From: Flavihumibacter petaseus NBRC 106054
Lineage (GTDB): Bacteria > Bacteroidota > Bacteroidia > Chitinophagales > Chitinophagaceae
Assembly (NCBI RefSeq): GCF_000974785.1
Contig: NZ_BBWV01000003.1
Span: 372,001-436,000, forward strand
Direction of reading: 5' to 3'
Length of the DNA stretch: 64,000 nucleotides
The notes beneath the pieces were generated by a model. The model was not told where the DNA came from. It was given only the letters and a program-made list of their open reading frames with translations, and did not search any database. Shown here piece by piece: positions 1 to 64,000 of the stretch (position 1 is its first letter; the number at the start of each line of letters is the position of its first letter). The translations under genes and the position numbers were made by a program.

Positions 1-78
1 CTTACCGGATGAAAACTGCGCCGTCCAAATCCTTTCCCACCTGCCGATTTCCCGTCTAAGTTTATTGTTGACCGTTGA

Positions 79-108
79 TTGTGTTCCCTTTTATTGCAAT
101 ATCCTTTG
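79..108 (+). promoter_or_regulatory. possible promoter of the M43 protease gene
   Basis: A TTG at 79-81 is followed after 18 bases by TATCCTTTG at 100-108. This resembles the Bacteroidota -33/-7 pair (TTTG, about 20 bases, TAnnTTTG), but the -7 box carries one extra base. The rest of 1-156 shows no supportable gene. The assignment is tentative. Confidence 0.3.
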
Positions 109-183
109 CAAGGCATAGCATTCTTTCGTACCCGGAAGAAACGATCCACGCTATGAATGACCGTCCACTTAAATCGACCTTTA

Positions 184-1323
184 ATGCGACGGATCATTTT
201 CTTATCACTTATCTGCCTGATCGGCCTGGCTCCTGCATTGCCGGCCCAGGAGAAAAGAAGTTCCATCACTATTCCTGTTGTAGTACACATCCTGTATTCG
301 GATGCAACTTCCCGTGTTACGGAAGAACGGGTACACGATCAGATCGAAGCGCTGAACCGCGATTTTAATGCGGAGAATGTGGAGCTAGCCCAGCTGCCGG
401 ATTATTTCAAACAGGTTGCCGGAAATGCATCAATAAGCTTTCAGCTGGCCAAAACAGATCCGGGTGGAAATTCCACCAGCGGTATTGTTTACAAAGCAAC
501 CGGCATCGGGGTTTTCAGTACAGATAACCGGATCAAGTTCAGCAATAAAGGTGGAGACGATGCCTGGCCAAGAGATCATTACCTGAATATATGGGTTGGC
601 AACCTCATCGGGGGTATATCCGGGTATACGAGTTCTCCTGATGATGCTGCCGAATTGGACGGCATCGTGCTGAACCGTTCGGTTTTCGGCAACGGTATCA
701 ATAACCCTGAACATAACATGGGCAGGATTGCGGTACATGAAGCAGGCCATTGGCTGGGACTTAAGCATATCTGGGGCGATTCTTATTGTGGTGATGATGG
801 CATCGACGATACGCCAAAACAAAAGAGTTACCATCTTGGGTGTCCACAGGGGCAGATTTTTTCCTGTGAAGGAAATACTACCGGAGATATGTATATGAAC
901 TATATGGATCGCACCAACGACCATTGCATGAGTTTATTTACCCGGGGGCAGGTGGCGCGGATGCGTTCGCTGTTTGAACCTGGCCAGCTCCGCCATCCCC
1001 TGCTTTCGTCAGGAGGGCTGGTGAACGATGGGACGCCAATCGAACCGGGATGGCAGGCTGATAAAGTGCAGCCCGTGGTGGCTACTATCGGGATGAAAGC
1101 ATATCCCGTTCCCGCAAACGATGTTTTGAAGATCACCATTACCGGAAAGGATCAGGCAGCGCTTAAAGATCTTACCATCTTCAACATGATGGGGCAGCCG
1201 GTAATGGTTGCTCAAATGAAAGGTGGAACTGCACAGCTCGATGTTTCCAGGTTGCAAAAGGGACAGTATGTAGTGAAGGGCGATCAGCCCGGTGTAAGGC
1301 CGCTGATTTTCACCAAACTATAG
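184..1323 (+). CDS. secreted M43-family zinc metalloprotease with T9SS sorting domain
   Basis: This is a zinc metalloendopeptidase of the pappalysin/cytophagalysin (M43) type, predicted to be exported and then moved across the outer membrane by type IX secretion. I chose the ATG at 184 over the in-frame one at 157 because it begins directly with a basic, hydrophobic signal peptide ending near ALPAQ. Counting from there, the metal site HEAGHWLGLKH has H185, E186, H189 and H195, and a downstream MNYMD around residue 241 fits the Met-turn. The last 75 or so residues (YPVPAND, then FNMMGQ, ending in a short basic tail) look like a type A T9SS C-terminal domain. The gene stands alone, convergent with lpdA across a shared hairpin. 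Substrate is unknown. Confidence 0.88.
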   Translation: MRRIIFLSLICLIGLAPALPAQEKRSSITIPVVVHILYSDATSRVTEERVHDQIEALNRDFNAENVELAQLPDYFKQVAGNASISFQLAKTDPGGNSTSGIVYKATGIGVFSTDNRIKFSNKGGDDAWPRDHYLNIWVGNLIGGISGYTSSPDDAAELDGIVLNRSVFGNGINNPEHNMGRIAVHEAGHWLGLKHIWGDSYCGDDGIDDTPKQKSYHLGCPQGQIFSCEGNTTGDMYMNYMDRTNDHCMSLFTRGQVARMRSLFEPGQLRHPLLSSGGLVNDGTPIEPGWQADKVQPVVATIGMKAYPVPANDVLKITITGKDQAALKDLTIFNMMGQPVMVAQMKGGTAQLDVSRLQKGQYVVKGDQPGVRPLIFTKL

Positions 1324-1340
1324 GGGTGCAGTTATACCAA

Positions 1341-1376
1341 TAAAAAAAGCTGTACCGTTAAGGTACAGCTTTGTAG
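1341..1376. terminator. bidirectional hairpin terminator between the protease gene and lpdA
   Basis: An 11-bp perfect stem (1346-1356 with 1362-1372, core GCTGTACC/GGTACAGC) closes a 5-base loop. A-rich sequence on the left and T-rich on the right let it serve both convergent genes. Confidence 0.75.
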
Positions 1377-1392
1377 AAAAATCAATGTATCA

Positions 1393-2796
1393 CTAGAGAT
1401 GGATTGCTTCACCGTAGGCCACTTCGATAGCGTCTTTAACGCTTTCGCTGATAGTGGGGTGGGGATGAATGCTGTTCAGCACCTCATGGTAGGTAGTTTC
1501 AAGTTTGCGGCCAACGACAGTTTCAGCTATAATTTCCGTTACATTGTAGCCGATCATGTGAGTACCCAGCCACTCACCGTATTTGGCGTCAAAGATAACT
1601 TTCACGAAACCTTCAGTAGCGCCGGCAGCGGAGGCTTTGCCGGATGCGCTAAGCGGGAATTTTCCGACTTTGATTTCGTAACCGGCATCTTTTGCAGCTT
1701 TCTCTGTGAAACCGACTGACGCAATTTCCGGCGTACAGTAAGTACAGCCCGGAACGTTGTTGTAGTCGAGAGATTCCGGTTGATGTCCGTACTTCTTTTC
1801 AGCGTAGGCAATGTTCTCCACACAGATGATACCTTCTTTCGAAGCAACGTGGGCAAGGGCCTGGCCAGGTACGCAATCACCGATGGCATAAAATCCCGGA
1901 ACACTGGTCTGATAGAACTTATCCACCACAATGCGTCCCTTATCAGTCTTAATACCGTTTTCTTCCAGTCCGATACCTTCGATATTGGCAGAAACACCAA
2001 CAGCACTTAACAGGATATCTGCTTCCAGAACAACATCACCACTGGCAGTTTTCACTTTGGCTTTTACACCGTTTCCACTGGTATCAACACTTTCCACATT
2101 GGCATTGGTCATGATCTCAATACCCTGCTTCTTGTATTGTTTCTCCAGCTCTTTGGAGATGTCGTCATCTTCAACTGGTACAACGCGCGGCATGAATTCA
2201 ACAACCGTCACTTTCGTACCCAGTGCGTTGTAGAAATAGGCAAATTCCACACCGATAGCACCACTGCCTACCACGATCATGCTTTTCGGCTGGGAAGGCA
2301 ATGACATCGCTTCGCGATATCCAATCACTTTTTTGCCATCCTGTTTCAGGCTTGGCAGTTCGCGGCTGCGGCCGCCTGTAGCGATAATGATATGTTTGGC
2401 TTCAACAGTCTCTTTGCTGTTGTCTGCTTTTGTTACTTCAACTTTGCCTTTTCCCCTGATGGCACCAAAGCCCATGATCACATCGATCTTGTTCTTTTTC
2501 ATCAGGAACTGGACACCCTTGCTCATTTTATCGGCTACACCACGGCTGCGTTTGATAACGGCTTCAAAGTTGGCAGAACCAGTTGCTTCCAGACCATAAT
2601 TGCCTGCATGCTTGATATATTCCATCACCTGTGCACTTTTCAGTAGTGCCTTGGTGGGGATACAACCCCAGTTCAGACAAATTCCACCCAGGCTTTCTTT
2701 TTCAATGATAGCTGTTTTGAATCCCAGCTGTGATGCGCGGATAGCAGCTACATAGCCGCCAGGTCCACTGCCTATCACCAGAACATCGTATGCCAT
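1393..2796 (-). CDS. lpdA: dihydrolipoyl dehydrogenase (E3)
   Basis: This flavoprotein reoxidises the dihydrolipoyl groups of 2-oxoacid dehydrogenase complexes and/or the glycine cleavage system, reducing NAD+ in the cytoplasm. The 467-residue length is standard. The N-terminus has the FAD-binding GxGxxG (VIGSGPGGY), followed by the redox-active disulfide motif GGICLNWGC (C40 and C45). A second nucleotide-binding GSGAIGVEFAYF sits mid-protein, and the C-terminal catalytic pair lies in HPHPTISES (H446, E451). No E1 or E2 gene is adjacent, so the partner complex is encoded elsewhere. A near-consensus -7 box (TAGTTTCG on the minus strand, 2839-2846) lies upstream but has one mismatch. Confidence 0.95.
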   Translation of the reverse strand: MAYDVLVIGSGPGGYVAAIRASQLGFKTAIIEKESLGGICLNWGCIPTKALLKSAQVMEYIKHAGNYGLEATGSANFEAVIKRSRGVADKMSKGVQFLMKKNKIDVIMGFGAIRGKGKVEVTKADNSKETVEAKHIIIATGGRSRELPSLKQDGKKVIGYREAMSLPSQPKSMIVVGSGAIGVEFAYFYNALGTKVTVVEFMPRVVPVEDDDISKELEKQYKKQGIEIMTNANVESVDTSGNGVKAKVKTASGDVVLEADILLSAVGVSANIEGIGLEENGIKTDKGRIVVDKFYQTSVPGFYAIGDCVPGQALAHVASKEGIICVENIAYAEKKYGHQPESLDYNNVPGCTYCTPEIASVGFTEKAAKDAGYEIKVGKFPLSASGKASAAGATEGFVKVIFDAKYGEWLGTHMIGYNVTEIIAETVVGRKLETTYHEVLNSIHPHPTISESVKDAIEVAYGEAIHL

Positions 2797-2873
2797 ATTG
2801 TATTCAATTTAAATAATGATCGGTTCGAATAAGCGGGACGAAACTACGCTGCACCGCTGACATGACCAAACCC

Positions 2874-4541
2874 CTAGCGGTTAGCGTCATTCATCCTGAT
2901 CTTCCTGCCTTTATAACTTTTACCGTCGATCGCTTTTATCATTTTGTTGGCTGAACCTTTCTCGATTTCGATCCAGCTGTTCATTTCTTTCATATCAATC
3001 CGTCCAAGTACTTCTTTCCGGAGATCGCTCATGTCGAGAATGAACTGGAGGAAGCTGGCTTTGTAGAAGCCGTCCTTTGTACCAAGGTTGACAAAAAGTT
3101 TGGTGAGGTTGCCAGAGGAGGGTGCGTCATACCTTCCGTTGCGCTGGTCCCTGACCCGACCCTGATCCCTGCCCAGGTCGCGGTCTCTTGTGGCGCCGCG
3201 TTGCTTTTTATCTTCCCGGATATTCAGGTCTTCAGCGTTGTCATAATATTTCAGGAAACGATCGAATTCTGCTGCCATTACTTTTTGCAGAATTTCTTCT
3301 TTGCTGACATCGGCAAACTTTTCTGTCAGCATGGGTACATAGGTTTCATAATTACCATGACTGATATCTGTCTGCAGCAGTTTGTCCATAAAGCTGAAAA
3401 ACTGTTTGCGGCATACATCCTTGCCGGTAGGAATCTCAAGTTTGTTGAGGGTGGTCTGTGCAATCTTTTCGATCTGGCGGAGCCGGTACATTTCCCTGCT
3501 GTGAACAATAGACATACAGATACCGGTGTTTCCTGCCCGCCCGGTCCGGCCACTACGGTGTGTATATACTTCGATATCATCGGGCAGTTCATAGTTGATG
3601 ACATGGGTGATGCCCGATACATCGATACCGCGGGCAGCAACATCAGTGGCGATGAGCAGTTGCAGAGTTTTGTTACGGAACTGTCCCATTACCCTGTCCC
3701 GTTGCACCTGTGTCAGATCGCCATGCAGTGCATCAATATCGTATCCTTCACGGGTGAGTTTTTCGGCAATTTCCTGTGCGTCGGCCTTGGTTTTAGTAAA
3801 GATGATACCATACATGCCGGGGTTGAAATCAATCAGGCGTTTCAGGGTTTCATACCGGTGCTGGGCGCTGGTCACATAATACTGGTGATCGATGTTTTTG
3901 TTTGTAGTATTCACCTTGCCTACCTGAACCTCTTTAGGGTCACGCATGTATTTTTTACTCACTTTCCTGATTTCAGGAGGCATGGTGGCGCTGAACAGCC
4001 AGGTGCTTTCGCGGTTGGGAGTGTTTCCGAGGATGAATTCAATGTCATCCTGGAAACCCATATTCAGCATTTCATCGGCTTCATCGAGCACGACATATTT
4101 AATCTGTTCCAGGTTTACGGCTTTCCGTTCGATGAGATCAATCAGGCGACCGGGGGTAGCCACCACGATCTGAACGCCGCGTTTGATATCGCGGATTTGT
4201 GCACTTATAGATGTTCCCCCATATACAGCAACCACCTGGATGCCGGTAAGGAATTTCTTGAACAATTCGATTTCCTTCACAATCTGCATACACAACTCCC
4301 GTGTAGGGCACACAATGAGTGCCTGTGGGGTTTTATTGGTAGCCTGGATCAGGTGGAGGAGGGGCAGCCCGAAAGCTGCAGTTTTACCGGTACCGGTTTG
4401 CGCCAGTCCGACTATATCGGTAGTTCCGTTTAACAGGATGGGGATCGCCTTCTCCTGAATTGGGGTGGGGTTAACAAAGCCCAGTGCTGTCGTCGCTTTA
4501 ACCAATCGCTCATCAAGTCCCAGCTCTTCAAATGTTATCAT
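2874..4541 (-). CDS. DEAD-box ATP-dependent RNA helicase with DbpA-type RNA-binding tail
   Basis: This enzyme remodels RNA using ATP, probably in ribosome assembly or mRNA turnover. The open frame extends further upstream, but the start at 4541 (MITFEELGL) gives the usual N-terminus and lies just below a TAnnTTTG box. Motifs in order: Q motif (PTPIQE, about 25-30), Walker A AQTGTGKT (47-54), DEAD (153-156), SAT (184-186), and the helicase C motifs ARGID and HRSGRTGR. A basic RDRD/GR-rich linker (about 445-475) leads to an RRM-like DbpA C-terminal domain (about 480-555), as in the CsdA/DeaD group. It is divergent from bshB1, and the two promoters almost overlap. The exact RNA target cannot be read from sequence. 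Confidence 0.93.
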   Translation of the reverse strand: MITFEELGLDERLVKATTALGFVNPTPIQEKAIPILLNGTTDIVGLAQTGTGKTAAFGLPLLHLIQATNKTPQALIVCPTRELCMQIVKEIELFKKFLTGIQVVAVYGGTSISAQIRDIKRGVQIVVATPGRLIDLIERKAVNLEQIKYVVLDEADEMLNMGFQDDIEFILGNTPNRESTWLFSATMPPEIRKVSKKYMRDPKEVQVGKVNTTNKNIDHQYYVTSAQHRYETLKRLIDFNPGMYGIIFTKTKADAQEIAEKLTREGYDIDALHGDLTQVQRDRVMGQFRNKTLQLLIATDVAARGIDVSGITHVINYELPDDIEVYTHRSGRTGRAGNTGICMSIVHSREMYRLRQIEKIAQTTLNKLEIPTGKDVCRKQFFSFMDKLLQTDISHGNYETYVPMLTEKFADVSKEEILQKVMAAEFDRFLKYYDNAEDLNIREDKKQRGATRDRDLGRDQGRVRDQRNGRYDAPSSGNLTKLFVNLGTKDGFYKASFLQFILDMSDLRKEVLGRIDMKEMNSWIEIEKGSANKMIKAIDGKSYKGRKIRMNDANR

Positions 4542-4555
4542 ATCTAAAATTTGCG

Positions 4556-4563
4556 CAAAGGTA
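4556..4563 (-). promoter_or_regulatory. -7 promoter box for the DEAD-box helicase
   Basis: The minus strand reads TACCTTTG followed by C, a perfect match to TAnnTTTG(C), 14 bases before the start at 4541. No well-spaced TTTG -33 element was found. Its position supports the short start of the helicase. Confidence 0.5.
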
Positions 4564-4578
4564 GGATAATAAACCCAG

Positions 4579-4586
4579 TACATTTG
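4579..4586 (+). promoter_or_regulatory. -7 promoter box for bshB1
   Basis: TACATTTG followed by C matches TAnnTTTGC and lies 15 bases before the ATG at 4602. A TTTG at 4550-4553 is 25 bases upstream, longer than the usual 19-21. The box supports the start at 4602 rather than the longer open frame beginning at 4551. Confidence 0.45.
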
Positions 4587-4601
4587 CACCCAAACCATAG
4601 C

Positions 4602-5339
4602 ATGAAACTGGATATACTGGCCATTGGCGTACATCCTGATGATGTAGAACTTGGCTGTTCTGGCACCATAATCAAGGAGATCAAAAGGGGTAAAAAGGCG
4701 GGTATACTTGATCTTACCCAGGGCGAGCTGGGAACGCGGGGAACGGTGGAGACCCGTTATACGGAAGCGGCCACTGCTGCGGCGATCATGGGTGTAACGG
4801 TGAGGGAAAACCTGAAAATGCGGGATGGGTTTTTTGCCAATGATGAGGCGCATCAGCTGCTACTGATCAGGGCCATCCGCAAATACCAGCCGGATATCAT
4901 CCTGGCCAATTCACTGGATGACCGGCACCCGGATCATGGGCGGGCGGGTAAACTTATAGCCGATTCGGCTTTTCTTGCCGGCCTGGTAAAAATTGTGACG
5001 GAAGACGAAACCGGGCAGCCGCAGGAGCGTTGGCGGCCCAAATACATACTTCATTACATCCAGGATAAGCTGCATGAGCCCGACCTGATCATTGATATTT
5101 CGGAGGTTTTTGAACAGAAAATGCTGTCGGTAGAGGCTTATACCACCCAGTTCTACCAGTCAAATGGGGATAACGGCGGCCCGCAGACCTATATTTCCAC
5201 CCCCGATTTCCGGGATAGTGTGGTAGCCAGGGCAAGGATGCTTGGTAAACGTATCGGTGTTAAATACGGGGAGGGGTATAATTCACAGAAATCATTAGGA
5301 ATCAGCAGTTTGGATGCACTTATCCAGGTTGAAACCTGA
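4602..5339 (+). CDS. bshB1: bacillithiol biosynthesis deacetylase BshB1 (LmbE/PIG-L family)
   Basis: This zinc-dependent N-deacetylase should remove acetate from N-acetylglucosaminyl-malate in bacillithiol synthesis, giving a cytoplasmic thiol precursor. The 245-residue product starts MKLDILAIGVHPDD. The AHPDD-type metal motif is at H11-D14, and the second conserved segment DDRHPDH is at about 106-112. Length and motifs match the BshB1 branch common in Bacteroidota. The bshA and bshC genes are not in the window. Other LmbE-family deacetylases share the HPDD motif, so the assignment to BshB1 rests on overall resemblance. Confidence 0.88.
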   Translation: MKLDILAIGVHPDDVELGCSGTIIKEIKRGKKAGILDLTQGELGTRGTVETRYTEAATAAAIMGVTVRENLKMRDGFFANDEAHQLLLIRAIRKYQPDIILANSLDDRHPDHGRAGKLIADSAFLAGLVKIVTEDETGQPQERWRPKYILHYIQDKLHEPDLIIDISEVFEQKMLSVEAYTTQFYQSNGDNGGPQTYISTPDFRDSVVARARMLGKRIGVKYGEGYNSQKSLGISSLDALIQVET

Positions 5340-5383
5340 ATGTTAATTTCTGGGCAATGGCATCACGCGATGCGGGAATCCCT

Positions 5384-5391
5384 TAATTTTG
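5384..5391 (+). promoter_or_regulatory. -7 promoter box for the fatty acid desaturase
   Basis: TAATTTTG followed by C is a perfect TAnnTTTGC. It overlaps the TTG codon that would open the longest frame (5389), so translation must begin downstream. This supports the ATG at 5422. Confidence 0.5.
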
Positions 5392-5421
5392 CGTGTCGTA
5401 AAACTGAACCCATTATTTCTT

Positions 5422-6489
5422 ATGGCCACACCTAAGTTTGCGCAAACTGCGCAATCCTTCCACACGGAGCTAAAAAAGAGAATCAGCCTTTATTTTGAAG
5501 AAAAAGGCGCTGCTATGACTGGTAACCTGACCTTGTACAGCAAGGCGGCCATCCTTCTCGTAGCTTTTATCGGCGTGTATGTTCACCTGGTATTCTTTAC
5601 ACCGGTCACCTGGCTGGCTGTTCTGGAATGTGTCCTCCTGGGTGGCATCGTGGCGGCCATCGGTTTCAATGTGATGCATGACGGCGCCCATGGCAGCTTC
5701 AGCAAGTACAAGTGGATCAACGGACTGGCGGCGTTTTCACTCAACGTGCTGGGTGGCAGCAGCTTTATGTGGAATGTAAAGCACAATGTGATCCACCATG
5801 CCTATACCAATGTTGACGGCGTGGATGATGATATTGATATTCAGCCCTGGATGCGCATGAGTTCCACCCAGAAGAAATATCGCCTGCACAAGTACCAGCA
5901 CCTGTATTTCTGGTTCCTGTATTCACTGTTGTATATCATGTGGATCTTCGTGCTGGATTACACTAAATATTTTACCAGCAGGATTGGCAGCATGCCCCTG
6001 AAAAAAATGAAACTCTGGGACCATGTCAATTTCTGGTTCTTCAAGGTGCTGAACCTGTTCCTGTATGTGGGGTTGCCTATTTATATGCTGGGCTTTGTGG
6101 ATTGGCTGATCGGTTTCGTGATCTTTACCACATTTGCAGGATTCGTATTGAGCATTGTGTTCCAGCTCGCACATACGGTTGAACATACTTCATTTCCGGT
6201 GCCTGACGAAAACAGCGGCCGTCTCGAAGACGAATGGGCTATCCATCAGTTAAAAACCACAGCCAACTTTGCTACCAATAACAAACTGGTCTGCTGGCTG
6301 GTCGGGGGGTTGAACTTTCAGATCGAGCATCACCTGTTTCCCAAAATCTCGCATGTGCATTATCCTGCCATCAGCAAGATTATCCGCAAAGCCTGTGAGG
6401 AATATGGCATTCCCTATATTGAGTATGCGAAGACGCGATATGCCATTGCCTCGCATGTATCCTTTCTGAAACAAATGGGCAGGGCCTGA
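5422..6489 (+). CDS. membrane fatty acid desaturase (acyl-CoA/acyl-lipid type)
   Basis: This is a di-iron integral-membrane desaturase that introduces a cis double bond into acyl chains, adjusting membrane fluidity. The 355-residue product begins MATPKFAQ. The three histidine boxes are intact: H86-D-G-A-H90, H121-N-V-I-H125-H126, and Q300-I-E-H303-H304 (QxxHH, typical of front-end or linoleoyl-CoA-type desaturases). Several membrane segments lie between about 40-80, 105-115, 160-180 and 210-255. There is no fused cytochrome b5 domain, so an external electron donor is needed. The gene lies 16 bases before aguB, but the functions are unrelated. Regiospecificity is unknown. Confidence 0.88.
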   Translation: MATPKFAQTAQSFHTELKKRISLYFEEKGAAMTGNLTLYSKAAILLVAFIGVYVHLVFFTPVTWLAVLECVLLGGIVAAIGFNVMHDGAHGSFSKYKWINGLAAFSLNVLGGSSFMWNVKHNVIHHAYTNVDGVDDDIDIQPWMRMSSTQKKYRLHKYQHLYFWFLYSLLYIMWIFVLDYTKYFTSRIGSMPLKKMKLWDHVNFWFFKVLNLFLYVGLPIYMLGFVDWLIGFVIFTTFAGFVLSIVFQLAHTVEHTSFPVPDENSGRLEDEWAIHQLKTTANFATNNKLVCWLVGGLNFQIEHHLFPKISHVHYPAISKIIRKACEEYGIPYIEYAKTRYAIASHVSFLKQMGRA

Positions 6490-6505
6490 TTAAACCACGT
6501 CAAAC

Positions 6506-7378
6506 ATGTCAACTGTACGGGTGGGGCTGGTGCAGATGAGTTGCACGGCCTCCAAAGAAGATAATCTCCGGAAGGCGATCGCAAAAGTGCGTGAGGCAGC
6601 TGCTGCAGGTGCCCAGATCGTTTGCCTGCAGGAACTGTTTACCTCCCTGTATTTCTGTGATGTAGAGGATTATGACAATTTCAAGCTGGCGGAACCCATA
6701 CCAGGTCCTTCGACGGAAAGTCTTGCTGGGGTGGCAAAGGAGCTTGGTGTAGTAATTATTGCGTCTCTCTTTGAAAAACGTACCCAGGGAATTTATCATA
6801 ACACTACCGCGATACTGGATGCCGATGGCAGTTACCTGGGCAAGTATCGAAAGATGCATATTCCTGATGACCCTGCGTATTATGAGAAATTCTACTTTAC
6901 GCCCGGGGATCTTGGTTATAAGGTGTTTAAAACCAAATTCGCCACTATCGGTGTGTTGATCTGCTGGGATCAATGGTATCCCGAAGCGTCACGGATAACT
7001 GCCCTGATGGGTGCCGAAATACTTTTCTATCCAACGGCTATCGGATGGGCAACATCGCAGGACGAAGCCACCAATACGGAGCAGTATAATGCGTGGCAAA
7101 CCATTCAACGCAGCCATGCCGTTGCCAATGGCGTACATGTGGTGAGCGTTAACCGCGTTGGGCTTGAGCAGGACGGCGCTATGCAGTTCTGGGGCGGGTC
7201 ATTTGTAGCCAACCCGTTTGGCAGCCTGCTGTATAAAGCGTCACATGACGAGGAAGAAGTGAAAGTACTGGAACTTGATCTGAATAAGACTGACCGTTAC
7301 CGGACCCACTGGCCGTTTCTTCGTGACCGCAGGATCGACTCCTATCAGCCCATTACCAAAAGATACATTGACGAATGA
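6506..7378 (+). CDS. aguB: N-carbamoylputrescine amidase
   Basis: This nitrilase-superfamily hydrolase converts N-carbamoylputrescine to putrescine, CO2 and ammonia. The 290-residue protein shows the Glu-Lys-Cys catalytic triad: E43 in LQELF, K116 in KYRKMHIP, and C153 in LICWDQWYPE. The segment ILFYPTAIGW is also characteristic of AguB. The stop overlaps the start of aguA by ATGA at 7375-7378, so the two are translationally coupled and form the second and first steps of agmatine use. Genomic pairing with aguA makes this specificity much more secure than sequence alone. Confidence 0.93.
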   Translation: MSTVRVGLVQMSCTASKEDNLRKAIAKVREAAAAGAQIVCLQELFTSLYFCDVEDYDNFKLAEPIPGPSTESLAGVAKELGVVIIASLFEKRTQGIYHNTTAILDADGSYLGKYRKMHIPDDPAYYEKFYFTPGDLGYKVFKTKFATIGVLICWDQWYPEASRITALMGAEILFYPTAIGWATSQDEATNTEQYNAWQTIQRSHAVANGVHVVSVNRVGLEQDGAMQFWGGSFVANPFGSLLYKASHDEEEVKVLELDLNKTDRYRTHWPFLRDRRIDSYQPITKRYIDE

Positions 7379-8418
7379 GTACGCCCAAAGCTGCCGGCTA
7401 TTATTTTCCGGCAGAATTTGCACCGCATGATGCTACCTGGCTGAGCTGGCCACACAAAGAAGCATCATGGCCCGGCAAAATACAGACCATTTACCCCTAT
7501 TATGCTCAATTCATTGCTGTACTGGCAGCCAGTGAACGGGTATGCATCAATGTAGCAGATCAGCACATGGAACAGGTGGCGAAGACCTTTCTTCGTGCCG
7601 CTGGTGCTGATTTGTCGAGGGTTTCTTTTTTTTATCATCCGACGAATGATGCCTGGTGCCGTGATCACGGTCCGGCTTTTCTGATCAATCCGACAGCTGC
7701 AGTTCCCAAAGTAGTGGTTGACTGGGGATACAATGCCTGGGGTGGAAAATATCCTCCGTTTGACCTGGACGATGTGATTCCTACCCTGATCGCCAACCAT
7801 TACGGATATCCTGTTTATAACCCGGGAATCGTGATGGAGGGAGGATCTGTAGAATTCAATGGTGCAGGTACAGTACTGACCTCTACAGCCTGCCTGCTGA
7901 ATCCCAACAGGAATCCCCACCTGAGCCAACGGGAGATCGAACAGTTCCTTTTCGACTATTATGGCATGGAGCAGGTACTCTGGATTGATGAAGGAATCGT
8001 GGGCGATGATACCGATGGACATATTGACGATACCGTCCGGTTTGTTAATGAAGACACCGTGCTTACTGTAATTGAACCGGATAAGCAGGATGAAAATCAT
8101 GAACTGCTTGAAATCAATCTTCGGCAACTGAAGAAGATGCGGCTGCTGAATGGTAAACAGCTCAACATTGTTGAGCTTCCGATGCCGGATGCTGTTGTTT
8201 ATGAGGATCAGCGGTTACCTGCTTCCTACGCCAATTTTTACATTGCCAATAACGCTGTGATCGTTCCTACTTTCCGAAGTGCCAAAGATGACAGGGCGCT
8301 GTCAATCATCCAGGGTTGTTTTCCCGACCGTAAGGTGGTGGGCATCGATTCCACTGAAATCATCTGGGGACTGGGGTCATTTCATTGCCTTAGCCAGCAG
8401 GAGCCCAGTGTAATGTAG
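7375..8418 (+). CDS. aguA: agmatine deiminase
   Basis: This enzyme hydrolyses agmatine to N-carbamoylputrescine and ammonia, feeding AguB. The 347-residue protein belongs to the Porphyromonas-type peptidyl-arginine deiminase superfamily. It has the conserved TWLSWPH near the N-terminus, the EGGSVEFNG segment, GDDTDGHIDD, and a C-terminal catalytic cysteine C338 in FHCLSQQEP. It is coupled to aguB by a 4-base overlap and converges with the methyltransferase gene, whose stop lies one base away (8420). No arginine decarboxylase lies nearby, so agmatine must come from elsewhere in the genome or from outside the cell. Confidence 0.94.
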   Translation: MSTPKAAGYYFPAEFAPHDATWLSWPHKEASWPGKIQTIYPYYAQFIAVLAASERVCINVADQHMEQVAKTFLRAAGADLSRVSFFYHPTNDAWCRDHGPAFLINPTAAVPKVVVDWGYNAWGGKYPPFDLDDVIPTLIANHYGYPVYNPGIVMEGGSVEFNGAGTVLTSTACLLNPNRNPHLSQREIEQFLFDYYGMEQVLWIDEGIVGDDTDGHIDDTVRFVNEDTVLTVIEPDKQDENHELLEINLRQLKKMRLLNGKQLNIVELPMPDAVVYEDQRLPASYANFYIANNAVIVPTFRSAKDDRALSIIQGCFPDRKVVGIDSTEIIWGLGSFHCLSQQEPSVM

Positions 8419-8419
8419 A

Positions 8420-9016
8420 TTAAGCCTTACTGGTCAGCCGGATAAACAACTCGTTACCCTGCCGCGGCAGAATGGAATTGAAACAGGGTGCCATAGTCAG
8501 GATTTTGAACGCCGGGCAGAAGAGCTCTTCGTATGCTGCCTGATTACCTCCAAAAGGCGGGCCTTCAGCTTCGAATTCACAATTAAAAAGAACTCCTGCC
8601 AATTTGCCTCCGGGCGGGAGCAGAGAAGCCATTTTGCGCACATAATCAGGCCGTAATTGCGGGTTGAGCGCACAGAAAAATGTCTGCTCAACTACCAGGT
8701 CATATTGGCCGGTCAGTGAGAAAAAGTCATCATTGATCACCGTAAGAGAATTACCCAAATATTGCTTCAGCCTGGATCTGACGGCATTCACGGCCAATTC
8801 AGAGATGTCCACCACCGTTACATTTTCAAATCCCCGTTCAAGAAAGTATCCGGCTTCATAGGCGTTGCCGCAGCCTGGAATGAGGATCCGGAGAGATTTA
8901 TCAGTAAGCTGGTCGATGTACGACTGAATAGGGCCGGAGACCGTTCCGAGATCCCATTTGGTTTCGTTATTGCGGTACAGGCCATCCCAGAAAGATTTGT
9001 CCAGAACAGTATCCAT
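8420..9016 (-). CDS. TPMT-like SAM-dependent methyltransferase
   Basis: This is a class I SAM-dependent methyltransferase of the thiopurine S-methyltransferase (TPMT) family, which methylates thiols, selenium or tellurium compounds or halides. I start it at 9016 (MDTVLDKSFWDGLY), giving 198 residues. The FWDGLYR...WDLG opening is typical of the family. The SAM motif is ILIPGCGNAYEAGY, with an acidic motif at VTVVDIS. The open frame continues six codons upstream, but a promoter-like element lies there. It is convergent with aguA and divergent from the acyl-CoA dehydrogenase. The physiological substrate is not predictable. Confidence 0.8.
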   Translation of the reverse strand: MDTVLDKSFWDGLYRNNETKWDLGTVSGPIQSYIDQLTDKSLRILIPGCGNAYEAGYFLERGFENVTVVDISELAVNAVRSRLKQYLGNSLTVINDDFFSLTGQYDLVVEQTFFCALNPQLRPDYVRKMASLLPPGGKLAGVLFNCEFEAEGPPFGGNQAAYEELFCPAFKILTMAPCFNSILPRQGNELFIRLTSKA

Positions 9017-9031
9017 ACTTTGTATTTTACA

Positions 9032-9060
9032 CAAACTAGCCAGAAATAACTGAATTGCAA
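9032..9060 (-). promoter_or_regulatory. possible promoter of the TPMT-like gene
   Basis: On the minus strand a TTG (9058-9060) is followed after 19 bases by TAGTTTG (9032-9038). The spacing is ideal but the -7 box is one T short of TAnnTTTG. Confidence 0.35.
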
Positions 9061-9119
9061 CAGTTGATTATGAGATAGTTACGAATGCAACCAATTAATC
9101 GGCGAAATTTTGCTAACAA

Positions 9120-9151
9120 TTGTTAGTGTGGTTATAAATCTATTATTTTTG
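9120..9151 (+). promoter_or_regulatory. promoter of the acyl-CoA dehydrogenase
   Basis: TTG at 9120-9122, then 21 bases, then TATTTTTG followed by C at 9144-9151. This is a good Bacteroidota -33/-7 pair. The box ends 18 bases before the ATG at 9170 and argues against the longer frame opening at 9110. Confidence 0.6.
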
Positions 9152-9169
9152 CCCACTCAATCCTTTACC

Positions 9170-10324
9170 ATGCAGTTCCAATTGAATGAAGAACAACTCA
9201 TGATCCAGCGTGCGGCCCGTGATTTTGCACAGCAGCAGTGTTTGCCGGGGGTTATTGACCGGGATGAACATCAAAAATTTCCCCTGGAGCAGATCAGCCA
9301 GCTGGCAGATCTTGGATTTATGGGGATGATGGTGGACCCGTTATATGGAGGCAGCGGCCTGGATACGATGAGTTATGTACTGGCAATGGAGGAAATCAGC
9401 AAGGTGGACGCGAGTGTGAGTGTTTGTATGAGTGTGAACAACAGCCTGGTTTGCTGGGGGCTTGATCAATACGGGTCAGAAGCACAGAAACAGCAATACC
9501 TGGCACCGCTGGCCAGGGGCAAGAAAGATGGCCAGTTGTATATCGGAGCTTTTTTATTAAGCGAACCTGAAGCGGGAAGTGATGCAACCTCACAGCGGAC
9601 TACAGCCGAAGATAAAGGCGATTATTACCTGCTGAATGGTATTAAAAACTGGATAACCAATGGTTCCAGTGCTTCCGTATACCTGGTGATCGCCCAGACT
9701 GACAGGAGCATGGGGTCACATGGTATCAATGTGTTCATCGTTGAAAAAAACTGGCCGGGGGTAACCGTTGGCGCCAAAGAGAATAAAATGGGAATACGCG
9801 GCAGCGATACACATAGTATTTCCTTCAATGACGTAAGGGTTCCTAAAGAAAACCGCATAGGAGAGGAGGGCTTCGGCTTTAAGTTCGCCATGAAAACACT
9901 GGCGGGTGGAAGGATAGGTATTGCCTCTCAGGCGCTGGGAATTGCCAGTGGCGCACTTGAATTGTCTTTGCAGTATGCGAAGCAAAGGAAGGCCTTCGGT
10001 AAGGAAATTATGAACCATCAGGCCATCCAGTTTAAGCTGGCGGATATGGCCACAAGAGTTGAGGCGGCCCGCTTGCTTTGCCTCAAAGCTGCATGGGAAA
10101 AAGATAACGGTATGGATTATACGCTGAGCAGTTCAATGGCAAAAGTATTTGCTTCAGAAGCTGCCATGTGGGTGTCTACCGAAGCTGTTCAGGTTCATGG
10201 AGGCTATGGTTATGTGAAAGAATACCACGTTGAGCGGCTGATGCGGGATGCTAAGATCACCCAGATTTATGAAGGTACGTCTGAAGTGCAACGCATCGTG
10301 ATTGGTCGTGGTGTGTTGAAGTAG
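9170..10324 (+). CDS. acyl-CoA dehydrogenase
   Basis: This FAD enzyme makes the alpha,beta double bond in acyl-CoA, the first step of beta-oxidation or of branched-chain amino acid breakdown. The 384-residue length is typical of short/medium-chain types. Conserved segments include LSEPEAGSD (FAD/substrate contact), the flavin-binding WITNG, and the C-terminal QVHGGYGY...RDAKITQIYEGTSE. The glutamate in YEGTSE is the expected catalytic base for straight short-chain substrates. The family name is certain, but chain-length specificity is not. No other beta-oxidation gene adjoins it. It converges on the repeat-filled region 10325-10673. Confidence 0.93.
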   Translation: MQFQLNEEQLMIQRAARDFAQQQCLPGVIDRDEHQKFPLEQISQLADLGFMGMMVDPLYGGSGLDTMSYVLAMEEISKVDASVSVCMSVNNSLVCWGLDQYGSEAQKQQYLAPLARGKKDGQLYIGAFLLSEPEAGSDATSQRTTAEDKGDYYLLNGIKNWITNGSSASVYLVIAQTDRSMGSHGINVFIVEKNWPGVTVGAKENKMGIRGSDTHSISFNDVRVPKENRIGEEGFGFKFAMKTLAGGRIGIASQALGIASGALELSLQYAKQRKAFGKEIMNHQAIQFKLADMATRVEAARLLCLKAAWEKDNGMDYTLSSSMAKVFASEAAMWVSTEAVQVHGGYGYVKEYHVERLMRDAKITQIYEGTSEVQRIVIGRGVLK

Positions 10325-10673
10325 TTAGAGAAGTGAGGTTTGAGGTTTGGGGTTTGAGGTTTGAAGTTGGGTTTGTAGTTGATGCCGGAAATAAGCTATG
10401 AAGAAGCCGTGAAGAGGCCGTGAAGAAGCTGGAAAGATGCTGGAAACATGCTGGAAAGATGCTGGAAACATGCTGGAAAGATGCTGGAAAGATGCTGGAA
10501 AGATGCTGGAACTGTGCTGGAAATATACTGCAAACGTGCTGGGATTAAGCAGAAAACGTACTGGAAAAAATCCCCTTCGTCCTGAAGGGTTGAGTGATGG
10601 TTGCAATTACCCTCAAACCCCTACCTTCCCTAAAGTTTCGGCTGGCAAAGCAACCCCCAAACTCCAAACTTTC
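10325..10673. repeat. non-coding convergent gap: 11-bp tandem array with inverted G/C-rich arms
   Basis: The 349 bases between two convergent genes are almost entirely repeat. There is a 7-bp array (GAGGTTT-like, five units, 10335-10369), then 17 units of an 11-bp repeat (10384-10570), then a small hairpin (CCCTTC 10573-10578 with GAAGGG 10584-10589), then C-rich CCTCAAACCCC and CAACCCCCAAACTCC stretches (10611-10672). The outer arms 10335-10356 and 10651-10672 are an imperfect inverted repeat, matching at 17 of 22 positions. Open frames here on both strands are a by-product of the repeats. Confidence 0.8.
10384..10570. repeat. 17-unit 11-bp degenerate tandem repeat (consensus GCTGGAAAGAT)
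   Basis: Counting in 11-base steps from 10384 gives 17 consecutive units. Units 5-11 (10428-10504) are nearly identical, alternating GCTGGAAAGAT and GCTGGAAACAT. The outer units decay (GCCGTGAAGAA on the left, ACTGCAAACGT on the right). The 11-base unit shifts the reading frame at every copy, which speaks against a coding role. Confidence 0.85.
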
Positions 10674-11288
10674 CTACTCCCACTCTTCGTGATACACAAA
10701 ACGCGGCATCTGCCATTCATAGCGGATCGCCAGCAGGCGGAGCGCCAGACCTGCAAGGCAGGCAGTGATGGTGGCGACATGGCTGCTCACTTCAACATGT
10801 TCAAGTAACAGGTATACAGCGCCGGTAAGTATGGATGCGCTGGCATAAAGCTCCTTTCTGAACAGCAGCGGAATATCGTTACACAACACATCCCTTAACA
10901 CGCCGCCTGCGCAGCCCGTGATCATACCACTGAGCAGCACGATTGTTACAGGCAATTGCATTTCCTGCGCCAGCCGGCATCCGATGATGGTAAAGACAAC
11001 CAGGCCGATGGCATCCAGCAATAAAAAAATGAAACGCAGCTTTTTCATATATCCGGCGATGATACCAGCGAATATGGCACCTCCCGCGGTGATGTACAGG
11101 TACTCCGGATGCTCGACCCAACTCATCGGGTAGTGCCCAAGGATAATATTTCTGATGGTGCCACCGCCAAGGGCAGTAACCCAGGCGATAATGCAGACGC
11201 CAACCCAATCCATTTCCCTGCGGCCTGCAGAAATGGCGGCTGTCATAGCTTCAACTGTAATGGCGATGATGTAAAGGATATGCAACAT
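10674..11288 (-). CDS. TRIC-type trimeric cation channel family membrane protein (YadS/UPF0126-like)
   Basis: This is an integral membrane protein of the prokaryotic trimeric intracellular cation (TRIC) channel family, thought to conduct K+ or other monovalent cations. The 204-residue protein is mostly hydrophobic, with about seven membrane segments. It shows the internal two-fold repeat of the family: the glycine-rich kink ALGGGTIRNIILG in the first half and GCAGGVLRDVLCN in the second, each with the conserved GG(x)xRD/N pattern. It begins 29 bases from yggS on the opposite strand, so the two genes share a short divergent promoter region. The physiological ion is not established for this branch. 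Confidence 0.88.
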   Translation of the reverse strand: MLHILYIIAITVEAMTAAISAGRREMDWVGVCIIAWVTALGGGTIRNIILGHYPMSWVEHPEYLYITAGGAIFAGIIAGYMKKLRFIFLLLDAIGLVVFTIIGCRLAQEMQLPVTIVLLSGMITGCAGGVLRDVLCNDIPLLFRKELYASASILTGAVYLLLEHVEVSSHVATITACLAGLALRLLAIRYEWQMPRFVYHEEWE

Positions 11289-11305
11289 GTTCTAAAGTTA
11301 TGCTA

Positions 11306-11313
11306 TAGCTTTG
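11306..11313 (+). promoter_or_regulatory. -7 promoter box directly before yggS
   Basis: TAGCTTTG is a perfect TAnnTTTG and ends only four bases before the ATG at 11318. If it is used, the transcript would have almost no 5' leader. Confidence 0.42.
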
Positions 11314-11317
11314 TTTC

Positions 11318-11968
11318 ATGCCTATTGATCTTGAAGCCTACCATCTGATCCGCGAAGCCTGTAATAAAAACGACGCACAACTGGTTGCTGTGAGCAAAAC
11401 CAAACCGGTTGAACTCATACAGGAACTTTTTGATGCCGGTCAGCGCGATTTTGGTGAGAACTATGTGCAGGAACTGGTTAGCAAACATGGGTTATTGTCA
11501 CCGGATATACGGTGGCATTTTATCGGTCACCTGCAATCGAACAAGGTGAAGCTGATCGCACCATTTGTTTACCTGATTCATGGGATTGACAGTTTGCGTT
11601 TGCTGGAAGAAGTGAACAGGCAGGCGGCAAAACTGAGCAAAAAAATAAAATGCCTTTTGCAGGTGCACATAGCAGCCGAAGACACCAAATTTGGTATGGA
11701 TGAAACGGAACTGTCAGCATGCCTGCAGCAGGTCAGGGAGCGGCCGGAAATGTTTGCGCATGTTGAGATCAGCGGCCTGATGGGAATGGCATCATTCAGT
11801 GATGATGAGTCGGTGGTGCGAAAAGAATTCCGTACCCTGAAAGAACTTTCGTTGCGATATCCTGCAGGCCCCATTTTGTCAATGGGCATGAGCGGCGACT
11901 ACCGGCTCGCATTGGAAGAAGGAAGCAATATGTTGCGCATCGGCAGTATGCTCTTTGGTACCCGGTAG
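11318..11968 (+). CDS. yggS: YggS-family pyridoxal phosphate homeostasis protein
   Basis: This is a single-domain PLP-binding TIM-barrel protein (PLPBP/YggS/PROSC) that buffers pyridoxal phosphate and affects amino acid and keto acid balance; no enzyme reaction is known. The 216 residues include the PLP lysine K27 in LVAVSKTKP, the segment DFGENYVQEL, WHFIGHLQSNK, and the phosphate-binding SMGMSGDY near the C-terminus. All are hallmark segments. It is single-gene in this context, divergent from the TRIC gene and convergent with the dioxygenase-like gene, whose stop is two bases away. Confidence 0.93.
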   Translation: MPIDLEAYHLIREACNKNDAQLVAVSKTKPVELIQELFDAGQRDFGENYVQELVSKHGLLSPDIRWHFIGHLQSNKVKLIAPFVYLIHGIDSLRLLEEVNRQAAKLSKKIKCLLQVHIAAEDTKFGMDETELSACLQQVRERPEMFAHVEISGLMGMASFSDDESVVRKEFRTLKELSLRYPAGPILSMGMSGDYRLALEEGSNMLRIGSMLFGTR

Positions 11969-11970
11969 AG

Positions 11971-12645
11971 CTATTTATTCGGATATCCGTCAATATTTTC
12001 ACCCAGTACAATATCTCTTTTTGCCAGCAGCATACCATCTTTGCCTGACAGGGTGATGATGCCATTGCCACCTTTTGGCAGGGTTCTTTCCCTGCTGTCC
12101 GGGCCTGGTAAATAAGGGTCACCAGTAAAGAGAAATTCGTCTATCCAGTAAGCAGTTAACCCCGGCTCCTTAATGGTGATATGAATATGTGCCGGATTAT
12201 TGCTTTCAGGATAGGGTGCAGGCTTCAGCGTGTAAAATGAATAGTGCCCCTGGTTGTCCGTCCGTACCCAACCCCGTAAATCACCATGCCGGCTGCCTTC
12301 TCCCTTTCTTTTTCCGGCATTGGGATAAACACCCTGTTGATTGGTGTGATAGATATAAATGACTATACCCGGAGCCGGTGTCTGGCGGTCGGCATGAACT
12401 ACCCGGCCGGTGACCAGAAGCCTGGGCCCTGCGGATTGAAAATCCGGAAGTGTATCAATCGCATCCAATAGCCGGAAAGGTAAAGGGCATTCATAAATAG
12501 CATCACATCCTTCACAGCGGCCACCTACCTTCTTGTCCCGGGGATCGGGCTCATTCGTAGCCGCCTGCTGATCTCTGACCGGCAGCAGGAATAACCAGGA
12601 GATAAAGCCTACAATGGCTGCGGGGATGGCAATATATCTGATCAT
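11971..12645 (-). CDS. membrane-anchored intradiol dioxygenase-like protein
   Basis: The 224-residue protein has an N-terminal hydrophobic anchor or uncleaved signal (residues 4-21), a short CxxC-containing segment (C44, C47, C53), and then a beta-sandwich resembling the intradiol ring-cleavage dioxygenase family. Candidate Fe(III) ligands are Y107 (QGVYP), Y145 (APYP), H153 and H155 (PAHIHIT), the usual Tyr2-His2 set. Canonical enzymes cleave catechols. Short extracytoplasmic relatives in Bacteroidota have no established substrate, so I call only the fold. It is convergent with yggS, and its 5' end lies close to the histidine kinase gene on the other strand. Confidence 0.75.
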   Translation of the reverse strand: MIRYIAIPAAIVGFISWLFLLPVRDQQAATNEPDPRDKKVGGRCEGCDAIYECPLPFRLLDAIDTLPDFQSAGPRLLVTGRVVHADRQTPAPGIVIYIYHTNQQGVYPNAGKRKGEGSRHGDLRGWVRTDNQGHYSFYTLKPAPYPESNNPAHIHITIKEPGLTAYWIDEFLFTGDPYLPGPDSRERTLPKGGNGIITLSGKDGMLLAKRDIVLGENIDGYPNK

Positions 12646-12811
12646 GGCGGTTAATTTTTCTCAAAGCTGGCAGATCCCGGGCGGCCGGGAAAATTGTTTA
12701 CACGCCCGGAGGGTATTTGTTGACGAATGGATATTGCTGCAGTTGGTCAAGCATTCAGTGCCGGTTGTGGAATATTGTTTGCGACCTGCAATTCGTACCT
12801 TTAATTCGGGC

Positions 12812-13837
12812 ATGTTTCCGGGAACGATAAATAAAAAACAGGTTGCCCTGCATCTGTCGGGCTGGCTATTATTGCTTGCTGTCTGGTACTTTTTGCGTTA
12901 CGAAGATTTTTCCAGCCCGGGCCTGGCATTCCGCATCACGCTTCTGAAGGTTGCAGACCTGGCCATTATGGTCTACATCACCAACTACCTGCTGCTTCCC
13001 AAACTGCTTTACAGGAAGAAATACCTGCTGTTTTTTCTGTCTTACCTGGGAATGATTGTGGCGAGCAGCCTGTTTAAAATGAAGGCCATCGGTGTATTGA
13101 TGCATCATCCGGATGTATTTGACATTGCCGGAAATCTGAAGGCAAGGATTTATGACAATTTCCTGCCGCATTTTTTCCTGGTGACGGCAGGTGCCGCCTT
13201 AAAGCTCTGGTTTGATCATAACCGTATGCAAAAACGCATGGCGGATCTTGCCCGTGAAAAAGCGGAAGCTGAGTTACATTTTCTGAAATCCCAGATCAAT
13301 CCTCATTTCCTTTTCAATTCGCTGAATGCAGTGTATTTCCTGATCAATAAAGACAATACCGACGCCAGGAAAGCGCTGCACACTTTTTCTGATATGCTCC
13401 GTTTTCAATTATACGGAACTGGTGAAGACCGGATATCGATCGAGCAGGAGATCGCCTACCTGGAAGATTATATTGCCTTGCAACGGCTTCGATTAAATGA
13501 AAACAACAGGATTGCCTTTCACAAATCACCCGGCCTGACGGGTTATAAACTGGAACCCTTCCTGTTGCTGCCACTGGTGGAAAATGCTTTTAAACATCTG
13601 TCGCATTTCGGACCGGAACAGCTGAATGAAATTTCACTGGATCTTTCCTGCCGTGACGGGAATCTGTTGTTCACAGTGGAGAATACCCGTGAGGCGATTG
13701 CTGCAAACGGGTCGGCGGGAGGTATTGGTCTTGCGAACGTACAGCGACGGTTGCAGCTATTGTATCCCGGTAAACACAGGTTGCTGGTTGACGACCAGCC
13801 AGATCGTTTCAGAATTCAAATGGAAATCCCGGTATGA
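12812..13837 (+). CDS. LytS-type sensor histidine kinase
   Basis: This membrane sensor kinase is of the histidine kinase 5/6 (LytS/YehU) type and acts with the overlapping LytTR regulator. The open frame begins at 12614, but the upstream part has no family character; I start at 12812 (MFPGTINKK), giving 341 residues. Four membrane helices span about 10-130. A short coiled coil (about 136-158) leads to the phospho-acceptor motif QINPHFLFNSLN with H165. The ATPase domain has the N box LPLVENAFKH (N258) and a glycine-rich GGIGLANVQRRL near the end. No extracellular sensor domain is visible, so the stimulus is probably membrane-related. A near-consensus box TACCTTTA lies at 12796-12803. Confidence 0.88.
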   Translation: MFPGTINKKQVALHLSGWLLLLAVWYFLRYEDFSSPGLAFRITLLKVADLAIMVYITNYLLLPKLLYRKKYLLFFLSYLGMIVASSLFKMKAIGVLMHHPDVFDIAGNLKARIYDNFLPHFFLVTAGAALKLWFDHNRMQKRMADLAREKAEAELHFLKSQINPHFLFNSLNAVYFLINKDNTDARKALHTFSDMLRFQLYGTGEDRISIEQEIAYLEDYIALQRLRLNENNRIAFHKSPGLTGYKLEPFLLLPLVENAFKHLSHFGPEQLNEISLDLSCRDGNLLFTVENTREAIAANGSAGGIGLANVQRRLQLLYPGKHRLLVDDQPDRFRIQMEIPV

Positions 13838-14553
13838 TCAACTGTATCGTGATAGATGACGAACCGCTCGCCAGGCAAGGTCTGGCGGAATATATTGCAG
13901 AAGTCGATTTCCTGCGGCTGATAGGTGTTTACGATCAGGCCCTGAAGGCGATGGAGGCATTGGAATCAGGGGAGGTGAAGCTGATCTTCCTGGATATCCA
14001 GATGCCAAGGATCACCGGTCTGGACTTTCTGCGCAGCCTAAAACAAGTGCCACCGGTCATCCTGGTAACGGCTTACCCGCAGTATGCCCTGGAAGGATTT
14101 GAACTGCATGCCCTCGATTATCTGGTAAAACCTGTATCGTTTGAACGCTTTCTTCAGTCAGCCTTAAGGGCTAAGGAATATTATGACTGGCGCCAGGAAA
14201 ATAGTGGCAGCCCTGCACAGGCGGCAACTGACGGATTCTTCGTAAAAGCGGATAATAAACTGGTAAGGATCCGGTTTGATGCCATCCTGTTTGTAGAAGC
14301 ACTTCAAAACTATGTTGTCATTCATACAACAGATGGGAAATACATTACATATCTGACGTTCCGGTCTGTTGAGGAATTCCTGCCTGCCGATCAGTTTGCG
14401 CGTACTCACAAGTCTTACCTGGTGGCCCTTGATAAGGTAGACAGCATTGAGGGGAATGAATTGCGGTTAAAAGGGCACCCGGTTCCTGTAAGCAGGCAGG
14501 AGAAAGACCAGTTATTGGAGAAGCTGTTAAGGGGGAAATTTTTGAAAAGATAG
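13834..14553 (+). CDS. LytTR-family response regulator
   Basis: This DNA-binding response regulator has an N-terminal receiver domain (acidic pair D8-D9, phosphorylation site D54 in IFLDIQMP, and a YPQYALEGFELHALDYLVKP segment carrying the switch lysine). A C-terminal LytTR domain spans about residues 135-235 (FFVKADNKLVRI, FARTHKSYLVAL, PVSRQEKDQL). The start overlaps the kinase stop by ATGA (13834-13837), so the two are translationally coupled and form one two-component system. The target genes are not evident; no LytTR direct-repeat site was recognised nearby. Confidence 0.92.
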   Translation: MINCIVIDDEPLARQGLAEYIAEVDFLRLIGVYDQALKAMEALESGEVKLIFLDIQMPRITGLDFLRSLKQVPPVILVTAYPQYALEGFELHALDYLVKPVSFERFLQSALRAKEYYDWRQENSGSPAQAATDGFFVKADNKLVRIRFDAILFVEALQNYVVIHTTDGKYITYLTFRSVEEFLPADQFARTHKSYLVALDKVDSIEGNELRLKGHPVPVSRQEKDQLLEKLLRGKFLKR

Positions 14554-14584
14554 TAAATTCGTCCCTCAAAGGATTTTACCCAAT

Positions 14585-16264
14585 ATGACGGAAATCAAGA
14601 AGGAAGAAGAGAAAAGCCTCAATTTTATTGAAGAGATCATTGAATCCGACCTGGAGTCGGGTAAATATAAGCAGATTGTAACCCGGTTTCCCCCGGAACC
14701 TAACGGGTACCTGCATATCGGGCATGCGTCGAGCATCTGCCTGAATTTCGGACTGACAGCGAAATACCCTGGTTATACTAATCTCAGGTTCGACGATACC
14801 AATCCGGTGACGGAGGATACGGAGTATGTGGAAAGCATTAAGGGAGATATCCGCTGGCTGGGATTTACCTGGAAAAATGAATTGTATGCATCGGACTATT
14901 TCGGACAATTGTTTGAGTTTGCCGAATTGTTGATCCGGAAGGACCTGGCTTATGTGGATGATTCAACGTCGGAAGCGATTGCCGAATTAAAAGGTACACC
15001 TACCCATCCGGGTGTGAACAGCCCTTTCAGGTCGCGCTCGATCGACGAGAACCTGGATCTTTTCCGCAGGATGAAAGCAGGGGAGTTCCCCGATGGCAGT
15101 AAGACGCTTCGTGCCAAAATCGACATGGCGCATCCCAATATGCTGATGCGGGATCCGATTCTTTACCGCATCAAACATGCCCATCATCACCGTACGGGTA
15201 ACGAATGGTGCATCTACCCGATGTATGATTTTGCCCATGGGCAGAGTGATTCCATTGAGCATATTACCCATTCCCTCTGTACACTGGAATTTGTGCCGCA
15301 CCGTGAGTTGTATGACTGGTTGATTGAAATGCTGGGCATTTATCCGTCCCATCAATATGAGTTTGCCCGTCGCAACCTCAGCTATACCGTCACCAGCAAA
15401 CGTAAACTGCTCCAGCTGGTCACCGAGAAACATGTTACAGGGTGGGATGATCCGAGGATGCCAACAATTTCTGCCATGCGCCGTCGCGGCTATACGCCGG
15501 AAAGCATCAGGAATTATTGTGACAGGATAGGCATTGCCAAGCGAGACAATCTTGATGATGTGTCGCTTCTGGAGTTCTGTGTGCGAGAGCATCTCAATAA
15601 AATCGCGTTGCGCAGGATGGTTGTTTTTGATCCTCTGAAAGTGATCATAACCAATTATCCGGAAGGCAAGGTGGAGCATATGTCCAGCGAAGAGAATCCG
15701 GAAGCTGCGGAAGGTGCAGTACGAGATGTCCCCTTCAGCCGTGAATTGTATATCGAGCGTGAGGATTTCCTGGAGCAACCGCCAAAAAAATTCTTCCGGC
15801 TGGCTCCGGGACAGATGGTTCGATTGAAAAGTGCCTATATTATTCGTTGCGACGAGGTAGTGAAAGATCCTTCCGGAAAAATCACTGCCCTTCACTGCAG
15901 TTACATTCCTGAAAGCAGGAGTGGATCGGATACATCAGGTATTAATGTGAAAGGAACTTTGCACTGGGTGAGCGTACCTCATGCAGTCAGTGCTGAAGTG
16001 AGGCTTTATGACCGGCTGTTCCGCGTGGAAGATCCGGGGAATGAAGAAGGCGATTTCAAGGATTTCATCAATCCGGATTCCCTGGAGACCATCAGTCACG
16101 CCTACGCTGAGCCGGCATTGCTGCAAAGCAAATTTGACGAGCGTTACCAGTTTCTCCGCAAGGGATATTTTGTGCTGGACAAAGACAGCAGCGAGGAAAA
16201 CCTGGTGTTCAACAGGACAGTCACACTGAAAGATGCCTGGGCGAAAGAGCAGAAAAAATCCTGA
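14585..16264 (+). CDS. glnS: glutaminyl-tRNA synthetase
   Basis: This class I synthetase charges tRNA-Gln with glutamine. The 559-residue length is normal. The HIGH signature lies in PPEPNGYLHIGHAS (36-49), and the KMSKS-type signature is VTSKRKL (269-275). The catalytic domain is followed by two beta-barrel anticodon-binding domains. Segments such as RFDDTNP, DFAHGQSD and ALRRMVVFDPLKV are typical of GlnRS rather than GluRS. Its presence means the organism charges tRNA-Gln directly. It lies 31 bases after the response regulator but is functionally independent. Confidence 0.96.
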   Translation: MTEIKKEEEKSLNFIEEIIESDLESGKYKQIVTRFPPEPNGYLHIGHASSICLNFGLTAKYPGYTNLRFDDTNPVTEDTEYVESIKGDIRWLGFTWKNELYASDYFGQLFEFAELLIRKDLAYVDDSTSEAIAELKGTPTHPGVNSPFRSRSIDENLDLFRRMKAGEFPDGSKTLRAKIDMAHPNMLMRDPILYRIKHAHHHRTGNEWCIYPMYDFAHGQSDSIEHITHSLCTLEFVPHRELYDWLIEMLGIYPSHQYEFARRNLSYTVTSKRKLLQLVTEKHVTGWDDPRMPTISAMRRRGYTPESIRNYCDRIGIAKRDNLDDVSLLEFCVREHLNKIALRRMVVFDPLKVIITNYPEGKVEHMSSEENPEAAEGAVRDVPFSRELYIEREDFLEQPPKKFFRLAPGQMVRLKSAYIIRCDEVVKDPSGKITALHCSYIPESRSGSDTSGINVKGTLHWVSVPHAVSAEVRLYDRLFRVEDPGNEEGDFKDFINPDSLETISHAYAEPALLQSKFDERYQFLRKGYFVLDKDSSEENLVFNRTVTLKDAWAKEQKKS

Positions 16265-16272
16265 TCATAGCG

Positions 16273-16318
16273 GCGTGCCGGCCAGTCAGAATCCTTTCCT
16301 GGATTGCTGGCCGGACGC
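16273..16318. other. long composite hairpin at a convergent gene end
   Basis: Nested stems GCGT/ACGC, CCGGCCAG/CTGGCCGG (16278-16285 with 16307-16314) and AATCC/GGATT (16290-16294 with 16301-16305) form about 17 base pairs with small interruptions. The structure covers the stop codon of the M20 gene (16286-16288) and faces glnS from the other side. No T-run follows on either strand, so it is not a standard intrinsic terminator. It may act as a 3' stabiliser or transcription block. Confidence 0.55.
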
Positions 16319-17623
16319 TTCCTGTACCACTGTGGGATAGTCGAATACCAACTGGCAGAAGGCTTTTACACCAACATCCAGTTGACTGTCATCGATATAA
16401 AAATCCGGTGTATGATGCCCACCGGCTTTGGAAGGATCCATTCCTTTTGGCATACCCCCCAGGTTGAAGAATAGTGCTGGTGCCTTCGTTCCGAAAAAAG
16501 AAAAATCTTCCGATCCGGTAGTCCAGTTCTGGGCAGCAACTTTGTCTTTTCCGGCCGCCCTGACCAGCGAAGGAATCATCAGGCGTGTCAAGGTTGAATC
16601 ATTGTAGGTTACCAATGTTTTGTTATCTATGGAAACCTCTACAGTAGCACCAGAAGCTTCAGCAATCTTTTCTGCGGTCTTCTTCAGGCGTTCATGCACC
16701 TCACGTTGCATCTGGGCATCCAGCGTGCGGATCGTGCCTTCGAGCACAGCTTCTTCAGGGATGATATTGTTGCGTACGCCACTGTGAAATTTGCCCACGG
16801 TGATCACTACGGGAGCCCTTACAATATTCTCCTGCCGGCTTACAATGGTCTGCAGGCCATTGATAATTTGTGTACCGATTACAATGGGATCAATGCTGTT
16901 CCAGGGTGCTGAGCCATGTGCCTGTTTGCCTTTGATCCGAATCGTAAACCAATCTGAAGATGCCATGAATGCGCCTGGTTTATACCGGAGATTACCGGTT
17001 TCGAGGGCACTGGAAATATGAAGTCCGAAGATCGCATCCACTTTCGGATTGTCCATCACGCCTTCCTTTACCATCAACGGAGCACCGCCTTCTTCTGTTC
17101 CCGGAGGGCCTTCTTCTGCCGGCTGGAAGATGAATTTGACAGTTCCCCTGATCTCTTTTTTCATGGACGCAAGAACTTCGGCAGTGGCCATGAGAATTGC
17201 CACATGACTGTCGTGGCCGCAGGCGTGCATTACCGGAACTTCCTGTCCCAGGTAATCAGCTTTTACTGTGGATTTAAACGGAAGTGTGTTGCGTTCTTCA
17301 ACCGGCAGGGCATCCATATCTGCTCTCAGCGCAATAACGGGGCCGGGCTTATCACCTTTCAGCAGTCCGATAACACCGGTAAGGGCAACTTTGGTTTGTA
17401 CTTCAATTCCCAAAGACCGAAGGTGATCAGCCACCATAGTCATGGTGTTGACCTCGCGGTTCGACAACTCCGGATGCTGGTGGATGTACCTGCGCCATTC
17501 TATCAGTTTAGGCAGCATCGCGGTTGCTTTTGTTTGAATCTGCTGGTTAATGGTTGATTGCGCAACAGTAACCTGTACAGCGCTTCCCAGCAACAGGACC
17601 AACAGGCTTGCGGTAAATTTCAT
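16286..17623 (-). CDS. exported M20-family amidohydrolase/peptidase
   Basis: This is a metal-dependent amidohydrolase of the M20D (hippurate hydrolase/IAA-amino acid hydrolase) group, which cleaves N-acyl amino acids or small peptides. The 445-residue product has a clear signal peptide (MKFTASLLVLLLG to VAQ) and so acts in the periplasm or outside. Metal-site motifs include HACGHDSH (C135, H137), FQPAEEGPPG (E170/E171), and the C-terminal TGSEDFSFF. The family forms a catalytic domain with an inserted dimerisation domain (about residues 220-330). It is divergent from the fasciclin lipoprotein (44 bases between starts). The substrate is uncertain. Confidence 0.9.
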   Translation of the reverse strand: MKFTASLLVLLLGSAVQVTVAQSTINQQIQTKATAMLPKLIEWRRYIHQHPELSNREVNTMTMVADHLRSLGIEVQTKVALTGVIGLLKGDKPGPVIALRADMDALPVEERNTLPFKSTVKADYLGQEVPVMHACGHDSHVAILMATAEVLASMKKEIRGTVKFIFQPAEEGPPGTEEGGAPLMVKEGVMDNPKVDAIFGLHISSALETGNLRYKPGAFMASSDWFTIRIKGKQAHGSAPWNSIDPIVIGTQIINGLQTIVSRQENIVRAPVVITVGKFHSGVRNNIIPEEAVLEGTIRTLDAQMQREVHERLKKTAEKIAEASGATVEVSIDNKTLVTYNDSTLTRLMIPSLVRAAGKDKVAAQNWTTGSEDFSFFGTKAPALFFNLGGMPKGMDPSKAGGHHTPDFYIDDSQLDVGVKAFCQLVFDYPTVVQEASGQQSRKGF

Positions 17624-17667
17624 GCTTGGGGATTGTTGCAGTAAATTAGGGAATTAATAAAAAGGAT

Positions 17668-18129
17668 ATGCGAAAATTCGTGGGCGGGTTGTTGTTGATG
17701 ATCATGATGGTGACCGGTTGTCAGCCCTCCCTTCGATCTTTGGAAACAAACAGCAACCTTTTGGGTAAGCTGGGCAACCACGCAGAACTGGTGGCATTTG
17801 AAGGGTTACTGAATAAGGTACCGAAAGTGGGCAAGTATCTCGGAGGAAAAAAGATGATTACCGTGCTGGCTCCGAGCAATGAAGCAATTGCTGCATTGGG
17901 CCAGGATACGCTGCTGGCTTTGACCGCAAACAAAAGTGGTCTTGAAAAACTTTCTGCCGTGCTTTCCGGTCATATTTTACAGGGAAAGCATACTATAGCT
18001 TCTCTTGACTCATCAAAACTGGTCAGCGTTAACGGCAGGCCTGTCAATTTGAATGGGATAAAGGTAATTGGTAATCCTATCGTTGCTGATAATGGGGTGA
18101 TGCTGGTAGTTGACGGAATTATCCGGTAA
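17668..18129 (+). CDS. fasciclin-domain lipoprotein
   Basis: This is a small surface or periplasmic lipoprotein with one FAS1/fasciclin domain, a fold linked to cell adhesion and matrix binding. The 153-residue product has a lipoprotein signal (MVTGC, lipid-bearing C18). FAS1 landmarks include ITVLAPSNEAIAAL (about 67-80), LSGHIL, and the C-terminal NGVMLVVDGIIR. At about 130 residues after processing it holds just one domain. It is divergent from the M20 gene and converges with the mutase gene three bases away. Ligand unknown. Confidence 0.85.
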   Translation: MRKFVGGLLLMIMMVTGCQPSLRSLETNSNLLGKLGNHAELVAFEGLLNKVPKVGKYLGGKKMITVLAPSNEAIAALGQDTLLALTANKSGLEKLSAVLSGHILQGKHTIASLDSSKLVSVNGRPVNLNGIKVIGNPIVADNGVMLVVDGIIR

Positions 18130-18131
18130 AA

Positions 18132-19703
18132 CTATCCCTGGTGGTGCTCCCCGAATACTCCCCGCAACTCGTCAGCGATTTCTCCGAGTGTACATTTTTT
18201 CTCAATTGCTTCAATAACTGTCGGCATGAGGTTTTCCCCTCCGGCTGCTTTGTCGTTAAGTTCCTGGAGAACACGGTCTACCTGGGCCGGATCTCTTTGC
18301 TTCCTTAATTCAGCAAGTTTTTGGATCTGTACCTGGCGGATACTGTCATCCACTTTAAAAACAGGAATGTCTTCCTTCCCTTCGATCTTAAAACGATTAA
18401 CGCCTACCACTATCTTGTCTCCGGTCTCAATCTGGCGCTGATAGGCAAAGGCACTACGGGCGATCTCTTCCTGGATAAAACCTTCCTCCAGGGCTGATAC
18501 GCTTCCACCCATAGCGTCAATTTTCGCGATAAGGTCCCAGGCCTGCTGTTCCACTTCGTTTGTCAACGCTTCGACGAAATAAGATCCTGCCAATGGATCA
18601 ATCGTGTCTGCAACCCCGCTTTCGAATGCTATCACCTGCTGGGTTCTCAGGGCAATGCGGGCTGCATCTTCAGTAGGAAGACTCAGTGCTTCATCGAAGC
18701 CATTGGTGTGCAGTGACTGCGTACCTCCTAGAACTGCTGCGAGTGACTGCACCGTAACACGGCTGATATTATTCATGGGTTGCTGGGCGGTTAGTGTGCT
18801 GCCTCCGGTCTGGCTATGGAAGCGCAGCATCATTGCGCGTGGATCAGTGGCCCCCATCGATTGCATGATTTGTGCCCACATGCGCCGTGCCGCCCTGAAT
18901 TTTGCAACTTCTTCAAACAGGTTATTATGGGCGTTAAAGAAAAATGACAACCGTTTTCCGAGTGTATTGATATCGAGTCCTTTTTCAAGCGCTGCCTGTA
19001 CATAGGCTTTCCCGTTACTCAGGGTAAATGCAAGTTCCTGAACTGCTGTGGAACCCGCCTCGCGGATATGGTAACCCGAAATAGAGATGGTGTTCCATTT
19101 GGGTACTTCATTACTGCACCACTCAAAGACATCGGTAATGATCCGCATGGATGCTTTGGGCGGGTAGATAAAAGTACCACGTGCCGCGTATTCTTTCAGG
19201 ATGTCGTTTTGTATAGTGCCGGAAAGTTTCGACAGGTTGGCACCCTGTTCTTTCGCCATGGCGACGTATAGTCCCAGCAGTATGAAACCTGTAGCATTGA
19301 TGGTCATTGAGGTGCTGACCGTTTCCAGGTTGATGCCGTCAAAAAGGGCATGCATGTCCATGATACTGTCAATGGCAACGCCAACCTTCCCTACCTCTCC
19401 TTCGGCAAGCGCGTGGTCACTGTCGTAACCAATCTGTGTGGGAAGATCGAAAGCCACGCTCAGGCCCATAACCCCTTGTGACAGCAGGTAACGGTATCGT
19501 TGGTTGGATGCCTCGGCGGTGCTGAATCCCGCATACTGGCGCATCGTCCAGGTTTTGCCGCGGTACATGTCTTCCTGGACCCCGCGGGTAAACGGAAAAT
19601 GACCGGCATCGGGTTCATCCGGCACGTGCAGGGGAACGTCGCTGGCATGATAGATCTTTTTGATCTCTATGCCGCTATCGGTGAAAATCTTTTTTTCAGA
19701 CAT
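18132..19703 (-). CDS. methylmalonyl-CoA mutase-like catalytic subunit without B12 domain
   Basis: This is the acyl-CoA mutase catalytic barrel, which with coenzyme B12 interconverts methylmalonyl-CoA and succinyl-CoA or a related pair. The 523 residues contain the full TIM barrel ([62 protein letters not shown]) but end before any cobalamin-binding domain with DxHxxG. Y57 and R175 align with the Tyr89 and Arg207 that read the carboxylate in classical methylmalonyl-CoA mutase; isobutyryl- and hydroxyisobutyryl-CoA mutases differ at the arginine. A separate B12-binding subunit is therefore required and is not in the window. A small membrane protein gene lies 10 bases upstream. Confidence 0.85.
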
Positions 19704-19713
19704 GGGCCTTTAT

Positions 19714-20232
19714 TTAGGCCATCAGTTTCCGCGCTTCATGGCTCAGGGCTTCCTGTACCAAGGAATGCATGGATCCCTGTGGTTGATTCATGATGAATTC
19801 TACAATCTTCCTGTTCAGTTCAGGGCCGGTAGTTTCAGGCGGCATGATAGACGCAATCTGATTGATGATATGGATATTCTGTTCCTTGAGACTGCGGACG
19901 GCTTCCCAGGCTTCATTGGAAACATAAATCTGCTGCGAAAGGTTATAATCATACTCCTGGCGGATCGTTTGTGTGAGCAGCGCCTGCATGTCGCGCAGGT
20001 TCAGCCCGGGTTCATTGCTCCGGCTGATCAGGTTGGGCAATGCAATTCTTTCGGCAAGTATCACCAGTCTTTCATAGGCCTGGAGTTTCAGTTGTTTGGC
20101 ATTCAATTGGTCAGGGGCAGCGCCTGCTGCCTTGTTTTCGGTCTTTTTATCCTTCATGTAGAAAAAGAAATAAAGTCCGGCTATGATCACCAGCAGGCCA
20201 AAAGCAATCAGGAGCATCGTGGTAGTATCCAT
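19714..20232 (-). CDS. small membrane-anchored protein of unknown function
   Basis: I do not recognise a named family. The 172-residue product (start at 20232, MDTTTMLLIAFG) has one N-terminal transmembrane helix (about 5-25), a short charged linker, and a mostly helical cytoplasmic part. That part contains the segments LKLQAYERLVILAERI and LPNLISR and a polar C-terminus. The pattern resembles uncharacterised proteins frequently found beside mutase genes in Bacteroidota. It is upstream of the mutase on the same strand with a 10-base gap, so co-transcription is likely. It is divergent from the IscA-like gene. Confidence 0.7.
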   Translation of the reverse strand: MDTTTMLLIAFGLLVIIAGLYFFFYMKDKKTENKAAGAAPDQLNAKQLKLQAYERLVILAERIALPNLISRSNEPGLNLRDMQALLTQTIRQEYDYNLSQQIYVSNEAWEAVRSLKEQNIHIINQIASIMPPETTGPELNRKIVEFIMNQPQGSMHSLVQEALSHEARKLMA

Positions 20233-20279
20233 TTTTTTAGGGCGATTTGCCAACAAATATAGCGGTTTGATGTTTTTAG

Positions 20280-20287
20280 TATTTTTG
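20280..20287 (+). promoter_or_regulatory. -7 promoter box before the IscA-like gene
   Basis: TATTTTTG is a perfect TAnnTTTG. It ends five bases before the first ATG (20293) and 14 before the second (20302), which favours the second as the start. No well-spaced -33 TTTG was found. Confidence 0.45.
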
Positions 20288-20301
20288 TAAAAATGTATTC
20301 A

Positions 20302-20646
20302 ATGGAAACTTTGGTTCAGGCGCCGGTTTCTTTCACTCCCGGTGCAATAGAAGAGATCAGAAATTTAATGGCGGCCCCGGGGTTTGATGCCAGTCAGCAG
20401 CTCAGGGTGGGTGTGAAGGGAGGCGGTTGTTCCGGGCTCAGTTATATCCTGGGTTTTGATGCGCCGCAGGAGTCCGACGACCGGTTTGAGGTAGATGGTG
20501 TGCCTTGTATCATGAACAAATCACATGGTATTTACCTGATGGGAATGGAAATCGACTGGCAGGATGGCCTCAATTCCCGCGGTTTTACGTTCCGGAATCC
20601 GAACGCGAGCAAGACCTGCGGTTGCGGAACCAGCTTTGCCGTTTGA
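20302..20646 (+). CDS. HesB/IscA-family iron-sulfur cluster carrier
   Basis: This A-type carrier accepts or delivers Fe-S clusters during cofactor assembly. Starting at the second in-frame ATG gives 114 residues (METLVQAPVSFTPGA); the first ATG at 20293 adds three. The three conserved cysteines are present: C43 in KGGGCSGLSY and C106/C108 in the terminal KTCGCGTSF. The family includes IscA, ErpA and SufA; I cannot tell which role this copy plays. No other isc or suf gene is adjacent. A strong hairpin follows. Confidence 0.9.
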   Translation: METLVQAPVSFTPGAIEEIRNLMAAPGFDASQQLRVGVKGGGCSGLSYILGFDAPQESDDRFEVDGVPCIMNKSHGIYLMGMEIDWQDGLNSRGFTFRNPNASKTCGCGTSFAV

Positions 20647-20667
20647 ACCTATAGGTTAGTCAGAAAT

Positions 20668-20700
20668 TATAAGAGCCCGATCATTGATCGGGCTCTTTCT
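20668..20700. terminator. bidirectional terminator between the IscA-like gene and secDF
   Basis: Stem AAGAGCCCGATC (20671-20682) pairs with GATCGGGCTCTT (20686-20697) around a short loop and is followed by T residues on the plus strand. A-rich sequence precedes it, so it can terminate both convergent genes. Confidence 0.8.
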
Positions 20701-20718
20701 ATTGGAATAGGCTGGAAA

Positions 20719-23700
20719 TTATCCTTTTGCTACAGCAGTGTTGTTGGTTGTGCTGCTGGTGGCAGTTTCGATTTTGGACTCACCCAGCGGGCGGTCTTTG
20801 GCGAAATCCACGAGGATGGGGGCAGCAACAAAGATGGAAGAGTAACAACCTGTAAATACACCGATCAGCATCGCGAATGCGAACCCTTTTGTTACTTCTC
20901 CGCCCACCAGGAACAATACCAGGATGGTCAGGAATACGGTAACGGAGGTCATGATCGTACGGGTCAGGGTATCATTGATTGATTTGTTGATGATTTCGGC
21001 TTTGCTTGCTCCTTTCATCAGGTGGCTGTTCTCACGCACCCTGTCAAATACAATCACCGTATCATTCATGGAGAAGCCGATCACTGTCAGGATCGCAGCA
21101 ATAAAGTGCTGGTCTATCTCCAGGGGGAAGGGAACGATGTTCTTGAAGAATGAGAAAACAGCAAGGGTTACCAAAACGTCGTGCAACAACGCCACAATGG
21201 TTCCCAGGGAGTATCTCCAGTCGCGGAAGCGAATGAAGATATACAGGGCGATCGCGAGCAGTGACCAGAATGTTGCCCATTTGGCGCCTGCTTTCAGGTC
21301 ATCGGAGATGGTAGGGTCAACGCGTTTGCTCGCCTGCTTGTACTTGGTATTGAATACTTCGGGTGTAGTGTTGGCTGGCAGGAATGGTTTCAGTCCCTCA
21401 AACAGGGTCGCCTGAACTTTTGCATCGGCTTCCGGGCTGGTTTGCTCAACCATGTAATCGGTAGTAATATCCAGCTGAGTTGGACCGCCATAGGTTTTGA
21501 TTACGGGGTACTTGCCAAAAACTTTATCCAGCGCATCACCTACTTCCTGCTGCTTAACGGCGTTCGGGAATTTAACGATATAGGAACGGCCACCGCTGAA
21601 TTCCACACCTTCATTGAAGCCGTTGAAAATGGCTGCAATACCCAGCAACAGTACAACTCCGGAGATAATGTAAGTCACCTTGCGATACTGTACGAAATTG
21701 TATTTCGCATGTTTGAAGATGCTGCGGCTGAGGTTGGTGAAATAATTGAAGTGGCGGTTCTTGTTGGTGTAGAAATCTGTAATCAACCGGCTTACCAGGA
21801 TACCGCAGAAAAGGCTGAGCAGGATACCCAGGATCTGCGTTGTGGCAAAACCAAGAACCGGACCAAGCCCGAAGTAGAACAGGATGATCGCGGTAAGGAG
21901 GGTAGTGATGTGACCATCCAGTACCGGCGCCAGCGACCTGCGGTAACCGTCATTCACGGCCTGCTGGTAACTCTTACCGCGGGTAAGTTCGTCTTTAATT
22001 CTTTCAAAAATGATTACGTTGGTATCAACCGCCATACCGATGGTCAGAACGAGACCTGCGATACCCGGAGCAGTCAGCGTGGCATTCAGCGCACTCAGTA
22101 CACCAATGGTGAAGAGGAGGTTAAGAATAAGAGCGATATTGGCCACCCATCCTGCTGTGTTGTAATAAACCAGCATCAGGACGAAAATGATTGCAAAAGC
22201 GATGATGAAGGCAAGTGTACCGCCTTTCACAGCTTCCTGACCAAGGGTTGGTCCAACCACTGTTTCCTGAACGATTTTCGCAGGAGCATCCAGTTTACCG
22301 CTCTTCAGGATATTGCTCAGATCCTGACCTTCCTGAACGGAGAATGAACCACTGATCTGGGAATTGCCGCCGGTAATGGGCTCGTTAACGTTCGGAGCAG
22401 AATAAACAATATCATCCAGTACGATGGCAATCGCACGGCCAACGTTGTCACCGGTCATTTTGGCCCAGATCTTCTCACCCTGTTTGTTCATCACCATGTT
22501 AACAGTGACCTGGTTGGTAAGGGAGTTGAAATCCTGGAATGCGTCTGTGATATATTCACCTTCAAGCTTGGCTTTTTCTGTTCCCTGCTGCTTTTTGATA
22601 GCATACAGCGGTACGAAGTCAAGTTCTTTTCCGTCTTTGTCTTTTTCCGGCATGCCGTACAGGAATTTCACATCCCCGGGCATATTGTTGGTTACGGCAG
22701 GATTATGCAGGTAAGAGGATACCAGGTTGGTATCTTTTGTAGGAACGAAACCAAGATATGGTGCAAATTCAGGACGGCCGTCTTTGTTGGCATCCTGTGG
22801 CGTTACGAAAGAGATAGAAGCAAGGAGCGGGTGATCCTTACGCACTTCTTCTGCTGACTTGGCCGCCATAGCAGTTTTGCTGGTGTCTTTGTTTCCTTTG
22901 AGCACATCAGCAAGTGACTTATTGGTAGTGTCTCCAGCTGCTGCAGATTTGGTCGTGTCGATAACAGCAGCTTTTGAAGTATCGCCACCTTTCAGCAACA
23001 GGGCCAGTTCTTTGTCAGCTGCTTCAAGGCTCTTATCGAGTTCACCGATATTATAAACTTCGAAGAACTGAAGGTTGGCTGATGACTGAAGGTATTTCCG
23101 CACACGCTCGGGATCGGTAGCGCCGGCCAGTTCAACCGTGATGATGCCTTTGTTTTCGTCAAGGCTGATATTCGGTTGTGCTACACCAAACTTGTCGATC
23201 CTTTTGGTTAGTACGTCATAGGTCTGTTTCATGGCAGCATTCGCCTGATCACGGATGTATGCAATGACAGACTCGTCGCTGGCATCAATCTTCAGTTTGT
23301 TACGGGAGCTGTTGGCAAACAGGGGAGCCATTTTGGCACCCGGGTTTACATCTCTGAACGACTGGGAGAACAAAGTAATGAAGTCAGCGTCAGAGTTTAC
23401 CTTACGCTTCAGTGCTTCCTCGATTGCCTTTTTCAGGTTGGCATCCTGGGGATTATTGCTGAGGCCGCGGATTAGTCCATCGAGCGCTACATCCATTGTA
23501 ACGTTGATACCGCCCTGCAGGTCGAGACCCAGCAGCAGTTCGCTTTCTTTGGCTTTTTGGTAAGTGTGTCCCCACCAGGTAATTTTTTCGTTGCGTGTGC
23601 TGTCCTGCAGCTGTCTCACGCGGTCTTTTTTAATTTCGGCCAGGCTATCCCGATAGGCAGCCTGCAATTCGTTGTTTCCGGGATACTTTTGCTCGGGTGT

Positions 23701-23835
23701 AGGGATGGCAGACACATACTTCCGGGCCTTTTCTTCTATGGCTTTTTCGTGTTTGTTCACAAACCAGGTGAAGGAAAGCTGGTACAAGGAAATCAGGATC
23801 AGGATAGCAGCAAAAATGCTTACCAGACTTCTCAT
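20719..23835 (-). CDS. secDF: protein translocase subunit SecDF (fused)
   Basis: This is a proton-driven accessory translocase that helps pull proteins through SecYEG. SecD and SecF are fused in one 1038-residue chain, as is usual in Bacteroidota. I start at 23835 (MRSLVSIFAAILILIS), below a good -7 box; the frame continues upstream without signal character. The N-terminal helix is followed by LLGLDLQGGINVTMDV (SecD signature) and a long periplasmic region with low-complexity K/A/D stretches (about 310-360). Then come the SecD membrane part (GMAVDTNVIIFERIKDEL) and the SecF half (FSGGRSYIVKF, FSMNDTVIVFDRVREN). The conserved Asp and Arg of both halves are present. It is convergent with the IscA-like gene. 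Confidence 0.95.
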   Translation of the reverse strand: MRSLVSIFAAILILISLYQLSFTWFVNKHEKAIEEKARKYVSAIPTPEQKYPGNNELQAAYRDSLAEIKKDRVRQLQDSTRNEKITWWGHTYQKAKESELLLGLDLQGGINVTMDVALDGLIRGLSNNPQDANLKKAIEEALKRKVNSDADFITLFSQSFRDVNPGAKMAPLFANSSRNKLKIDASDESVIAYIRDQANAAMKQTYDVLTKRIDKFGVAQPNISLDENKGIITVELAGATDPERVRKYLQSSANLQFFEVYNIGELDKSLEAADKELALLLKGGDTSKAAVIDTTKSAAAGDTTNKSLADVLKGNKDTSKTAMAAKSAEEVRKDHPLLASISFVTPQDANKDGRPEFAPYLGFVPTKDTNLVSSYLHNPAVTNNMPGDVKFLYGMPEKDKDGKELDFVPLYAIKKQQGTEKAKLEGEYITDAFQDFNSLTNQVTVNMVMNKQGEKIWAKMTGDNVGRAIAIVLDDIVYSAPNVNEPITGGNSQISGSFSVQEGQDLSNILKSGKLDAPAKIVQETVVGPTLGQEAVKGGTLAFIIAFAIIFVLMLVYYNTAGWVANIALILNLLFTIGVLSALNATLTAPGIAGLVLTIGMAVDTNVIIFERIKDELTRGKSYQQAVNDGYRRSLAPVLDGHITTLLTAIILFYFGLGPVLGFATTQILGILLSLFCGILVSRLITDFYTNKNRHFNYFTNLSRSIFKHAKYNFVQYRKVTYIISGVVLLLGIAAIFNGFNEGVEFSGGRSYIVKFPNAVKQQEVGDALDKVFGKYPVIKTYGGPTQLDITTDYMVEQTSPEADAKVQATLFEGLKPFLPANTTPEVFNTKYKQASKRVDPTISDDLKAGAKWATFWSLLAIALYIFIRFRDWRYSLGTIVALLHDVLVTLAVFSFFKNIVPFPLEIDQHFIAAILTVIGFSMNDTVIVFDRVRENSHLMKGASKAEIINKSINDTLTRTIMTSVTVFLTILVLFLVGGEVTKGFAFAMLIGVFTGCYSSIFVAAPILVDFAKDRPLGESKIETATSSTTNNTAVAKG

Positions 23836-23875
23836 CGCGTTCTTGTTTCGTTTTTTGTTATTTTTTAAAGAGTGG

Positions 23876-23883
23876 CAAATATA
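23876..23883 (-). promoter_or_regulatory. -7 promoter box for secDF
   Basis: The minus strand reads TATATTTG followed by C, a perfect TAnnTTTGC, 40 bases before the start at 23835. No properly spaced -33 element was found. Confidence 0.5.
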
Positions 23884-24059
23884 GTATTTCGGATGAAATA
23901 TTGGCAGGGTAAGGGTTTTCCGCAATGGTATGGAAGTTTATAATATGTGTAACAGCCAGTACCCAAAGACCCCCGGCAGGCACTGATTACAGGGGTTTTG
24001 CAGCGGTTATGTAAACTTTTTGTCATATGGTATAGCTGCGGACGTGACCTTTAAACCGG

Positions 24060-24067
24060 TACCTTTG
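24060..24067 (+). promoter_or_regulatory. -7 promoter box for the following lipoprotein gene
   Basis: TACCTTTG followed by C matches TAnnTTTGC. It lies inside the longest open frame (from 24020), so the real start must be downstream at 24095 or 24098. Confidence 0.5.
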
Positions 24068-24097
24068 CGGCGGTTACGGTATATTTTATTGATTATG

Positions 24098-24829
24098 ATG
24101 AGGAATTTTTCTTTTGCCCTTGTTTTTGCACTCGTTTTCATGGCTGCCTGTCAGAAAGATGAAACCACAGAAGGTCCGAAGGCCCGCATTGCGCTGATCA
24201 ACGCTGCGCTGGACAGTGAGCCTATTTCATTATTGCTTGACGATCAGCCGCTGAACGAGGTACCGGTATCCTTTGGAGAAGCCAGCGGAACGGCAGAAAA
24301 TGCCTATCTGCCGACGGGGCCGGGGGTTCGTACCACTACCTGGAAAGTGGGAGAAAGCATTGTGGCCGATAATAAATTTCTGGCCTGGTCACCGGGGAAG
24401 TACTATACCATGATCCATTATGACACGGCAGTGAATGGTGTTGCCCCCATTTTAATACTGAATGATGATCCGCAACCCAATGACAGCGTGGGCAAAGGGC
24501 GGTTTATCAATTGTGTTGCCGGGTCTGACAGCCTGACGCTGTGGCTCATCCGGCCTCTGAACGCAACCCGCAACGATACGACCAGGGTGGCGAGCAAGCA
24601 GGTTTGGCTCGGCTTTTCCAACACTTCCAACAACATCAACGGTGCCTACAATGCCACCATACAGCCAAAAGAATATTGGCTTCAATTGCTTTCCCGCGAC
24701 AGTACGATCCTCTTTCGGGATACGCTTACCTTCCAGTCCAAACAGATGTACACGTTTGTTGGTATCGGAGAAACAGGAGGGACGGGTGCGAAATCACCGC
24801 AGGTGAAGCTGGTGTTACAGCCGAAATGA
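24098..24829 (+). CDS. DUF4397-like lipoprotein
   Basis: This is an exported lipoprotein of about 243 residues. The start at 24098 (an adjacent ATG at 24095 is equally possible) gives a signal ending in the lipobox MAACQ with C18. The mature part begins with RIALINAALDSEPISLLLDDQPL, the pattern of the DUF4397 family (a beta-rich domain opening with a V/I-N-A-A core and a short D-x-D turn), and appears to hold two such beta units. Function is unknown; such proteins often sit in surface or gliding-related lipoprotein sets in Bacteroidota. It is divergent from secDF and followed 59 bases later by the aminotransferase. Confidence 0.68.
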   Translation: MRNFSFALVFALVFMAACQKDETTEGPKARIALINAALDSEPISLLLDDQPLNEVPVSFGEASGTAENAYLPTGPGVRTTTWKVGESIVADNKFLAWSPGKYYTMIHYDTAVNGVAPILILNDDPQPNDSVGKGRFINCVAGSDSLTLWLIRPLNATRNDTTRVASKQVWLGFSNTSNNINGAYNATIQPKEYWLQLLSRDSTILFRDTLTFQSKQMYTFVGIGETGGTGAKSPQVKLVLQPK

Positions 24830-24888
24830 CCTATTTTTACCGATTGTCAAGCAAACGATTTTAGAACCAATTATCAGAATCAATTAAA

Positions 24889-26079
24889 ATGTCTCTATCT
24901 GCGCGTCTTCAACGATTCAGTGAACCGGAAACACTCCGGATGGCCAAAATGGGCCGGGAATTGCGGGCAAAAGGATTTGATGTGATCGACCTCAGCCTTG
25001 GTGAGCCCGATTTCGATACTCCACAACACATTAAGGAAGCGGCCAAGAAGGCCGTGGAAGAAAACTGGAGTCATTATCCTCCGGTAGCCGGTTATCCCGA
25101 TCTGCGTGAAGCGATATGTACCAAGCTCAAACGTGACAACAACCTGGATTATAAGCCTGAAAATATCCTGGTTTCCACAGGTGCCAAACAGAGTATTGCA
25201 AACCTCATCATGGCCCTGATCGACAAAGACGATGAAGTGGTGATCCCGACACCTTACTGGGTTTCCTATTCTGAGATCGTAAAGATGTCGGAGGGTAGCC
25301 CTGTGATGATCCGTACCAGTGCTGCTTCGGGATATAAGGTAAAAGCTGCGGAAGTGGAAGCTGCCATCACGCCGAAAACAAAACTTTTTATGTTTTCGTC
25401 GCCTTCCAATCCTACCGGGGCTGTTTATACGAAGGAAGAACTGGCCTCACTGGCTGAAGTTTTCCGCCGTCACCCGCAGGTTTACATCATGAGTGATGAG
25501 ATCTATGAATATATCAACTACAACGGCAAGCATGAAAGCATTGCGCAGTTTGCCGATATCAAAGACAGGGTGGTGATTATCAACGGGCTGAGCAAAGGTT
25601 TTGCCATGACCGGTTATCGCCTGGGTTATATTGCCGGGTCTCCGGAAATCGTGAAAGCCTGTGAGAAGATCCAGGGGCAGATCACCAGCGGCGCCAATGC
25701 GGTAACGCAAAGGGCAGCCATCACTGCACTGACAACTGATCTTACTCCAAGTATTGAGATGGTGAAGGAGTTTGAACAAAGGAAGAAGGCGATCATGAAG
25801 CTGCTGGCTGAGCTTCCTGGTGTTACCTGCAATGAACCTGACGGCGCGTTTTACGTGTTTCCTGATGTTTCGGCTTACTTCGGTAAGTCTGATGGTACTA
25901 CCACGATCAATGGGGCAGATGAACTTTGTTTCTATATCCTGGAGAATGCCTATGTAACGACTGTTACCGGTAAGGCATTCGGTGAAGACAAATGCATCCG
26001 CATTGCTTATACCAACAGCCTGTCTAAGATTGAGGAGGGCATGGCCAGGATCAAAGCTGTACTGGCAAAATTGAAATAA
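24889..26079 (+). CDS. aspartate-type aminotransferase (class I/II, PLP-dependent)
   Basis: This PLP enzyme transfers amino groups between aspartate (or a related amino acid) and 2-oxoglutarate. The 396-residue length and motifs fit the I-gamma aspartate aminotransferase group. These include SLGEPDFDTP near residue 37, SPSNPTGAVY (N174), MSDEIYEYI (D203 and Y206 contact PLP), the Schiff-base lysine K236 in NGLSKGFAMTG, and the C-terminal IRIAYTNS with the substrate-carboxylate arginine. Aromatic or prephenate activity cannot be excluded. It is monocistronic, with a terminator right after it. Confidence 0.92.
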   Translation: MSLSARLQRFSEPETLRMAKMGRELRAKGFDVIDLSLGEPDFDTPQHIKEAAKKAVEENWSHYPPVAGYPDLREAICTKLKRDNNLDYKPENILVSTGAKQSIANLIMALIDKDDEVVIPTPYWVSYSEIVKMSEGSPVMIRTSAASGYKVKAAEVEAAITPKTKLFMFSSPSNPTGAVYTKEELASLAEVFRRHPQVYIMSDEIYEYINYNGKHESIAQFADIKDRVVIINGLSKGFAMTGYRLGYIAGSPEIVKACEKIQGQITSGANAVTQRAAITALTTDLTPSIEMVKEFEQRKKAIMKLLAELPGVTCNEPDGAFYVFPDVSAYFGKSDGTTTINGADELCFYILENAYVTTVTGKAFGEDKCIRIAYTNSLSKIEEGMARIKAVLAKLK

Positions 26080-26097
26080 CTGTCAGCCGACATAGTG

Positions 26098-26130
26098 AAG
26101 CCGTCCCGACTTTTTGGGACGGCTTTTTAG
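26098..26130 (+). terminator. intrinsic terminator after the aminotransferase
   Basis: Stem GCCGTCCC (26100-26107) pairs with GGGACGGC (26116-26123), followed by TTTTT. Confidence 0.8.
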
Positions 26131-26222
26131 TTTCCGGCCGGCGCGGTAAATTCTTTCGGGGAGTATACTTGCAGCCTGCTTATTTTCGTTAAACTACATC
26201 TGACACAAAACCTTATATACCT

Positions 26223-27680
26223 ATGAACAAGCTTTTATGCCTAGTTCTTGTCATGCTTGCTTTCCTTTCCTGCAGGCGCGATGTTGATAACCCAAATTTT
26301 CTGGAAGCCGATAATGTTGCTATTTCAAAATCCAACCGGTCGTCAATTGTCTACATGGCTGTACGCTCGAATGTTGCCTGGCAGGTAATGTTGGCCGAGG
26401 AAGACAAAAAATGGTTACAACTTGAGGGATTTTATTTTGGGGAGGATCACGATTCCATTGGGTTTAAGGTGCTTGAAATGAATACAGGGAATGCTGACCG
26501 TATTGCCAGAGTTAAGGTGTATTCGCTGGACGACTCGTTTGATAAATCTGTATATGCTGACGTTGTACAACCACGAATGGAGAAAGATATTGTCCGGAAT
26601 TCATATGGAGGTTCGGGGTTTGATGATTTTTACAATTTCGTACCGATGGACGATGGTGGATTTATTATAGCGGGAGTAACTGAAAGTACGGATGACGATC
26701 TTACGGGACTGAATTTCAATGATAGGGGGTACATCAGTTCAAATTGGATATTGCGGACGGATAAGGACGGTAAAATTCTGTGGCAGAAAACTTTTAGAGA
26801 CAACTCAAAGGCAATAGCGTTCCTGTTGCCCTGTATCTACAGGAAGGACAACGGAAACATTTTAGTTCATGGCTGTGAAGGAAATATTCAAAAAATTCTG
26901 GAATTTACTATTGATGGCCAATTGGTAGCTGGTTACCCGGCACCTTCGATTCGTTTTTTTAATACAGATGTGTTTTCAGAAGGAAATAATACCTATACCG
27001 GTATTGGCCAAAAGGCATATGGAGGCGGAAAATATGTTTGTAAACTGACCGGTGAGGGTGACAGTGTGTGGGCAATTGAAATTCTTGATATGTCAATTAT
27101 TCTGGACCTGGCTGCAGCACCGGATGGGTATGTAGCAATTGGTTATAGAACAGACTATACCGGCCTTACTTTGGTTAAAGTCAGCCGTGATGGCAAATTG
27201 TTGTGGCATAGAACTTTGCCAGGAGCCTATGCGGGAACGTCAATAGAATATTTGCCGGACGGGACGTTTTTATTGGCCGGCGGTTTCGAGAGAAATGGCT
27301 CTGTATGGTACGCGAAAGCAAATTCAGAAGGACAAATTATCTGGATGAAGACTTTACCGCCGAACAGCGGCAGTTGCATTGCAATGACTCATTGCAGTGA
27401 TGGCAATTTTCTGATGACAGGTAGGGTAACGGGTCCTGTCACACCAAATAGTAGTGCAAGGGGGGGAGAGGATGTATTTGTCCTCAAGTTAAATGCCGAC
27501 GGCGATATTTTATGGGCGCGAAATCTGGGCACCAATGCATCAGATATTGGATTCAGGATTTTGGAAACCAAACCAGGCAAGTACGCCGTTCTCGCAACAA
27601 CCCAGGGAAATGGAAATGAAGTAATCAACCCGTTTTCTGATAGTTCCAGTGATGGCTGGTTGTATCAGTTTTCAGAATAA
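26223..27680 (+). CDS. lipoprotein with BACON-like and beta-propeller-like domains
   Basis: This is a 485-residue exported lipoprotein (lipobox FLSCRR, C17) of unknown role. Residues about 25-120 have the features of a BACON-like Ig domain (WQVMLAEEDKKWLQLEG, a buried Trp pair and a terminal VVQPR). The rest is a run of repeated beta-sheet units of the type GGFIIAGVTES...WILRTDKDGKILWQKTF and VKVSRDGKLLWHRTL, each ending in K-x-D-x-x-G-x-I-x-W, typical of PQQ-like propellers. BACON domains are associated with glycan or mucin binding. The gene is less GC-rich than its neighbours. Its last 16 bases overlap the end of coaE on the other strand. Confidence 0.7.
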   Translation: MNKLLCLVLVMLAFLSCRRDVDNPNFLEADNVAISKSNRSSIVYMAVRSNVAWQVMLAEEDKKWLQLEGFYFGEDHDSIGFKVLEMNTGNADRIARVKVYSLDDSFDKSVYADVVQPRMEKDIVRNSYGGSGFDDFYNFVPMDDGGFIIAGVTESTDDDLTGLNFNDRGYISSNWILRTDKDGKILWQKTFRDNSKAIAFLLPCIYRKDNGNILVHGCEGNIQKILEFTIDGQLVAGYPAPSIRFFNTDVFSEGNNTYTGIGQKAYGGGKYVCKLTGEGDSVWAIEILDMSIILDLAAAPDGYVAIGYRTDYTGLTLVKVSRDGKLLWHRTLPGAYAGTSIEYLPDGTFLLAGGFERNGSVWYAKANSEGQIIWMKTLPPNSGSCIAMTHCSDGNFLMTGRVTGPVTPNSSARGGEDVFVLKLNADGDILWARNLGTNASDIGFRILETKPGKYAVLATTQGNGNEVINPFSDSSSDGWLYQFSE

Positions 27681-28279
27681 ACCTGCGGAGATTTGTTGAG
27701 AAATTGCATGTGAAGACGGAGCACCTGCGGCGTAACCAGGTGCTGGTCGTCATTGGTAATAACATAATCGCACAACTTCATTTTCAGCGATTCATCCAGC
27801 TGGTTTGACATCCGCCGGATTACCTCTTCTTTTGTTACGCCATCTCTTTTCATGGCACGGTGCAATCGCAATGAATCTGGAGCAAAAACACCAATGATTT
27901 TGTCAAGGCCGGAAGTGCTGCCGGTTTCAAAAAACAGTGCCGCTTCCTTGATGGCATAGGGATGGCCGGCTTTCTCCTGCTGGTCAAACCAGTTTTCGCC
28001 AAAGGCAATCACAGCGGGATGAACAATAGCATTATAGGCCGCCAGGAGCGCCTGGTCGCCGAAAATTTTGGTAGCAATGAAAGCTTTATTGGGAAGGTTG
28101 TTCTGGTAGGCAGCTTCACCTAATAATCCAATGATGGCTGTACGAAGGGCAGGGTCAGCTGATATTAATGTTTTAGCGGCAGTATCTGCATGATAAACCG
28201 GAATGCCAAGGGTACTAAAAACCCTTGCCACGATTGATTTACCACTGCCGATACCGCCGGTTATCCCTAAACGTAGCAT
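27665..28279 (-). CDS. coaE: dephospho-CoA kinase
   Basis: This enzyme phosphorylates dephospho-CoA with ATP, the last step of CoA synthesis. The 204-residue protein begins with the P-loop LGITGGIGSGKS (4-15) and has HADTAAKTLI, HPAVIAFGENWF and RMSNQLDESLKMKLCDYVITND, all typical. It is the last gene of the nusB-DUF1573-yajC-coaE run. Its ATG overlaps the yajC stop by one base (28279). The 3' end overlaps the convergent lipoprotein gene by 16 bases. Confidence 0.95.
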   Translation of the reverse strand: MLRLGITGGIGSGKSIVARVFSTLGIPVYHADTAAKTLISADPALRTAIIGLLGEAAYQNNLPNKAFIATKIFGDQALLAAYNAIVHPAVIAFGENWFDQQEKAGHPYAIKEAALFFETGSTSGLDKIIGVFAPDSLRLHRAMKRDGVTKEEVIRRMSNQLDESLKMKLCDYVITNDDQHLVTPQVLRLHMQFLNKSPQVYSEN

Positions 28280-28620
28280 TATTTTTTATCCGCAATGTTG
28301 GCGGCTGCTTTGTTCACGTTTTGTGTCCATTCCAGCGACACGGCAGAACGCTCAATTTTCATGTAAGAACCCGGACTAACTTCCATTTCGATGGTACCGT
28401 CTTCATTTACCTTATTCACTTTTCCGTGGATACCGGCGATGGTAACGATCCGGTCACCCTTCTGCATATTGTCCTGGAATTGTTTGGCTTGCTTGGCTTT
28501 TTTAGCCTGGGGACGGATCATGAACAGCCAGAAAACGAGGATCATGCCACCCAGCAGCAGAAGAGAGTAAGTGCTGCCGGCACCGCCTGCGGGGGCCTGA
28601 AGAAATACGAGATGATTCAT
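28279..28620 (-). CDS. yajC: preprotein translocase subunit YajC
   Basis: This small single-span membrane protein associates with SecDF and SecYEG. Its 113 residues have one transmembrane helix (about 18-36, YSLLLLGGMILVFWLFM), then the signature IRPQAKKAKQ and the beta-rich KGDRIVTIAGIHGKV. In many bacteria it is next to secD; here secDF is about 4.4 kb away and yajC lies in the nusB operon, the common Bacteroidota arrangement. Spacing to the upstream lipoprotein gene is 26 bases. Confidence 0.94.
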   Translation of the reverse strand: MNHLVFLQAPAGGAGSTYSLLLLGGMILVFWLFMIRPQAKKAKQAKQFQDNMQKGDRIVTIAGIHGKVNKVNEDGTIEMEVSPGSYMKIERSAVSLEWTQNVNKAAANIADKK

Positions 28621-28646
28621 GTTGTTATGGTTTGAAAAAATGATTA

Positions 28647-29108
28647 TCAGGGCTCTACTACTACCACCTTGAAATGCAATTCATGGGAAGTGCCACCAAA
28701 GGTATTGGCATTGACGACAATAGACTTATTGTTGACACCCACCCGGCCACCGGACTGGAACGTGCCTTTGATCACCCCCTCTTTTCCTGGCATGATAGGT
28801 TCTTTCGGTGGTTCAGCTACCGTGCATCCGCAGCCTGGCCGCACCGAAGCAATGATCAGGGGCTTATCGCCGGTATTGCGGAAGCGGAAAGCAACCGGCT
28901 GATCCGTTCCTTCAGTAATTTGACCGAGGTTCAGATCTTTATCCAGCCATTCGATCCGGGTAAATTTTGAACTGTCCTGTGTGTCGGTCACCGCCATCCC
29001 CGCATCGGCTTTGGGGCTGTTCGGGAGTGTATTTGCCTTGGTGTCCGGGCCGTTTTGGCAGGCCATAACTGCAAACGCCATTATAGCAACTAATAATTTA
29101 CCAGTCAT
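28647..29108 (-). CDS. DUF1573 lipoprotein
   Basis: This is a small exported lipoprotein (lipobox VMACQ, C17) with one DUF1573 Ig-like domain. The domain's diagnostic segment is present: FRFRNTGDKPLIIASV, then PGCGCTVAEPP with the paired cysteines, then a P-x-x-P-G-K-x-G turn. The domain is widespread in Bacteroidota, but its function is not established. The gene lies between nusB (3-base gap) and yajC. Confidence 0.88.
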   Translation of the reverse strand: MTGKLLVAIMAFAVMACQNGPDTKANTLPNSPKADAGMAVTDTQDSSKFTRIEWLDKDLNLGQITEGTDQPVAFRFRNTGDKPLIIASVRPGCGCTVAEPPKEPIMPGKEGVIKGTFQSGGRVGVNNKSIVVNANTFGGTSHELHFKVVVVEP

Positions 29109-29111
29109 GCC

Positions 29112-30035
29112 TTATTTTTTATAACTCACTTTATGCAGCCGGTCGTCGCGCTGCAGGTCCTTGTGAATATTGTCCAGGATGCCATTTACGAACTGGCCGC
29201 TTTGGTTCGTACTGTATTCTTTTGCAAGGTCGATATACTCATTGATCGTGACCTTGGGTGGAATCGTTTCAAAATAGAGGAATTCGCATACGCCCATTTG
29301 CATCAGGATCATATCCAGGGTAGCAATGCGTTCCGGATCCCAGTTCTTCAATTTGGGTTTGATCAGGTCGAGGGTTTCCTCTTTTTTGTCAAGCACTGTA
29401 AGCAGCAGTTCCTTTGCAAACTGGGATTTTTCACTGCTGAGGATTTTGGAAAAATCAAAGGACCCGGGCTTATTCAGGTATTGTTGCACCAGCTGGTTGA
29501 CCATTTCGCAGTCGTCGTCCCAGTTGTTGAAATGTTCTTCCAGGTGGCTGGTAAAAGCCTCATTGGAGATCATCAGGTTTGCATATATATATTCTACAAT
29601 CTCATTTTCCGTCTTTTGATCACGGCCTTCCTGATGAATATAATGCTGGTAAACAGGTGTAGCGACGAGTTCGAGGTAGAGCTTTCGCACCAATTCCTTA
29701 TCCAGGTAACGATCTACTAATCCATCCCGGATAGCACCCTGGAGGGAGATATCCTCCAGCATTTTCCAGAGAAGGGTGTTTCCGGCGATTTTGATGTTTA
29801 CACTAAGATCTTCTGCAGACGGCAGGTGTTTAGCTGCCCGGTTTTTGGCATCGGTTTCGGCGTAACGGAGTACTTCCGTCAGGAAAAAAAGGATATAAGA
29901 CAGCAGTTGACGGGTGTTGTCAAACTGTTTGTTCAATAATTTAGTGGGTTCTCCGGGTTTCACGGCCTGGTCCAAAGCGTCAAGAGAATAGAGCGTTTGC
30001 ATTACTTTGACCCGGATGATTCGTCTGCTGAGCAT
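29112..30035 (-). CDS. nusB: transcription antitermination factor NusB (long Bacteroidota form)
   Basis: NusB binds boxA RNA with NusE and supports antitermination in rRNA transcription. This 307-residue form is about twice the length of the E. coli protein. It starts with the family's LSRRIIRVKVMQTLYSLD helix, has a long helical insert, and ends with the conserved NusB core (IATLDMILMQMGVCEFLYFETIPPKVTINEYIDLAKEYS). It is first in the operon with the DUF1573 gene, yajC and coaE, transcribed from a clear promoter at 30061-30092 and divergent from groES-groEL. Confidence 0.93.
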   Translation of the reverse strand: MLSRRIIRVKVMQTLYSLDALDQAVKPGEPTKLLNKQFDNTRQLLSYILFFLTEVLRYAETDAKNRAAKHLPSAEDLSVNIKIAGNTLLWKMLEDISLQGAIRDGLVDRYLDKELVRKLYLELVATPVYQHYIHQEGRDQKTENEIVEYIYANLMISNEAFTSHLEEHFNNWDDDCEMVNQLVQQYLNKPGSFDFSKILSSEKSQFAKELLLTVLDKKEETLDLIKPKLKNWDPERIATLDMILMQMGVCEFLYFETIPPKVTINEYIDLAKEYSTNQSGQFVNGILDNIHKDLQRDDRLHKVSYKK

Positions 30036-30060
30036 GCCTCCAAGAACTTTGTTGAGTCGG

Positions 30061-30092
30061 CAAAGCTACAGGATTTCAGGGGGGTAGCCAAA
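30061..30092 (-). promoter_or_regulatory. promoter of the nusB operon
   Basis: On the minus strand TTTG (30089-30092) is followed after 20 bases by TAGCTTTG (30061-30068) and C. Both boxes and the spacing match the Bacteroidota housekeeping sigma consensus. The box lies 25 bases before the nusB start. Confidence 0.65.
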
Positions 30093-30250
30093 AGGACGGT
30101 AGTTAAAACCTCTGGGAGCAGGTTTGGTACAAAATGGCCGAACAATGGTAGTCACTGGCTGAAAAATTGACATTTCGGCTTGTTGTCGGGAGCCGAATGG
30201 GTCTTAATACGCATTCCGACTGAAAAAATGACCTTAAAAAGGCTGAAATA

Positions 30251-30281
30251 TTGGATTGGCATGTATTTCGTTTAGCTTTGC
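30251..30281 (+). promoter_or_regulatory. promoter of groES-groEL
   Basis: TTG (30251-30253), 19 bases, then TAGCTTTG followed by C (30273-30281). The predicted leader to the groES ATG at 30336 is about 50 bases. Confidence 0.65.
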
Positions 30282-30335
30282 GAGCCTTCGGAGCTCAAGC
30301 TCCTGATCATTTTTCATTAATTAAAACCAATCAAT

Positions 30336-30617
30336 ATGGCCAAGAAGTTAAACATTACTCCTTTGCACGACAGGGTGGTGGTGAAACCTGCACCTGCCGA
30401 AGAGAAAACTGCGGGAGGCATCATCATTCCCGATACTGCCAAAGAAAAGCCGCAACGTGGCACAGTAGTAGCCGCCGGTCCTGGCAAGAAAGATGAGCCG
30501 ACACTTGTGAAAGTGGGCGACACCGTACTTTATGGCAAATATGCCGGAACTGAGCTTCAGCTCGAGGGCGGCGACTACCTGATCATGCGGGAGAGCGACA
30601 TCCTCGCAATCGTTTAA
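30336..30617 (+). CDS. groES: co-chaperonin GroES
   Basis: This is the heptameric lid of the GroEL chaperonin. Its 93 residues contain the signature [20 protein letters not shown], with the mobile loop (about 17-32) and the roof segment, and end ESDILAIV. It is followed 34 bases later by groEL in the standard operon. Confidence 0.97.
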
Positions 30618-30651
30618 TTTTTCCTAACAACAACTACAAAACAGCTATACA

Positions 30652-32286
30652 ATGGCAAAACAGATTTATTTCGACATCGAAGCCAGGAACCGGATGAAGA
30701 AAGGGGTGGACACTTTGGCCAACGCGGTTAAAGTAACCCTCGGACCCAAAGGCCGTAACGTGGTGATCGAAAAGAAATTCGGAGCACCTGCTGTAACCAA
30801 GGACGGTGTTACCGTAGCTAAAGAAATCGAACTGGAAGACCCGATCGAGAATATGGGTGCCCAGATGGTGAAAGAAGTTGCGAGCAAAACTGCTGACGTT
30901 GCCGGTGACGGTACTACAACAGCTACTGTTCTGGCTCAGGCAATCATCACTGAAGGACTCAAGAACGTAGCAGCAGGTGCCAATCCGATGGACCTGAAAC
31001 GTGGTATTGACAAGGCAGTAGAAAAAGTGGTTGAAGCGCTTCAGGCACAAAGCCAGAAAATCGGTAACGATACCAAGAAGATCGAAGCTGTAGCTACAAT
31101 CTCTGCCAATAACGATCCCGAGATCGGAAAGCTGATTGCTGAGGCAATGGCTAAAGTGGGCAAAGACGGGGTTATCACCGTTGAAGAAGCAAAAGGAACT
31201 GACACTACAGTTGAAGTGGTTGAAGGTATGCAATTCGACCGCGGATATATCTCTCCCTATTTCGTTACAAACAGCGAGAAAATGGAGGCAGAATTGCAGA
31301 ATCCCTATATCCTGATCTACGACAAGAAGATCGGTGCTATGAAGGATATCCTGCACATTCTTGAAAAAGTTGCGCAGGGTGGCCGTCCGCTTGTGATCAT
31401 TTCTGAAGATCTCGAAGGGGAAGCACTCGCTACACTGGTCGTAAACAAACTGCGTGGTACGCTGAAAGTGGCTGCTGTTAAAGCGCCCGGATTCGGCGAC
31501 CGTCGCAAGGAAATGCTCCAGGATATCGCGATCCTGACTGCTGGTACAGTGATCAGCGAAGAGCAGGGTTTCAAACTGGAGAACGCTGACCTCAGCTATC
31601 TCGGCGTGGCTTCTTCCATTACCATCGACAAAGACAATACCGTTATCGTTGGCGGAAAAGGCAAAAAAGATGATATCACGAAGCGCATCAACCAGATTAA
31701 AGCTCAGATCGAGTCTACTACATCTGATTATGACCGTGAGAAACTGCAGGAGCGCCTCGCGAAGCTCAGTGGTGGTGTTGCTGTACTGAATGTTGGTGCA
31801 GCCACTGAAGTGGAAATGAAAGAAAAGAAAGACCGCGTTGACGATGCCCTGCACGCTACCCGCGCTGCCGTTGAAGAGGGAATCGTTCCCGGTGGTGGTA
31901 CTGCTTTCATCCGCGCAATCACTTCCCTCGACGGATTCCGCAGTTCAAACGAAGACGAAAAACTGGGTGCCCAGATCGTTCGTCGTGCACTGGAAGCTCC
32001 GCTCCGTATTATTGTTGAGAACGCCGGCCTGGAAGGTTCTGTAATCATCAACCAGATCCGTGAAGGAAAAGGCGACTACGGTTTCAACGCCCGTACAGAG
32101 AAATTTGAGAACCTCCTGAAAACAGGTGTTATCGATCCAACCAAGGTGGGTCGTGTTGCCCTGGAACATGCTGCGTCTATCGCAGGTATGCTGCTGACTA
32201 CTGAGTGTGTGGTAGCTGACAAGCCTTCCAAAGAGGCTGCACCTGCTATGCCGCACGGTGGTGGTATGGGAGACATGGGTTACTAA
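30652..32286 (+). CDS. groEL: chaperonin GroEL
   Basis: This 60-kDa double-ring chaperonin folds cytoplasmic proteins with ATP and GroES. The 544-residue length and sequence are classical. The ATP-binding segments [24 protein letters not shown] and the late [12 protein letters not shown] are present. The C-terminus ends with a short GGGMGDMGY tail, a modest version of the Gly-Met repeat. It has the more even, GC-balanced codon use of a highly expressed gene. A UUCG-capped terminator follows. Confidence 0.98.
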
Positions 32287-32311
32287 TCCATTGATTATCA
32301 TTGAAAAAATA

Positions 32312-32343
32312 TAGAGAGCCATCCTTCGGGGTGGCTCTTTTCG
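32312..32343 (+). terminator. intrinsic terminator of groES-groEL
   Basis: Stem AGAGCCATCC pairs with GGGTGGCTCT (one G-U pair) around a TTCG tetraloop, followed by TTTT. Confidence 0.85.
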
Positions 32344-32803
32344 TTGCGTAATGCCAACGATTGGTGTTGCCGGGATTTATTCTTTATTGTATTGACTATC
32401 AATGTAATATTAAGATCCCTGAAATGTGTTTTTTTCTGGAATACACAACCAGTTCTGCATTTTGTTAATTAACCAGGTGCCACCCTTCGATTAAAATATG
32501 TACTTCCATAGGTAAGGCCCCGGCGGCTACCCATCCCTGCTATTTACATGAGTTTGATGTTGTAACCCGAAATTCGGGTGTCGAAAACAGGCCAGAAAGC
32601 GACTATGGTTTATGGTGACTTTATTGCCATATTCGCTGTAGAAAACAAATCTTACGCGGTAAATCAGCCGAATTTCGAAAACTTTTTTCAGGCGATTTTA
32701 ATTTGTCAGTAAAACATATATTTTTGTCTTACAACCTCTGAACAGACTTACCGTTAGACCTTTCCATTTCTCCTATTGAATTTCCTTTCTGGGTAGCTTT
32801 TTA
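32344..32803. other. 460-base gap before the EPS-associated region
   Basis: No gene was recognised. The gap holds a perfect 7-bp inverted repeat ACCCGAA-A-TTCGGGT at 32565-32579, which could be an operator or small hairpin. It also holds a -7 box near its right end. Base composition becomes visibly more AT-rich toward 32700, continuing into the next gene. Confidence 0.5.
32719..32726 (+). promoter_or_regulatory. -7 promoter box for the SASA-type esterase
   Basis: TATTTTTG, a perfect TAnnTTTG. A TTTG at 32702-32705 is only 13 bases upstream, shorter than usual. The leader to the ATG at 32804 would be about 70 bases. Confidence 0.42.
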
Positions 32804-34984
32804 ATGAACCACAAAAGAATGGGAGAGATGAACTGTAATTTTACGTACCGTTATGTGAAAATATTTGCCCTATTAATTATTTTCCTAAATATCTATTCTA
32901 CAGGATTTTCACAATTTACGAATAGTGGTAACCTTCCAAACGGCGATGGTACATATTCGAGCTTTCCAATGGATACACAGCTTGTTGCAAGAAATCCGGC
33001 AACCAACAAGGCAAGTATTCAAATTGCATTCATTGTAACAAAAAGCATTCAGGACATTCGAATAGAGATTTTTCGGGATGGTAATAATGATGATAATTAC
33101 GATGGGCCACAGGATAGTAAACGTACTGTCTATATAGGAAATGGTCCAATAAATTACTCTGATACAATACAGATACCGGCTGAATTATTCAACTATCGTA
33201 TTCGACTTGCGTATAGTTCCAACAGCGTTTGGTTAAGCAGGAACAGAATTGTTGCTGGTGATGCTATTTATATACAGGGTCAGTCTAATGCCGAAGCAAA
33301 GCCATTTGGTAACGATCTGGCCAACAATTCTGCAAATAATGATGCTGGTTCAAATCGGCAATGGGTTCGTGTTTTTGGCGGAGGAGGAAATACTCCACGA
33401 TGGTATGTAGGAAGCGGTGTTAAAGGTTATAATGCCGATGCCAGCCTTGGCCAGTTTGGGCTGAGAATAGGTTCCCAAATAGTTCAAAATCAGTCAATCC
33501 CTGTGGCCATTATGAATGGAGCTGAGCTTGGACATCCAATAAGTTATTTTCAGAAAGACGCTCCTCCTGATCTGTATTCAAACTTTACGACTAACAATTA
33601 CCAAAGAGAGTTGGCCCGTTTAACACAAGCGGGACTAAAAAGTCATATTAGAGCGGTTATTTGGTTTCAGGGAGAATCCAACACCTATACTTATACAAAT
33701 CCTTCAACAAATGAGGTGGAGGGTGAGAAGATTAATACAGTGCAGTATATAGCCGCATTCAACAAACTATATCTGGATTGGGAGACAGACTTAGGTCGTG
33801 CGGAAAAATATTACATATATCAGATCAAACCAGGGTGTATTAATATTTCCACTCCGGAATCAAGTCTTCCAATACAGGAAGCTCAGCGACGACTTGATTT
33901 GAACAATCAACAGATGGAAATTATTTCTACCAATAACCTTGATAAATATTCTGACAACTGTCATTATAACTACATTGGAGGCTATCAGGAAATAGGCAAT
34001 AGAACTTATACGCTGATCTCGCAATATTTTTATGGTGCTCCGGTTTTAGCCAATACAATGACACCCGTGGCAATCAGTGCCGCATACAGTGCAGTTAACC
34101 TCAGCAACAGACCCAATAAAATTCAGATCAGACTCAATTTACCAACAGATAATCTGGTCGTCAACGGCGATATGACGACATTATTCAAGTTAAATGGACC
34201 TGCCGGAAATACGTATACTATCAACAGCGTTAGTATTGTCAATAAGGCTACTTTGCCAGCAGTTAATAATGTAATTGAAATAGGGTTTACTTCCAGCGGC
34301 TCCGATAACCCTACCAGTGTTTCACTGCAGAGTTCGGCATCAAGATTTGCAATTCCCTCAATTGCCAACAATGGAGGCAATGGTCTGGGGCTGATCAATT
34401 TCAGTGAACTCCCCATCGATATCGGTATCCTCCCGGCTGATCCTTTGAACCTGCGCGTAAACAACAACGGGGTATCTAACAACCTGCTGTGGGATGCCGA
34501 AAATAACATTGACTTCGAGAAATTTGAAGTGCAGAAAAGTGCTGACGGAAACAATTTCGCCACCATCAGCGAGATCAGCTCCTCAAGCGTGACCACCACT
34601 GCTCATTATCAGTACCTGGATATCAAACCCAATGCAATCCGTAATTATTACCGGATCAAGGCAACCAAAAATGATACAAAAATTGTATACAGTGATATAG
34701 TTGCCGTTAACAACCGCGCTAATAGCTTACCCGGATTGACCATTTACCCCAACCCGGTAAAAGACAGGGCGAATATCAGTCTCACGCTGAAGAAAGCCAG
34801 CAGCGCAACCGTCCAGATTTTTGATGCCAACGGAAGGATGGTAACAAGCAGAAAACTGGTATTGCAAAAAGGCAGCAATATGTTCTCTGCCGGTGAATTG
34901 ATTGACCAGCCTTCCGGAATTTATATGGTTCGTGTAACTACCGATGACGGCGTTTATACCGGCCGCGTGGTGCGGGTGAAATAA
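32804..34984 (+). CDS. T9SS-secreted SASA-type carbohydrate esterase (sialate O-acetylesterase-like)
   Basis: This is a predicted extracellular O-acetylesterase acting on acetylated sugars. The 726-residue product has a signal peptide (helix about 18-34, ending FSQ). The SGNH-like catalytic motifs of the SASA family are present: nucleophile S161 in IYIQGQSNAEA, E291 in IWFQGESN, and the Asp-His pair D384/H387 in SDNCHYN. After a fibronectin-like region (about 540-640), the last 85 residues are a T9SS type A sorting domain (YPNPVKDRANI, ending VVRVK). The first three quarters are AT-rich, whereas the last part has host-like composition. Its product could trim the polysaccharide made downstream (inference). 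Confidence 0.82.
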   Translation: MNHKRMGEMNCNFTYRYVKIFALLIIFLNIYSTGFSQFTNSGNLPNGDGTYSSFPMDTQLVARNPATNKASIQIAFIVTKSIQDIRIEIFRDGNNDDNYDGPQDSKRTVYIGNGPINYSDTIQIPAELFNYRIRLAYSSNSVWLSRNRIVAGDAIYIQGQSNAEAKPFGNDLANNSANNDAGSNRQWVRVFGGGGNTPRWYVGSGVKGYNADASLGQFGLRIGSQIVQNQSIPVAIMNGAELGHPISYFQKDAPPDLYSNFTTNNYQRELARLTQAGLKSHIRAVIWFQGESNTYTYTNPSTNEVEGEKINTVQYIAAFNKLYLDWETDLGRAEKYYIYQIKPGCINISTPESSLPIQEAQRRLDLNNQQMEIISTNNLDKYSDNCHYNYIGGYQEIGNRTYTLISQYFYGAPVLANTMTPVAISAAYSAVNLSNRPNKIQIRLNLPTDNLVVNGDMTTLFKLNGPAGNTYTINSVSIVNKATLPAVNNVIEIGFTSSGSDNPTSVSLQSSASRFAIPSIANNGGNGLGLINFSELPIDIGILPADPLNLRVNNNGVSNNLLWDAENNIDFEKFEVQKSADGNNFATISEISSSSVTTTAHYQYLDIKPNAIRNYYRIKATKNDTKIVYSDIVAVNNRANSLPGLTIYPNPVKDRANISLTLKKASSATVQIFDANGRMVTSRKLVLQKGSNMFSAGELIDQPSGIYMVRVTTDDGVYTGRVVRVK

Positions 34985-35009
34985 AGATTGAGCAAGATCT
35001 CCCGTCAAT

Positions 35010-35050
35010 AAAAAAGGGCCCGTCTGCATCCGCAGCGGGCCCTTGCTTTC
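35010..35050. terminator. bidirectional terminator between the esterase and lyase-like genes
   Basis: A long stem, AAGGGCCCG (35014-35022) plus CTGC with GCAG plus CGGGCCCTT (35036-35044), has one bulged T and a 4-base loop. It is preceded by an A-run and followed by T-containing sequence, so it serves both convergent genes. Confidence 0.82.
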
Positions 35051-35066
35051 ATGGTATCACAGGGTG

Positions 35067-38000
35067 TTATAACTTCTGGAACTTCTTGACGGAAGCCGGC
35101 AGTTTGTCGAATTGTACGCTAAGTACATAAGTGCCCGCTGTCAGGTTGCTCAGGTTGTATTGTTTGGTAAATGTGGTTCCTGTCTTGTTGATCTGATCTG
35201 TCATCACCACCACGCCGCTGATTGTGAACACTTTCACCACCGCGTTACCTGTTACGTTATCATCCAGTTTGAAATTCATCGTGGAGGAAACGGGGTTGGG
35301 CCAGATGGTCAGGTTGGATGTGCCGGTAGAACCATCAGTTCCGACAACAGTCGTGCGAAGCTGATCGGTTGCAATTGCACCTTTATCATCCTTTACGGTA
35401 AGCTGGAAGGTGTATACACCAGGTACCAGTCCGTTCACTTTAGTGGTCATTGCATTCGGATTCTCGATAACCGCGCTGGTGGCACCGCTTACCAGTTTCC
35501 ACTGATACATGACGATCTTTCCATCATTATCAATCGACCATGAACCATCCAGGGTGATCCAGGAAATGGGCTCATTAATGGTTTTGTCGTCACCAGCTTT
35601 AGCAACCGGTGTCTGATTGGTAGACGTCGCATTTTTGAGCACTTTTACCACAATGGTGTCAGCATCTTTCTGGCCGTCGTTATCAGTTACTTCCAGTTTG
35701 AAAGAGTAGGTACCCTCAACAAGGCTGGAAATTGATGTCCTGGCTGTAGATGCCGTACCGATTACAGCAGTACCGCCACTGATCTTGGTCCATACATACG
35801 ATTTGATCGTACCATTCGGATCTGAAGAGCCGGAACCATCCACTGTTACAGAATTGGTCGGCAGATAGATCGTCTGATCAGCTCCTGCGCGGGCAACCGG
35901 TGCAGTTGCTGCAGTTGGTGCAGACACATTCAGCGTAAGGGTAGCCGTTCCTTTTGCACCATCATTATCAGTTACCTGCAGCGTAAATACATAGGTTCCC
36001 GGCTTGAGGCCGCTCGCCTGTGCTGTTGCTGAAGTACTGTTGCTGATGGTTGCTGTGGAAGGACCACTCTTTTGCGTCCAGCTGTAAGCCGTGATCTGGC
36101 CATCATTGTCATAGGAGTCAGCTCCGTTCAATGTTACGCTGGTACCTACCAGATCCTGCACACCAACTGTTTTGGCAACCGGTGCCTGATTGGTGCTGGT
36201 AGCAGCTTTAACGGTAACCGTAGTGGTCGCGGAAGCTGTTGCACCTTTGTCATCTTTGATCGCCAGTTTAAAGGTGTAGATTCCTGCTACGAGACCTGAC
36301 ACGGTTGGCATGGACGATGTGGTGGTATTGAATTTTGCTGTATTGGGTCCGGAAACCTGGCTCCAGGTATAGCTTGCGATCTTACCATCCGGGTCATATG
36401 ACTTGGATGACAGCTGCGCACTGCTGGTGGGCAGGGTAATAGTTACCGGTGCACCGGCATCAGCTACAGGGGTCTTGTTGGTAGCCGTTGCTGCATTTAC
36501 TGTTACAGTCATGGTAGCAGATCCGGTAGCGCCCTTATTATCGGTTGCTGACAGCTTAAAGCTGTAGCTTCCCTGAACAAGGTTGGAAACCGTAGCACTG
36601 GCAGAAGTCGTAGTGTTGAAAGTTGCTGTATTCGGACCGGATACCTGGCTCCATTTGTAACTGGCGATGCTGCCATCACTGTCTGTAGCACTTCCGCTAA
36701 GGGCCGTAGTGCTGGTCGGCAGGGTGATGGTTTTATCTGAACCTGCATTTACTACTGGAGCTTTGTTGGTTGCTGCTGCGGCATTCACGGTAACGCTTAC
36801 AGTTGAAGATGCTGCTGAACCATCATTGTCAGTTGCCGTCAGCCTGAAGCTGTAGGTTCCCTGAACAAGGTTTGACACAGTTGTGCTCGCTGCAGTTGTA
36901 GTGCTGAACGTTGCCGTATTGGGGCCGGAAGCCTGACTCCATTTGTAGCTCGCGATGCTGCCATCTTTGTCGGAGGCGCTGCCGCTAAGAGCAGTGGAGT
37001 TTGTTGGCAGGGTAATGGATTTCGCCGAACCCGCGCTAACCGTAGGTGCAGTATTCGCAGCCGCATTTACCGTTACGCTGACGGTTGAAGAAGATGCGGA
37101 GCCATTGTTGTCGGTAGCTGTCAGCTTGAAGCTGTAGGTTCCCTGAACAAGGTTGGACACTGTAGTGCTTGCCGCAGTGGTGGTGCTGAATGTTGCTGTA
37201 TTCGGGCCAGATGTCTGGCTCCATTTGTAGCTGGCAATGCTGCCTTCCTTATCAGAAGCGCTGCCGCTGAGGGAAGTGGAACTTGTCGGCAGGGTAACAG
37301 ATTTATCTGAACCCGCACTTACTGTCGGTGCTGTGTTTGCTGCCGCATTTACGGTTACGTCAACAGTGGCTGACGCTGTGGCGCCATCATTGTCCGTTGC
37401 GGTCAGTTTAAAGGAATAATTTCCCTGTACCAGGTTGGATACTGTTGTGTTCGAAGCAGTTGTTGTGCTGAATGTTGCAGTATTGGGACCTGAAACCTGG
37501 CTCCACTTGTAACTTGCGATGCTGCCGTCGCTATCTGCGGCGCTACCGGAAATTGATGTGGAATTTGTTGGCAAGGTAATGGCCTTGTCTGATCCGCCTG
37601 TTACGGTCGGAGCTTTATTGGCTACAGGTGCCGCATTTACCGTTACGGTTACGTTATCGGAAGCAGTCGCTCCCTTGTTGTCCGTCACAGTAAGTTTGTA
37701 GGAATAAGATCCCTGTACCAGGTTGGAAACAGTACATGATGATGATGATGATGAATTAAAGCTTGAAGTGTTCGGTCCGGAAACCTGGCTCCACTTATAA
37801 CTTGCAATACTACCATCGCTGTCGGTACCGCTGCCACTCAGCGTTGTTGAGCTGGTGGGCAATGTGACGGTTTTTGACGAACCGGCTTCTGCCACAGGTG
37901 CTACGTTTGGTGTTGTAGTGCTTGCCGCTACGGTTACCGTTACATCATCGGTATCGGTTGCACCGTCGTTATCAGTTACGGTAAGCCGGAATACATATGT

Positions 38001-39038
38001 TCCCTGTACAAGTCCGCTTACGGCAGTGCTCGCATTACCGGAATTGGCAAAAGTGCCTGTGCTTGGACCGGATATCTGGGTCCATTTATTAGTAGAGATT
38101 GAACCATCTGCGTCAGATGAATTGCTGCCATTTAATGTTACTGATGATGTGGGAAGCGTAATGAAAAGATCACTACCTGCTGCGGCAGTAGGAGCAGCAT
38201 TGGCAGGAGTAGTTGAGCCGGTTACAAAGCTGCTTTCGCTTGCCGTGTTGTCGCCGATCTTTACGTCATCCACATAATAAATTCGTTGTGTAGTGGAGGA
38301 AGATGAACCGCTGCCCATCCAGAGCCACTTGTAGATGCCGAGCTTCCAGTATGCAGGCCAGCTGCCATTGTAGAAGCAGGGGCCTTTGTAATCAAGCACA
38401 ACTTTCCCGTTCAGCCAGATTTTCACCTGACCGGAACTGGTGTATTGAGGATTGTAATAAACCACCCAATCATTCCACTGGTCGTAACCAATGTTGCCAA
38501 GATCAAAATACTGTGTGGTAACTTTTCCGCCGTTACAATAATCTTCTGTTGAAGAACGGATTACGATACGGTACTTTCCGTTTTTCATTTCAAAAGCAAG
38601 GGGAGGAGAGGCGGAACAGTCAGGGCTCTTATCATGCCACTGGGAGAAAATTTCTTCCGCTGCATCTACCTTACAGGTAGCAGATGGAAAATAGTTGGAC
38701 CATTTCCACCAACGGAGATTAGGATTAGCCTGACTTTCTGAGGAAGCGGAATTGTAAACCAATTCTGCGCGTTTGTTGCCGTAAGTGGCTTCAGGATCTG
38801 TCTTGTTCAGTTCAACCCGCAATGCGGATGAACCGGTTTTCTTCTGGGCTGTGGATTGAGTCAGCGAATACGAGCAGCAGTACTCGATACTTTTCCATCC
38901 TGCTTTCACGTCCGAAGTCTCAAATGAGCTTTGCATCAACACCCCCGTCTGCGCCTTACCAAATAAGCAGTTTAACAATAGGAGTACGGATAATGCAATA
39001 ATTCTTCCACCCAGGATTTGTGGTGCTGGTTTTGTCAT
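35067..39038 (-). CDS. giant secreted protein: heparin lyase I-like domain, ten PKD-type repeats, T9SS domain
   Basis: The 1323-residue product starts at 39038 (MTKPAPQILGG); the frame upstream lacks signal character. After the signal peptide (ending GKAQ) an N-terminal jelly-roll domain (about 30-260) resembles heparin lyase I/alginate-lyase-type polysaccharide lyases (LMQSSFETSD, KRAELVY, WWKWSNYFP, FSQWHDK, DQWNDWVVYYN, YYVDDVKIG). Ten tandem PKD/REJ-type Ig repeats of about 94 residues follow, each with the pattern AG-(S/D)-D-x-x-x-TLPT, DSDGSIASYKWSQ-SGP, VQGTYSFKLTATDNDG. The C-terminal 80 residues are a T9SS type A domain (IWPNPVSSTMNF). Lyase activity is inferred from fold only. Repeats 3-6 are nearly identical, suggesting recent duplication. 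Confidence 0.82.
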   Translation of the reverse strand: MTKPAPQILGGRIIALSVLLLLNCLFGKAQTGVLMQSSFETSDVKAGWKSIEYCCSYSLTQSTAQKKTGSSALRVELNKTDPEATYGNKRAELVYNSASSESQANPNLRWWKWSNYFPSATCKVDAAEEIFSQWHDKSPDCSASPPLAFEMKNGKYRIVIRSSTEDYCNGGKVTTQYFDLGNIGYDQWNDWVVYYNPQYTSSGQVKIWLNGKVVLDYKGPCFYNGSWPAYWKLGIYKWLWMGSGSSSSTTQRIYYVDDVKIGDNTASESSFVTGSTTPANAAPTAAAGSDLFITLPTSSVTLNGSNSSDADGSISTNKWTQISGPSTGTFANSGNASTAVSGLVQGTYVFRLTVTDNDGATDTDDVTVTVAASTTTPNVAPVAEAGSSKTVTLPTSSTTLSGSGTDSDGSIASYKWSQVSGPNTSSFNSSSSSSCTVSNLVQGSYSYKLTVTDNKGATASDNVTVTVNAAPVANKAPTVTGGSDKAITLPTNSTSISGSAADSDGSIASYKWSQVSGPNTATFSTTTASNTTVSNLVQGNYSFKLTATDNDGATASATVDVTVNAAANTAPTVSAGSDKSVTLPTSSTSLSGSASDKEGSIASYKWSQTSGPNTATFSTTTAASTTVSNLVQGTYSFKLTATDNNGSASSSTVSVTVNAAANTAPTVSAGSAKSITLPTNSTALSGSASDKDGSIASYKWSQASGPNTATFSTTTAASTTVSNLVQGTYSFRLTATDNDGSAASSTVSVTVNAAAATNKAPVVNAGSDKTITLPTSTTALSGSATDSDGSIASYKWSQVSGPNTATFNTTTSASATVSNLVQGSYSFKLSATDNKGATGSATMTVTVNAATATNKTPVADAGAPVTITLPTSSAQLSSKSYDPDGKIASYTWSQVSGPNTAKFNTTTSSMPTVSGLVAGIYTFKLAIKDDKGATASATTTVTVKAATSTNQAPVAKTVGVQDLVGTSVTLNGADSYDNDGQITAYSWTQKSGPSTATISNSTSATAQASGLKPGTYVFTLQVTDNDGAKGTATLTLNVSAPTAATAPVARAGADQTIYLPTNSVTVDGSGSSDPNGTIKSYVWTKISGGTAVIGTASTARTSISSLVEGTYSFKLEVTDNDGQKDADTIVVKVLKNATSTNQTPVAKAGDDKTINEPISWITLDGSWSIDNDGKIVMYQWKLVSGATSAVIENPNAMTTKVNGLVPGVYTFQLTVKDDKGAIATDQLRTTVVGTDGSTGTSNLTIWPNPVSSTMNFKLDDNVTGNAVVKVFTISGVVVMTDQINKTGTTFTKQYNLSNLTAGTYVLSVQFDKLPASVKKFQKL
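36650..37790 (-). repeat. near-identical 282/288-bp intragenic repeats (PKD units)
   Basis: The DNA encoding the middle PKD units repeats with a period of 282 bp (one interval is 288). Equivalent points fall at 36667, 36955, 37237 and 37519. The high similarity at DNA level, beyond what the fold requires, indicates recent tandem duplication or gene conversion. Confidence 0.75.
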
Positions 39039-39525
39039 AATTATTGGATTGTACTTACAAAATACAAACTGGCTAAACCCAAATACTATGCCATAATGTT
39101 CCAACACTACAAACGTTGATAACTTTCCTCGACGCGGCAAGGAAAATCCTCAAAGTCTCATCAGGTACGGGTTGTGGCCATTTTTTGTCAATTATAGACA
39201 ACTGGAAATCACACAATAGTATAACAGATTCGGGCGCCTTTTATTGTGGAAAAGAAGGCATTCAGAAAACATATTATTAAAGCATAAGTCATTGGATTTA
39301 CTAATCCTGAACATTATCTTTGTCCCACCTCCCTGATTAGTAATCCGATATCTTTTTTTAAACCCCAGGATTTTTAATATCCACAATTCTTTCGGTTAAA
39401 AGGCGTTAAGAACTGGACCTGTAGTTTTTACGAATGTTTTTTAATGTAAATGGGTAGAAATACTAGGCGCATTTCCTAGGAAAATCGGAAGAATAAATGA
39501 ATTTCCAATATACAACGGACTGTCT
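39039..39525. other. 487-base gap: divergent leader between the lyase-like gene and the EPS operon
   Basis: No gene was recognised; a 64-codon minus-strand frame at 39192-39386 has no family character. The gap is AT-rich and holds a candidate EPS promoter (39292-39322). The roughly 190-base leader after it contains a short inverted repeat CTAGG-N7-CCTAG (39463-39479). Such a leader is a natural place for action by an UpxY-type antiterminator. Confidence 0.5.
39292..39322 (+). promoter_or_regulatory. candidate promoter of the EPS operon
   Basis: TTG (39292-39294), 20 bases, then TATCTTTG (39315-39322), an exact -7 box. The start of the first EPS gene is at 39526, giving a leader near 195 bases, much longer than others in the window. 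Confidence 0.5.
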
Positions 39526-40314
39526 ATGAGATTTTTAGTACAAAAAAATGTATTTTTTTGGATTTTGATTGGTACCCTTTTGGCAACTTCTTGTGCGAGC
39601 CCCGAAAAAGCGCGGTACTTTAATGAGCTACCCAACGCAGAATACAGGATGCCTAATGATAATCCAGATCCGATTATTCAGAAAGGAGACATCCTTAACA
39701 TTACAGTATCGAGTCTGAACCCGGCTGAGAATGCCATTTACAATGCGCCAATCAACAGTGTCACGTCGGCCAATAACTCCAACAGTATTGCTAACCTCAC
39801 CGGTTACCTGGTAACTCCTGAGGGCAGGATCACATTTCCCGTCCTGGGGGAAATGAAAGCAGCGGGACTGAACAAGAAACAGCTCCGCGATCAGATCGTT
39901 AATGAGCTTACCACTAAACAACTCCTGCTGAATCCGGTTGTCACCATCAGGATCCTGAACTTCCGGGTTACCGTGCTGGGTGAGGTAGGCCGTCCAAGCG
40001 TTATTGATGTTCCCAATGAAAAGATCTCACTGCTCGAAGCCATCGGTTTTGCGGGCGATATGACCCTTTATGCAAAACGTGATAACGTTTTGCTTATCCG
40101 GTCTGAAGAAGGTAAAAAAATTACCCGCCGTATCAACCTGAATACTGACGAACTTTTCTCTTCTCCATATTATTACCTGAAATCAAACGATATCGTCTAC
40201 GTTGAATCAAACAAGGCAAAAGTGCAAAGCACGTCCAGGTCGAACACCCTTCTGCCGATCCTGCTCAGCGCCCTGGCCTTCGTTGCGATCATCGTAGACC
40301 GAGTTGCTTACTAA
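39526..40314 (+). CDS. Wza-like polysaccharide export lipoprotein
   Basis: This outer-membrane polysaccharide export (OPX) lipoprotein forms or gates the exit channel for the secreted glycan. The 262-residue protein has a lipobox (LATSCAS, C23), a poly_export domain (about 45-145: IIQKGDILNITVSSL, YLVTPEGRITFPVLGEM, GLNKKQLRDQIVNEL) and one SLBB-type domain (RVTVLGEVGRPSVIDVPNEKISLLEAIGFAGD). A hydrophobic helix sits at the very C-terminus (about 240-258), as in short Bacteroidota OPX proteins. It is the first gene of the EPS run, 19 bases before the Wzc-like gene. Confidence 0.92.
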   Translation: MRFLVQKNVFFWILIGTLLATSCASPEKARYFNELPNAEYRMPNDNPDPIIQKGDILNITVSSLNPAENAIYNAPINSVTSANNSNSIANLTGYLVTPEGRITFPVLGEMKAAGLNKKQLRDQIVNELTTKQLLLNPVVTIRILNFRVTVLGEVGRPSVIDVPNEKISLLEAIGFAGDMTLYAKRDNVLLIRSEEGKKITRRINLNTDELFSSPYYYLKSNDIVYVESNKAKVQSTSRSNTLLPILLSALAFVAIIVDRVAY

Positions 40315-40333
40315 CGAATAATTACCTTACCAA

Positions 40334-42637
40334 ATGGCTGAAACCACTAAAGTCCCAACCGCAAAAAAAGAGCAGGATATCTTCAAGGTATTGGTACAGC
40401 GGTATGTTCCCTACATACCAATGTTCGTGCTGGTGGTATTGATTTGCGGAATACTGGCATTCCTGTATTCCAGGATTACCGTAAGGACTTACGAAATCAC
40501 GGCAACTGTACTGATCCAGGACCAGAAAAAGGGTATGGATGAGTCAAAGATGCTCGAAGCGCTCGATGTATTCAAGGGAAAAAAGATCGTAGAAAACGAG
40601 GTGGAAGTTTTGCACTCCCGCGCCCTGATGCGCCAGGTGGTAAAAAACCTTGGCCTTTATTCCACGGTCACCCAGCAACAGGGATTCAAAAAGATGGACG
40701 TTTACAGCAATGCGCCATTTTATATCCGGCTGAAGTCGCTTGAAGACATGGTTATTGCTGAAGATGTTCCGTTCGTGTACAAACCAGATCTGAGACAGGT
40801 CGTAATTGAAGGAAAACCCTTCCCGTTGAATCAATGGGTCAATACGAAGTGGGGTGAATTGAGTTTTATCTCCAACAACAATTACAATCCACCTGCAGAA
40901 CCTGTAGAGTACACCTTCTCGATCAGCCCCGTGAAAACCAAGGAAGAAAAACTGATCAAGTCCCTGGAAGTTATCACCCTGAATAAACTGGCCAGTCTTG
41001 TTACGCTTCGCCTTAATGACTCCGATCCGAAAAGAGGAGAAGACATTCTGAATGAGCTACTTTCCCTGTACACGAAAGCAGAAGTGGAAGACAAAAATAT
41101 CCTCGCCGGTAATATCCTGAACTCCGTTGAAAACAGGTTGCGGTTCGTCGTGGGTCAACTTGATTCTGTTGAAAATGCAATTCAGCGCTTTCGTTCCAAC
41201 CAGGGTGTAATTGATATCAGCCAGCAGGGTAAACTTTACCTGGAAAATGTTGGCCAGTACGATAAACAATTACAGGATGTGAATATCAAAGTGGCCGTAC
41301 TGGATGAAGTTGAAAAATATATCAACTCCAAAAATGTAAGTGGTACTGTAATGCCCTCAGCCCTCGGTGTTGAAGACCCCGCACTCGGTACTATGATCAC
41401 TAAGCTGAACGATGCGCAAAGCGAATACGACAAACTCCGCAAGACCACAGCAGAGCAGAGCCCGTTAATTGTAGGCATACGCGACCAGATTGATAAACTG
41501 CGGCCTGCAATACAGGATATGGTTACCAACCAGAAACGTAACCTTCAGATTACCAAGCAAAGTCTTACCAGCACCAGTGAGCGTTATACCGCTATGCTGG
41601 GATCTATTCCACAGAAAGAGAAGCAGTTGCTGGAGATCAGCCGTCAGCAAAGTATCAAAAATGAAATTTACTCTTACCTGCTCCAACGCCGTGAAGAAGC
41701 TGCATTGTCGTATTCTACCGCCAAGGCAGATTCAAAAGTGATCGATGCTGCTGAGTCATCTGAAAAGCCGGTAAGTCCTAAAATGTCTGTCATTTACCTG
41801 GCTTCAGCCATCTTCGGAACAGTACTGGCTGCTTTATTCATTGCAGTAAAGGAAACATTCAACCGTACAGTGCTTTTTCGCAAGGAGATTGAAGAAATAT
41901 CCCATGTTCCGGTTATCGGTGAATTGATTCACGTGCGTAAGGCCGACCCGGTAGTATACCAGGATAAAGAAAAGGATTTTGCTGTGGAGCAGTTCCGATC
42001 GCTGCGGAACGCACTGACTATCGGCGCCGGCAAAGAAAACAACCAGACAATCTTCATTTCGTCCGCTATGCCCAATGAAGGAAAGTCATTTGTAAGCCTT
42101 AACCTGGCGTTAAGCCTGGCAGCCCTGTCTAAACGCACCCTGCTGATCGACCTGGATGTTGATCATCATAAGGTATCCACCCATGCGGGAATGGACGGTA
42201 AATTGGGTATCGGTGATTATCTTACTGACGGAAAAAATGTTCATGATATCGTCCACAAATCCGCGTTACATCCTTTCCTGAGTGTATTGCCCTTCGGTAC
42301 CCTGGAACATTCAGGTGTGGAGATTGGCGGATCAGAGAAGGTGACGGATTTGTTCCGTGTACTCAAAACGCAATTTGACCATATAGTGGTGAGCGGCGGG
42401 GCATACAGTCTGAACGCGAATGCGCAGGCTATTTCCCAACTGGCAGATGCCAGCGTGTTCGTAATCCGGCACGGCATGACGCCAAAATCGGCGCTGCTGA
42501 TGCTTACTAACGAAGGCAAACTTGAAGGCCTGAAACGCCCCTACCTGGTTTTCAATGACGTTAGGAAACGTGGTTGGATGAAGGGCGGATACGGTTTCGG
42601 TTTTGGATATGGTTACGAATTGAAACCCGCCTTCTGA
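40334..42637 (+). CDS. Wzc-like polysaccharide co-polymerase/BY-kinase with degenerate Walker B
   Basis: This inner-membrane protein controls chain length and export. The 767 residues comprise a Wzz domain with two membrane helices (about 30-50 and 490-510), a long periplasmic coiled-coil region, and a cytoplasmic BY-kinase-like domain. The Walker A motif is PNEGKS (K584) and Walker A-prime is LLIDLDVD. At the Walker B position, where BY-kinases have IIDTPP, this protein reads VVSGG: Ser687 replaces the aspartate. The C-terminus is tyrosine-rich (YGFGFGYGY), the usual autophosphorylation cluster. It follows the Wza-like gene and precedes the UpxY-like gene. ATP hydrolysis may therefore be reduced or absent (inference). 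Confidence 0.9.
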   Translation: MAETTKVPTAKKEQDIFKVLVQRYVPYIPMFVLVVLICGILAFLYSRITVRTYEITATVLIQDQKKGMDESKMLEALDVFKGKKIVENEVEVLHSRALMRQVVKNLGLYSTVTQQQGFKKMDVYSNAPFYIRLKSLEDMVIAEDVPFVYKPDLRQVVIEGKPFPLNQWVNTKWGELSFISNNNYNPPAEPVEYTFSISPVKTKEEKLIKSLEVITLNKLASLVTLRLNDSDPKRGEDILNELLSLYTKAEVEDKNILAGNILNSVENRLRFVVGQLDSVENAIQRFRSNQGVIDISQQGKLYLENVGQYDKQLQDVNIKVAVLDEVEKYINSKNVSGTVMPSALGVEDPALGTMITKLNDAQSEYDKLRKTTAEQSPLIVGIRDQIDKLRPAIQDMVTNQKRNLQITKQSLTSTSERYTAMLGSIPQKEKQLLEISRQQSIKNEIYSYLLQRREEAALSYSTAKADSKVIDAAESSEKPVSPKMSVIYLASAIFGTVLAALFIAVKETFNRTVLFRKEIEEISHVPVIGELIHVRKADPVVYQDKEKDFAVEQFRSLRNALTIGAGKENNQTIFISSAMPNEGKSFVSLNLALSLAALSKRTLLIDLDVDHHKVSTHAGMDGKLGIGDYLTDGKNVHDIVHKSALHPFLSVLPFGTLEHSGVEIGGSEKVTDLFRVLKTQFDHIVVSGGAYSLNANAQAISQLADASVFVIRHGMTPKSALLMLTNEGKLEGLKRPYLVFNDVRKRGWMKGGYGFGFGYGYELKPAF

Positions 42638-42786
42638 TTCAGAAAGCGGTAAGGGTTAGGTTAGGCTGGATTTGTAGTGTAAAAGATCGGTGGCTTTATT
42701 TAAGCGAATCTGCTTGGTCTGCCTGTGGGACTGAGGAGGCGAAGCTTTGAATGGAACACTACCCGTACATACGAAAAATTTGATAC

Positions 42787-43329
42787 ATGGCTGAGCAGAG
42801 GAAATGGTATGCTATCCGCATGAAAGAAAACTGGAGTGAGAAACTGCCGTCTTTACTCGAGAATAAAGGCGTAAGCTGTCTGTCACCCGTAAGCCCGGCG
42901 ATTCGCCTGGGAAAACGCGTTCGTTCCAATGAACCCGGGTTTCTGGAATCACTGTTATTTGTAAGGGCCGAAGCAGATAAGATTGCAATGATTTCTGCTA
43001 TGAAGGGCGTGGATCATTTGTTCTACTGGCACCAGCAGCCTGCTTTGATCAACGAACGGGAGATCCTGGTTATCCGGTACTTTACCGAGATCAATGAAGA
43101 TTTGTTTTTTGAAAAAATACCGGTCAATCCCGAAGGAGAGATTGTTTTCAACACGGGGCCATTTCTCCTGATGGATGGTGATTCCTATGATGTAAAAAGC
43201 AAAGCCATAAAAGCCGAGCTTCCCACCTTGGGTTACATCGTTGCTGCAGAAGTTCACGGTGAATTCAAAGATCCTGTAATGGTGCTCAGTTCACAGGAAG
43301 ATTTCAAATTTATTCTGGAGAACAGGTAA
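42787..43329 (+). CDS. UpxY/NusG-like transcription antiterminator
   Basis: This is a specialised NusG paralogue expected to bind RNA polymerase and suppress termination in the long EPS operon. The 180-residue product has the NGN domain (WYAIRMKENWSEKLPSLL, PGFLESLLFVRAE, GVDHLFYWHQQPALIN) and a KOW-like C-terminal part. That is the layout of Bacteroides UpxY proteins rather than of general NusG. In Bacteroides capsule loci upxY is the first gene; here it is third, after the Wza- and Wzc-like genes, and no UpxZ is seen. The 149-base gap before it holds no clear promoter. The Wzy gene begins six bases after its stop. Confidence 0.85.
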   Translation: MAEQRKWYAIRMKENWSEKLPSLLENKGVSCLSPVSPAIRLGKRVRSNEPGFLESLLFVRAEADKIAMISAMKGVDHLFYWHQQPALINEREILVIRYFTEINEDLFFEKIPVNPEGEIVFNTGPFLLMDGDSYDVKSKAIKAELPTLGYIVAAEVHGEFKDPVMVLSSQEDFKFILENR

Positions 43330-43335
43330 GTCTGC

Positions 43336-44688
43336 ATGAAATCGCAAATTCCTATTCTGATCCTCCTCGGATTGATTGCCCTTTTCCCTGTATTGGTTTT
43401 CAGGGCAAAAGACGACAATAAGAACAAGGTGTATCTCGCCTATGTGCTGCTGATTCTTCCGTATATGAGCTTCGATCTCATGCCCGGTCTTGAGGAGTTT
43501 ACAGTATTTGACCTGTTGTCATGGAGCTATTTCTTTGTGTTCCTGTTTTATAACCGGCCGGGAAGGAATTCCATTTTCGGATTACTGGGGTACGCTGTCC
43601 TGATCATACTGCTCATCGGTGTATTCAACAGCGACTTTTTCTGGCGATCCATGATGAGTTACTTACGCTTCGTTTCAGTCATCATCTTCGCAAAGGTCCT
43701 GTTGACGGAACTGAAAGAAGATCCTGACTTTTTTATGCAGCTGATGAGGATGTTGAAAATTGTGTTGCTGGTCGCACTTATTTTTATGGGCCTTCAGATG
43801 ATTTTTGGTGTAAAAATCAGTGTGACGTTCAGTTTTCTCTCTGGCAACTTCATGAATCCCAATATCGACACTATCGAAGGAATTCGTTATCCCAGTTATT
43901 TTCAGGATCCGCAGAAGTTTGCCCAGTTTATTGCCGCATTAAGTTTTGTTTTCCTGATCTACGACAAAAAACGGTCCAAAGCACTCTGGCTCAACCTATT
44001 GCTATTCCTGGTAGCAGTGGTGTCTTTGTTTCTTACCGGAGGACGCGGAGGTTTACTTGGATTGGTAATCGGGTTGGGATTTCTGTACCTTTTCTTTCCG
44101 ATGCGGTACAAACTGCTGTTTGCAGTACCAGTCGTATTGCTGTTTATGGTTATATCGCTGTATAAGCAGAATTTCGTCATGTTCAACCGGCAGACCGATA
44201 CCAACTCTGCCCTGGACGAAAGAACTGGTTTCTGGCTGGATGCACTGACCATTTACAACAAGCACCCTTTAATGGGAATTGGTGTAGGCAACTATCAACT
44301 CTATACTGAAAGATACAAGCCGGATAATTACTGGTACGCACAGGATGAGATCACATTTTTTGATCAGCCGGAAAGCGGCTACCTGAAGTACCTGATCGAG
44401 TTCGGCCTGTTTGGGTTCACCGTCTTTATATTGTTTCTTATAATACCACTTGTCAGGTCAGTTTACCTTTACCTGGTCGGTGTGAAAGACGAGCGGCTGC
44501 TGATTCTCGTGGCGTCACCACTAAGCTGGATGATAGGATTCATCACAGTTTGCTCGCTTACCGATGTTCGCATTTTTATTGTTGTTACTTCACTTACCTG
44601 CGCTTTGATTCATGTGATGCAACAGGCAGACAAAAGTCTGGCAGAAAGAGAAGCGCATTTACCATATGGAAAAAACGCAATCGCTTAA
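43336..44688 (+). CDS. O-antigen ligase/Wzy-type polymerase
   Basis: This is a multi-spanning membrane protein of the O-antigen ligase/polymerase family, expected to join lipid-linked repeat units in the periplasm. The 450-residue product has about 11-12 hydrophobic segments and the typical large periplasmic loop. That loop carries RYPSYFQDPQKFAQFIAAL, the GGRGGLLGLVIG segment before a helix, and NKHPLMGIGVGNYQLY. Neighbouring Wzx and Wza/Wzc make the polymerase role more likely than ligase. Its end overlaps the Wzx gene by 23 bases. Confidence 0.85.
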   Translation: MKSQIPILILLGLIALFPVLVFRAKDDNKNKVYLAYVLLILPYMSFDLMPGLEEFTVFDLLSWSYFFVFLFYNRPGRNSIFGLLGYAVLIILLIGVFNSDFFWRSMMSYLRFVSVIIFAKVLLTELKEDPDFFMQLMRMLKIVLLVALIFMGLQMIFGVKISVTFSFLSGNFMNPNIDTIEGIRYPSYFQDPQKFAQFIAALSFVFLIYDKKRSKALWLNLLLFLVAVVSLFLTGGRGGLLGLVIGLGFLYLFFPMRYKLLFAVPVVLLFMVISLYKQNFVMFNRQTDTNSALDERTGFWLDALTIYNKHPLMGIGVGNYQLYTERYKPDNYWYAQDEITFFDQPESGYLKYLIEFGLFGFTVFILFLIIPLVRSVYLYLVGVKDERLLILVASPLSWMIGFITVCSLTDVRIFIVVTSLTCALIHVMQQADKSLAEREAHLPYGKNAIA

Positions 44689-46129
44689 GGCGGGGAAGAA
44701 GGTCGTATCCAACAGCCTCTGGGGTATTGGATCAAATATTCTTCAGAATGTATTTCTCGGGCTGTTCTTTGTGATCATTGCCCGGCAATATAGTAAAGCG
44801 GATTTTGCTGACTATATCGTTGCCAATAATGCCTACCAGCTTGTTGCTGCGTTCTCTACTATGGGACTTGGGCAGTGGTTCACCCGCGAAATGGTCAATG
44901 CAAAGAGCCGGGAAGCCACTGTAAACACATTTCTGAAATTACAGCTGATACTTGGTGTGGTATTTTATGTGGTGAACATGATTTTTGTATTTGCCATGTA
45001 TAAGGATCCACTCATCAGGAGTATTTCGGTGTACGTTGGTATAAATATTCTTTTCGACAACATTATCTACGCTCTTAAAAGCCTGAATGTAGCCGAGCAC
45101 AAACAAAAAAAGAACTTTCAGATTCTGTTGATTGAAGCAAGCCTGAAACTCCTGCTTGGTGTGGTGCTGATTTTTCAGTCTTTTTCAATTGTATATCTTT
45201 CTGTATTTGCGATTGTTTTCAGATTTCTTACGCTCAACCTTTTCCTGCGGATCGGTGCTTCAAATCTGGTTTCGCTTACCGGGCTTATCCGGCAACGCAT
45301 TACCAGGAGTGACTTCAAGAACATTGTATTTGCCAATTGGGCCTTCATTGTTATCGGGTCGATTTCAGTAGTTTACTGGAGCATCGGGAAACTTATTATC
45401 TCCAAGACGCTATCGGATGCGGATATTGCGAATTATGAAATTGCGTTCAAGTTGTTTTCTATTTCTCAGATCATTCCAGTGATCATTTCAACGACGGTAT
45501 TTCCCATTCTTGTCACTTACTTTAAAAACAATGATATACCCGGTTTCAGGAGGTTTTATCAGAATGTGTTTTTCATTTATTTCCTGTTTGGCCTGGTAAC
45601 CTATACGTTTATTTACTCTTTTGCTGATATCTTGTTGCCATTTGCCTTTGGTGCCAAATACGGCGGAACCACGGAGCCTACGCAGATGATGTTTCTGACC
45701 ATTTTACTTTTCCCTACGGCTTTGTTGCAGGCCAATGTGCTGGTGGCTATGAAGCTGGAAAAACTGGATATGATATTGAACCTGGTAAGCCTGGTATTAA
45801 ATATTTCAATCAGTCTGATTGCCCTGCAGTTTGTGCGGTCGCTGACCGTTATCAACTTATCAATATTTGCTTCGTTTTTTGTGTTTCACCTGTTACAGGA
45901 TATTATTCTGTACAGGAAAGGAATGACTGATTCGAAACATATATTCCTTTTTTATTCCGGATCCATAGTTTTTATTTCTGCCTATATCGCGCTTCAGCCA
46001 TTTGTTCATCCCGTTGTTTACTTTGTTTTGGTATGGTTGCTTGTAGGCTTTTTTGCCATCCGTTATCTGCAGAAACACATGGATCCCGATTTGCTGCCCT
46101 GGAAGAAAAAAGCGGCTACTGCCCGATAA
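44666..46129 (+). CDS. Wzx-type polysaccharide flippase
   Basis: This is a MOP-superfamily lipid-linked oligosaccharide flippase that turns completed repeat units across the inner membrane. The 487-residue protein has about 12-14 membrane helices. It opens with a short charged N-terminus and SNSLWGIGSNILQNVFLGLFF, typical of the polysaccharide synthesis (Wzx/RfbX) family. Overlap with the Wzy gene (23 bases) shows tight coupling of polymerisation and translocation genes. Confidence 0.9.
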   Translation: MEKTQSLKAGKKVVSNSLWGIGSNILQNVFLGLFFVIIARQYSKADFADYIVANNAYQLVAAFSTMGLGQWFTREMVNAKSREATVNTFLKLQLILGVVFYVVNMIFVFAMYKDPLIRSISVYVGINILFDNIIYALKSLNVAEHKQKKNFQILLIEASLKLLLGVVLIFQSFSIVYLSVFAIVFRFLTLNLFLRIGASNLVSLTGLIRQRITRSDFKNIVFANWAFIVIGSISVVYWSIGKLIISKTLSDADIANYEIAFKLFSISQIIPVIISTTVFPILVTYFKNNDIPGFRRFYQNVFFIYFLFGLVTYTFIYSFADILLPFAFGAKYGGTTEPTQMMFLTILLFPTALLQANVLVAMKLEKLDMILNLVSLVLNISISLIALQFVRSLTVINLSIFASFFVFHLLQDIILYRKGMTDSKHIFLFYSGSIVFISAYIALQPFVHPVVYFVLVWLLVGFFAIRYLQKHMDPDLLPWKKKAATAR

Positions 46130-46172
46130 CCGTTTTTATGTTATTCTGTTTACCCCCCAACCCTGAAAGAAA

Positions 46173-47348
46173 ATGGTCGTACTGTATTATGCCGGAGCAT
46201 CCTATCTGGATTCTGCCATCGAAGTGATCAACCAGATCAAGCACGAGGTGGAATTGCATGTTGTGATCGAAATCGCTCCGGAATCAAAAACCACCAATAT
46301 CCTTGACGTTAAATCCCTGGAGGGGTTGCCGGTTCTGGCAAAACCAGAAGAAGTATTGGATGAGGTTACGCTTCGCTTTTTCCAGCCATACTGGGAAGGT
46401 GCAGCGTCAGTTCGTTTCTTCGTTCAGCAACATCCCCGTACTTTCAGCTGGCAAAGCTGGAAGGATTGCCAGGTACTGGCGCGCCATATGAAAAAGACTG
46501 GCGCGCAACTGATTCATTTTGATACTGTCAAGGCCCGTGCTTTAGGCCTCCTGCCATTTTTATACAGGCATTACAGGAAGAAGATCGCCATCACTATTCA
46601 CGATCCTGCGCCACACTCCGGCGAATTCAACTGGCGGAATGTTCTTGTAAAAAAAGGATTTTTCCCTCTTGCCAAAGTATTCCTGTTTTATTCCAGATTT
46701 TCAGAAAAGACGTTTAAAGAAATTTTTCCCAACTATTCCGGAAAGACCGGCTGGATGGGTATGCATCCGTTAAGTTTCTACCGTAAATTCTGTCGTGATC
46801 AGGCAGGAGAGGGGGAAACTATTTTATTTTTTGGCAGGATTTCTCCATACAAGGGTGTGGATGTATTCCTTAAGTCAATTCCGATCGTATTGGAGAAATT
46901 CCCCCGGCAGAAATTTGTGATCGCCGGGTCCAAGAATGCAGGTTACGAATTAAGTGAAACTGATATTGCAGCAGCCGGTGAACAGCTGGAATGCAGGATA
47001 AAGTATATCTCCAACGAAGAACTTGCAGGTCTTGTTGAAGATGCCAAGCTCGTGGTGTGTCCCTATCTCGACGCTACCCAAAGCGGGGTTTTGCTGACTT
47101 CATTTGTATGTTACCGTGGGGTGATCGCCAGTGATGTAGGTGCTTTTCCGGAATTTATTGAAGAAGACAGGAACGGAACATTGGTAAAAGTGAATGATCC
47201 TGTAGCACTGGCAAATAGTATAATAGCAGCACTGGAGTCGGGGTCTTACCTGAACTGGAGCCGCTATATCAGGCAGGAAGTGGATCAGCAGCCCTGGCAA
47301 CGTTCGAGGCCGCATATTTTAGGCGCTTACCGGTCAATGGCAGTATAG
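46173..47348 (+). CDS. GT4-type glycosyltransferase
   Basis: This is a cytoplasmic GT-B glycosyltransferase adding a sugar to the lipid-linked intermediate. The 391-residue product has the C-terminal GT1 domain with TILFFGRISPYKGVDVFLKS, the donor-binding ISNEELAGLVEDAKLVVCPYLDATQSG, and a basic N-terminal half (IAITIHDPAPHSGEF). An acidic ED/EE segment in the nucleotide-sugar site fits retaining GT4 enzymes. Its stop overlaps the GTG start of the next glycosyltransferase by one base. Sugar specificity is unknown. Confidence 0.88.
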   Translation: MVVLYYAGASYLDSAIEVINQIKHEVELHVVIEIAPESKTTNILDVKSLEGLPVLAKPEEVLDEVTLRFFQPYWEGAASVRFFVQQHPRTFSWQSWKDCQVLARHMKKTGAQLIHFDTVKARALGLLPFLYRHYRKKIAITIHDPAPHSGEFNWRNVLVKKGFFPLAKVFLFYSRFSEKTFKEIFPNYSGKTGWMGMHPLSFYRKFCRDQAGEGETILFFGRISPYKGVDVFLKSIPIVLEKFPRQKFVIAGSKNAGYELSETDIAAAGEQLECRIKYISNEELAGLVEDAKLVVCPYLDATQSGVLLTSFVCYRGVIASDVGAFPEFIEEDRNGTLVKVNDPVALANSIIAALESGSYLNWSRYIRQEVDQQPWQRSRPHILGAYRSMAV

Positions 47349-48505
47349 TGGCGGAGAAACTGAGAATAATGTTATTGGTTCCCGGATTTCCGCTCAACCG
47401 GGAGGCGATTCGTGGCGGTGTTCATTCCGCTATTCTGAATCTCGCCCCTGCACTGGCTAAACAGGGTGTAACGGTGAGAATTGTATCGCTGAATCCTGCA
47501 CTCGAAAATGACACGGTTGCCCGCTGGAATGATCAGGTTGAGGTGCATTATTGCCGGATCATTAAGACTCCGGTTAAGGTGCTGGCTTACCTGATGACCG
47601 GATCGGGGATACTTCGGCGGCAGATCGACGATTTCCAACCACACCTGTTGCATTATCAGATTGGCGGTAACTTCCTGTTCACCCGGAGTTTTATCGGGAG
47701 ACGGCTGCCTTACCTGCTTACAATACATGGCATCTCCATGCAGGAGGCGAAAGTGACGAGATCATTCAGAAGGAAAATGACCTATTACTTCAATGCATGG
47801 ATTACCAGAAGAATCAGACCGGATAATATTATTCATATCTCGAACTATTCGAAGGCACTTTGTGGTGATGGTGGTAATCCGAAATTCCCGGTGATCTACA
47901 ATGCTGCCGGAGAATCCTATTTCCAGGTTACGCAGCGGGAATCTATGGGAAACCGGTTGCTGTATGTTGGGGTGGTGGATGAACGAAAGAACCTTTTGTT
48001 ACTTCTGAAGGCTATGGCAGCGCTCAAAGCCAAAGGGAAAGTATACAGGTTGACGGTTGTGGGGGGAGCCGGACAACATCCCGAATATTTTGATCTCGTC
48101 CGTTCTTACGCTGATGAAAGGCTGCAGGCTGAAGTTGACTTTATCGGCTGGCAGGAGCAACATCGATTGCCGGAACTGCTACAGCAACATGACATAATGG
48201 TGCTTCCCAGCCAGCAGGAAACTTTACCTATGTCTGTAGCGGAAGCAATGTCTGCAGGCAGGGTAGTGGTGGCCGCAAATGTAGGTGGGCTGGAAGAAAT
48301 GATCCGGCACGGAGAGACAGGCTTTCTTTTTCCATCCAATGAAGAAGGAGCACTAACGGTTATCCTTGATTCCCTTTTCGACAATACAACATTGATGCAG
48401 AACGTATCGTTACAGGCAGGCTACCTGGCCAGGCAACGGTACGACAGCAACAGGATAGCGACACAAACCATCGAGTATTATTATAAAGTTTTACACCAGT
48501 CTTGA
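47348..48505 (+). CDS. GT4-type glycosyltransferase, module 1 (GTG start)
   Basis: This is a retaining GT4-family enzyme (385 residues). The GTG at 47348 overlaps the previous stop TAG; the internal ATG at 47369 is the alternative start. Landmarks: N-terminal VPGFPLNREAIRGGVHSAIL, acceptor-side YLLTIHGISMQEAKV, NIIHISNYSK, and the C-terminal GT1 domain RLLYVGVVDERKNL, MVLPSQQETLPMSVAEAMSAGRVVVAANVGGL. It is clearly paralogous to the GT4 at 50138-51334, sharing the N-terminal GG(I/V)HSA core, the IHGI(T/S)xxEAK motif and the ETLPMxxAEAMSA donor motif. The deacetylase follows with a 4-base overlap. Confidence 0.9.
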   Translation: MAEKLRIMLLVPGFPLNREAIRGGVHSAILNLAPALAKQGVTVRIVSLNPALENDTVARWNDQVEVHYCRIIKTPVKVLAYLMTGSGILRRQIDDFQPHLLHYQIGGNFLFTRSFIGRRLPYLLTIHGISMQEAKVTRSFRRKMTYYFNAWITRRIRPDNIIHISNYSKALCGDGGNPKFPVIYNAAGESYFQVTQRESMGNRLLYVGVVDERKNLLLLLKAMAALKAKGKVYRLTVVGGAGQHPEYFDLVRSYADERLQAEVDFIGWQEQHRLPELLQQHDIMVLPSQQETLPMSVAEAMSAGRVVVAANVGGLEEMIRHGETGFLFPSNEEGALTVILDSLFDNTTLMQNVSLQAGYLARQRYDSNRIATQTIEYYYKVLHQS

Positions 48506-49365
48506 AAAAGTTGTTACGCGAAATAATCGGATTCTCCCTGGTTAAATGGTTTTTCCTGAGCAGGAAAAAACTTCACCCTGTATTGTCAGTTACCTGTCAC
48601 TATCCCTCCGTTGACATGCTCCGGAATATTATTAACCAGCTGCAAAAACATGGGTACCGGATCTGCTCCCTCGACACAGTTGCCGATCTGCTTCAGCGTG
48701 CTTCTGACAGAGAAAAGGTTGCCGTGATTACGCTGGATGATGCCTGGAACAGTAACCTGGATTTGTTGCCACTGCTGGAAGAAAGAAAAGTTCCGCTAGC
48801 CATTTTCGTTCCTACAGAACCTGTTGAAGCGGGAAATTTCTGGTGGGAATATGCCCGTAAGGCGGTTGAAGAAAATGGCAGTGAATTGCCGGACGTCAAA
48901 GCGTTCAAAAATCTCCCGGATAATGATCGCAGATCGATGGTCGACATGCTGAAAAACAGGTATTCATTGGATCGCTCCTGTGTAACCAGGCAGCAGCTGC
49001 AACAACTGAGCAGTTCTCCCTGGATTACCCTTGGTTCCCATACCGTGAATCACCCCATTTTGCACCGTTGCAGTAAGGAACAACAGGAGCGGGAACTTAT
49101 TGACAGTAAGGCTATTTTACAGGAATGGACAAATTCGCCTGTTCGCTATTTTGCTTATCCAAATGGAGACTATGATCAGGAAACCGTTGCGCTGGTGCAA
49201 AAAGCGGGCTACCGGCTGGCATTCACAGACCGGCACGGCGATATCTGCCTTCCCTGGAATAAACCACTGGAAATTCCCAGGAATTCATTGAATGAACATG
49301 GCGGGTATTATGAAAATTATGCAAAATTAATAGGCATATGGCAAAAGGTATTGGGGGAAAATTAG
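48502..49365 (+). CDS. NodB-type polysaccharide deacetylase, module 1 (TTG start)
   Basis: This is a CE4-family deacetylase predicted to remove N- or O-acetyl groups from a glycan or lipid-linked sugar. The 287-residue product appears to start at TTG (48502), overlapping the previous stop. NodB motifs: ITLDDAW (D79, D80, in place of TFDDG), the metal-binding SHTVNHP (H180, H184), and an FAYPNGDYD segment (RxPxG-like). A short hydrophobic N-terminus could anchor it at the membrane. It overlaps the GNAT gene by 28 bases, a close coupling of deacetylation with acylation. Confidence 0.85.
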   Translation: MKKLLREIIGFSLVKWFFLSRKKLHPVLSVTCHYPSVDMLRNIINQLQKHGYRICSLDTVADLLQRASDREKVAVITLDDAWNSNLDLLPLLEERKVPLAIFVPTEPVEAGNFWWEYARKAVEENGSELPDVKAFKNLPDNDRRSMVDMLKNRYSLDRSCVTRQQLQQLSSSPWITLGSHTVNHPILHRCSKEQQERELIDSKAILQEWTNSPVRYFAYPNGDYDQETVALVQKAGYRLAFTDRHGDICLPWNKPLEIPRNSLNEHGGYYENYAKLIGIWQKVLGEN

Positions 49366-50000
49366 GAGAGCGCATCAGGTTGTATGGCTTACCCACGGTG
49401 CTAAAGAGGATTGTCAAACGGGCGATGGCCAAGGCCGGCTATTACCAGGAGACCTTTTATTTTTGTTCCTTCGATCTTGCCAAAACCTACCCGGTAAAAC
49501 CTTTGCCGGAAGGTTTCTCCTACAAAGTGTTATCGTTAAATGACCTCGAACATGCTGCCGGGCTGTCGTTCAGCGACGAAAAACTTACCGTGTTCCGCGA
49601 AAGGTTTGCCAAAGATGGTTATACGGGTGTAGGGATTTTTGATGGCAAAAAACTGGTAGGTCTAGCGTGGATGTCGCTTAACCGCCTTGAAACGCCATTC
49701 CCCCAACCGGCAAATGGTTCAATCAGCCTGTCACCGGATGAGGGATACCTGCTTGATGCCTTCAGTCATCCGGATTACCGCGGGAAAGGATTCCATCCTT
49801 TTTACACGAGCTGGCGATACAACCAACTAAGGGATCTGGGTAAAAAATATGCAATCACAATTATCGACAAAGATAACCGGGCAGCGCGCACAACGCAGGC
49901 CAAAAACGGATTTGTCGCCAAAAAGAAAATAATCGCCACTAAATTCCTGGGCAACTGGAAAGTTGTTGTCAAGGAAACTTCGGAACCACTTGGATTTTAA
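49338..50000 (+). CDS. GNAT-family acyltransferase, module 1
   Basis: This is a GCN5-related N-acyltransferase of 220 residues. The acetyl-CoA site lies in AFSHPDYRGKGFHPFY (HPDYRGKG, matching Q/R-x-x-G-x-G). The conserved beta strands KKLVGLAWMSLNR and KYAITIIDKDNRAARTTQAKNGF flank it. Its overlap with a NodB-type deacetylase suggests it re-acylates the freed amine of a sugar, perhaps with a different acyl group (inference). General GNAT roles such as protein acetylation cannot be excluded by sequence alone. Confidence 0.8.
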   Translation: MAKGIGGKLGERIRLYGLPTVLKRIVKRAMAKAGYYQETFYFCSFDLAKTYPVKPLPEGFSYKVLSLNDLEHAAGLSFSDEKLTVFRERFAKDGYTGVGIFDGKKLVGLAWMSLNRLETPFPQPANGSISLSPDEGYLLDAFSHPDYRGKGFHPFYTSWRYNQLRDLGKKYAITIIDKDNRAARTTQAKNGFVAKKKIIATKFLGNWKVVVKETSEPLGF

Positions 50001-50045
50001 TATAAACCTTAACCTAAATGCCCTAATTTGGGCAGACCTGAACAG

Positions 50046-50141
50046 ATGAGTACACCTCAACCCCAAACCCCTGCACGCCGTGTAGCCAGACATCTTTTGG
50101 CTCTGACAGTCATTGAATCATCAAGCGACGACAGATCATGA
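50046..50141 (+). CDS. 31-codon ORF coupled to a glycosyltransferase
   Basis: A small open frame begins ATG at 50046 and ends TGA at 50139-50141. It encodes a polar, proline-rich N-terminus followed by an arginine/leucine-rich helix and an acidic serine tail (31 residues). The stop overlaps the next glycosyltransferase start as ATGA (50138-50141), the classical arrangement for translational coupling. It fills much of the 137-base gap between the two modules. No family is recognised. It could be a genuine microprotein, a leader controlling the downstream gene, or the remnant of a duplicated reading frame. Confidence 0.4.
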   Translation: MSTPQPQTPARRVARHLLALTVIESSSDDRS

Positions 50142-51334
50142 GGAAACCGATGCGTGTATTGTTTCTGGTGCCTGACTTTCCCGATCCTCCCGACAGGATT
50201 AAGGGAGGTATTCAATCGGCTGTACTTAACCTGCTGAAAGGTTTTGAGTCATTACCCATTGACGTTAAAGTAGTGTCCATTTCGCGCGATACCGACAACG
50301 AATATCGCAGACAGCTATATAGCAACGTGGAAGTGATTTATGTTCCGGAAGGACCTGCGCCGCTATCATTTGTCAACTATTTTCTCCACTGTTCACGCGC
50401 TGTAAGGAATATCATTAAGGAATATAAGCCAGACATCATTCATTTTGAAGAAGGAATGAACTTCCTGCTGATCCGGTTCTTTGCACACAAGCGGTATAAG
50501 CATGTGCTTACCATACACGGTATCACATTTGCGGAAGCAAAGCTCAAGAAATACTGGAAGCAGCGGATGAAATGGTACATGAACGGAATCGTGGAAAGAG
50601 TCATGCTCCCTCCGCATGTCATTCATATTTCCAAATATTCGAAAAATATTTTCTCCAGGCTGATCCGCGAGAAAGCCCCGATCATATTTAATGCAGTAGG
50701 TAACAGTTATTTTCCCATTCCTGAATTAAAGGCGACTGGTAACAGGCTGCTGTATGTGGGCGTTATCAACCGCAGGAAAAACCTCATGTCGCTGTTGAAA
50801 GTGCTCGATCGCCTGCAACAGAAAGGCTGTGCCTTCACGCTGGATATTGTGGGAGACTTTGACGAAAGTGAAAAGTACCGCGAAGAAGTTTTGCCGTTTG
50901 TGGCTGCCCGGGGACTCTCCCAGCGGGTTAATTTCCTGGGATGGAAAACACAGGAGGATCTCATAGAATTATATACAAATCATGATATCGTGGTATTACC
51001 ATCCCTGCAGGAAACACTTCCTGTTGTAATTGCGGAAGCGATGTCTGCTGCAAGGGTTATGGTGACCACAGACGTTGGCGGCATTCCCGAAATGATTGAT
51101 CACGGGAAAGACGGTTTTATTTATCAAAAACATCAGGAAGATCAACTGGAAGGTATCCTGATGGAACTGTTCAATAACCATGAACTCGTGAGCGAAGTTG
51201 GCGCAGCTGCCCGTCGCTCAGCAAACCGGAAATTCCATTGCCGCGTAATAGCCGAAAAAACGTTCAATTACTACCAACTGCTTCACCTGTCTGAATCAGG
51301 TGAAAGCGAATCAGTTTTCAATCCATCAGTTTAA
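50138..51334 (+). CDS. GT4-type glycosyltransferase, module 2
   Basis: This is a retaining GT4 glycosyltransferase of 398 residues, paralogous to the one at 47348-48505. Shared segments include VPDFPDPPDRIKGGIQSAV, HVLTIHGITFAEAKL, VIHISKYSK, RLLYVGVINRRKNL and VVLPSLQETLPVVIAEAMSA. The two differ enough to be functionally separate copies, not a recent duplication. It starts with ATGA overlap to the 31-codon ORF and is followed five bases later by an acyltransferase-like gene. Confidence 0.9.
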   Translation: MRKPMRVLFLVPDFPDPPDRIKGGIQSAVLNLLKGFESLPIDVKVVSISRDTDNEYRRQLYSNVEVIYVPEGPAPLSFVNYFLHCSRAVRNIIKEYKPDIIHFEEGMNFLLIRFFAHKRYKHVLTIHGITFAEAKLKKYWKQRMKWYMNGIVERVMLPPHVIHISKYSKNIFSRLIREKAPIIFNAVGNSYFPIPELKATGNRLLYVGVINRRKNLMSLLKVLDRLQQKGCAFTLDIVGDFDESEKYREEVLPFVAARGLSQRVNFLGWKTQEDLIELYTNHDIVVLPSLQETLPVVIAEAMSAARVMVTTDVGGIPEMIDHGKDGFIYQKHQEDQLEGILMELFNNHELVSEVGAAARRSANRKFHCRVIAEKTFNYYQLLHLSESGESESVFNPSV

Positions 51335-51338
51335 GATA

Positions 51339-52085
51339 ATGCTTACGATTCGTAAAAGGTTCACCTTTATCGAGGTGATCGAACATTGGTATCAATGTCA
51401 GTACAAATGGCCGGAGTTGTTGGGACTTACAGCGTATCTGCATGTTAAAAATGATGTCCCCCAACCACCGATGACTATTTTAAAGGAGAACTTTACTATT
51501 GAAAACAACCTGACGCTTTCCGAAGATCAGATTTTTGAAGCTTTCAGCAAGCAATTCCGGAACCAGATCCGGCAGGCTGAACGCGAGGGTGTAACCTGTT
51601 ATTTCCGGAAAGATATACCCCGGTTCGTGGAATTTTTCAATGATTTTGCCAGGTCAAAAGGTATCAATACCACCAGTGTCAGGCGCCTGGAAGAAATGGG
51701 TGACGGGTTGTTCCTGAGCTTTGCAGAACTCGACGGCAAACTCCTGGCGGCCCATAGTTACCATTTTGACAAGGCAACCGGTGTGGTCAGGACTTTTCAA
51801 AGTGCTTCTATCAGAATGGAAGACAGCGGTTTAGATAAGAATCTGATTGGGAAAGCCAATAAATTGCTGCATTACCGGGACATGATCCACCTGAAAAGCC
51901 TGGGCGCCCATATTTACGATTTTGGCGGATACGCCGGAGATAAGGATAAAAGAAACCTCAAAGGTATTGACGATTTCAAACTAAGTTTCGGTGGAGAAGT
52001 GGTTACCTGCAGAAATTATTATTCAATTCCGTATTTTATATTCAGATCGGCAGCAGATAAACTGAACCTGCTGGGTCATGGTTAA
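51339..52085 (+). CDS. GNAT/FemAB-like acyltransferase, module 2
   Basis: This is a 248-residue protein with an acyltransferase-like fold. I start it at 51339, just after the GT4 stop at 51334; the longer frame from 51300 would overlap it. The segments LAAHSYHFDKATGVVRTFQSAS and ANKLLHYRDMIHLKSLGAHIYDFGGY resemble GNAT and FemA/B-type acyl- or aminoacyltransferases. The homology is too faint to name a substrate. Position and partners suggest N-acylation of a sugar on the growing glycan. It precedes a NodB-like protein by six bases. Confidence 0.65.
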   Translation: MLTIRKRFTFIEVIEHWYQCQYKWPELLGLTAYLHVKNDVPQPPMTILKENFTIENNLTLSEDQIFEAFSKQFRNQIRQAEREGVTCYFRKDIPRFVEFFNDFARSKGINTTSVRRLEEMGDGLFLSFAELDGKLLAAHSYHFDKATGVVRTFQSASIRMEDSGLDKNLIGKANKLLHYRDMIHLKSLGAHIYDFGGYAGDKDKRNLKGIDDFKLSFGGEVVTCRNYYSIPYFIFRSAADKLNLLGHG

Positions 52086-52091
52086 CGCGTC

Positions 52092-53210
52092 ATGAAAATG
52101 GCAAAGAAATTCTGTATACTCCTCGAGGATGACTGGGAAGTTATGGGTAACGGATTGGGTAATGTTGCCCAACTCCAATACCTCCCTTCACTATTCCTCA
52201 TGAAAACACTCAAAAAACTGGGTGGTACGATGACCTTTATGGTTGATGTCGTACATCAGCTCAGGTACCTTCAGTCAGACATCAGTGACAGGAATCTCCG
52301 CATGCAATCACGCATCTGGGAAGAAAATGTACTACTGATGAAAGACTATGGTTTCGATGTTCAGCTGCACCTGCATCCACAGTGGTTTGAAGCTGTACGT
52401 ACCGGCGATCACTTCCTGCTGGGTAATAACTGGAATATCGGAAGATACGCCCCTGAGTTGCAGCGGAAGATGATTTCCGAAGGCATCGACTACCTCGAAA
52501 ACCTGATCCGGCCCCATTATCCTGATTATAAGGTCATCGCCTTTAAAGGCGGAAGCTGGGGCCTCCAGCCATCAGAAACCTTATTTCAGGCAATGGCCGA
52601 TAAGGGAGTAAGAATAATCATGGGTGTTAGGAATGGTCTCCGGCTGCCCAATAGCGGTACCGACTACAGTAATATCGAGGAAAAGATCATGCCCTATTAT
52701 GCAGATCCTTCAGATATCCGGAAGGTAAGTCGCAAAAAAGAGGATATCGTGATTGTTCCTCAGCCGGAATACGCGCCGAGCATCTTCCCCATGATCTCGC
52801 TCGGCATAGATCTGGTGAAGCAAAAATTGATTGGCCGGGATGATACGGCATGGTATTACCAGGAACCCATACCTGCAACAATAAAATCCCTTTCCCCACT
52901 GATGGACGAAAAGAAAATGCAGTTCAGCTGGAATCCCTACCGTACTCACCTGAAGATCGGAAACCAGCCTTTTTACTATCTTAAGTCATCTATTGATTCC
53001 ATCATCAAACGACTGCGGGATTATCCGGAACGAAGAATTCCACTTGTCATGGAGTCCCATACCAAACAATTTCTGGCACATTATAAACATATTGAGGCAT
53101 TCCTGAAATATATCCTGGATGCCTACGGGGATGAGGTGGAATTCCTTACCCTTTCACAATACTATCGCGAACTGCAACAGGACCCGACGGTGATCCGTCA
53201 AAAAAACTAG
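52092..53210 (+). CDS. divergent NodB-like deacetylase, module 2
   Basis: This 372-residue protein shares the polysaccharide deacetylase fold but with altered motifs. LLEDDWEVMG (D13-D14) replaces TFDDG, QLHLHPQW (H93, H95) takes the place of the metal-binding H-x-x-x-H, and FKGGSWG stands for the RxPxG loop. The alpha/beta barrel pattern and the C-terminal VMESHTKQFLAHY are otherwise consistent. Deacetylase activity is plausible but unproven, because the metal ligands differ from the canonical set. It ends four bases before the MBOAT gene. Confidence 0.65.
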   Translation: MKMAKKFCILLEDDWEVMGNGLGNVAQLQYLPSLFLMKTLKKLGGTMTFMVDVVHQLRYLQSDISDRNLRMQSRIWEENVLLMKDYGFDVQLHLHPQWFEAVRTGDHFLLGNNWNIGRYAPELQRKMISEGIDYLENLIRPHYPDYKVIAFKGGSWGLQPSETLFQAMADKGVRIIMGVRNGLRLPNSGTDYSNIEEKIMPYYADPSDIRKVSRKKEDIVIVPQPEYAPSIFPMISLGIDLVKQKLIGRDDTAWYYQEPIPATIKSLSPLMDEKKMQFSWNPYRTHLKIGNQPFYYLKSSIDSIIKRLRDYPERRIPLVMESHTKQFLAHYKHIEAFLKYILDAYGDEVEFLTLSQYYRELQQDPTVIRQKN

Positions 53211-53214
53211 CCCT

Positions 53215-54642
53215 ATGTTATTCAATTCTATGGAGTTTTTGTTCTACTTTATAGTAGTAACAAGTTTATACTTCCTGCTGCCACATCGCTTCCGCTGGAT
53301 GCTCTTGCTGTTTGCAAGCTGTTATTTCTACATGGCTTTTGTGCCGGTGTACATCCTGATTCTCGGGTTTACCATAGTGATCGATTATTTCGCAGGTATT
53401 TTTCTCGAAGAGGCCCGTGGCCGGAAACGAAAGGTCTGGCTGATAGCTAGTCTTGTCGCCAACATCGGCGTACTGGCAGTTTTCAAGTACTACAACTTCC
53501 TGAATGACAACCTTACCACACTTTTGCACGGAGTTGGCTGGAACAACCCTGTCCCTTATTTGAAGATTCTGTTGCCGATCGGCCTTTCTTTCCACACCTT
53601 TCAGGCAATGAGTTACACGATTGAGGTATACAGAGGACACCAGAAAGCAGAAAGGAATTTTGGCATCTATGCGCTTTATGTAATGTTTTATCCGCAGCTC
53701 GTTGCCGGACCGATTGAACGGCCACAGAACCTGCTGCATCAGTTCTATGAAAAACACTCTTTCGATTACGAACGGGTGGTAGATGGCCTGAAGATCATGT
53801 TGTGGGGCTTTGTAAAGAAACTGGTGATCGCAGACCGCCTCGGTTTATACGTTGATGCAGTATACGGCAACGCTGATCAGCATTCCGGTTTGTCACTGAT
53901 TGTTGCGACCGTGTTTTTTGCATTCCAGATTTATTGCGATTTCTCGGGATACTCTGATATCGCCATTGGCTCTGCCAAAGTAATGGGCTTCACACTGATG
54001 CGAAATTTCAACCGGCCATATTTTTCAGCCAATATTTCCGAGTTCTGGAGCCGTTGGCACATATCACTTTCCACCTGGTTCAAAGACTACCTGTACATTT
54101 CCCTGGGAGGCAACAGGGTATCCATACCCCGTTGGTATTTTAACCTTTTTTTCGTATTCCTCGTCAGTGGCCTCTGGCATGGGGCGAACTGGACTTTCGT
54201 AATCTGGGGCGCATTGAATGGCTTTTATCTGGTCGCCGCACTGATCAGAAACCGCTTGTTATCGAAATGGGGCTGGAAAGAAAATGATCAGCCATCCTGG
54301 TGGATGCGCATGATCAATATAGGAATCACTTTTTTACTGACCTGTTTTGCGTGGATATTCTTCCGCGCTGCTGACCTCAATCAGGCAACACTGGTCATCG
54401 GCCGTATCTTCCGGTTCGAAAAAGGTTCCCTGTTTACTGGTAATCCCACTTTCACCTATTCCCTGTTTGCCATTGCGTTCCTGCTATTGGTGGAAGCCAA
54501 AGAGGAATATTATAAAGGTTCCTTTACCCTCATTGATAACAAAAGCCCACTCGTACGTTACAGCACCTATCTCGCATTGATCCTGTTGATCCTGCTGATT
54601 GGCGTATTTGATGGTGGTCAATTTATTTATTTCCAATTCTGA
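53215..54642 (+). CDS. MBOAT-family O-acyltransferase (AlgI-like)
   Basis: This is a multi-spanning membrane O-acyltransferase that passes acetyl (or another acyl) groups across the inner membrane to an extracytoplasmic acceptor. The 475-residue protein has the AlgI/DltB-like core: VAGPIERPQNLL, the PYFSANISEFWSRWHISLSTWFKDYLYI segment, and the catalytic histidine H322 in SGLWHGANWTFVIWG. The adjacent SGNH gene, four bases away, makes an AlgI/AlgJ-type acetylation pair. The target is presumably the polysaccharide of this locus (inference). Confidence 0.92.
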   Translation: MLFNSMEFLFYFIVVTSLYFLLPHRFRWMLLLFASCYFYMAFVPVYILILGFTIVIDYFAGIFLEEARGRKRKVWLIASLVANIGVLAVFKYYNFLNDNLTTLLHGVGWNNPVPYLKILLPIGLSFHTFQAMSYTIEVYRGHQKAERNFGIYALYVMFYPQLVAGPIERPQNLLHQFYEKHSFDYERVVDGLKIMLWGFVKKLVIADRLGLYVDAVYGNADQHSGLSLIVATVFFAFQIYCDFSGYSDIAIGSAKVMGFTLMRNFNRPYFSANISEFWSRWHISLSTWFKDYLYISLGGNRVSIPRWYFNLFFVFLVSGLWHGANWTFVIWGALNGFYLVAALIRNRLLSKWGWKENDQPSWWMRMINIGITFLLTCFAWIFFRAADLNQATLVIGRIFRFEKGSLFTGNPTFTYSLFAIAFLLLVEAKEEYYKGSFTLIDNKSPLVRYSTYLALILLILLIGVFDGGQFIYFQF

Positions 54643-54645
54643 GCC

Positions 54646-55611
54646 ATGGAGAAAGATCTGATCAAAAACAATCCGGTTCAAAAATTCCTGCGAAACTTTC
54701 TCTTATTTCTTTTTCTGCTTGTGATAGCTGATTTTGCTGTAGGATTCCTGCTGCGTAAATTTTATTTTTCACAGGAGAGCGGATTGGAAGCCAGGACTAT
54801 CTATGCGATTGATAAAGCCAATGAAGAACTGATCGTGCTGGGGTCTTCGAGAGCGAGCCATCACTATGTGCCTGCCATCATTGGTAAGGAACTAAACATG
54901 AGTGCTTATAACGCAGGTCGGGAGGGAAATTTCATCCTCTATCACAACGCCGTTTTGCAGTGTATGATCCAACGGTATCACCCCAAAGTGGTGGTATTGG
55001 ATTTGCTGAACAAAGAGTTTTCAGTAAACCGCGAGAGTTATGACCGGCTGGCAACGTTGATGCCGTTTTACCGGAATCACGAAGCCATCCGACCGATCAT
55101 CAATTTGCGCGGGCCATTCGAACCAATTAAAAACCTTAGCGCCATCTATCCGTATAATTCGAAGCTTCAAGCAATAGCCATGGGAAATCTTGAGCTGAAT
55201 AAAAGCCGCAAACAGGATTTTGGCGGCTATATTCCATTGGAACGTGTAATGAAACGACCTGCGGATTCAGTTGCTGTGGAAGGAGAATATCCTATCGATA
55301 CCATCAAGGTGGAAGCTTTCCGGCAACTGGTAAAAACTTGTTCAGCCAGCAATATCCGCCTCTTTGTGATTTGTTCCCCGTATTATGATTATCTCCGTGC
55401 CGAAGACCCGAGCGTCAGAATTGCCCGCCAGATAGCTGCGGAATATAGTATTCCGTTCTGGGACTATTCGGTTGATACTACATTCACCGGTAAGGCCGAT
55501 ATTTTTGATGATAAAGCGCACCTTAACAAGGAGGGCGCAGAACGTTATTCTAAGCTGATCGCTGATAAAATCACGGCTTCAGCGGGAAGTCACGCGAGTG
55601 CAAAAAGGTAA
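54646..55611 (+). CDS. SGNH-type periplasmic acetylation partner
   Basis: This is a membrane-anchored SGNH/GDSL-fold protein of 321 residues. The N-terminus has one transmembrane helix (about 16-35), placing the catalytic part outside the inner membrane. The nucleophile motif is VLGSSRASHHY (S68 region), and the catalytic Asp-His pair lies in DDKAHLNKEG. Its pairing with the MBOAT gene resembles AlgI-AlgJ/X or WcbI-type systems in which the MBOAT supplies acyl groups and the SGNH protein transfers them to the glycan. The next gene begins four bases after its stop. Confidence 0.85.
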   Translation: MEKDLIKNNPVQKFLRNFLLFLFLLVIADFAVGFLLRKFYFSQESGLEARTIYAIDKANEELIVLGSSRASHHYVPAIIGKELNMSAYNAGREGNFILYHNAVLQCMIQRYHPKVVVLDLLNKEFSVNRESYDRLATLMPFYRNHEAIRPIINLRGPFEPIKNLSAIYPYNSKLQAIAMGNLELNKSRKQDFGGYIPLERVMKRPADSVAVEGEYPIDTIKVEAFRQLVKTCSASNIRLFVICSPYYDYLRAEDPSVRIARQIAAEYSIPFWDYSVDTTFTGKADIFDDKAHLNKEGAERYSKLIADKITASAGSHASAKR

Positions 55612-55614
55612 AGC

Positions 55615-56814
55615 ATGTCAGAAATTCATCAGCAAGCCCTTCAACGGCTTAAGACATATTGTGAGAAAGAAGGATTTCGTGGTTACGATCCCTACGATGG
55701 CCTGAACAGCAGGTTATTTCAGGCATTGCCATGGATCAGAGATCAAAAATTCTTCCGGCTCGCCTGGATCCAGGCTTTCAAAAGGTCGCCATTCAACCTT
55801 CGTTCGGTTACAGGAGTAAAAAAGGAGACCAACCCCAAGGCTTTAGGGATTTTTCTTACTGCCTACTGTCAGCTTTACCAACAACACAGGGAACCTGCTG
55901 ATCTGGGAAAAATCCGGTTTTTCATCCGTGAGATTCTTCACTTTACGAGCAAAGGGTATAGCGGAGCCTGTTGGGGATATAATTTTGACTGGCAGGCCCG
56001 GGCGTTTTTTCAACCGCGGTTTACTCCCACGATCGTTGCCTCTTCATTCATTGCCAACGCCCTGCTTGATGCTTACGAGATTACCAACGAAAACATATTG
56101 CTGGAAACAGCCAGGGGCACCTGCGATTTTATCCTGAAAGATCTTAACAGGAATGTGGATGATGAGGGGGACTTTGCTTTTTCCTATTCCAAACTTGACA
56201 CTAGTATCGTATTCAATGCTTCATTGCTCGGAAGCAGGTTACTGGCAAGGGTATATAGCTATACGCGTGAACCGGAACTGCTGGAAGCCGCCACAAGGTC
56301 CGTTGCCTTTTGTTGTAAGTATCAACAGGAGGACGGATCATGGAGTTACGGTACATATTCCTTCCACCAGTGGATTGACAGTTTTCATACCGGGTACAAC
56401 CTCGAGTGCCTGCAGGATTACGCCGATTTCACGGGCAACACAAGCTATCAGACCTACGTCGAAAAAGGTCTGGACTATTACCTGAACAATTTTTTTACTT
56501 CGGATGGTATTCCGAAATATTATAACAACAGCGTTTATCCAATAGATATTCATGCACCTGCACAATTGATCATCACCCTGATCAAACTGCGTTGTTTTGA
56601 ATCCAATAAGGCCCTCGCCGACCGTGTGCTGAACTGGACCATCAACAATATGCAGGACAAGCAAGGTTATTTCTATTTCCAGATCAACCGCTATTTCTCT
56701 TCCAGAATACCCTATATGCGCTGGTCTCAGGCCTGGATGCTTTATACCCTGGCGCTTTATGACCGAAAACTATCCCTACAGCCCGAAAAAACAATCGTGT
56801 ATGAAACGCATTAG
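55615..56814 (+). CDS. alpha/alpha-toroid (six-hairpin-like) protein of the EPS locus
   Basis: This is a 399-residue protein without a signal peptide, built of repeated helical hairpins (for example SFIANALLDAYEITNENILLE, ACWGYNFDWQARAF, YNLECLQDYADFTGNT). The pattern resembles alpha/alpha-barrel enzymes such as unsaturated glucuronyl hydrolases, AGE epimerases or heparinase-like folds. Aromatic and acidic residues along the helices fit a carbohydrate-binding groove. I cannot assign a reaction. Relatives are sometimes labelled delta-aminolevulinic acid dehydratase, which I consider unsupported. It overlaps the WecG-like gene by 14 bases. Confidence 0.65.
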   Translation: MSEIHQQALQRLKTYCEKEGFRGYDPYDGLNSRLFQALPWIRDQKFFRLAWIQAFKRSPFNLRSVTGVKKETNPKALGIFLTAYCQLYQQHREPADLGKIRFFIREILHFTSKGYSGACWGYNFDWQARAFFQPRFTPTIVASSFIANALLDAYEITNENILLETARGTCDFILKDLNRNVDDEGDFAFSYSKLDTSIVFNASLLGSRLLARVYSYTREPELLEAATRSVAFCCKYQQEDGSWSYGTYSFHQWIDSFHTGYNLECLQDYADFTGNTSYQTYVEKGLDYYLNNFFTSDGIPKYYNNSVYPIDIHAPAQLIITLIKLRCFESNKALADRVLNWTINNMQDKQGYFYFQINRYFSSRIPYMRWSQAWMLYTLALYDRKLSLQPEKTIVYETH

Positions 56815-57547
56815 TATTTGCAATATTCCGGTTGACGCCTATACCATGGAGGAAACTGTCGGACTTATCGATGATGCCCTTCAGGAAAACCGGCCAATTC
56901 ACCATGTTGTGATCAATGCCGCGAAAGTGGTTAATGCCAACAAGAATGTTGAATTAATGGATTCCATCGTTAACTGTGATATCATTAATGCAGATGGGCA
57001 GGGAGTTGTTTGGGCCAGCCGTTTTCTCAACAAACCATTGCCGGAAAGGGTGGCGGGCATAGACCTCATGGATGAGCTGATTGCGCTGGCTCATCGAAAG
57101 GGATACAAGATTTACCTGCTTGGTGCCAAAGAAGAGATTGTTTCGAAAGTTGCCCGGATACTGTCCGAGAAGTATTCACCTGATATTATCGGGGGCTACC
57201 GTAATGGGTATTACAAACCAGACGAGGAACTTGAAATCGCCAGAAGCATTGGGTCATCCGGTGCCAAGATGCTGTTTGTGGCCATCACCTCACCTAAAAA
57301 GGAAATTTTTCTCAATAAATACAAGGATGAGATCAATGTTCCGTTTATCATGGGTGTCGGTGGAAGCTTTGACGTGGTTGCAGGGTTCGTGAAAAGGGCA
57401 CCACGCTGGATGCAGGTTGCCGGTCTGGAGTGGTTTTACCGTGTGATCCAGGAACCCCGGCGCATGTGGAAGCGATACCTGGTAGGGAATATTGAATTCG
57501 GATACCTGGTAATGAAAGAAAAAATGCAGTTTAATAAAGCTAAATGA
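56801..57547 (+). CDS. WecG/TagA/CpsF-family glycosyltransferase
   Basis: This GT26 enzyme transfers a ManNAc-type sugar to lipid-linked GlcNAc or a similar acceptor on the cytoplasmic face. The start at 56801 (MKRISICNIPVDAYTMEE) sits inside the end of the previous gene; the longer frame from 56759 adds unrelated residues. The 248-residue protein has the family's NAAKVVNANKN, INADGQGVVWASR (catalytic Asp/GT26 motif), YLLGAKEEI, IIGGYRNGYY, and PFIMGVGGSFDVVAGFVKRAP. Adjacent wecB supplies UDP-ManNAc, supporting ManNAc transfer; no UDP-ManNAc dehydrogenase is present. Confidence 0.88.
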   Translation: MKRISICNIPVDAYTMEETVGLIDDALQENRPIHHVVINAAKVVNANKNVELMDSIVNCDIINADGQGVVWASRFLNKPLPERVAGIDLMDELIALAHRKGYKIYLLGAKEEIVSKVARILSEKYSPDIIGGYRNGYYKPDEELEIARSIGSSGAKMLFVAITSPKKEIFLNKYKDEINVPFIMGVGGSFDVVAGFVKRAPRWMQVAGLEWFYRVIQEPRRMWKRYLVGNIEFGYLVMKEKMQFNKAK

Positions 57548-57554
57548 CTTTGAT

Positions 57555-58652
57555 ATGAAGGTTACGATCGTTGCAGGAGCCCGTCCAAACTTTATGAAAA
57601 TTTCGCCTATCATCAAGGCTATTCAGCATTACAACAGTAACGGCCACTCAAAAATAGACTACCGCCTTGTTCATACCGGGCAGCACTACGATAAAAAAAT
57701 GAGTGCTGATTTTTTTGAACAGCTCGGTATTCCGGAACCTCATGCCAACCTGGAAGCGGGTGGAGGAACGCAGGCAGAACAAACTGCTGCAATCATGACC
57801 CGGTTCGAGAAGGAACTGATGGAAAACAGGCCAGGCGTGATTCTGGTAGTAGGAGATGTTACCTCGACCATGGCCTGTACCATCACCGCAAAAAAACTTG
57901 GTGTTGATGCTGTACATGTGGAAGCGGGTATCCGTTCCGGCGATATGACGATGCCTGAAGAGATTAACAGGATCGTGACGGATTCTATTACAGATCATTT
58001 CTTTACTACAAGTGAGTTTGCGAATGAGCACCTGCGCCGGGCAGGCGTTTCTGATGAACGGATCCACTTTGTGGGCAACACCATGATCGATACCCTGCAA
58101 CAGAACCTGGGACGATTGCAGGAACCTGCACTCTGGAAATCTGAGGGGCTGAAAGAAAAGCAATACTTCCTGCTGACCCTGCACCGGCCAGCCAATGTGG
58201 ATGACCCCGCCAATCTGCAGCATCTCCTGTCAACCATCATGAATACCACGGGAAATCATCCTGTTGTATTTCCGGTTCACCCCAGAACAAAGAAAATTCT
58301 TGACGGGATCGGCTACCGCGATAACCGACTGATACTGGCGGATCCGATGGGTTACCTGGAGTTCATTTTTCTGATCCGCAATGCCATGGCTGTTATTACC
58401 GATTCAGGCGGCATTACAGAAGAAGCTACCGTGCTGGGAATTCCCTGCATGACCATGCGCGACTCTACCGAAAGGCCCGAGACCATCACCATGGGCACCA
58501 ACGAACTGATTGGCACCGACCCGGCCAAACTCATACCTTACCTTGAAAAAGTAATTCAGGGAAACTGGAAAAAGGGTGGAATTCCACCCATGTGGGACGG
58601 GAATACAGCCACAAGGATCGTCGATAAACTCGCCGCCCTCTACAACGCCTAA
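57555..58652 (+). CDS. wecB: UDP-N-acetylglucosamine 2-epimerase (non-hydrolysing)
   Basis: This enzyme interconverts UDP-GlcNAc and UDP-ManNAc, supplying ManNAc to the WecG-like transferase seven bases upstream. The 365-residue protein has GARPNFMKISPII, the HTGQHYDKKMS segment, VEAGIRSGDMTMPEEINR, LTLHRPANVDD and SGGITEEATVLGIPC, all diagnostic of the GT-B 2-epimerase family. It precedes the initiating sugar transferase by two bases, so all three are one unit. Confidence 0.95.
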   Translation: MKVTIVAGARPNFMKISPIIKAIQHYNSNGHSKIDYRLVHTGQHYDKKMSADFFEQLGIPEPHANLEAGGGTQAEQTAAIMTRFEKELMENRPGVILVVGDVTSTMACTITAKKLGVDAVHVEAGIRSGDMTMPEEINRIVTDSITDHFFTTSEFANEHLRRAGVSDERIHFVGNTMIDTLQQNLGRLQEPALWKSEGLKEKQYFLLTLHRPANVDDPANLQHLLSTIMNTTGNHPVVFPVHPRTKKILDGIGYRDNRLILADPMGYLEFIFLIRNAMAVITDSGGITEEATVLGIPCMTMRDSTERPETITMGTNELIGTDPAKLIPYLEKVIQGNWKKGGIPPMWDGNTATRIVDKLAALYNA

Positions 58653-58654
58653 GC

Positions 58655-60040
58655 ATGAACAAACTTTCCTATGTATTCTACCGGACCCTTCTGTGGCTCT
58701 GGGATATTTTTTCGCTGAACGTCATTCTGCTGATCGCCAGTTTCGTGGTAGGCAGGGCAGAAGCATTTGAGAAAAAAGAATATCATGTCTTCTTTGCGGT
58801 AATCAACCTGGCCTGGATGGCAGCGGTGTACCTGACTACACTGTACATGAGCAAGAACTGGCTTGACTTCGAAAGTTTTTATAAACGAACGGCCAAAGCC
58901 TACCTGCTCACCGTGCTGATCCTGATGGTCTTTATCTTTCTCTATCATTACCAGTATTCCAGAGCATACATCCTGGTGGTAATTGCCGGGCTCGGTCTAG
59001 TATTGTCTGTGAACAGGGTGGTTTTCAACCTCCTTATCATTTCTTTAAGAAACAAATTCAGCCTTCAGAAAAATGTAGTGGTTCTTGGCTATAATGAGAT
59101 CTCCAAGCGGCTGATCCGTTACTTCAGGGAAGAGTCCAAATTTGTGCACGTGGCCGGCTGTTTTGAAGACAAAGAGCGGATATCTGAATTGTCGGAGTTT
59201 CCGATTATGGGCGATCTGAAAGATTGTATGCCTTTCGTTAGGGAGAACCAGGTTACTGAGATTTACAGTACCCTTGCTCCTGAAAATTTCCCCGACCTGT
59301 ATGAACTCGCCAAGGCAGCAGAAAAGCAGTTTGTACATTTCAAATTTGTGCCTGACTATAAGATCTTTGTCAACCGCAATATATTCGTCGACTTCGTAGA
59401 CAATATTCCTGTCCTTTCCCTGAGAAATGAACCGCTGGAAGACACGGGTAACCGTTTAAAGAAGAGATTATTTGACATAGTATTCAGCACTTTTGTGATC
59501 ATATTCCTGCTCAGCTGGCTGATTCCCCTGATTGCACTGCTGATCAAACTGGATTCAAAAGGCCCAATCTTTTTTACACAAATGCGTTCGGGAAAAAACA
59601 ACCAGCCATTTCGATGCATCAAATTCCGGAGCCTGAAAGTGAACGACGAGGCAAACAGCAAACAGGTAACCCGGAATGATAGCCGGATCACCCGTCTGGG
59701 CCGTATAATGCGGAAGACCAATATTGATGAGTTACCCCAGTTTTTTAATGTATTTCTGGGTGATATGTCGGTAGTCGGGCCAAGACCACATATGCTGAAA
59801 CATACCGAAGATTTCTCCCATCTCTACAAACAATACATGATCCGGCACTTTGTGAAACCGGGACTAACCGGTTGGGCCCAGGTAAACGGCTTTCGCGGCG
59901 AAATCACAGACAACAAACTGTTGCAGAAGAGGATTGAATTTGATATCTGGTATATGGAAAACTGGACACTTTGGCTGGATCTGCGCATCATCATGATGAC
60001 AGCGTTCCTGTCTATCAAGGGCGATAAGAATGCCTTCTGA
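58655..60040 (+). CDS. WcaJ-type polyprenyl-phosphate sugar-1-phosphate transferase
   Basis: This initiating enzyme places the first sugar phosphate on undecaprenyl phosphate. The 461 residues contain four to five N-terminal membrane helices (about 10-130), a CoA-binding-like Rossmann middle (VVVLGYNEISKRLIRYF), a membrane segment (about 283-305), and the C-terminal bacterial sugar transferase domain. That domain has KRLFDIVFS, GPIFFTQMRSGKNNQPF, IDELPQFFNVF, DMSVVGPRPHM and PGLTGWAQVNGFRG. The last gene of the EPS run, it converges with the HU/SPOR gene five bases away with no terminator in between. Whether the first sugar is glucose, galactose or an amino sugar cannot be told. Confidence 0.92.
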   Translation: MNKLSYVFYRTLLWLWDIFSLNVILLIASFVVGRAEAFEKKEYHVFFAVINLAWMAAVYLTTLYMSKNWLDFESFYKRTAKAYLLTVLILMVFIFLYHYQYSRAYILVVIAGLGLVLSVNRVVFNLLIISLRNKFSLQKNVVVLGYNEISKRLIRYFREESKFVHVAGCFEDKERISELSEFPIMGDLKDCMPFVRENQVTEIYSTLAPENFPDLYELAKAAEKQFVHFKFVPDYKIFVNRNIFVDFVDNIPVLSLRNEPLEDTGNRLKKRLFDIVFSTFVIIFLLSWLIPLIALLIKLDSKGPIFFTQMRSGKNNQPFRCIKFRSLKVNDEANSKQVTRNDSRITRLGRIMRKTNIDELPQFFNVFLGDMSVVGPRPHMLKHTEDFSHLYKQYMIRHFVKPGLTGWAQVNGFRGEITDNKLLQKRIEFDIWYMENWTLWLDLRIIMMTAFLSIKGDKNAF

Positions 60041-60045
60041 CCAGT

Positions 60046-60897
60046 TTATTTAGGTTCTACAAATACCAACCGGCTGCCATAGAAACGCCGGAGCGAGTCC
60101 CTCATCCTTGCTGTATCCGAAGGTTGCCCCGGAAGCAGAAAATAAAGCTTGTACCGCGATGTGTCGGTGCTGTCGAATTGAATCTTATCTCCGATCTCCC
60201 TGAGCTGCGCAAAACGCTTTTCCGCACGCAGCTTGTTCCCCGTTGCTTCAATTACAAAACGCCACTGTGAATTGTCCGGCACCGGCTGGATAACACTGTC
60301 TCTTTTTGCTGTTGCAGTATTGGCCGTATCAGCAGGCAGATGCATTGTTGTATCCGCTACAGTAGCTGCAGTATCTGCCTTCACTACCGTTTCGGCATTT
60401 TCCGGATTGTTATTCTGGGATAATTTCCAGCCTCCCCAAACTACTATGGCAATTGTAGCCAGTGCAGCGATGCCGATGAGCCAGCCCCTGTTAACTCCCG
60501 TTTGCGGCTGGTAACGGCTTTCATCAGAAAACACAGAATTCCGGCGGTTTTCCAGCATCCCTTCATCCAAACGGTCTGTTACCATCTCACCTGGTGTAAA
60601 TGTCAGTATGCCTTCCTTCGATTTAACCAGGGTACCAATACCATCCAGGTAAAGTGCTTTTCCGATATTCAGGAACTGGGAGTTGAGCATGATAAATGAC
60701 TCCAGGTCAGATTGCGCCAGCGAAGTCATTTTCCCTGTATGTGTCTTGACATATTCAATCAGTTCCTTGCTGAAGGTGGGATCCGATTTGGTATCAAATT
60801 TCACAACACTGCCATCAGTGGTAAAAGTCCCGATTCCGGGCAGGCTCACACGTTTGTGCTGGTAAAGATACTGGGTGATTAGCTGGTCAATTTTCAA
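60046..60897 (-). CDS. membrane protein with HU-like (CCDC81-type) and SPOR domains
   Basis: This 283-residue protein combines three parts. An N-terminal pair of HU-like folds (about 1-110: LITQYLYQHKRVSLPGIGTF, EGILTFTPGEMV) is related to bacterial CCDC81/HU domains. A transmembrane helix spans about 137-155 (GWLIGIAALATIAIVVW), and a T/A-rich linker leads to a C-terminal SPOR-like domain (RFVIEATGNKLRAEKRFAQLREI). SPOR domains bind denuded peptidoglycan, typically at division sites. The HU-like part would lie in the cytoplasm. Such fusions are Bacteroidota-specific and their role is unknown, possibly linking nucleoid and envelope. Confidence 0.8.
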   Translation of the reverse strand: MKIDQLITQYLYQHKRVSLPGIGTFTTDGSVVKFDTKSDPTFSKELIEYVKTHTGKMTSLAQSDLESFIMLNSQFLNIGKALYLDGIGTLVKSKEGILTFTPGEMVTDRLDEGMLENRRNSVFSDESRYQPQTGVNRGWLIGIAALATIAIVVWGGWKLSQNNNPENAETVVKADTAATVADTTMHLPADTANTATAKRDSVIQPVPDNSQWRFVIEATGNKLRAEKRFAQLREIGDKIQFDSTDTSRYKLYFLLPGQPSDTARMRDSLRRFYGSRLVFVEPK

Positions 60898-60947
60898 AAC
60901 GAATCAGATTGGTTAGGCACAAATTAAGGAAAAATAGCCCGACGGTT

Positions 60948-60955
60948 TACATTTG
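60948..60955 (+). promoter_or_regulatory. -7 promoter box before the small membrane protein
   Basis: TACATTTG, a perfect TAnnTTTG, ends five bases before the ATG at 60961. This implies an almost leaderless transcript, or use of a second ATG at 60970. Confidence 0.42.
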
Positions 60956-60960
60956 TCCAA

Positions 60961-61308
60961 ATGAAGCACATGTTTACCGATGATGAAAAGCGCTTTATGG
61001 CTTATTGGGAGCAGAACCGGGATAAACAGAAAAAGGTCTTCCGGCAGTGGCTGGTTGGCCTGCCGATGGGTCTTGTGATCGTTATACCGATCGTGATCAG
61101 TTATGTCACCGGGTGGCATAAGCGGGCCGTTATGGTCGCTGGCAGCCAGTTTAATCCCATGGTATTGATCATTGCGTTGCTGGCCATTGTTACGTTCACC
61201 GCCATCTTTTATAAACAGCATCAGTGGGATCAGTATGACCAGAAGTACCGGGAACTCAAAGCGCGGGAATCGGCAGGAAAAAATGAAACCGGTAATAACC
61301 AGGCATAA
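60961..61308 (+). CDS. small two-helix membrane protein of unknown function
   Basis: This 115-residue protein has no recognised family. It has an acidic-basic N-terminus (TDDEKRFMAYWEQNRDKQKK), two transmembrane helices (about 37-54 and 68-87), and a charged C-terminal tail. A second in-frame ATG lies at 60970. It is divergent from the HU/SPOR gene and about 100 bases before the FKBP gene. Coding is supported by the charged-hydrophobic-charged pattern and the promoter box rather than by homology. Confidence 0.68.
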   Translation: MKHMFTDDEKRFMAYWEQNRDKQKKVFRQWLVGLPMGLVIVIPIVISYVTGWHKRAVMVAGSQFNPMVLIIALLAIVTFTAIFYKQHQWDQYDQKYRELKARESAGKNETGNNQA

Positions 61309-61410
61309 GTAAATGATATAAAAGTCTAATGCTACTGCCATGCAACAGGCAAGGGAAAAAATGGGTCTACTTACAGTCAATAATTATCTTCGCCAAAATT
61401 TTTTCAGTAC

Positions 61411-61902
61411 ATGCAGAAAAAAGTCCTTTTTGTCCTGACCCTTGCCATTGGCATTGCGTTTGTGTGGAGCTGCTCCAAAAGCAGCACGGGTTCTTCCACT
61501 TGTGAAGTAGTGCCGCCTGCCAACGAAAAAGCAGCTATCCAGGCCTATATCGCCGAGAAAGACCTCGAAGGGGTTCAGTTTGACGAATCCGGTTTGTTTT
61601 ACCAGATCTCTGACCCCGGCATTGGTGGTTCCCCCAACCTGAGCTCCAAGATCTACATCAAGTATAAAGGCTATCTTACCGACGGAACAGTTTTCGATGA
61701 ACAGACCGATCCTTCCCAAACAGGATGGGTGCTGGGTACGCTCATCAATGGTTGGAAAATCGGCCTTCCCAAGTTGAAGAAAGGTGGAAAGATGAAACTG
61801 ATCGTTCCTTCTGCCCTGGGATATGGTTGCCGTGGAAGTGGTGCAACCATTCCACCAAACTCTGTCCTCGTTTTCGATGTTGAATTGTCAGATTACGAAT
61901 AA
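61411..61902 (+). CDS. FKBP-type peptidyl-prolyl isomerase lipoprotein
   Basis: This is an exported proline isomerase of 163 residues (lipobox FVWSCSK, C21). After a short N-terminal extension it has one FKBP domain with [43 protein letters not shown] and [16 protein letters not shown]. Most FKBP active-site aromatic positions are kept. It may assist folding of surface proteins. The stop overlaps the sdaA start by one base, although the functions are unrelated. Confidence 0.93.
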
Positions 61903-63329
61903 TGTCACAGGAAGCAATTTCCGTATTCGATATTTTCAAAATTGGTGTCGGGCCCTCCAGTTCCCATACTTTGGGACCCTGGAGGGCCGCACGCCTTTTT
62001 ATTGAAAGCCTTCGTAAGAAAGGCATGCTTGAATCTGTTACCGGGATCGAAGTGTTATTGTATGGTTCGCTTGCGAAAACCGGTCATGGCCACGGCACAG
62101 ATGTTGCAATTCAGATGGGTCTCATGGATGAAGATCCCGTAACCTGTGCAGTTGAAGCGATATCGTCCAAAATCAGCAACATCAGGGAAACCTGTGAATT
62201 GCTTTTTGCAGGAACGTATCGCTTGTCTTTTGATCCGAAAAAGGATATCCGGTTTCTGTTCCTGGAATCACTGCCCTTTCACCCCAATGCCCTTACCTTC
62301 CTGGTAAAGTTTGCAGGGGGAGAAATGGAAGCGGCGACTTACTATTCCGTTGGCGGAGGATTTGTGCAACAGGAAGGGGAGGAGCACCAGGCAGGTGAAA
62401 CAATACAATTGCCTTTTCCGGTGGACAAAGCGGATGATCTTTTACACTGGTGCAGAAAAACGGGCCTCTCTATTCATGAAGTGGTACTGGAGAACGAACT
62501 TTCCTGGCGGCCGGAAGCCGCTACAAGAGGGGGATTGAAGAACATATGGCAGGTGATGCTGGATTGTATGTACCGTGGCTGTCATGAAGAAGGCATACTT
62601 CCCGGAGGATTATTGGTAAAGCGTCGTGCTGCTGCCCTGAACAGGAAACTGATTGGTGGCAAAACCTACAACAGCCCGCAGGATTGGATCGCTGCCATCC
62701 GTGAAGGAGGCAATGACTTTAAATACATCCTGGACTGGGTAAGCTGTTTTGCATTGGCAGTCAATGAGCAGAATGCATCATTCGGCCGCGTAGTAACGGC
62801 ACCGACCAATGGCGCTGCCGGCGTTATCCCTGCAGTTCTTCAATATTTCGTTGTTTTCTGCGATGGTAATACGGAAGAGAAAATTGCAGCCTTTTTATTG
62901 ACTGCGGCTGAAGTTGGCAGCATATTTAAGAAAGGTTCAACGATCAGTGCTGCAATGGGCGGCTGCCAGGCGGAAATCGGCGTATCCAGCGCAATGGCAG
63001 CAGCAGCGCTGACGGAATCTCTGGGTGGAACACAAAGACAGGCACTGATGGCTGCGGAAATCGCTATGGAACACCATCTTGGCCTGACCTGTGACCCCAT
63101 TGGCGGCCTTGTTCAGGTGCCTTGTATCGAACGAAATACCATGGGAGCCATCAAGGCTATTACGGCAGCACAACTGGCGCTTCAGAGCACCCCGGATTTT
63201 GCTAAAGTAAGCCTGGATGCCGTCGTCAAAACCATGTGGGACACAGCGTTGGACATGAACAGTAAATACAAGGAAACTGCTGATGGGGGACTGGCGATCA
63301 ATATTCCCCTGAGCCTTCCGGAATGTTGA
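61902..63329 (+). CDS. sdaA: L-serine ammonia-lyase (iron-sulfur type)
   Basis: This [4Fe-4S] enzyme deaminates L-serine to pyruvate and ammonia. The 475-residue single chain holds both the beta and alpha domains. The N-terminal [16 protein letters not shown] and the three cluster cysteines C355 (GGCQAEIG), C397 (LTCDPIGG) and C408 (VPCIER) are present; their spacing (42 and 11) is that of the characterised Legionella enzyme (343, 385, 396). The catalytic domain motif [16 protein letters not shown] is also intact. It is translationally coupled to the FKBP gene by a TAATG overlap. Confidence 0.95.
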
Positions 63330-63383
63330 TTTTTTGTTGTATATTTTACATAACGTATAATTTTTTCCTCAAAACGTAACCTG

Positions 63384-64000
63384 ATGAATCGTATCGTAAC
63401 CTTACTCCTCGTGTCTGCCCTGATCAGTGGACTCCCCTCCTGTAGCAAGGATCCTGACAATCCAACGCCGGATGTTGACCCTACCAAACCACCAGTAGAC
63501 CCCGAAACTGCCAAGACCATTGGTTTTTTCCTCGATGGATGGCAATCCAGGTCGTTTAGTGTTCCTGGTAATACCGAAGACAAGACAGTTGCCGACCCGC
63601 AGGTAACTATCAGCATTGATCCCTATAAAATTAAAACCAAAATACCGGCTCTGCTGGCAGGTGAAAACGCCAACGTCATCACTACCCAGTTCGTTAACGA
63701 AACAGGTTTGATGACGAATATCAACGCGCTGCATCCAAGCCTTATCCGCTTCCCCGGCGGCGATCAGACGAGCCTGTTTTTCTGGGACCGGGCGGCAGGA
63801 AGTCTTCCGGCTGATGTTCCGGCGCAATTGGTCGACAAAGATGGTACAGCCTATACGCCATCCTATTATTACGGAAAGAGCACGGCTAGCAATACCCTCT
63901 CACTTGACAACTATTACCAGATGCTCAGCCAAACCGGGGCGAAGGGTATCATTGCAGTAAATGCTGCCTATGCCCGTTACAGTACAGCCGACAACCCCGT
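63384..64000 (+). CDS. secreted glycosidase-like lipoprotein (partial, cut by window end)
   Basis: The open frame continues past the window edge, so only about 205 residues are seen. It begins with a lipoprotein signal (LISGLPSC, C20), a Pro/Asp-rich linker, then a region starting FLDGWQSRSF. The segment IPALLAGENANVITTQFVN and then HPSLIRFPGGDQTSLFFWD resembles the N-terminal part of TIM-barrel glycosidases of the arabinofuranosidase/GH-A clan (RFPGG motif). Enzymatic type cannot be decided without the catalytic acid residues. Confidence 0.65.
   Translation, partial: MNRIVTLLLVSALISGLPSCSKDPDNPTPDVDPTKPPVDPETAKTIGFFLDGWQSRSFSVPGNTEDKTVADPQVTISIDPYKIKTKIPALLAGENANVITTQFVNETGLMTNINALHPSLIRFPGGDQTSLFFWDRAAGSLPADVPAQLVDKDGTAYTPSYYYGKSTASNTLSLDNYYQMLSQTGAKGIIAVNAAYARYSTADNP

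Follow-up and report, generated by a model that had tools for sequence, protein, structure and literature searches.

How a bacterial polysaccharide is charged, how antigenic it is and how well it resists enzymes are affected by its N-substituents, and to our knowledge genes that alter them after sugar transfer have seldom been recognised. In Nod factor synthesis a glycosyltransferase, a CE4 N-deacetylase and an N-acyltransferase (NodC, NodB and NodA) act one after another, so that an acetyl group is exchanged for another acyl group. The ArnA/ArnD system combines a formyltransferase with a CE4-fold enzyme and uses formyl as a handle. An EPS locus of the PEP-CTERM/XrtA type in Rubrivivax gelatinosus is listed with a UDP-GlcNAc 2-epimerase, nodB, femA, a group-1 glycosyltransferase and MBOAT (algI) (PMC3684757), and the Pap cluster of Pseudomonas fluorescens F113 is described with a GT4, a cytoplasmic polysaccharide deacetylase and a GNAT together (PMC7716237). 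A heparosan N-deacetylase/N-sulfotransferase has been engineered in work that does not appear to concern the P372 family discussed here (PMC13353177).

In the window, by which we mean the whole stretch of 64,000 nucleotides analysed, one EPS locus (39526-60040) encloses six co-directional, closely spaced forward-strand genes that a sequence-only reading had arranged into two matched sets of GT4, deacetylase and acyltransferase. All six ORFs exist, at or a few codons from the positions first given. The first set consists of GT4-A (47348-48505, GTG start; PF00534/PF13692/PF13439), a NodB-type CE4 polysaccharide deacetylase (48502-49365, TTG start; PF01522) and a GNAT-type N-acyltransferase (49338-50000). 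The second consists of GT4-B (50138-51334; the same three Pfam families), a FemAB-like acyltransferase of 248 aa (51339-52085; PF02388) and the CE4-fold protein P372 (52092-53210), so classed by its fold model and conserved residues. On the same strand follow an MBOAT O-acyltransferase (53215-54642; PF03062, 92 bits), which lies below the cut-off of the DltB model TIGR04091 (151 against 375 bits), and its SGNH-like partner (54646-55611; PF13472 and PF07611, both below cut-off). The ORFs at 43336-46129 (+) we take to be a Wzy-like polymerase and a Wzx-like flippase, with homologues in locus L070 (43% and 57%). Those at 56759-58652 (+) are presumably, by resemblance, a WecG-like transferase and a WecB-like UDP-GlcNAc 2-epimerase, which would probably provide an N-acetylated sugar such as ManNAc. 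The two sets are separated by 137 bp (50001-50137), the largest gap between 42787 and 60040, the remaining gaps measuring -56 to +43 bp; a simple scan found no promoter-like site there, and the gap is possibly a recombination seam. FemAB stands 6 bp from P372 and P372 4 bp from MBOAT. The GC content of the locus genes is 0.41-0.50, with no block of foreign composition, and no long repeat marking recent copying was found, the longest being 29 nt at 72%. An exosortase-type system was also considered and rejected, the scores for TIGR03088, TIGR04063 and TIGR03019 all being far under cut-off. The reading that we prefer, and to which we give about an even chance, is that the EPS tailoring genes of this stretch form a mosaic assembled from parts, not a duplicated triad, and that the deacetylases and acyltransferases among them re-dress N-groups.

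The two deacetylase genes differ strongly in how they can be recognised. NodB matches PF01522 with 80.7 bits (gathering cut-off 23.1). Canonical CE4 enzymes carry D-D and H-x3-H as metal-type motifs, with HxxxH in motif 2 and R in motif 3; the window NodB has LDDAW and SHTVNH, DD and HTVxH occur in 6/6 aligned genus copies, and across these copies the LDD, SHTVNH and YPNG stretches are conserved or nearly so. For P372 no Pfam or NCBIfam match was found, PF01522 included, and just 4 of 63 family members match PF01522 at E <= 0.01 (best 3.8e-4). An AlphaFold2 model built on 63 P372-family sequences, the window's included, reached pLDDT 94.2 and pTM 0.93, and the structures that it matches best belong to CE4-type deacetylases and related proteins: HP0310 (3qbu; Z 21.6, rmsd 2.6, 240 residues), ArnD (8t0j; Z 17.5, rmsd 3.5, 232 residues) and NDST1 (8ccy; Z 15.3, rmsd 3.9, 244 residues). 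GH57 chains also match, with Z up to 18.7, so the CE4-type barrel is a fold common to that superfamily. From this model we are confident that P372 has a CE4-type fold, and hence the earlier label of a divergent NodB-like protein proved right at fold level. D14, E16, H93, H95, W98, H323 and K325 are invariant in the 63 sequences; the window copy reads HLHPQW (H93, H95) and FKGG, the family mostly having FRAG there (R for K). At motif 2 P372 thus shows HxH, not the canonical H-x3-H, and it also lacks the canonical R of motif 3. P372 is likely an N-deacetylase. BLAST found no similarity between NodB and P372 (best E 1.4). P372 occurs in 1/15 genus genomes, which as a whole were searched with P372 and GT4-B only, and in 1/239 sampled family genomes at E <= 1e-10, while its relatives are spread over many phyla. 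Other searches of the family covered 244 genomes, with 5/15 of the genus included. The P372 family is widespread, has no Pfam or NCBIfam model and is little described; in open-licence papers we found no description of the partner pattern reported below.

What P372 might do is suggested by the genes beside it. A single peptide pattern recovered 425 loci, of which the best 80 were examined. Two of these, L096 and L106, contribute a second copy to the total of 82 P372 genes (that of L106 inside a 941-aa ORF on the other strand), and some of the genes, L107 for example, are truncated. The HMMs for the partner families were started from genes neighbouring P372 and then iterated. In these best 80 of 425 loci a partner is directly adjacent in 52/82 genes: AAC(3) in 27, a formyltransferase-like protein in 13 and a sulfotransferase in 12. 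Eight of the 27 AAC(3) neighbours lie on the opposite strand, and 44/45 same-strand pairs overlap or are <=30 bp apart. At ±1 against ±2 to ±8 the counts are 27/153 and 2/765 for AAC, 13/153 and 8/765 for formyltransferase-like proteins, and 13/153 and 6/765 for sulfotransferases; Fisher tests on these positions ignore relatedness. A Pfam check of neighbours (E <= 0.001; same strand, within 300 bp; 63 at -1, 59 at +1) returned AAC(3) at 15/63 and 3/59, and at 8/8 opposite-strand neighbours, sulfotransferase at 10/63 and 3/59, and PF00551 at 9/59 downstream neighbours with weak matches, the formyltransferase-like gene of L080 being below cut-off and that of L082 without match. For most partners Pfam and the HMMs agree. 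GT4 stands directly upstream as often as sulfotransferase (10/63 each); further families are oxidoreductase (5), methyltransferase (4) and hexapeptide (3) at -1, and GH88-like (6) and ketoacyl synthase III (3) at +1. On the P372 tree partner type needs 23 changes against 45.7 in shuffles, with 0/200 shuffles as low, whereas the group with no partner is not clustered on its own (19 against 21.5). This tree was made by a quick method with SH-aLRT only, without the 941-aa ORF and L107; in four rows a formyltransferase or AAC gene at ±2 was pooled with those at ±1, the opposite-strand AAC (seven rows) were treated as a separate group, and L149, despite its neighbouring AAC, was counted as having no partner. 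Partner types are clustered on the tree, yet switch several times. WecG and WecB homologues each occur in 24/80 of these loci (best 80 of 425), and L138 and L142 hold AAC(3)-P372 plus GNAT-NodB-Acetyltransf_6 in one EPS locus.

We read the P372 family as probable N-deacetylases whose interchangeable partners would re-substitute the freed amine. More specifically, and somewhat short of an even chance, P372 might represent a widespread, undescribed CE4-fold N-deacetylase family that forms the constant member of interchangeable two-gene cassettes acting on lipid-linked sugar, the new N-group being set by the partner (formyltransferase, AAC(3)-type, sulfotransferase or, in the window, FemAB or GNAT). 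If the partner decides the N-group, bacteria could alter the dressing of an unchanged backbone by replacing a single gene. The earlier idea of an acetyl-for-acyl swap occurring twice in one repeat unit gains from this, as L138 and L142 hold two deacetylase-acyltransferase sets and the partner pattern fits acetyl exchange, although its duplicated triad is not supported. An alternative that we judge unlikely, yet the most serious, is that NodB and P372 deacetylate and the amines stay free, giving a partly cationic polymer such as PNAG or Pel, with GNAT and FemAB acting on other amino sugars or precursors. The NCBIfam matches of NodB, all below cut-off, are the PdaB, PdaA, PgaB and IcaB models, and 30/82 P372 genes in the best 80 of 425 loci lack all three partner types as neighbours. 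In addition, FemAB occurs without NodB in three congener loci (G004, G006 and G014) and outside EPS loci (L075 and L076), so that the two are not obligate partners. However, 52 of those 82 P372 genes adjoin a class able to re-substitute an amine, and these classes are rare elsewhere in the same loci. It is improbable that formyl instead serves as a temporary handle, as in ArnA/ArnD, with a formyltransferase N-formylating the amino sugar before transfer and P372 deformylating it afterwards. ArnD is among the fold matches and the window P372 falls in a formyltransferase-linked branch, but the genes near it are FemAB and GNAT; no PF00551 protein was found in the window's EPS locus, the three of this genome lying on other contigs and presumably being housekeeping genes, and a deformylase role would leave the AAC(3) and sulfotransferase pairings of the family unexplained.

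The acyltransferases of the window appear to come from different sources. GNAT falls just short of PF00583 (E 0.0028, 18.4 bits, cut-off 20.7), and its R-G-K-G motif, present in the alignment with relatives and of GNAT type, speaks for membership of that superfamily; an AlphaFold2 model from 4 sequences was too poor for use (pLDDT 47.8). It matches 26/395 phylum genomes at E <= 1e-5, but below 1e-20 only its own genome, G010, G360 and G024. Contexts were read for these last three (L077 in G010; L189 and L190 in G360 and G024), the 22 weaker matches being left out. Relatives adjoin NodB in L138 and L142, and a FemAB-type or similar-sized protein in L189 and L190. BLAST found no detectable similarity between GNAT and FemAB. 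For FemAB we took the ATG at 51339 as start, the listed GTG at 51300 overlapping GT4-B. It passes the gathering cut-off of PF02388 (29.2 against 24 bits, best stretch spanning 55/406 profile positions) and stays below the equivalog cut-off of TIGR03019, the XrtA-associated FemAB (29.4 against 260.35 bits). FemAB matches four of 203 phylum genomes, one being the window. At E <= 1e-4 an HMM of 13 genus and family FemAB sequences had no match in the P372 loci (best 80 of 425), so among the loci compared the pairing of FemAB with P372 occurs in the window only; P372 was not found in the contexts read of two other FemAB matches (L073 and L197) either, and the idea of a conserved FemAB-P372 pair was rejected. 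The EPS stretches read from congeners contained neither P372 nor GNAT, and it could be argued that both are recent passengers with no part in EPS tailoring. We regard this as improbable too, and slightly more so than the formyl handle, because their frames are intact, catalytic-type residues are conserved, spacing is tight and base composition resembles that of the neighbours.

Of the gene pairs in the sequence-only reading only the GT4s are paralogous: GT4-A and GT4-B have 151/386 residues identical (39%) in a single end-to-end alignment, and with 11 congener GT4s they form a genus-only tree group (96/99). The nearest relative of GT4-A is, however, the GT4 of congener G005 (45% identity), which it joins in trees of 37 rows (97/95, starred), 15 rows (88/92) and 13 rows (90/94), neither of the latter starred; the window NodB likewise joins that of G005 (94/95, not starred; 47% identity). 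The best trees place GT4-A and GT4-B apart; forcing the two into a sister pair lowers the log-likelihood by 9.9 and 11.1 (AU p 0.106 and 0.058), so sisterhood is disfavoured but not rejected at 0.05. In each of the 11 congeners possessing this GT4 it is a single copy. A FemAB homologue (41-48%) and an MBOAT homologue are present in the EPS loci of 11/11, NodB in 8/11, the GT4-NodB-FemAB-MBOAT arrangement in 7/11, and an SGNH-like homologue after MBOAT in 10/11, the contig of G012 ending before that position. In the stretches read, WecB homologues occur in six congeners and a WecG homologue in one of those, G007. Since the single congener GT4 stands with FemAB, MBOAT and mostly NodB, FemAB belongs to the ordinary genus set and is not a copy of GNAT. 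Duplication of an ancestral triad inside the locus, followed by divergence of the copies, is very improbable despite the end-to-end identity of the GT4 pair and a sisterhood not rejected at 0.05, and as a whole-module event it was rejected as a reading, because the two deacetylases share a fold class only, neither they nor the acyltransferases are recognisably homologous by BLAST, in congeners a single GT4 accompanies NodB and FemAB, P372 relatives are cross-phylum with none in the other 238 sampled family genomes (E <= 1e-10), and the trees do not favour it.

In the mosaic that we prefer, the genus-typical set would comprise GT4, NodB deacetylase, FemAB-like acyltransferase and the MBOAT and SGNH O-acylation pair, to which this species may have added another member of that genus-specific GT4 family, GNAT and P372. 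The GT4s would add sugars to a lipid-linked repeat at the cytoplasmic face, with WecB and WecG supplying an N-acetylated sugar. NodB and P372 might each strip N-acetyl from a particular residue, GNAT and FemAB might place a different acyl or an aminoacyl group on one or both of the amines set free, and MBOAT and SGNH might add O-acyl groups. Gene content, fold, motifs, the arrangements in congeners and the adjacency of P372 relatives to families able to modify an amine are observed; we infer the activities, substrates, place and order of these steps, as well as the assignment of acyltransferases to deacetylases. Should the partner rule hold, the gene adjoining a P372-type protein would predict the polysaccharide N-group, and AAC(3)-type 'aminoglycoside acetyltransferases' from environmental genomes would belong to polysaccharide synthesis. 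Natural pairs of N-deacetylase and sulfotransferase would then be on offer, a bacterial equivalent of heparan sulfate NDST split over two genes.

Compared with described systems, the window follows the same gene logic of glycosyltransferase, deacetylase and acyltransferase as NodC-NodB-NodA, the swap in the window being a proposal; its glycosyltransferases are GT4 and not NodC-type, its acyltransferases are of GNAT and FemAB type and not NodA, and its product would be a polymer repeat unit instead of an oligomer. The Rubrivivax locus, as listed, shares 2-epimerase, NodB, FemAB, glycosyltransferase and MBOAT with the window, whose FemAB is far below the XrtA FemAB cut-off (29 against 260 bits) and whose P372 and GNAT do not appear in that locus table (PMC3684757). 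As both this locus and the Nod factor logic came before, calling the window a new type of EPS decoration system was an overstatement. The Pap cluster, as far as described, shares GT4, deacetylase and GNAT, a likeness by gene class, and has one deacetylase where the window has two (PMC7716237). Heparan sulfate NDST is approached through NDST1 as a fold match of P372 and through the 12 P372 relatives adjoining a sulfotransferase in the best 80 of 425 loci; unlike NDST these are separate bacterial genes with putative N-sulfation, and the window module genes have no sulfotransferase by Pfam. With ArnA/ArnD the P372 family shares the combination of a CE4-fold enzyme and a formyltransferase, ArnD itself being a fold match, but P372 partners vary among three families and the chemistry we propose would run in the opposite direction.

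The window holds a single co-directional EPS locus (39526-60040) with Wza-, Wzc-, NusG-type, Wzy- and Wzx-like genes, three GT4s, NodB, GNAT, a FemAB-like gene, the gene for P372, MBOAT, an SGNH-like gene, an alpha/alpha-toroid protein and WecG-, WecB- and PHPT-like genes. The Pfam and NCBIfam scan covered 46173-56811; outside this range the names are assumed from resemblance. All six genes named by the sequence-only reading were found with open frames: GT4-A (47348-48505), NodB (48502-49365), GNAT (49338-50000), GT4-B (50138-51334), the FemAB-like gene (51339-52085) and the gene for P372 (52092-53210). The genes of the first half (GT4, GT4-A, NodB and GNAT) overlap, a gap of 137 bp separates them from GT4-B, and from GT4-B to PHPT the intergenic gaps range from -56 to +7 bp. 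Immediately ahead of the locus, on the minus strand (35067-39140), lies a 1357-aa protein. Judged by eye, its N-terminal part is lyase-like, it contains many PKD-type repeats that resemble one another, and its C-terminal domain is of sorting type; possibly it is a depolymerase of the EPS.

It had been proposed that these six genes form two parallel GT4-deacetylase-acyltransferase modules that arose by duplication. Only the GT4 pair bears this out (39% identity, end to end). No BLAST similarity was found between NodB and the product of 52092 (best E 1.4) or between GNAT and FemAB (best E 4.2), and neither pair is recognisable as paralogous by sequence. A GT4 tree of 37 rows unites the genus copies in a single group (96/99) and pairs GT4-A with the copy of the congener G005 (97/95; 88/92 with 15 rows and 90/94 with 13, both unstarred). 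The window's NodB also joins its G005 counterpart (94/95, just below a star); the FemAB tree places the window copy without resolution. With GT4-A and GT4-B constrained to be sisters, the likelihood drops by 9.9 and 11.1 log units (p-AU 0.106 and 0.058). Most likely, therefore, a second GT4 lineage joined a GT4-A-NodB pair that was already present, and a local duplication is the less likely course.

At E <= 1e-25, 12 of the 15 genus genomes contain the GT4 family, and the window genome alone has two copies. With the threshold at E <= 1e-60, four of the 244 family genomes sampled have it; each belongs to this genus, which contributes five of its 15 genomes to the sample. Seven of the 11 congeners with this GT4 (G001, G002, G003, G007, G009, G010 and G012, the last on a 5-kb contig ending after MBOAT) have the order GT4-NodB-FemAB-MBOAT(-SGNH). 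G005 has FemAB-MBOAT-SGNH-GT4-NodB, and G004, G006 and G014 have FemAB-GINT1_N-MBOAT-SGNH-GT4, with NodB absent from the stretch (GINT1_N assigned by Pfam in G014, by BLAST in G004 and G006). FemAB and MBOAT are thus present in 11/11 congener loci and NodB in 8/11. P372 was found in none of the 11, its own genome being the sole carrier among the 15, and GNAT was absent from the congener EPS stretches read, its relatives in G001, G007 and G010 being situated elsewhere in the genome. From this gene content FemAB is part of the ordinary genus set, with GNAT, one GT4 and P372 as the additions. In the loci of G014 and G004 (L064 and L065) two MBOAT-SGNH pairs flank the GT4, a doubled O-acylation pair.

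Other loci combine the same genes differently. A GINT1_N-type protein adjoins FemAB or GNAT in L064, L065, L070, L073, L189 and L190 (PF24793 in L064 and L189, BLAST homologues in the others, 33% in L190); in the first four, NodB was not found in the stretch, as if this protein stood in NodB's place. L189 and L190 have consecutive GINT1_N, GNAT and a 321-322 aa protein, which matches FemAB below the cut-off in L189 (E 1.3e-4); no FemAB or other match was found in L190. Two Bacteroidales loci (L138, L142) carry consecutive GNAT, NodB and an Acetyltransf_6 protein plus AAC(3)-P372, that is, two deacetylase-plus-acyltransferase sets in a single EPS locus. FemAB also occurs outside EPS loci (L075, L076). 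In L197 (7769-9570) a FemAB-like gene directly follows a gene that by eye is of ketoacyl-synthase-III type, near MBOAT and WecB homologues. The window set is best understood as belonging to a tailoring-gene pool whose combinations shift.

P372 itself has no match in Pfam or NCBIfam. Among 63 family members, four weakly match PF01522 and none matches an NCBIfam model. An AlphaFold2 model from the 63 sequences (pLDDT 94.2, pTM 0.93) has the predicted fold of CE4 deacetylases and related GH57 barrels; on re-examination of Foldseek's matches the Z scores were 22.1 for 3lm3, 21.6 for HP0310, 21.0 for 3rxz, 18 for insect chitin deacetylase, 17.5 for ArnD and 15.3 for NDST1. D14, E16, G19, Q91, H93, H95, W98, H323 and K325 are invariant in all 63. 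In our reading, judged by secondary structure, they would coincide with what we take to be CE4 motifs 1, 2 and 5; motif 2 is HxH instead of HxxxH, and in the window protein FKGG replaces the FRAG of motif 3.

Of 425 P372 relatives the best 80 loci were retained (82 P372 genes), spanning Bacteroidota, Acidobacteriota, Planctomycetota, Ignavibacteriota, Pseudomonadota, Thermodesulfobacteriota and others. Within these best 80, an AAC(3), formyltransferase-like or sulfotransferase gene lies directly beside 52/82 P372 genes: AAC(3) beside 27 (8 on the opposite strand), formyltransferase-like beside 13 (with 12 partners between them) and sulfotransferase beside 12. Overlap is seen in 27 of 45 same-strand pairs, and 44 of 45 overlap or lie <=30 bp apart. 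The three types concentrate at positions ±1 as against ±2 to ±8 (AAC(3) 27/153 vs 2/765, formyltransferase-like 13/153 vs 8/765, sulfotransferase 13/153 vs 6/765). None of them adjoins the other 30 P372 genes. Further neighbours are a hexapeptide-type protein (L148, L150) or GNAT (L133) at -1, GT4 at -1 (10/63), GH88-like at +1 (6/59) and ketoacyl synthase III (three +1 neighbours by Pfam). Side observations include one formyltransferase-like gene flanked by two P372 copies in Maribacter flavus (L096, 9983-13245) and, in seven Acidobacteriota loci (L099, L100, L102, L106, L109, L110, L119; Pfam confirmed 7/7), a downstream AAC(3) on the opposite strand, convergent to P372. The P372-AAC(3) loci L034, L040, L113 and L116 also have ketoacyl synthase III, SDR or AMP-ligase-like genes, mostly named by eye; these loci may supply the acyl group themselves. 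The window's alpha/alpha-toroid protein (55615-56814; weak GH88, GH127 and pectate lyase matches) has homologues in 28 of the best 80 loci, several adjoining WecG.

On the P372 tree partner types are clustered yet frequently switched (23 changes against a shuffled mean of 45.7). The window P372 and the four formyltransferase-linked copies form sister branches (SH-aLRT 97); these four, the closest among the best 80 (51-53%), are from Chitinophagales, and each is directly followed by a formyltransferase-like gene. We use this name because L083, L088 and L089 match PF00551 above the cut-off, and L080 (Pollutibacter soli) and L092 below it (L082 has no match), because an alignment shows common N-D-H...L-P...R-G and D-x-G stretches, presumably the formyltransferase motif, and because the family HMM also picks up the window genome's own PF00551 proteins. 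Since all three of these are on other contigs and resemble what we take to be PurU, Fmt and PurN types, the window P372 appears to have lost the usual partner of its branch or never had it.

By eye no clear signal peptide is evident in NodB, GNAT, FemAB or P372, so they would act at the cytoplasmic face on lipid-linked sugars. The family functions of WecB and WecG, whose homologues each occur in 24 of the best 80 P372 loci, suggest ManNAc in the repeat. The predicted chemistry is that an N-acetyl group is taken off and the amine re-substituted. Which deacetylase would pair with which acyltransferase is cued differently by different loci, NodB-FemAB being adjacent in seven congeners, GNAT-NodB in L138 and L142, and FemAB-P372 in the window only. 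Against such an acetyl swap count the 30 P372 genes with no such neighbour and the presence of FemAB without NodB. With its deviating motifs 2 and 3, P372 could instead catalyse another reaction, for example deformylation as in ArnD; or a neighbouring sulfotransferase or AAC(3) could act on a different position or sugar.

More interesting than the window module is the P372 family's partner rule, of which searches of an open-licence library turned up no description. The module had been put forward as a new type of EPS decoration, but comparable sets are known: one paper tabulates NodB-FemAB-GT-MBOAT and an epimerase for Rubrivivax beside the orthologues of two other genomes (PMC3684757), and another places GT4, deacetylase and GNAT within one Pseudomonas cluster (PMC7716237). 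The window module therefore counts as a variant of an arrangement already known.
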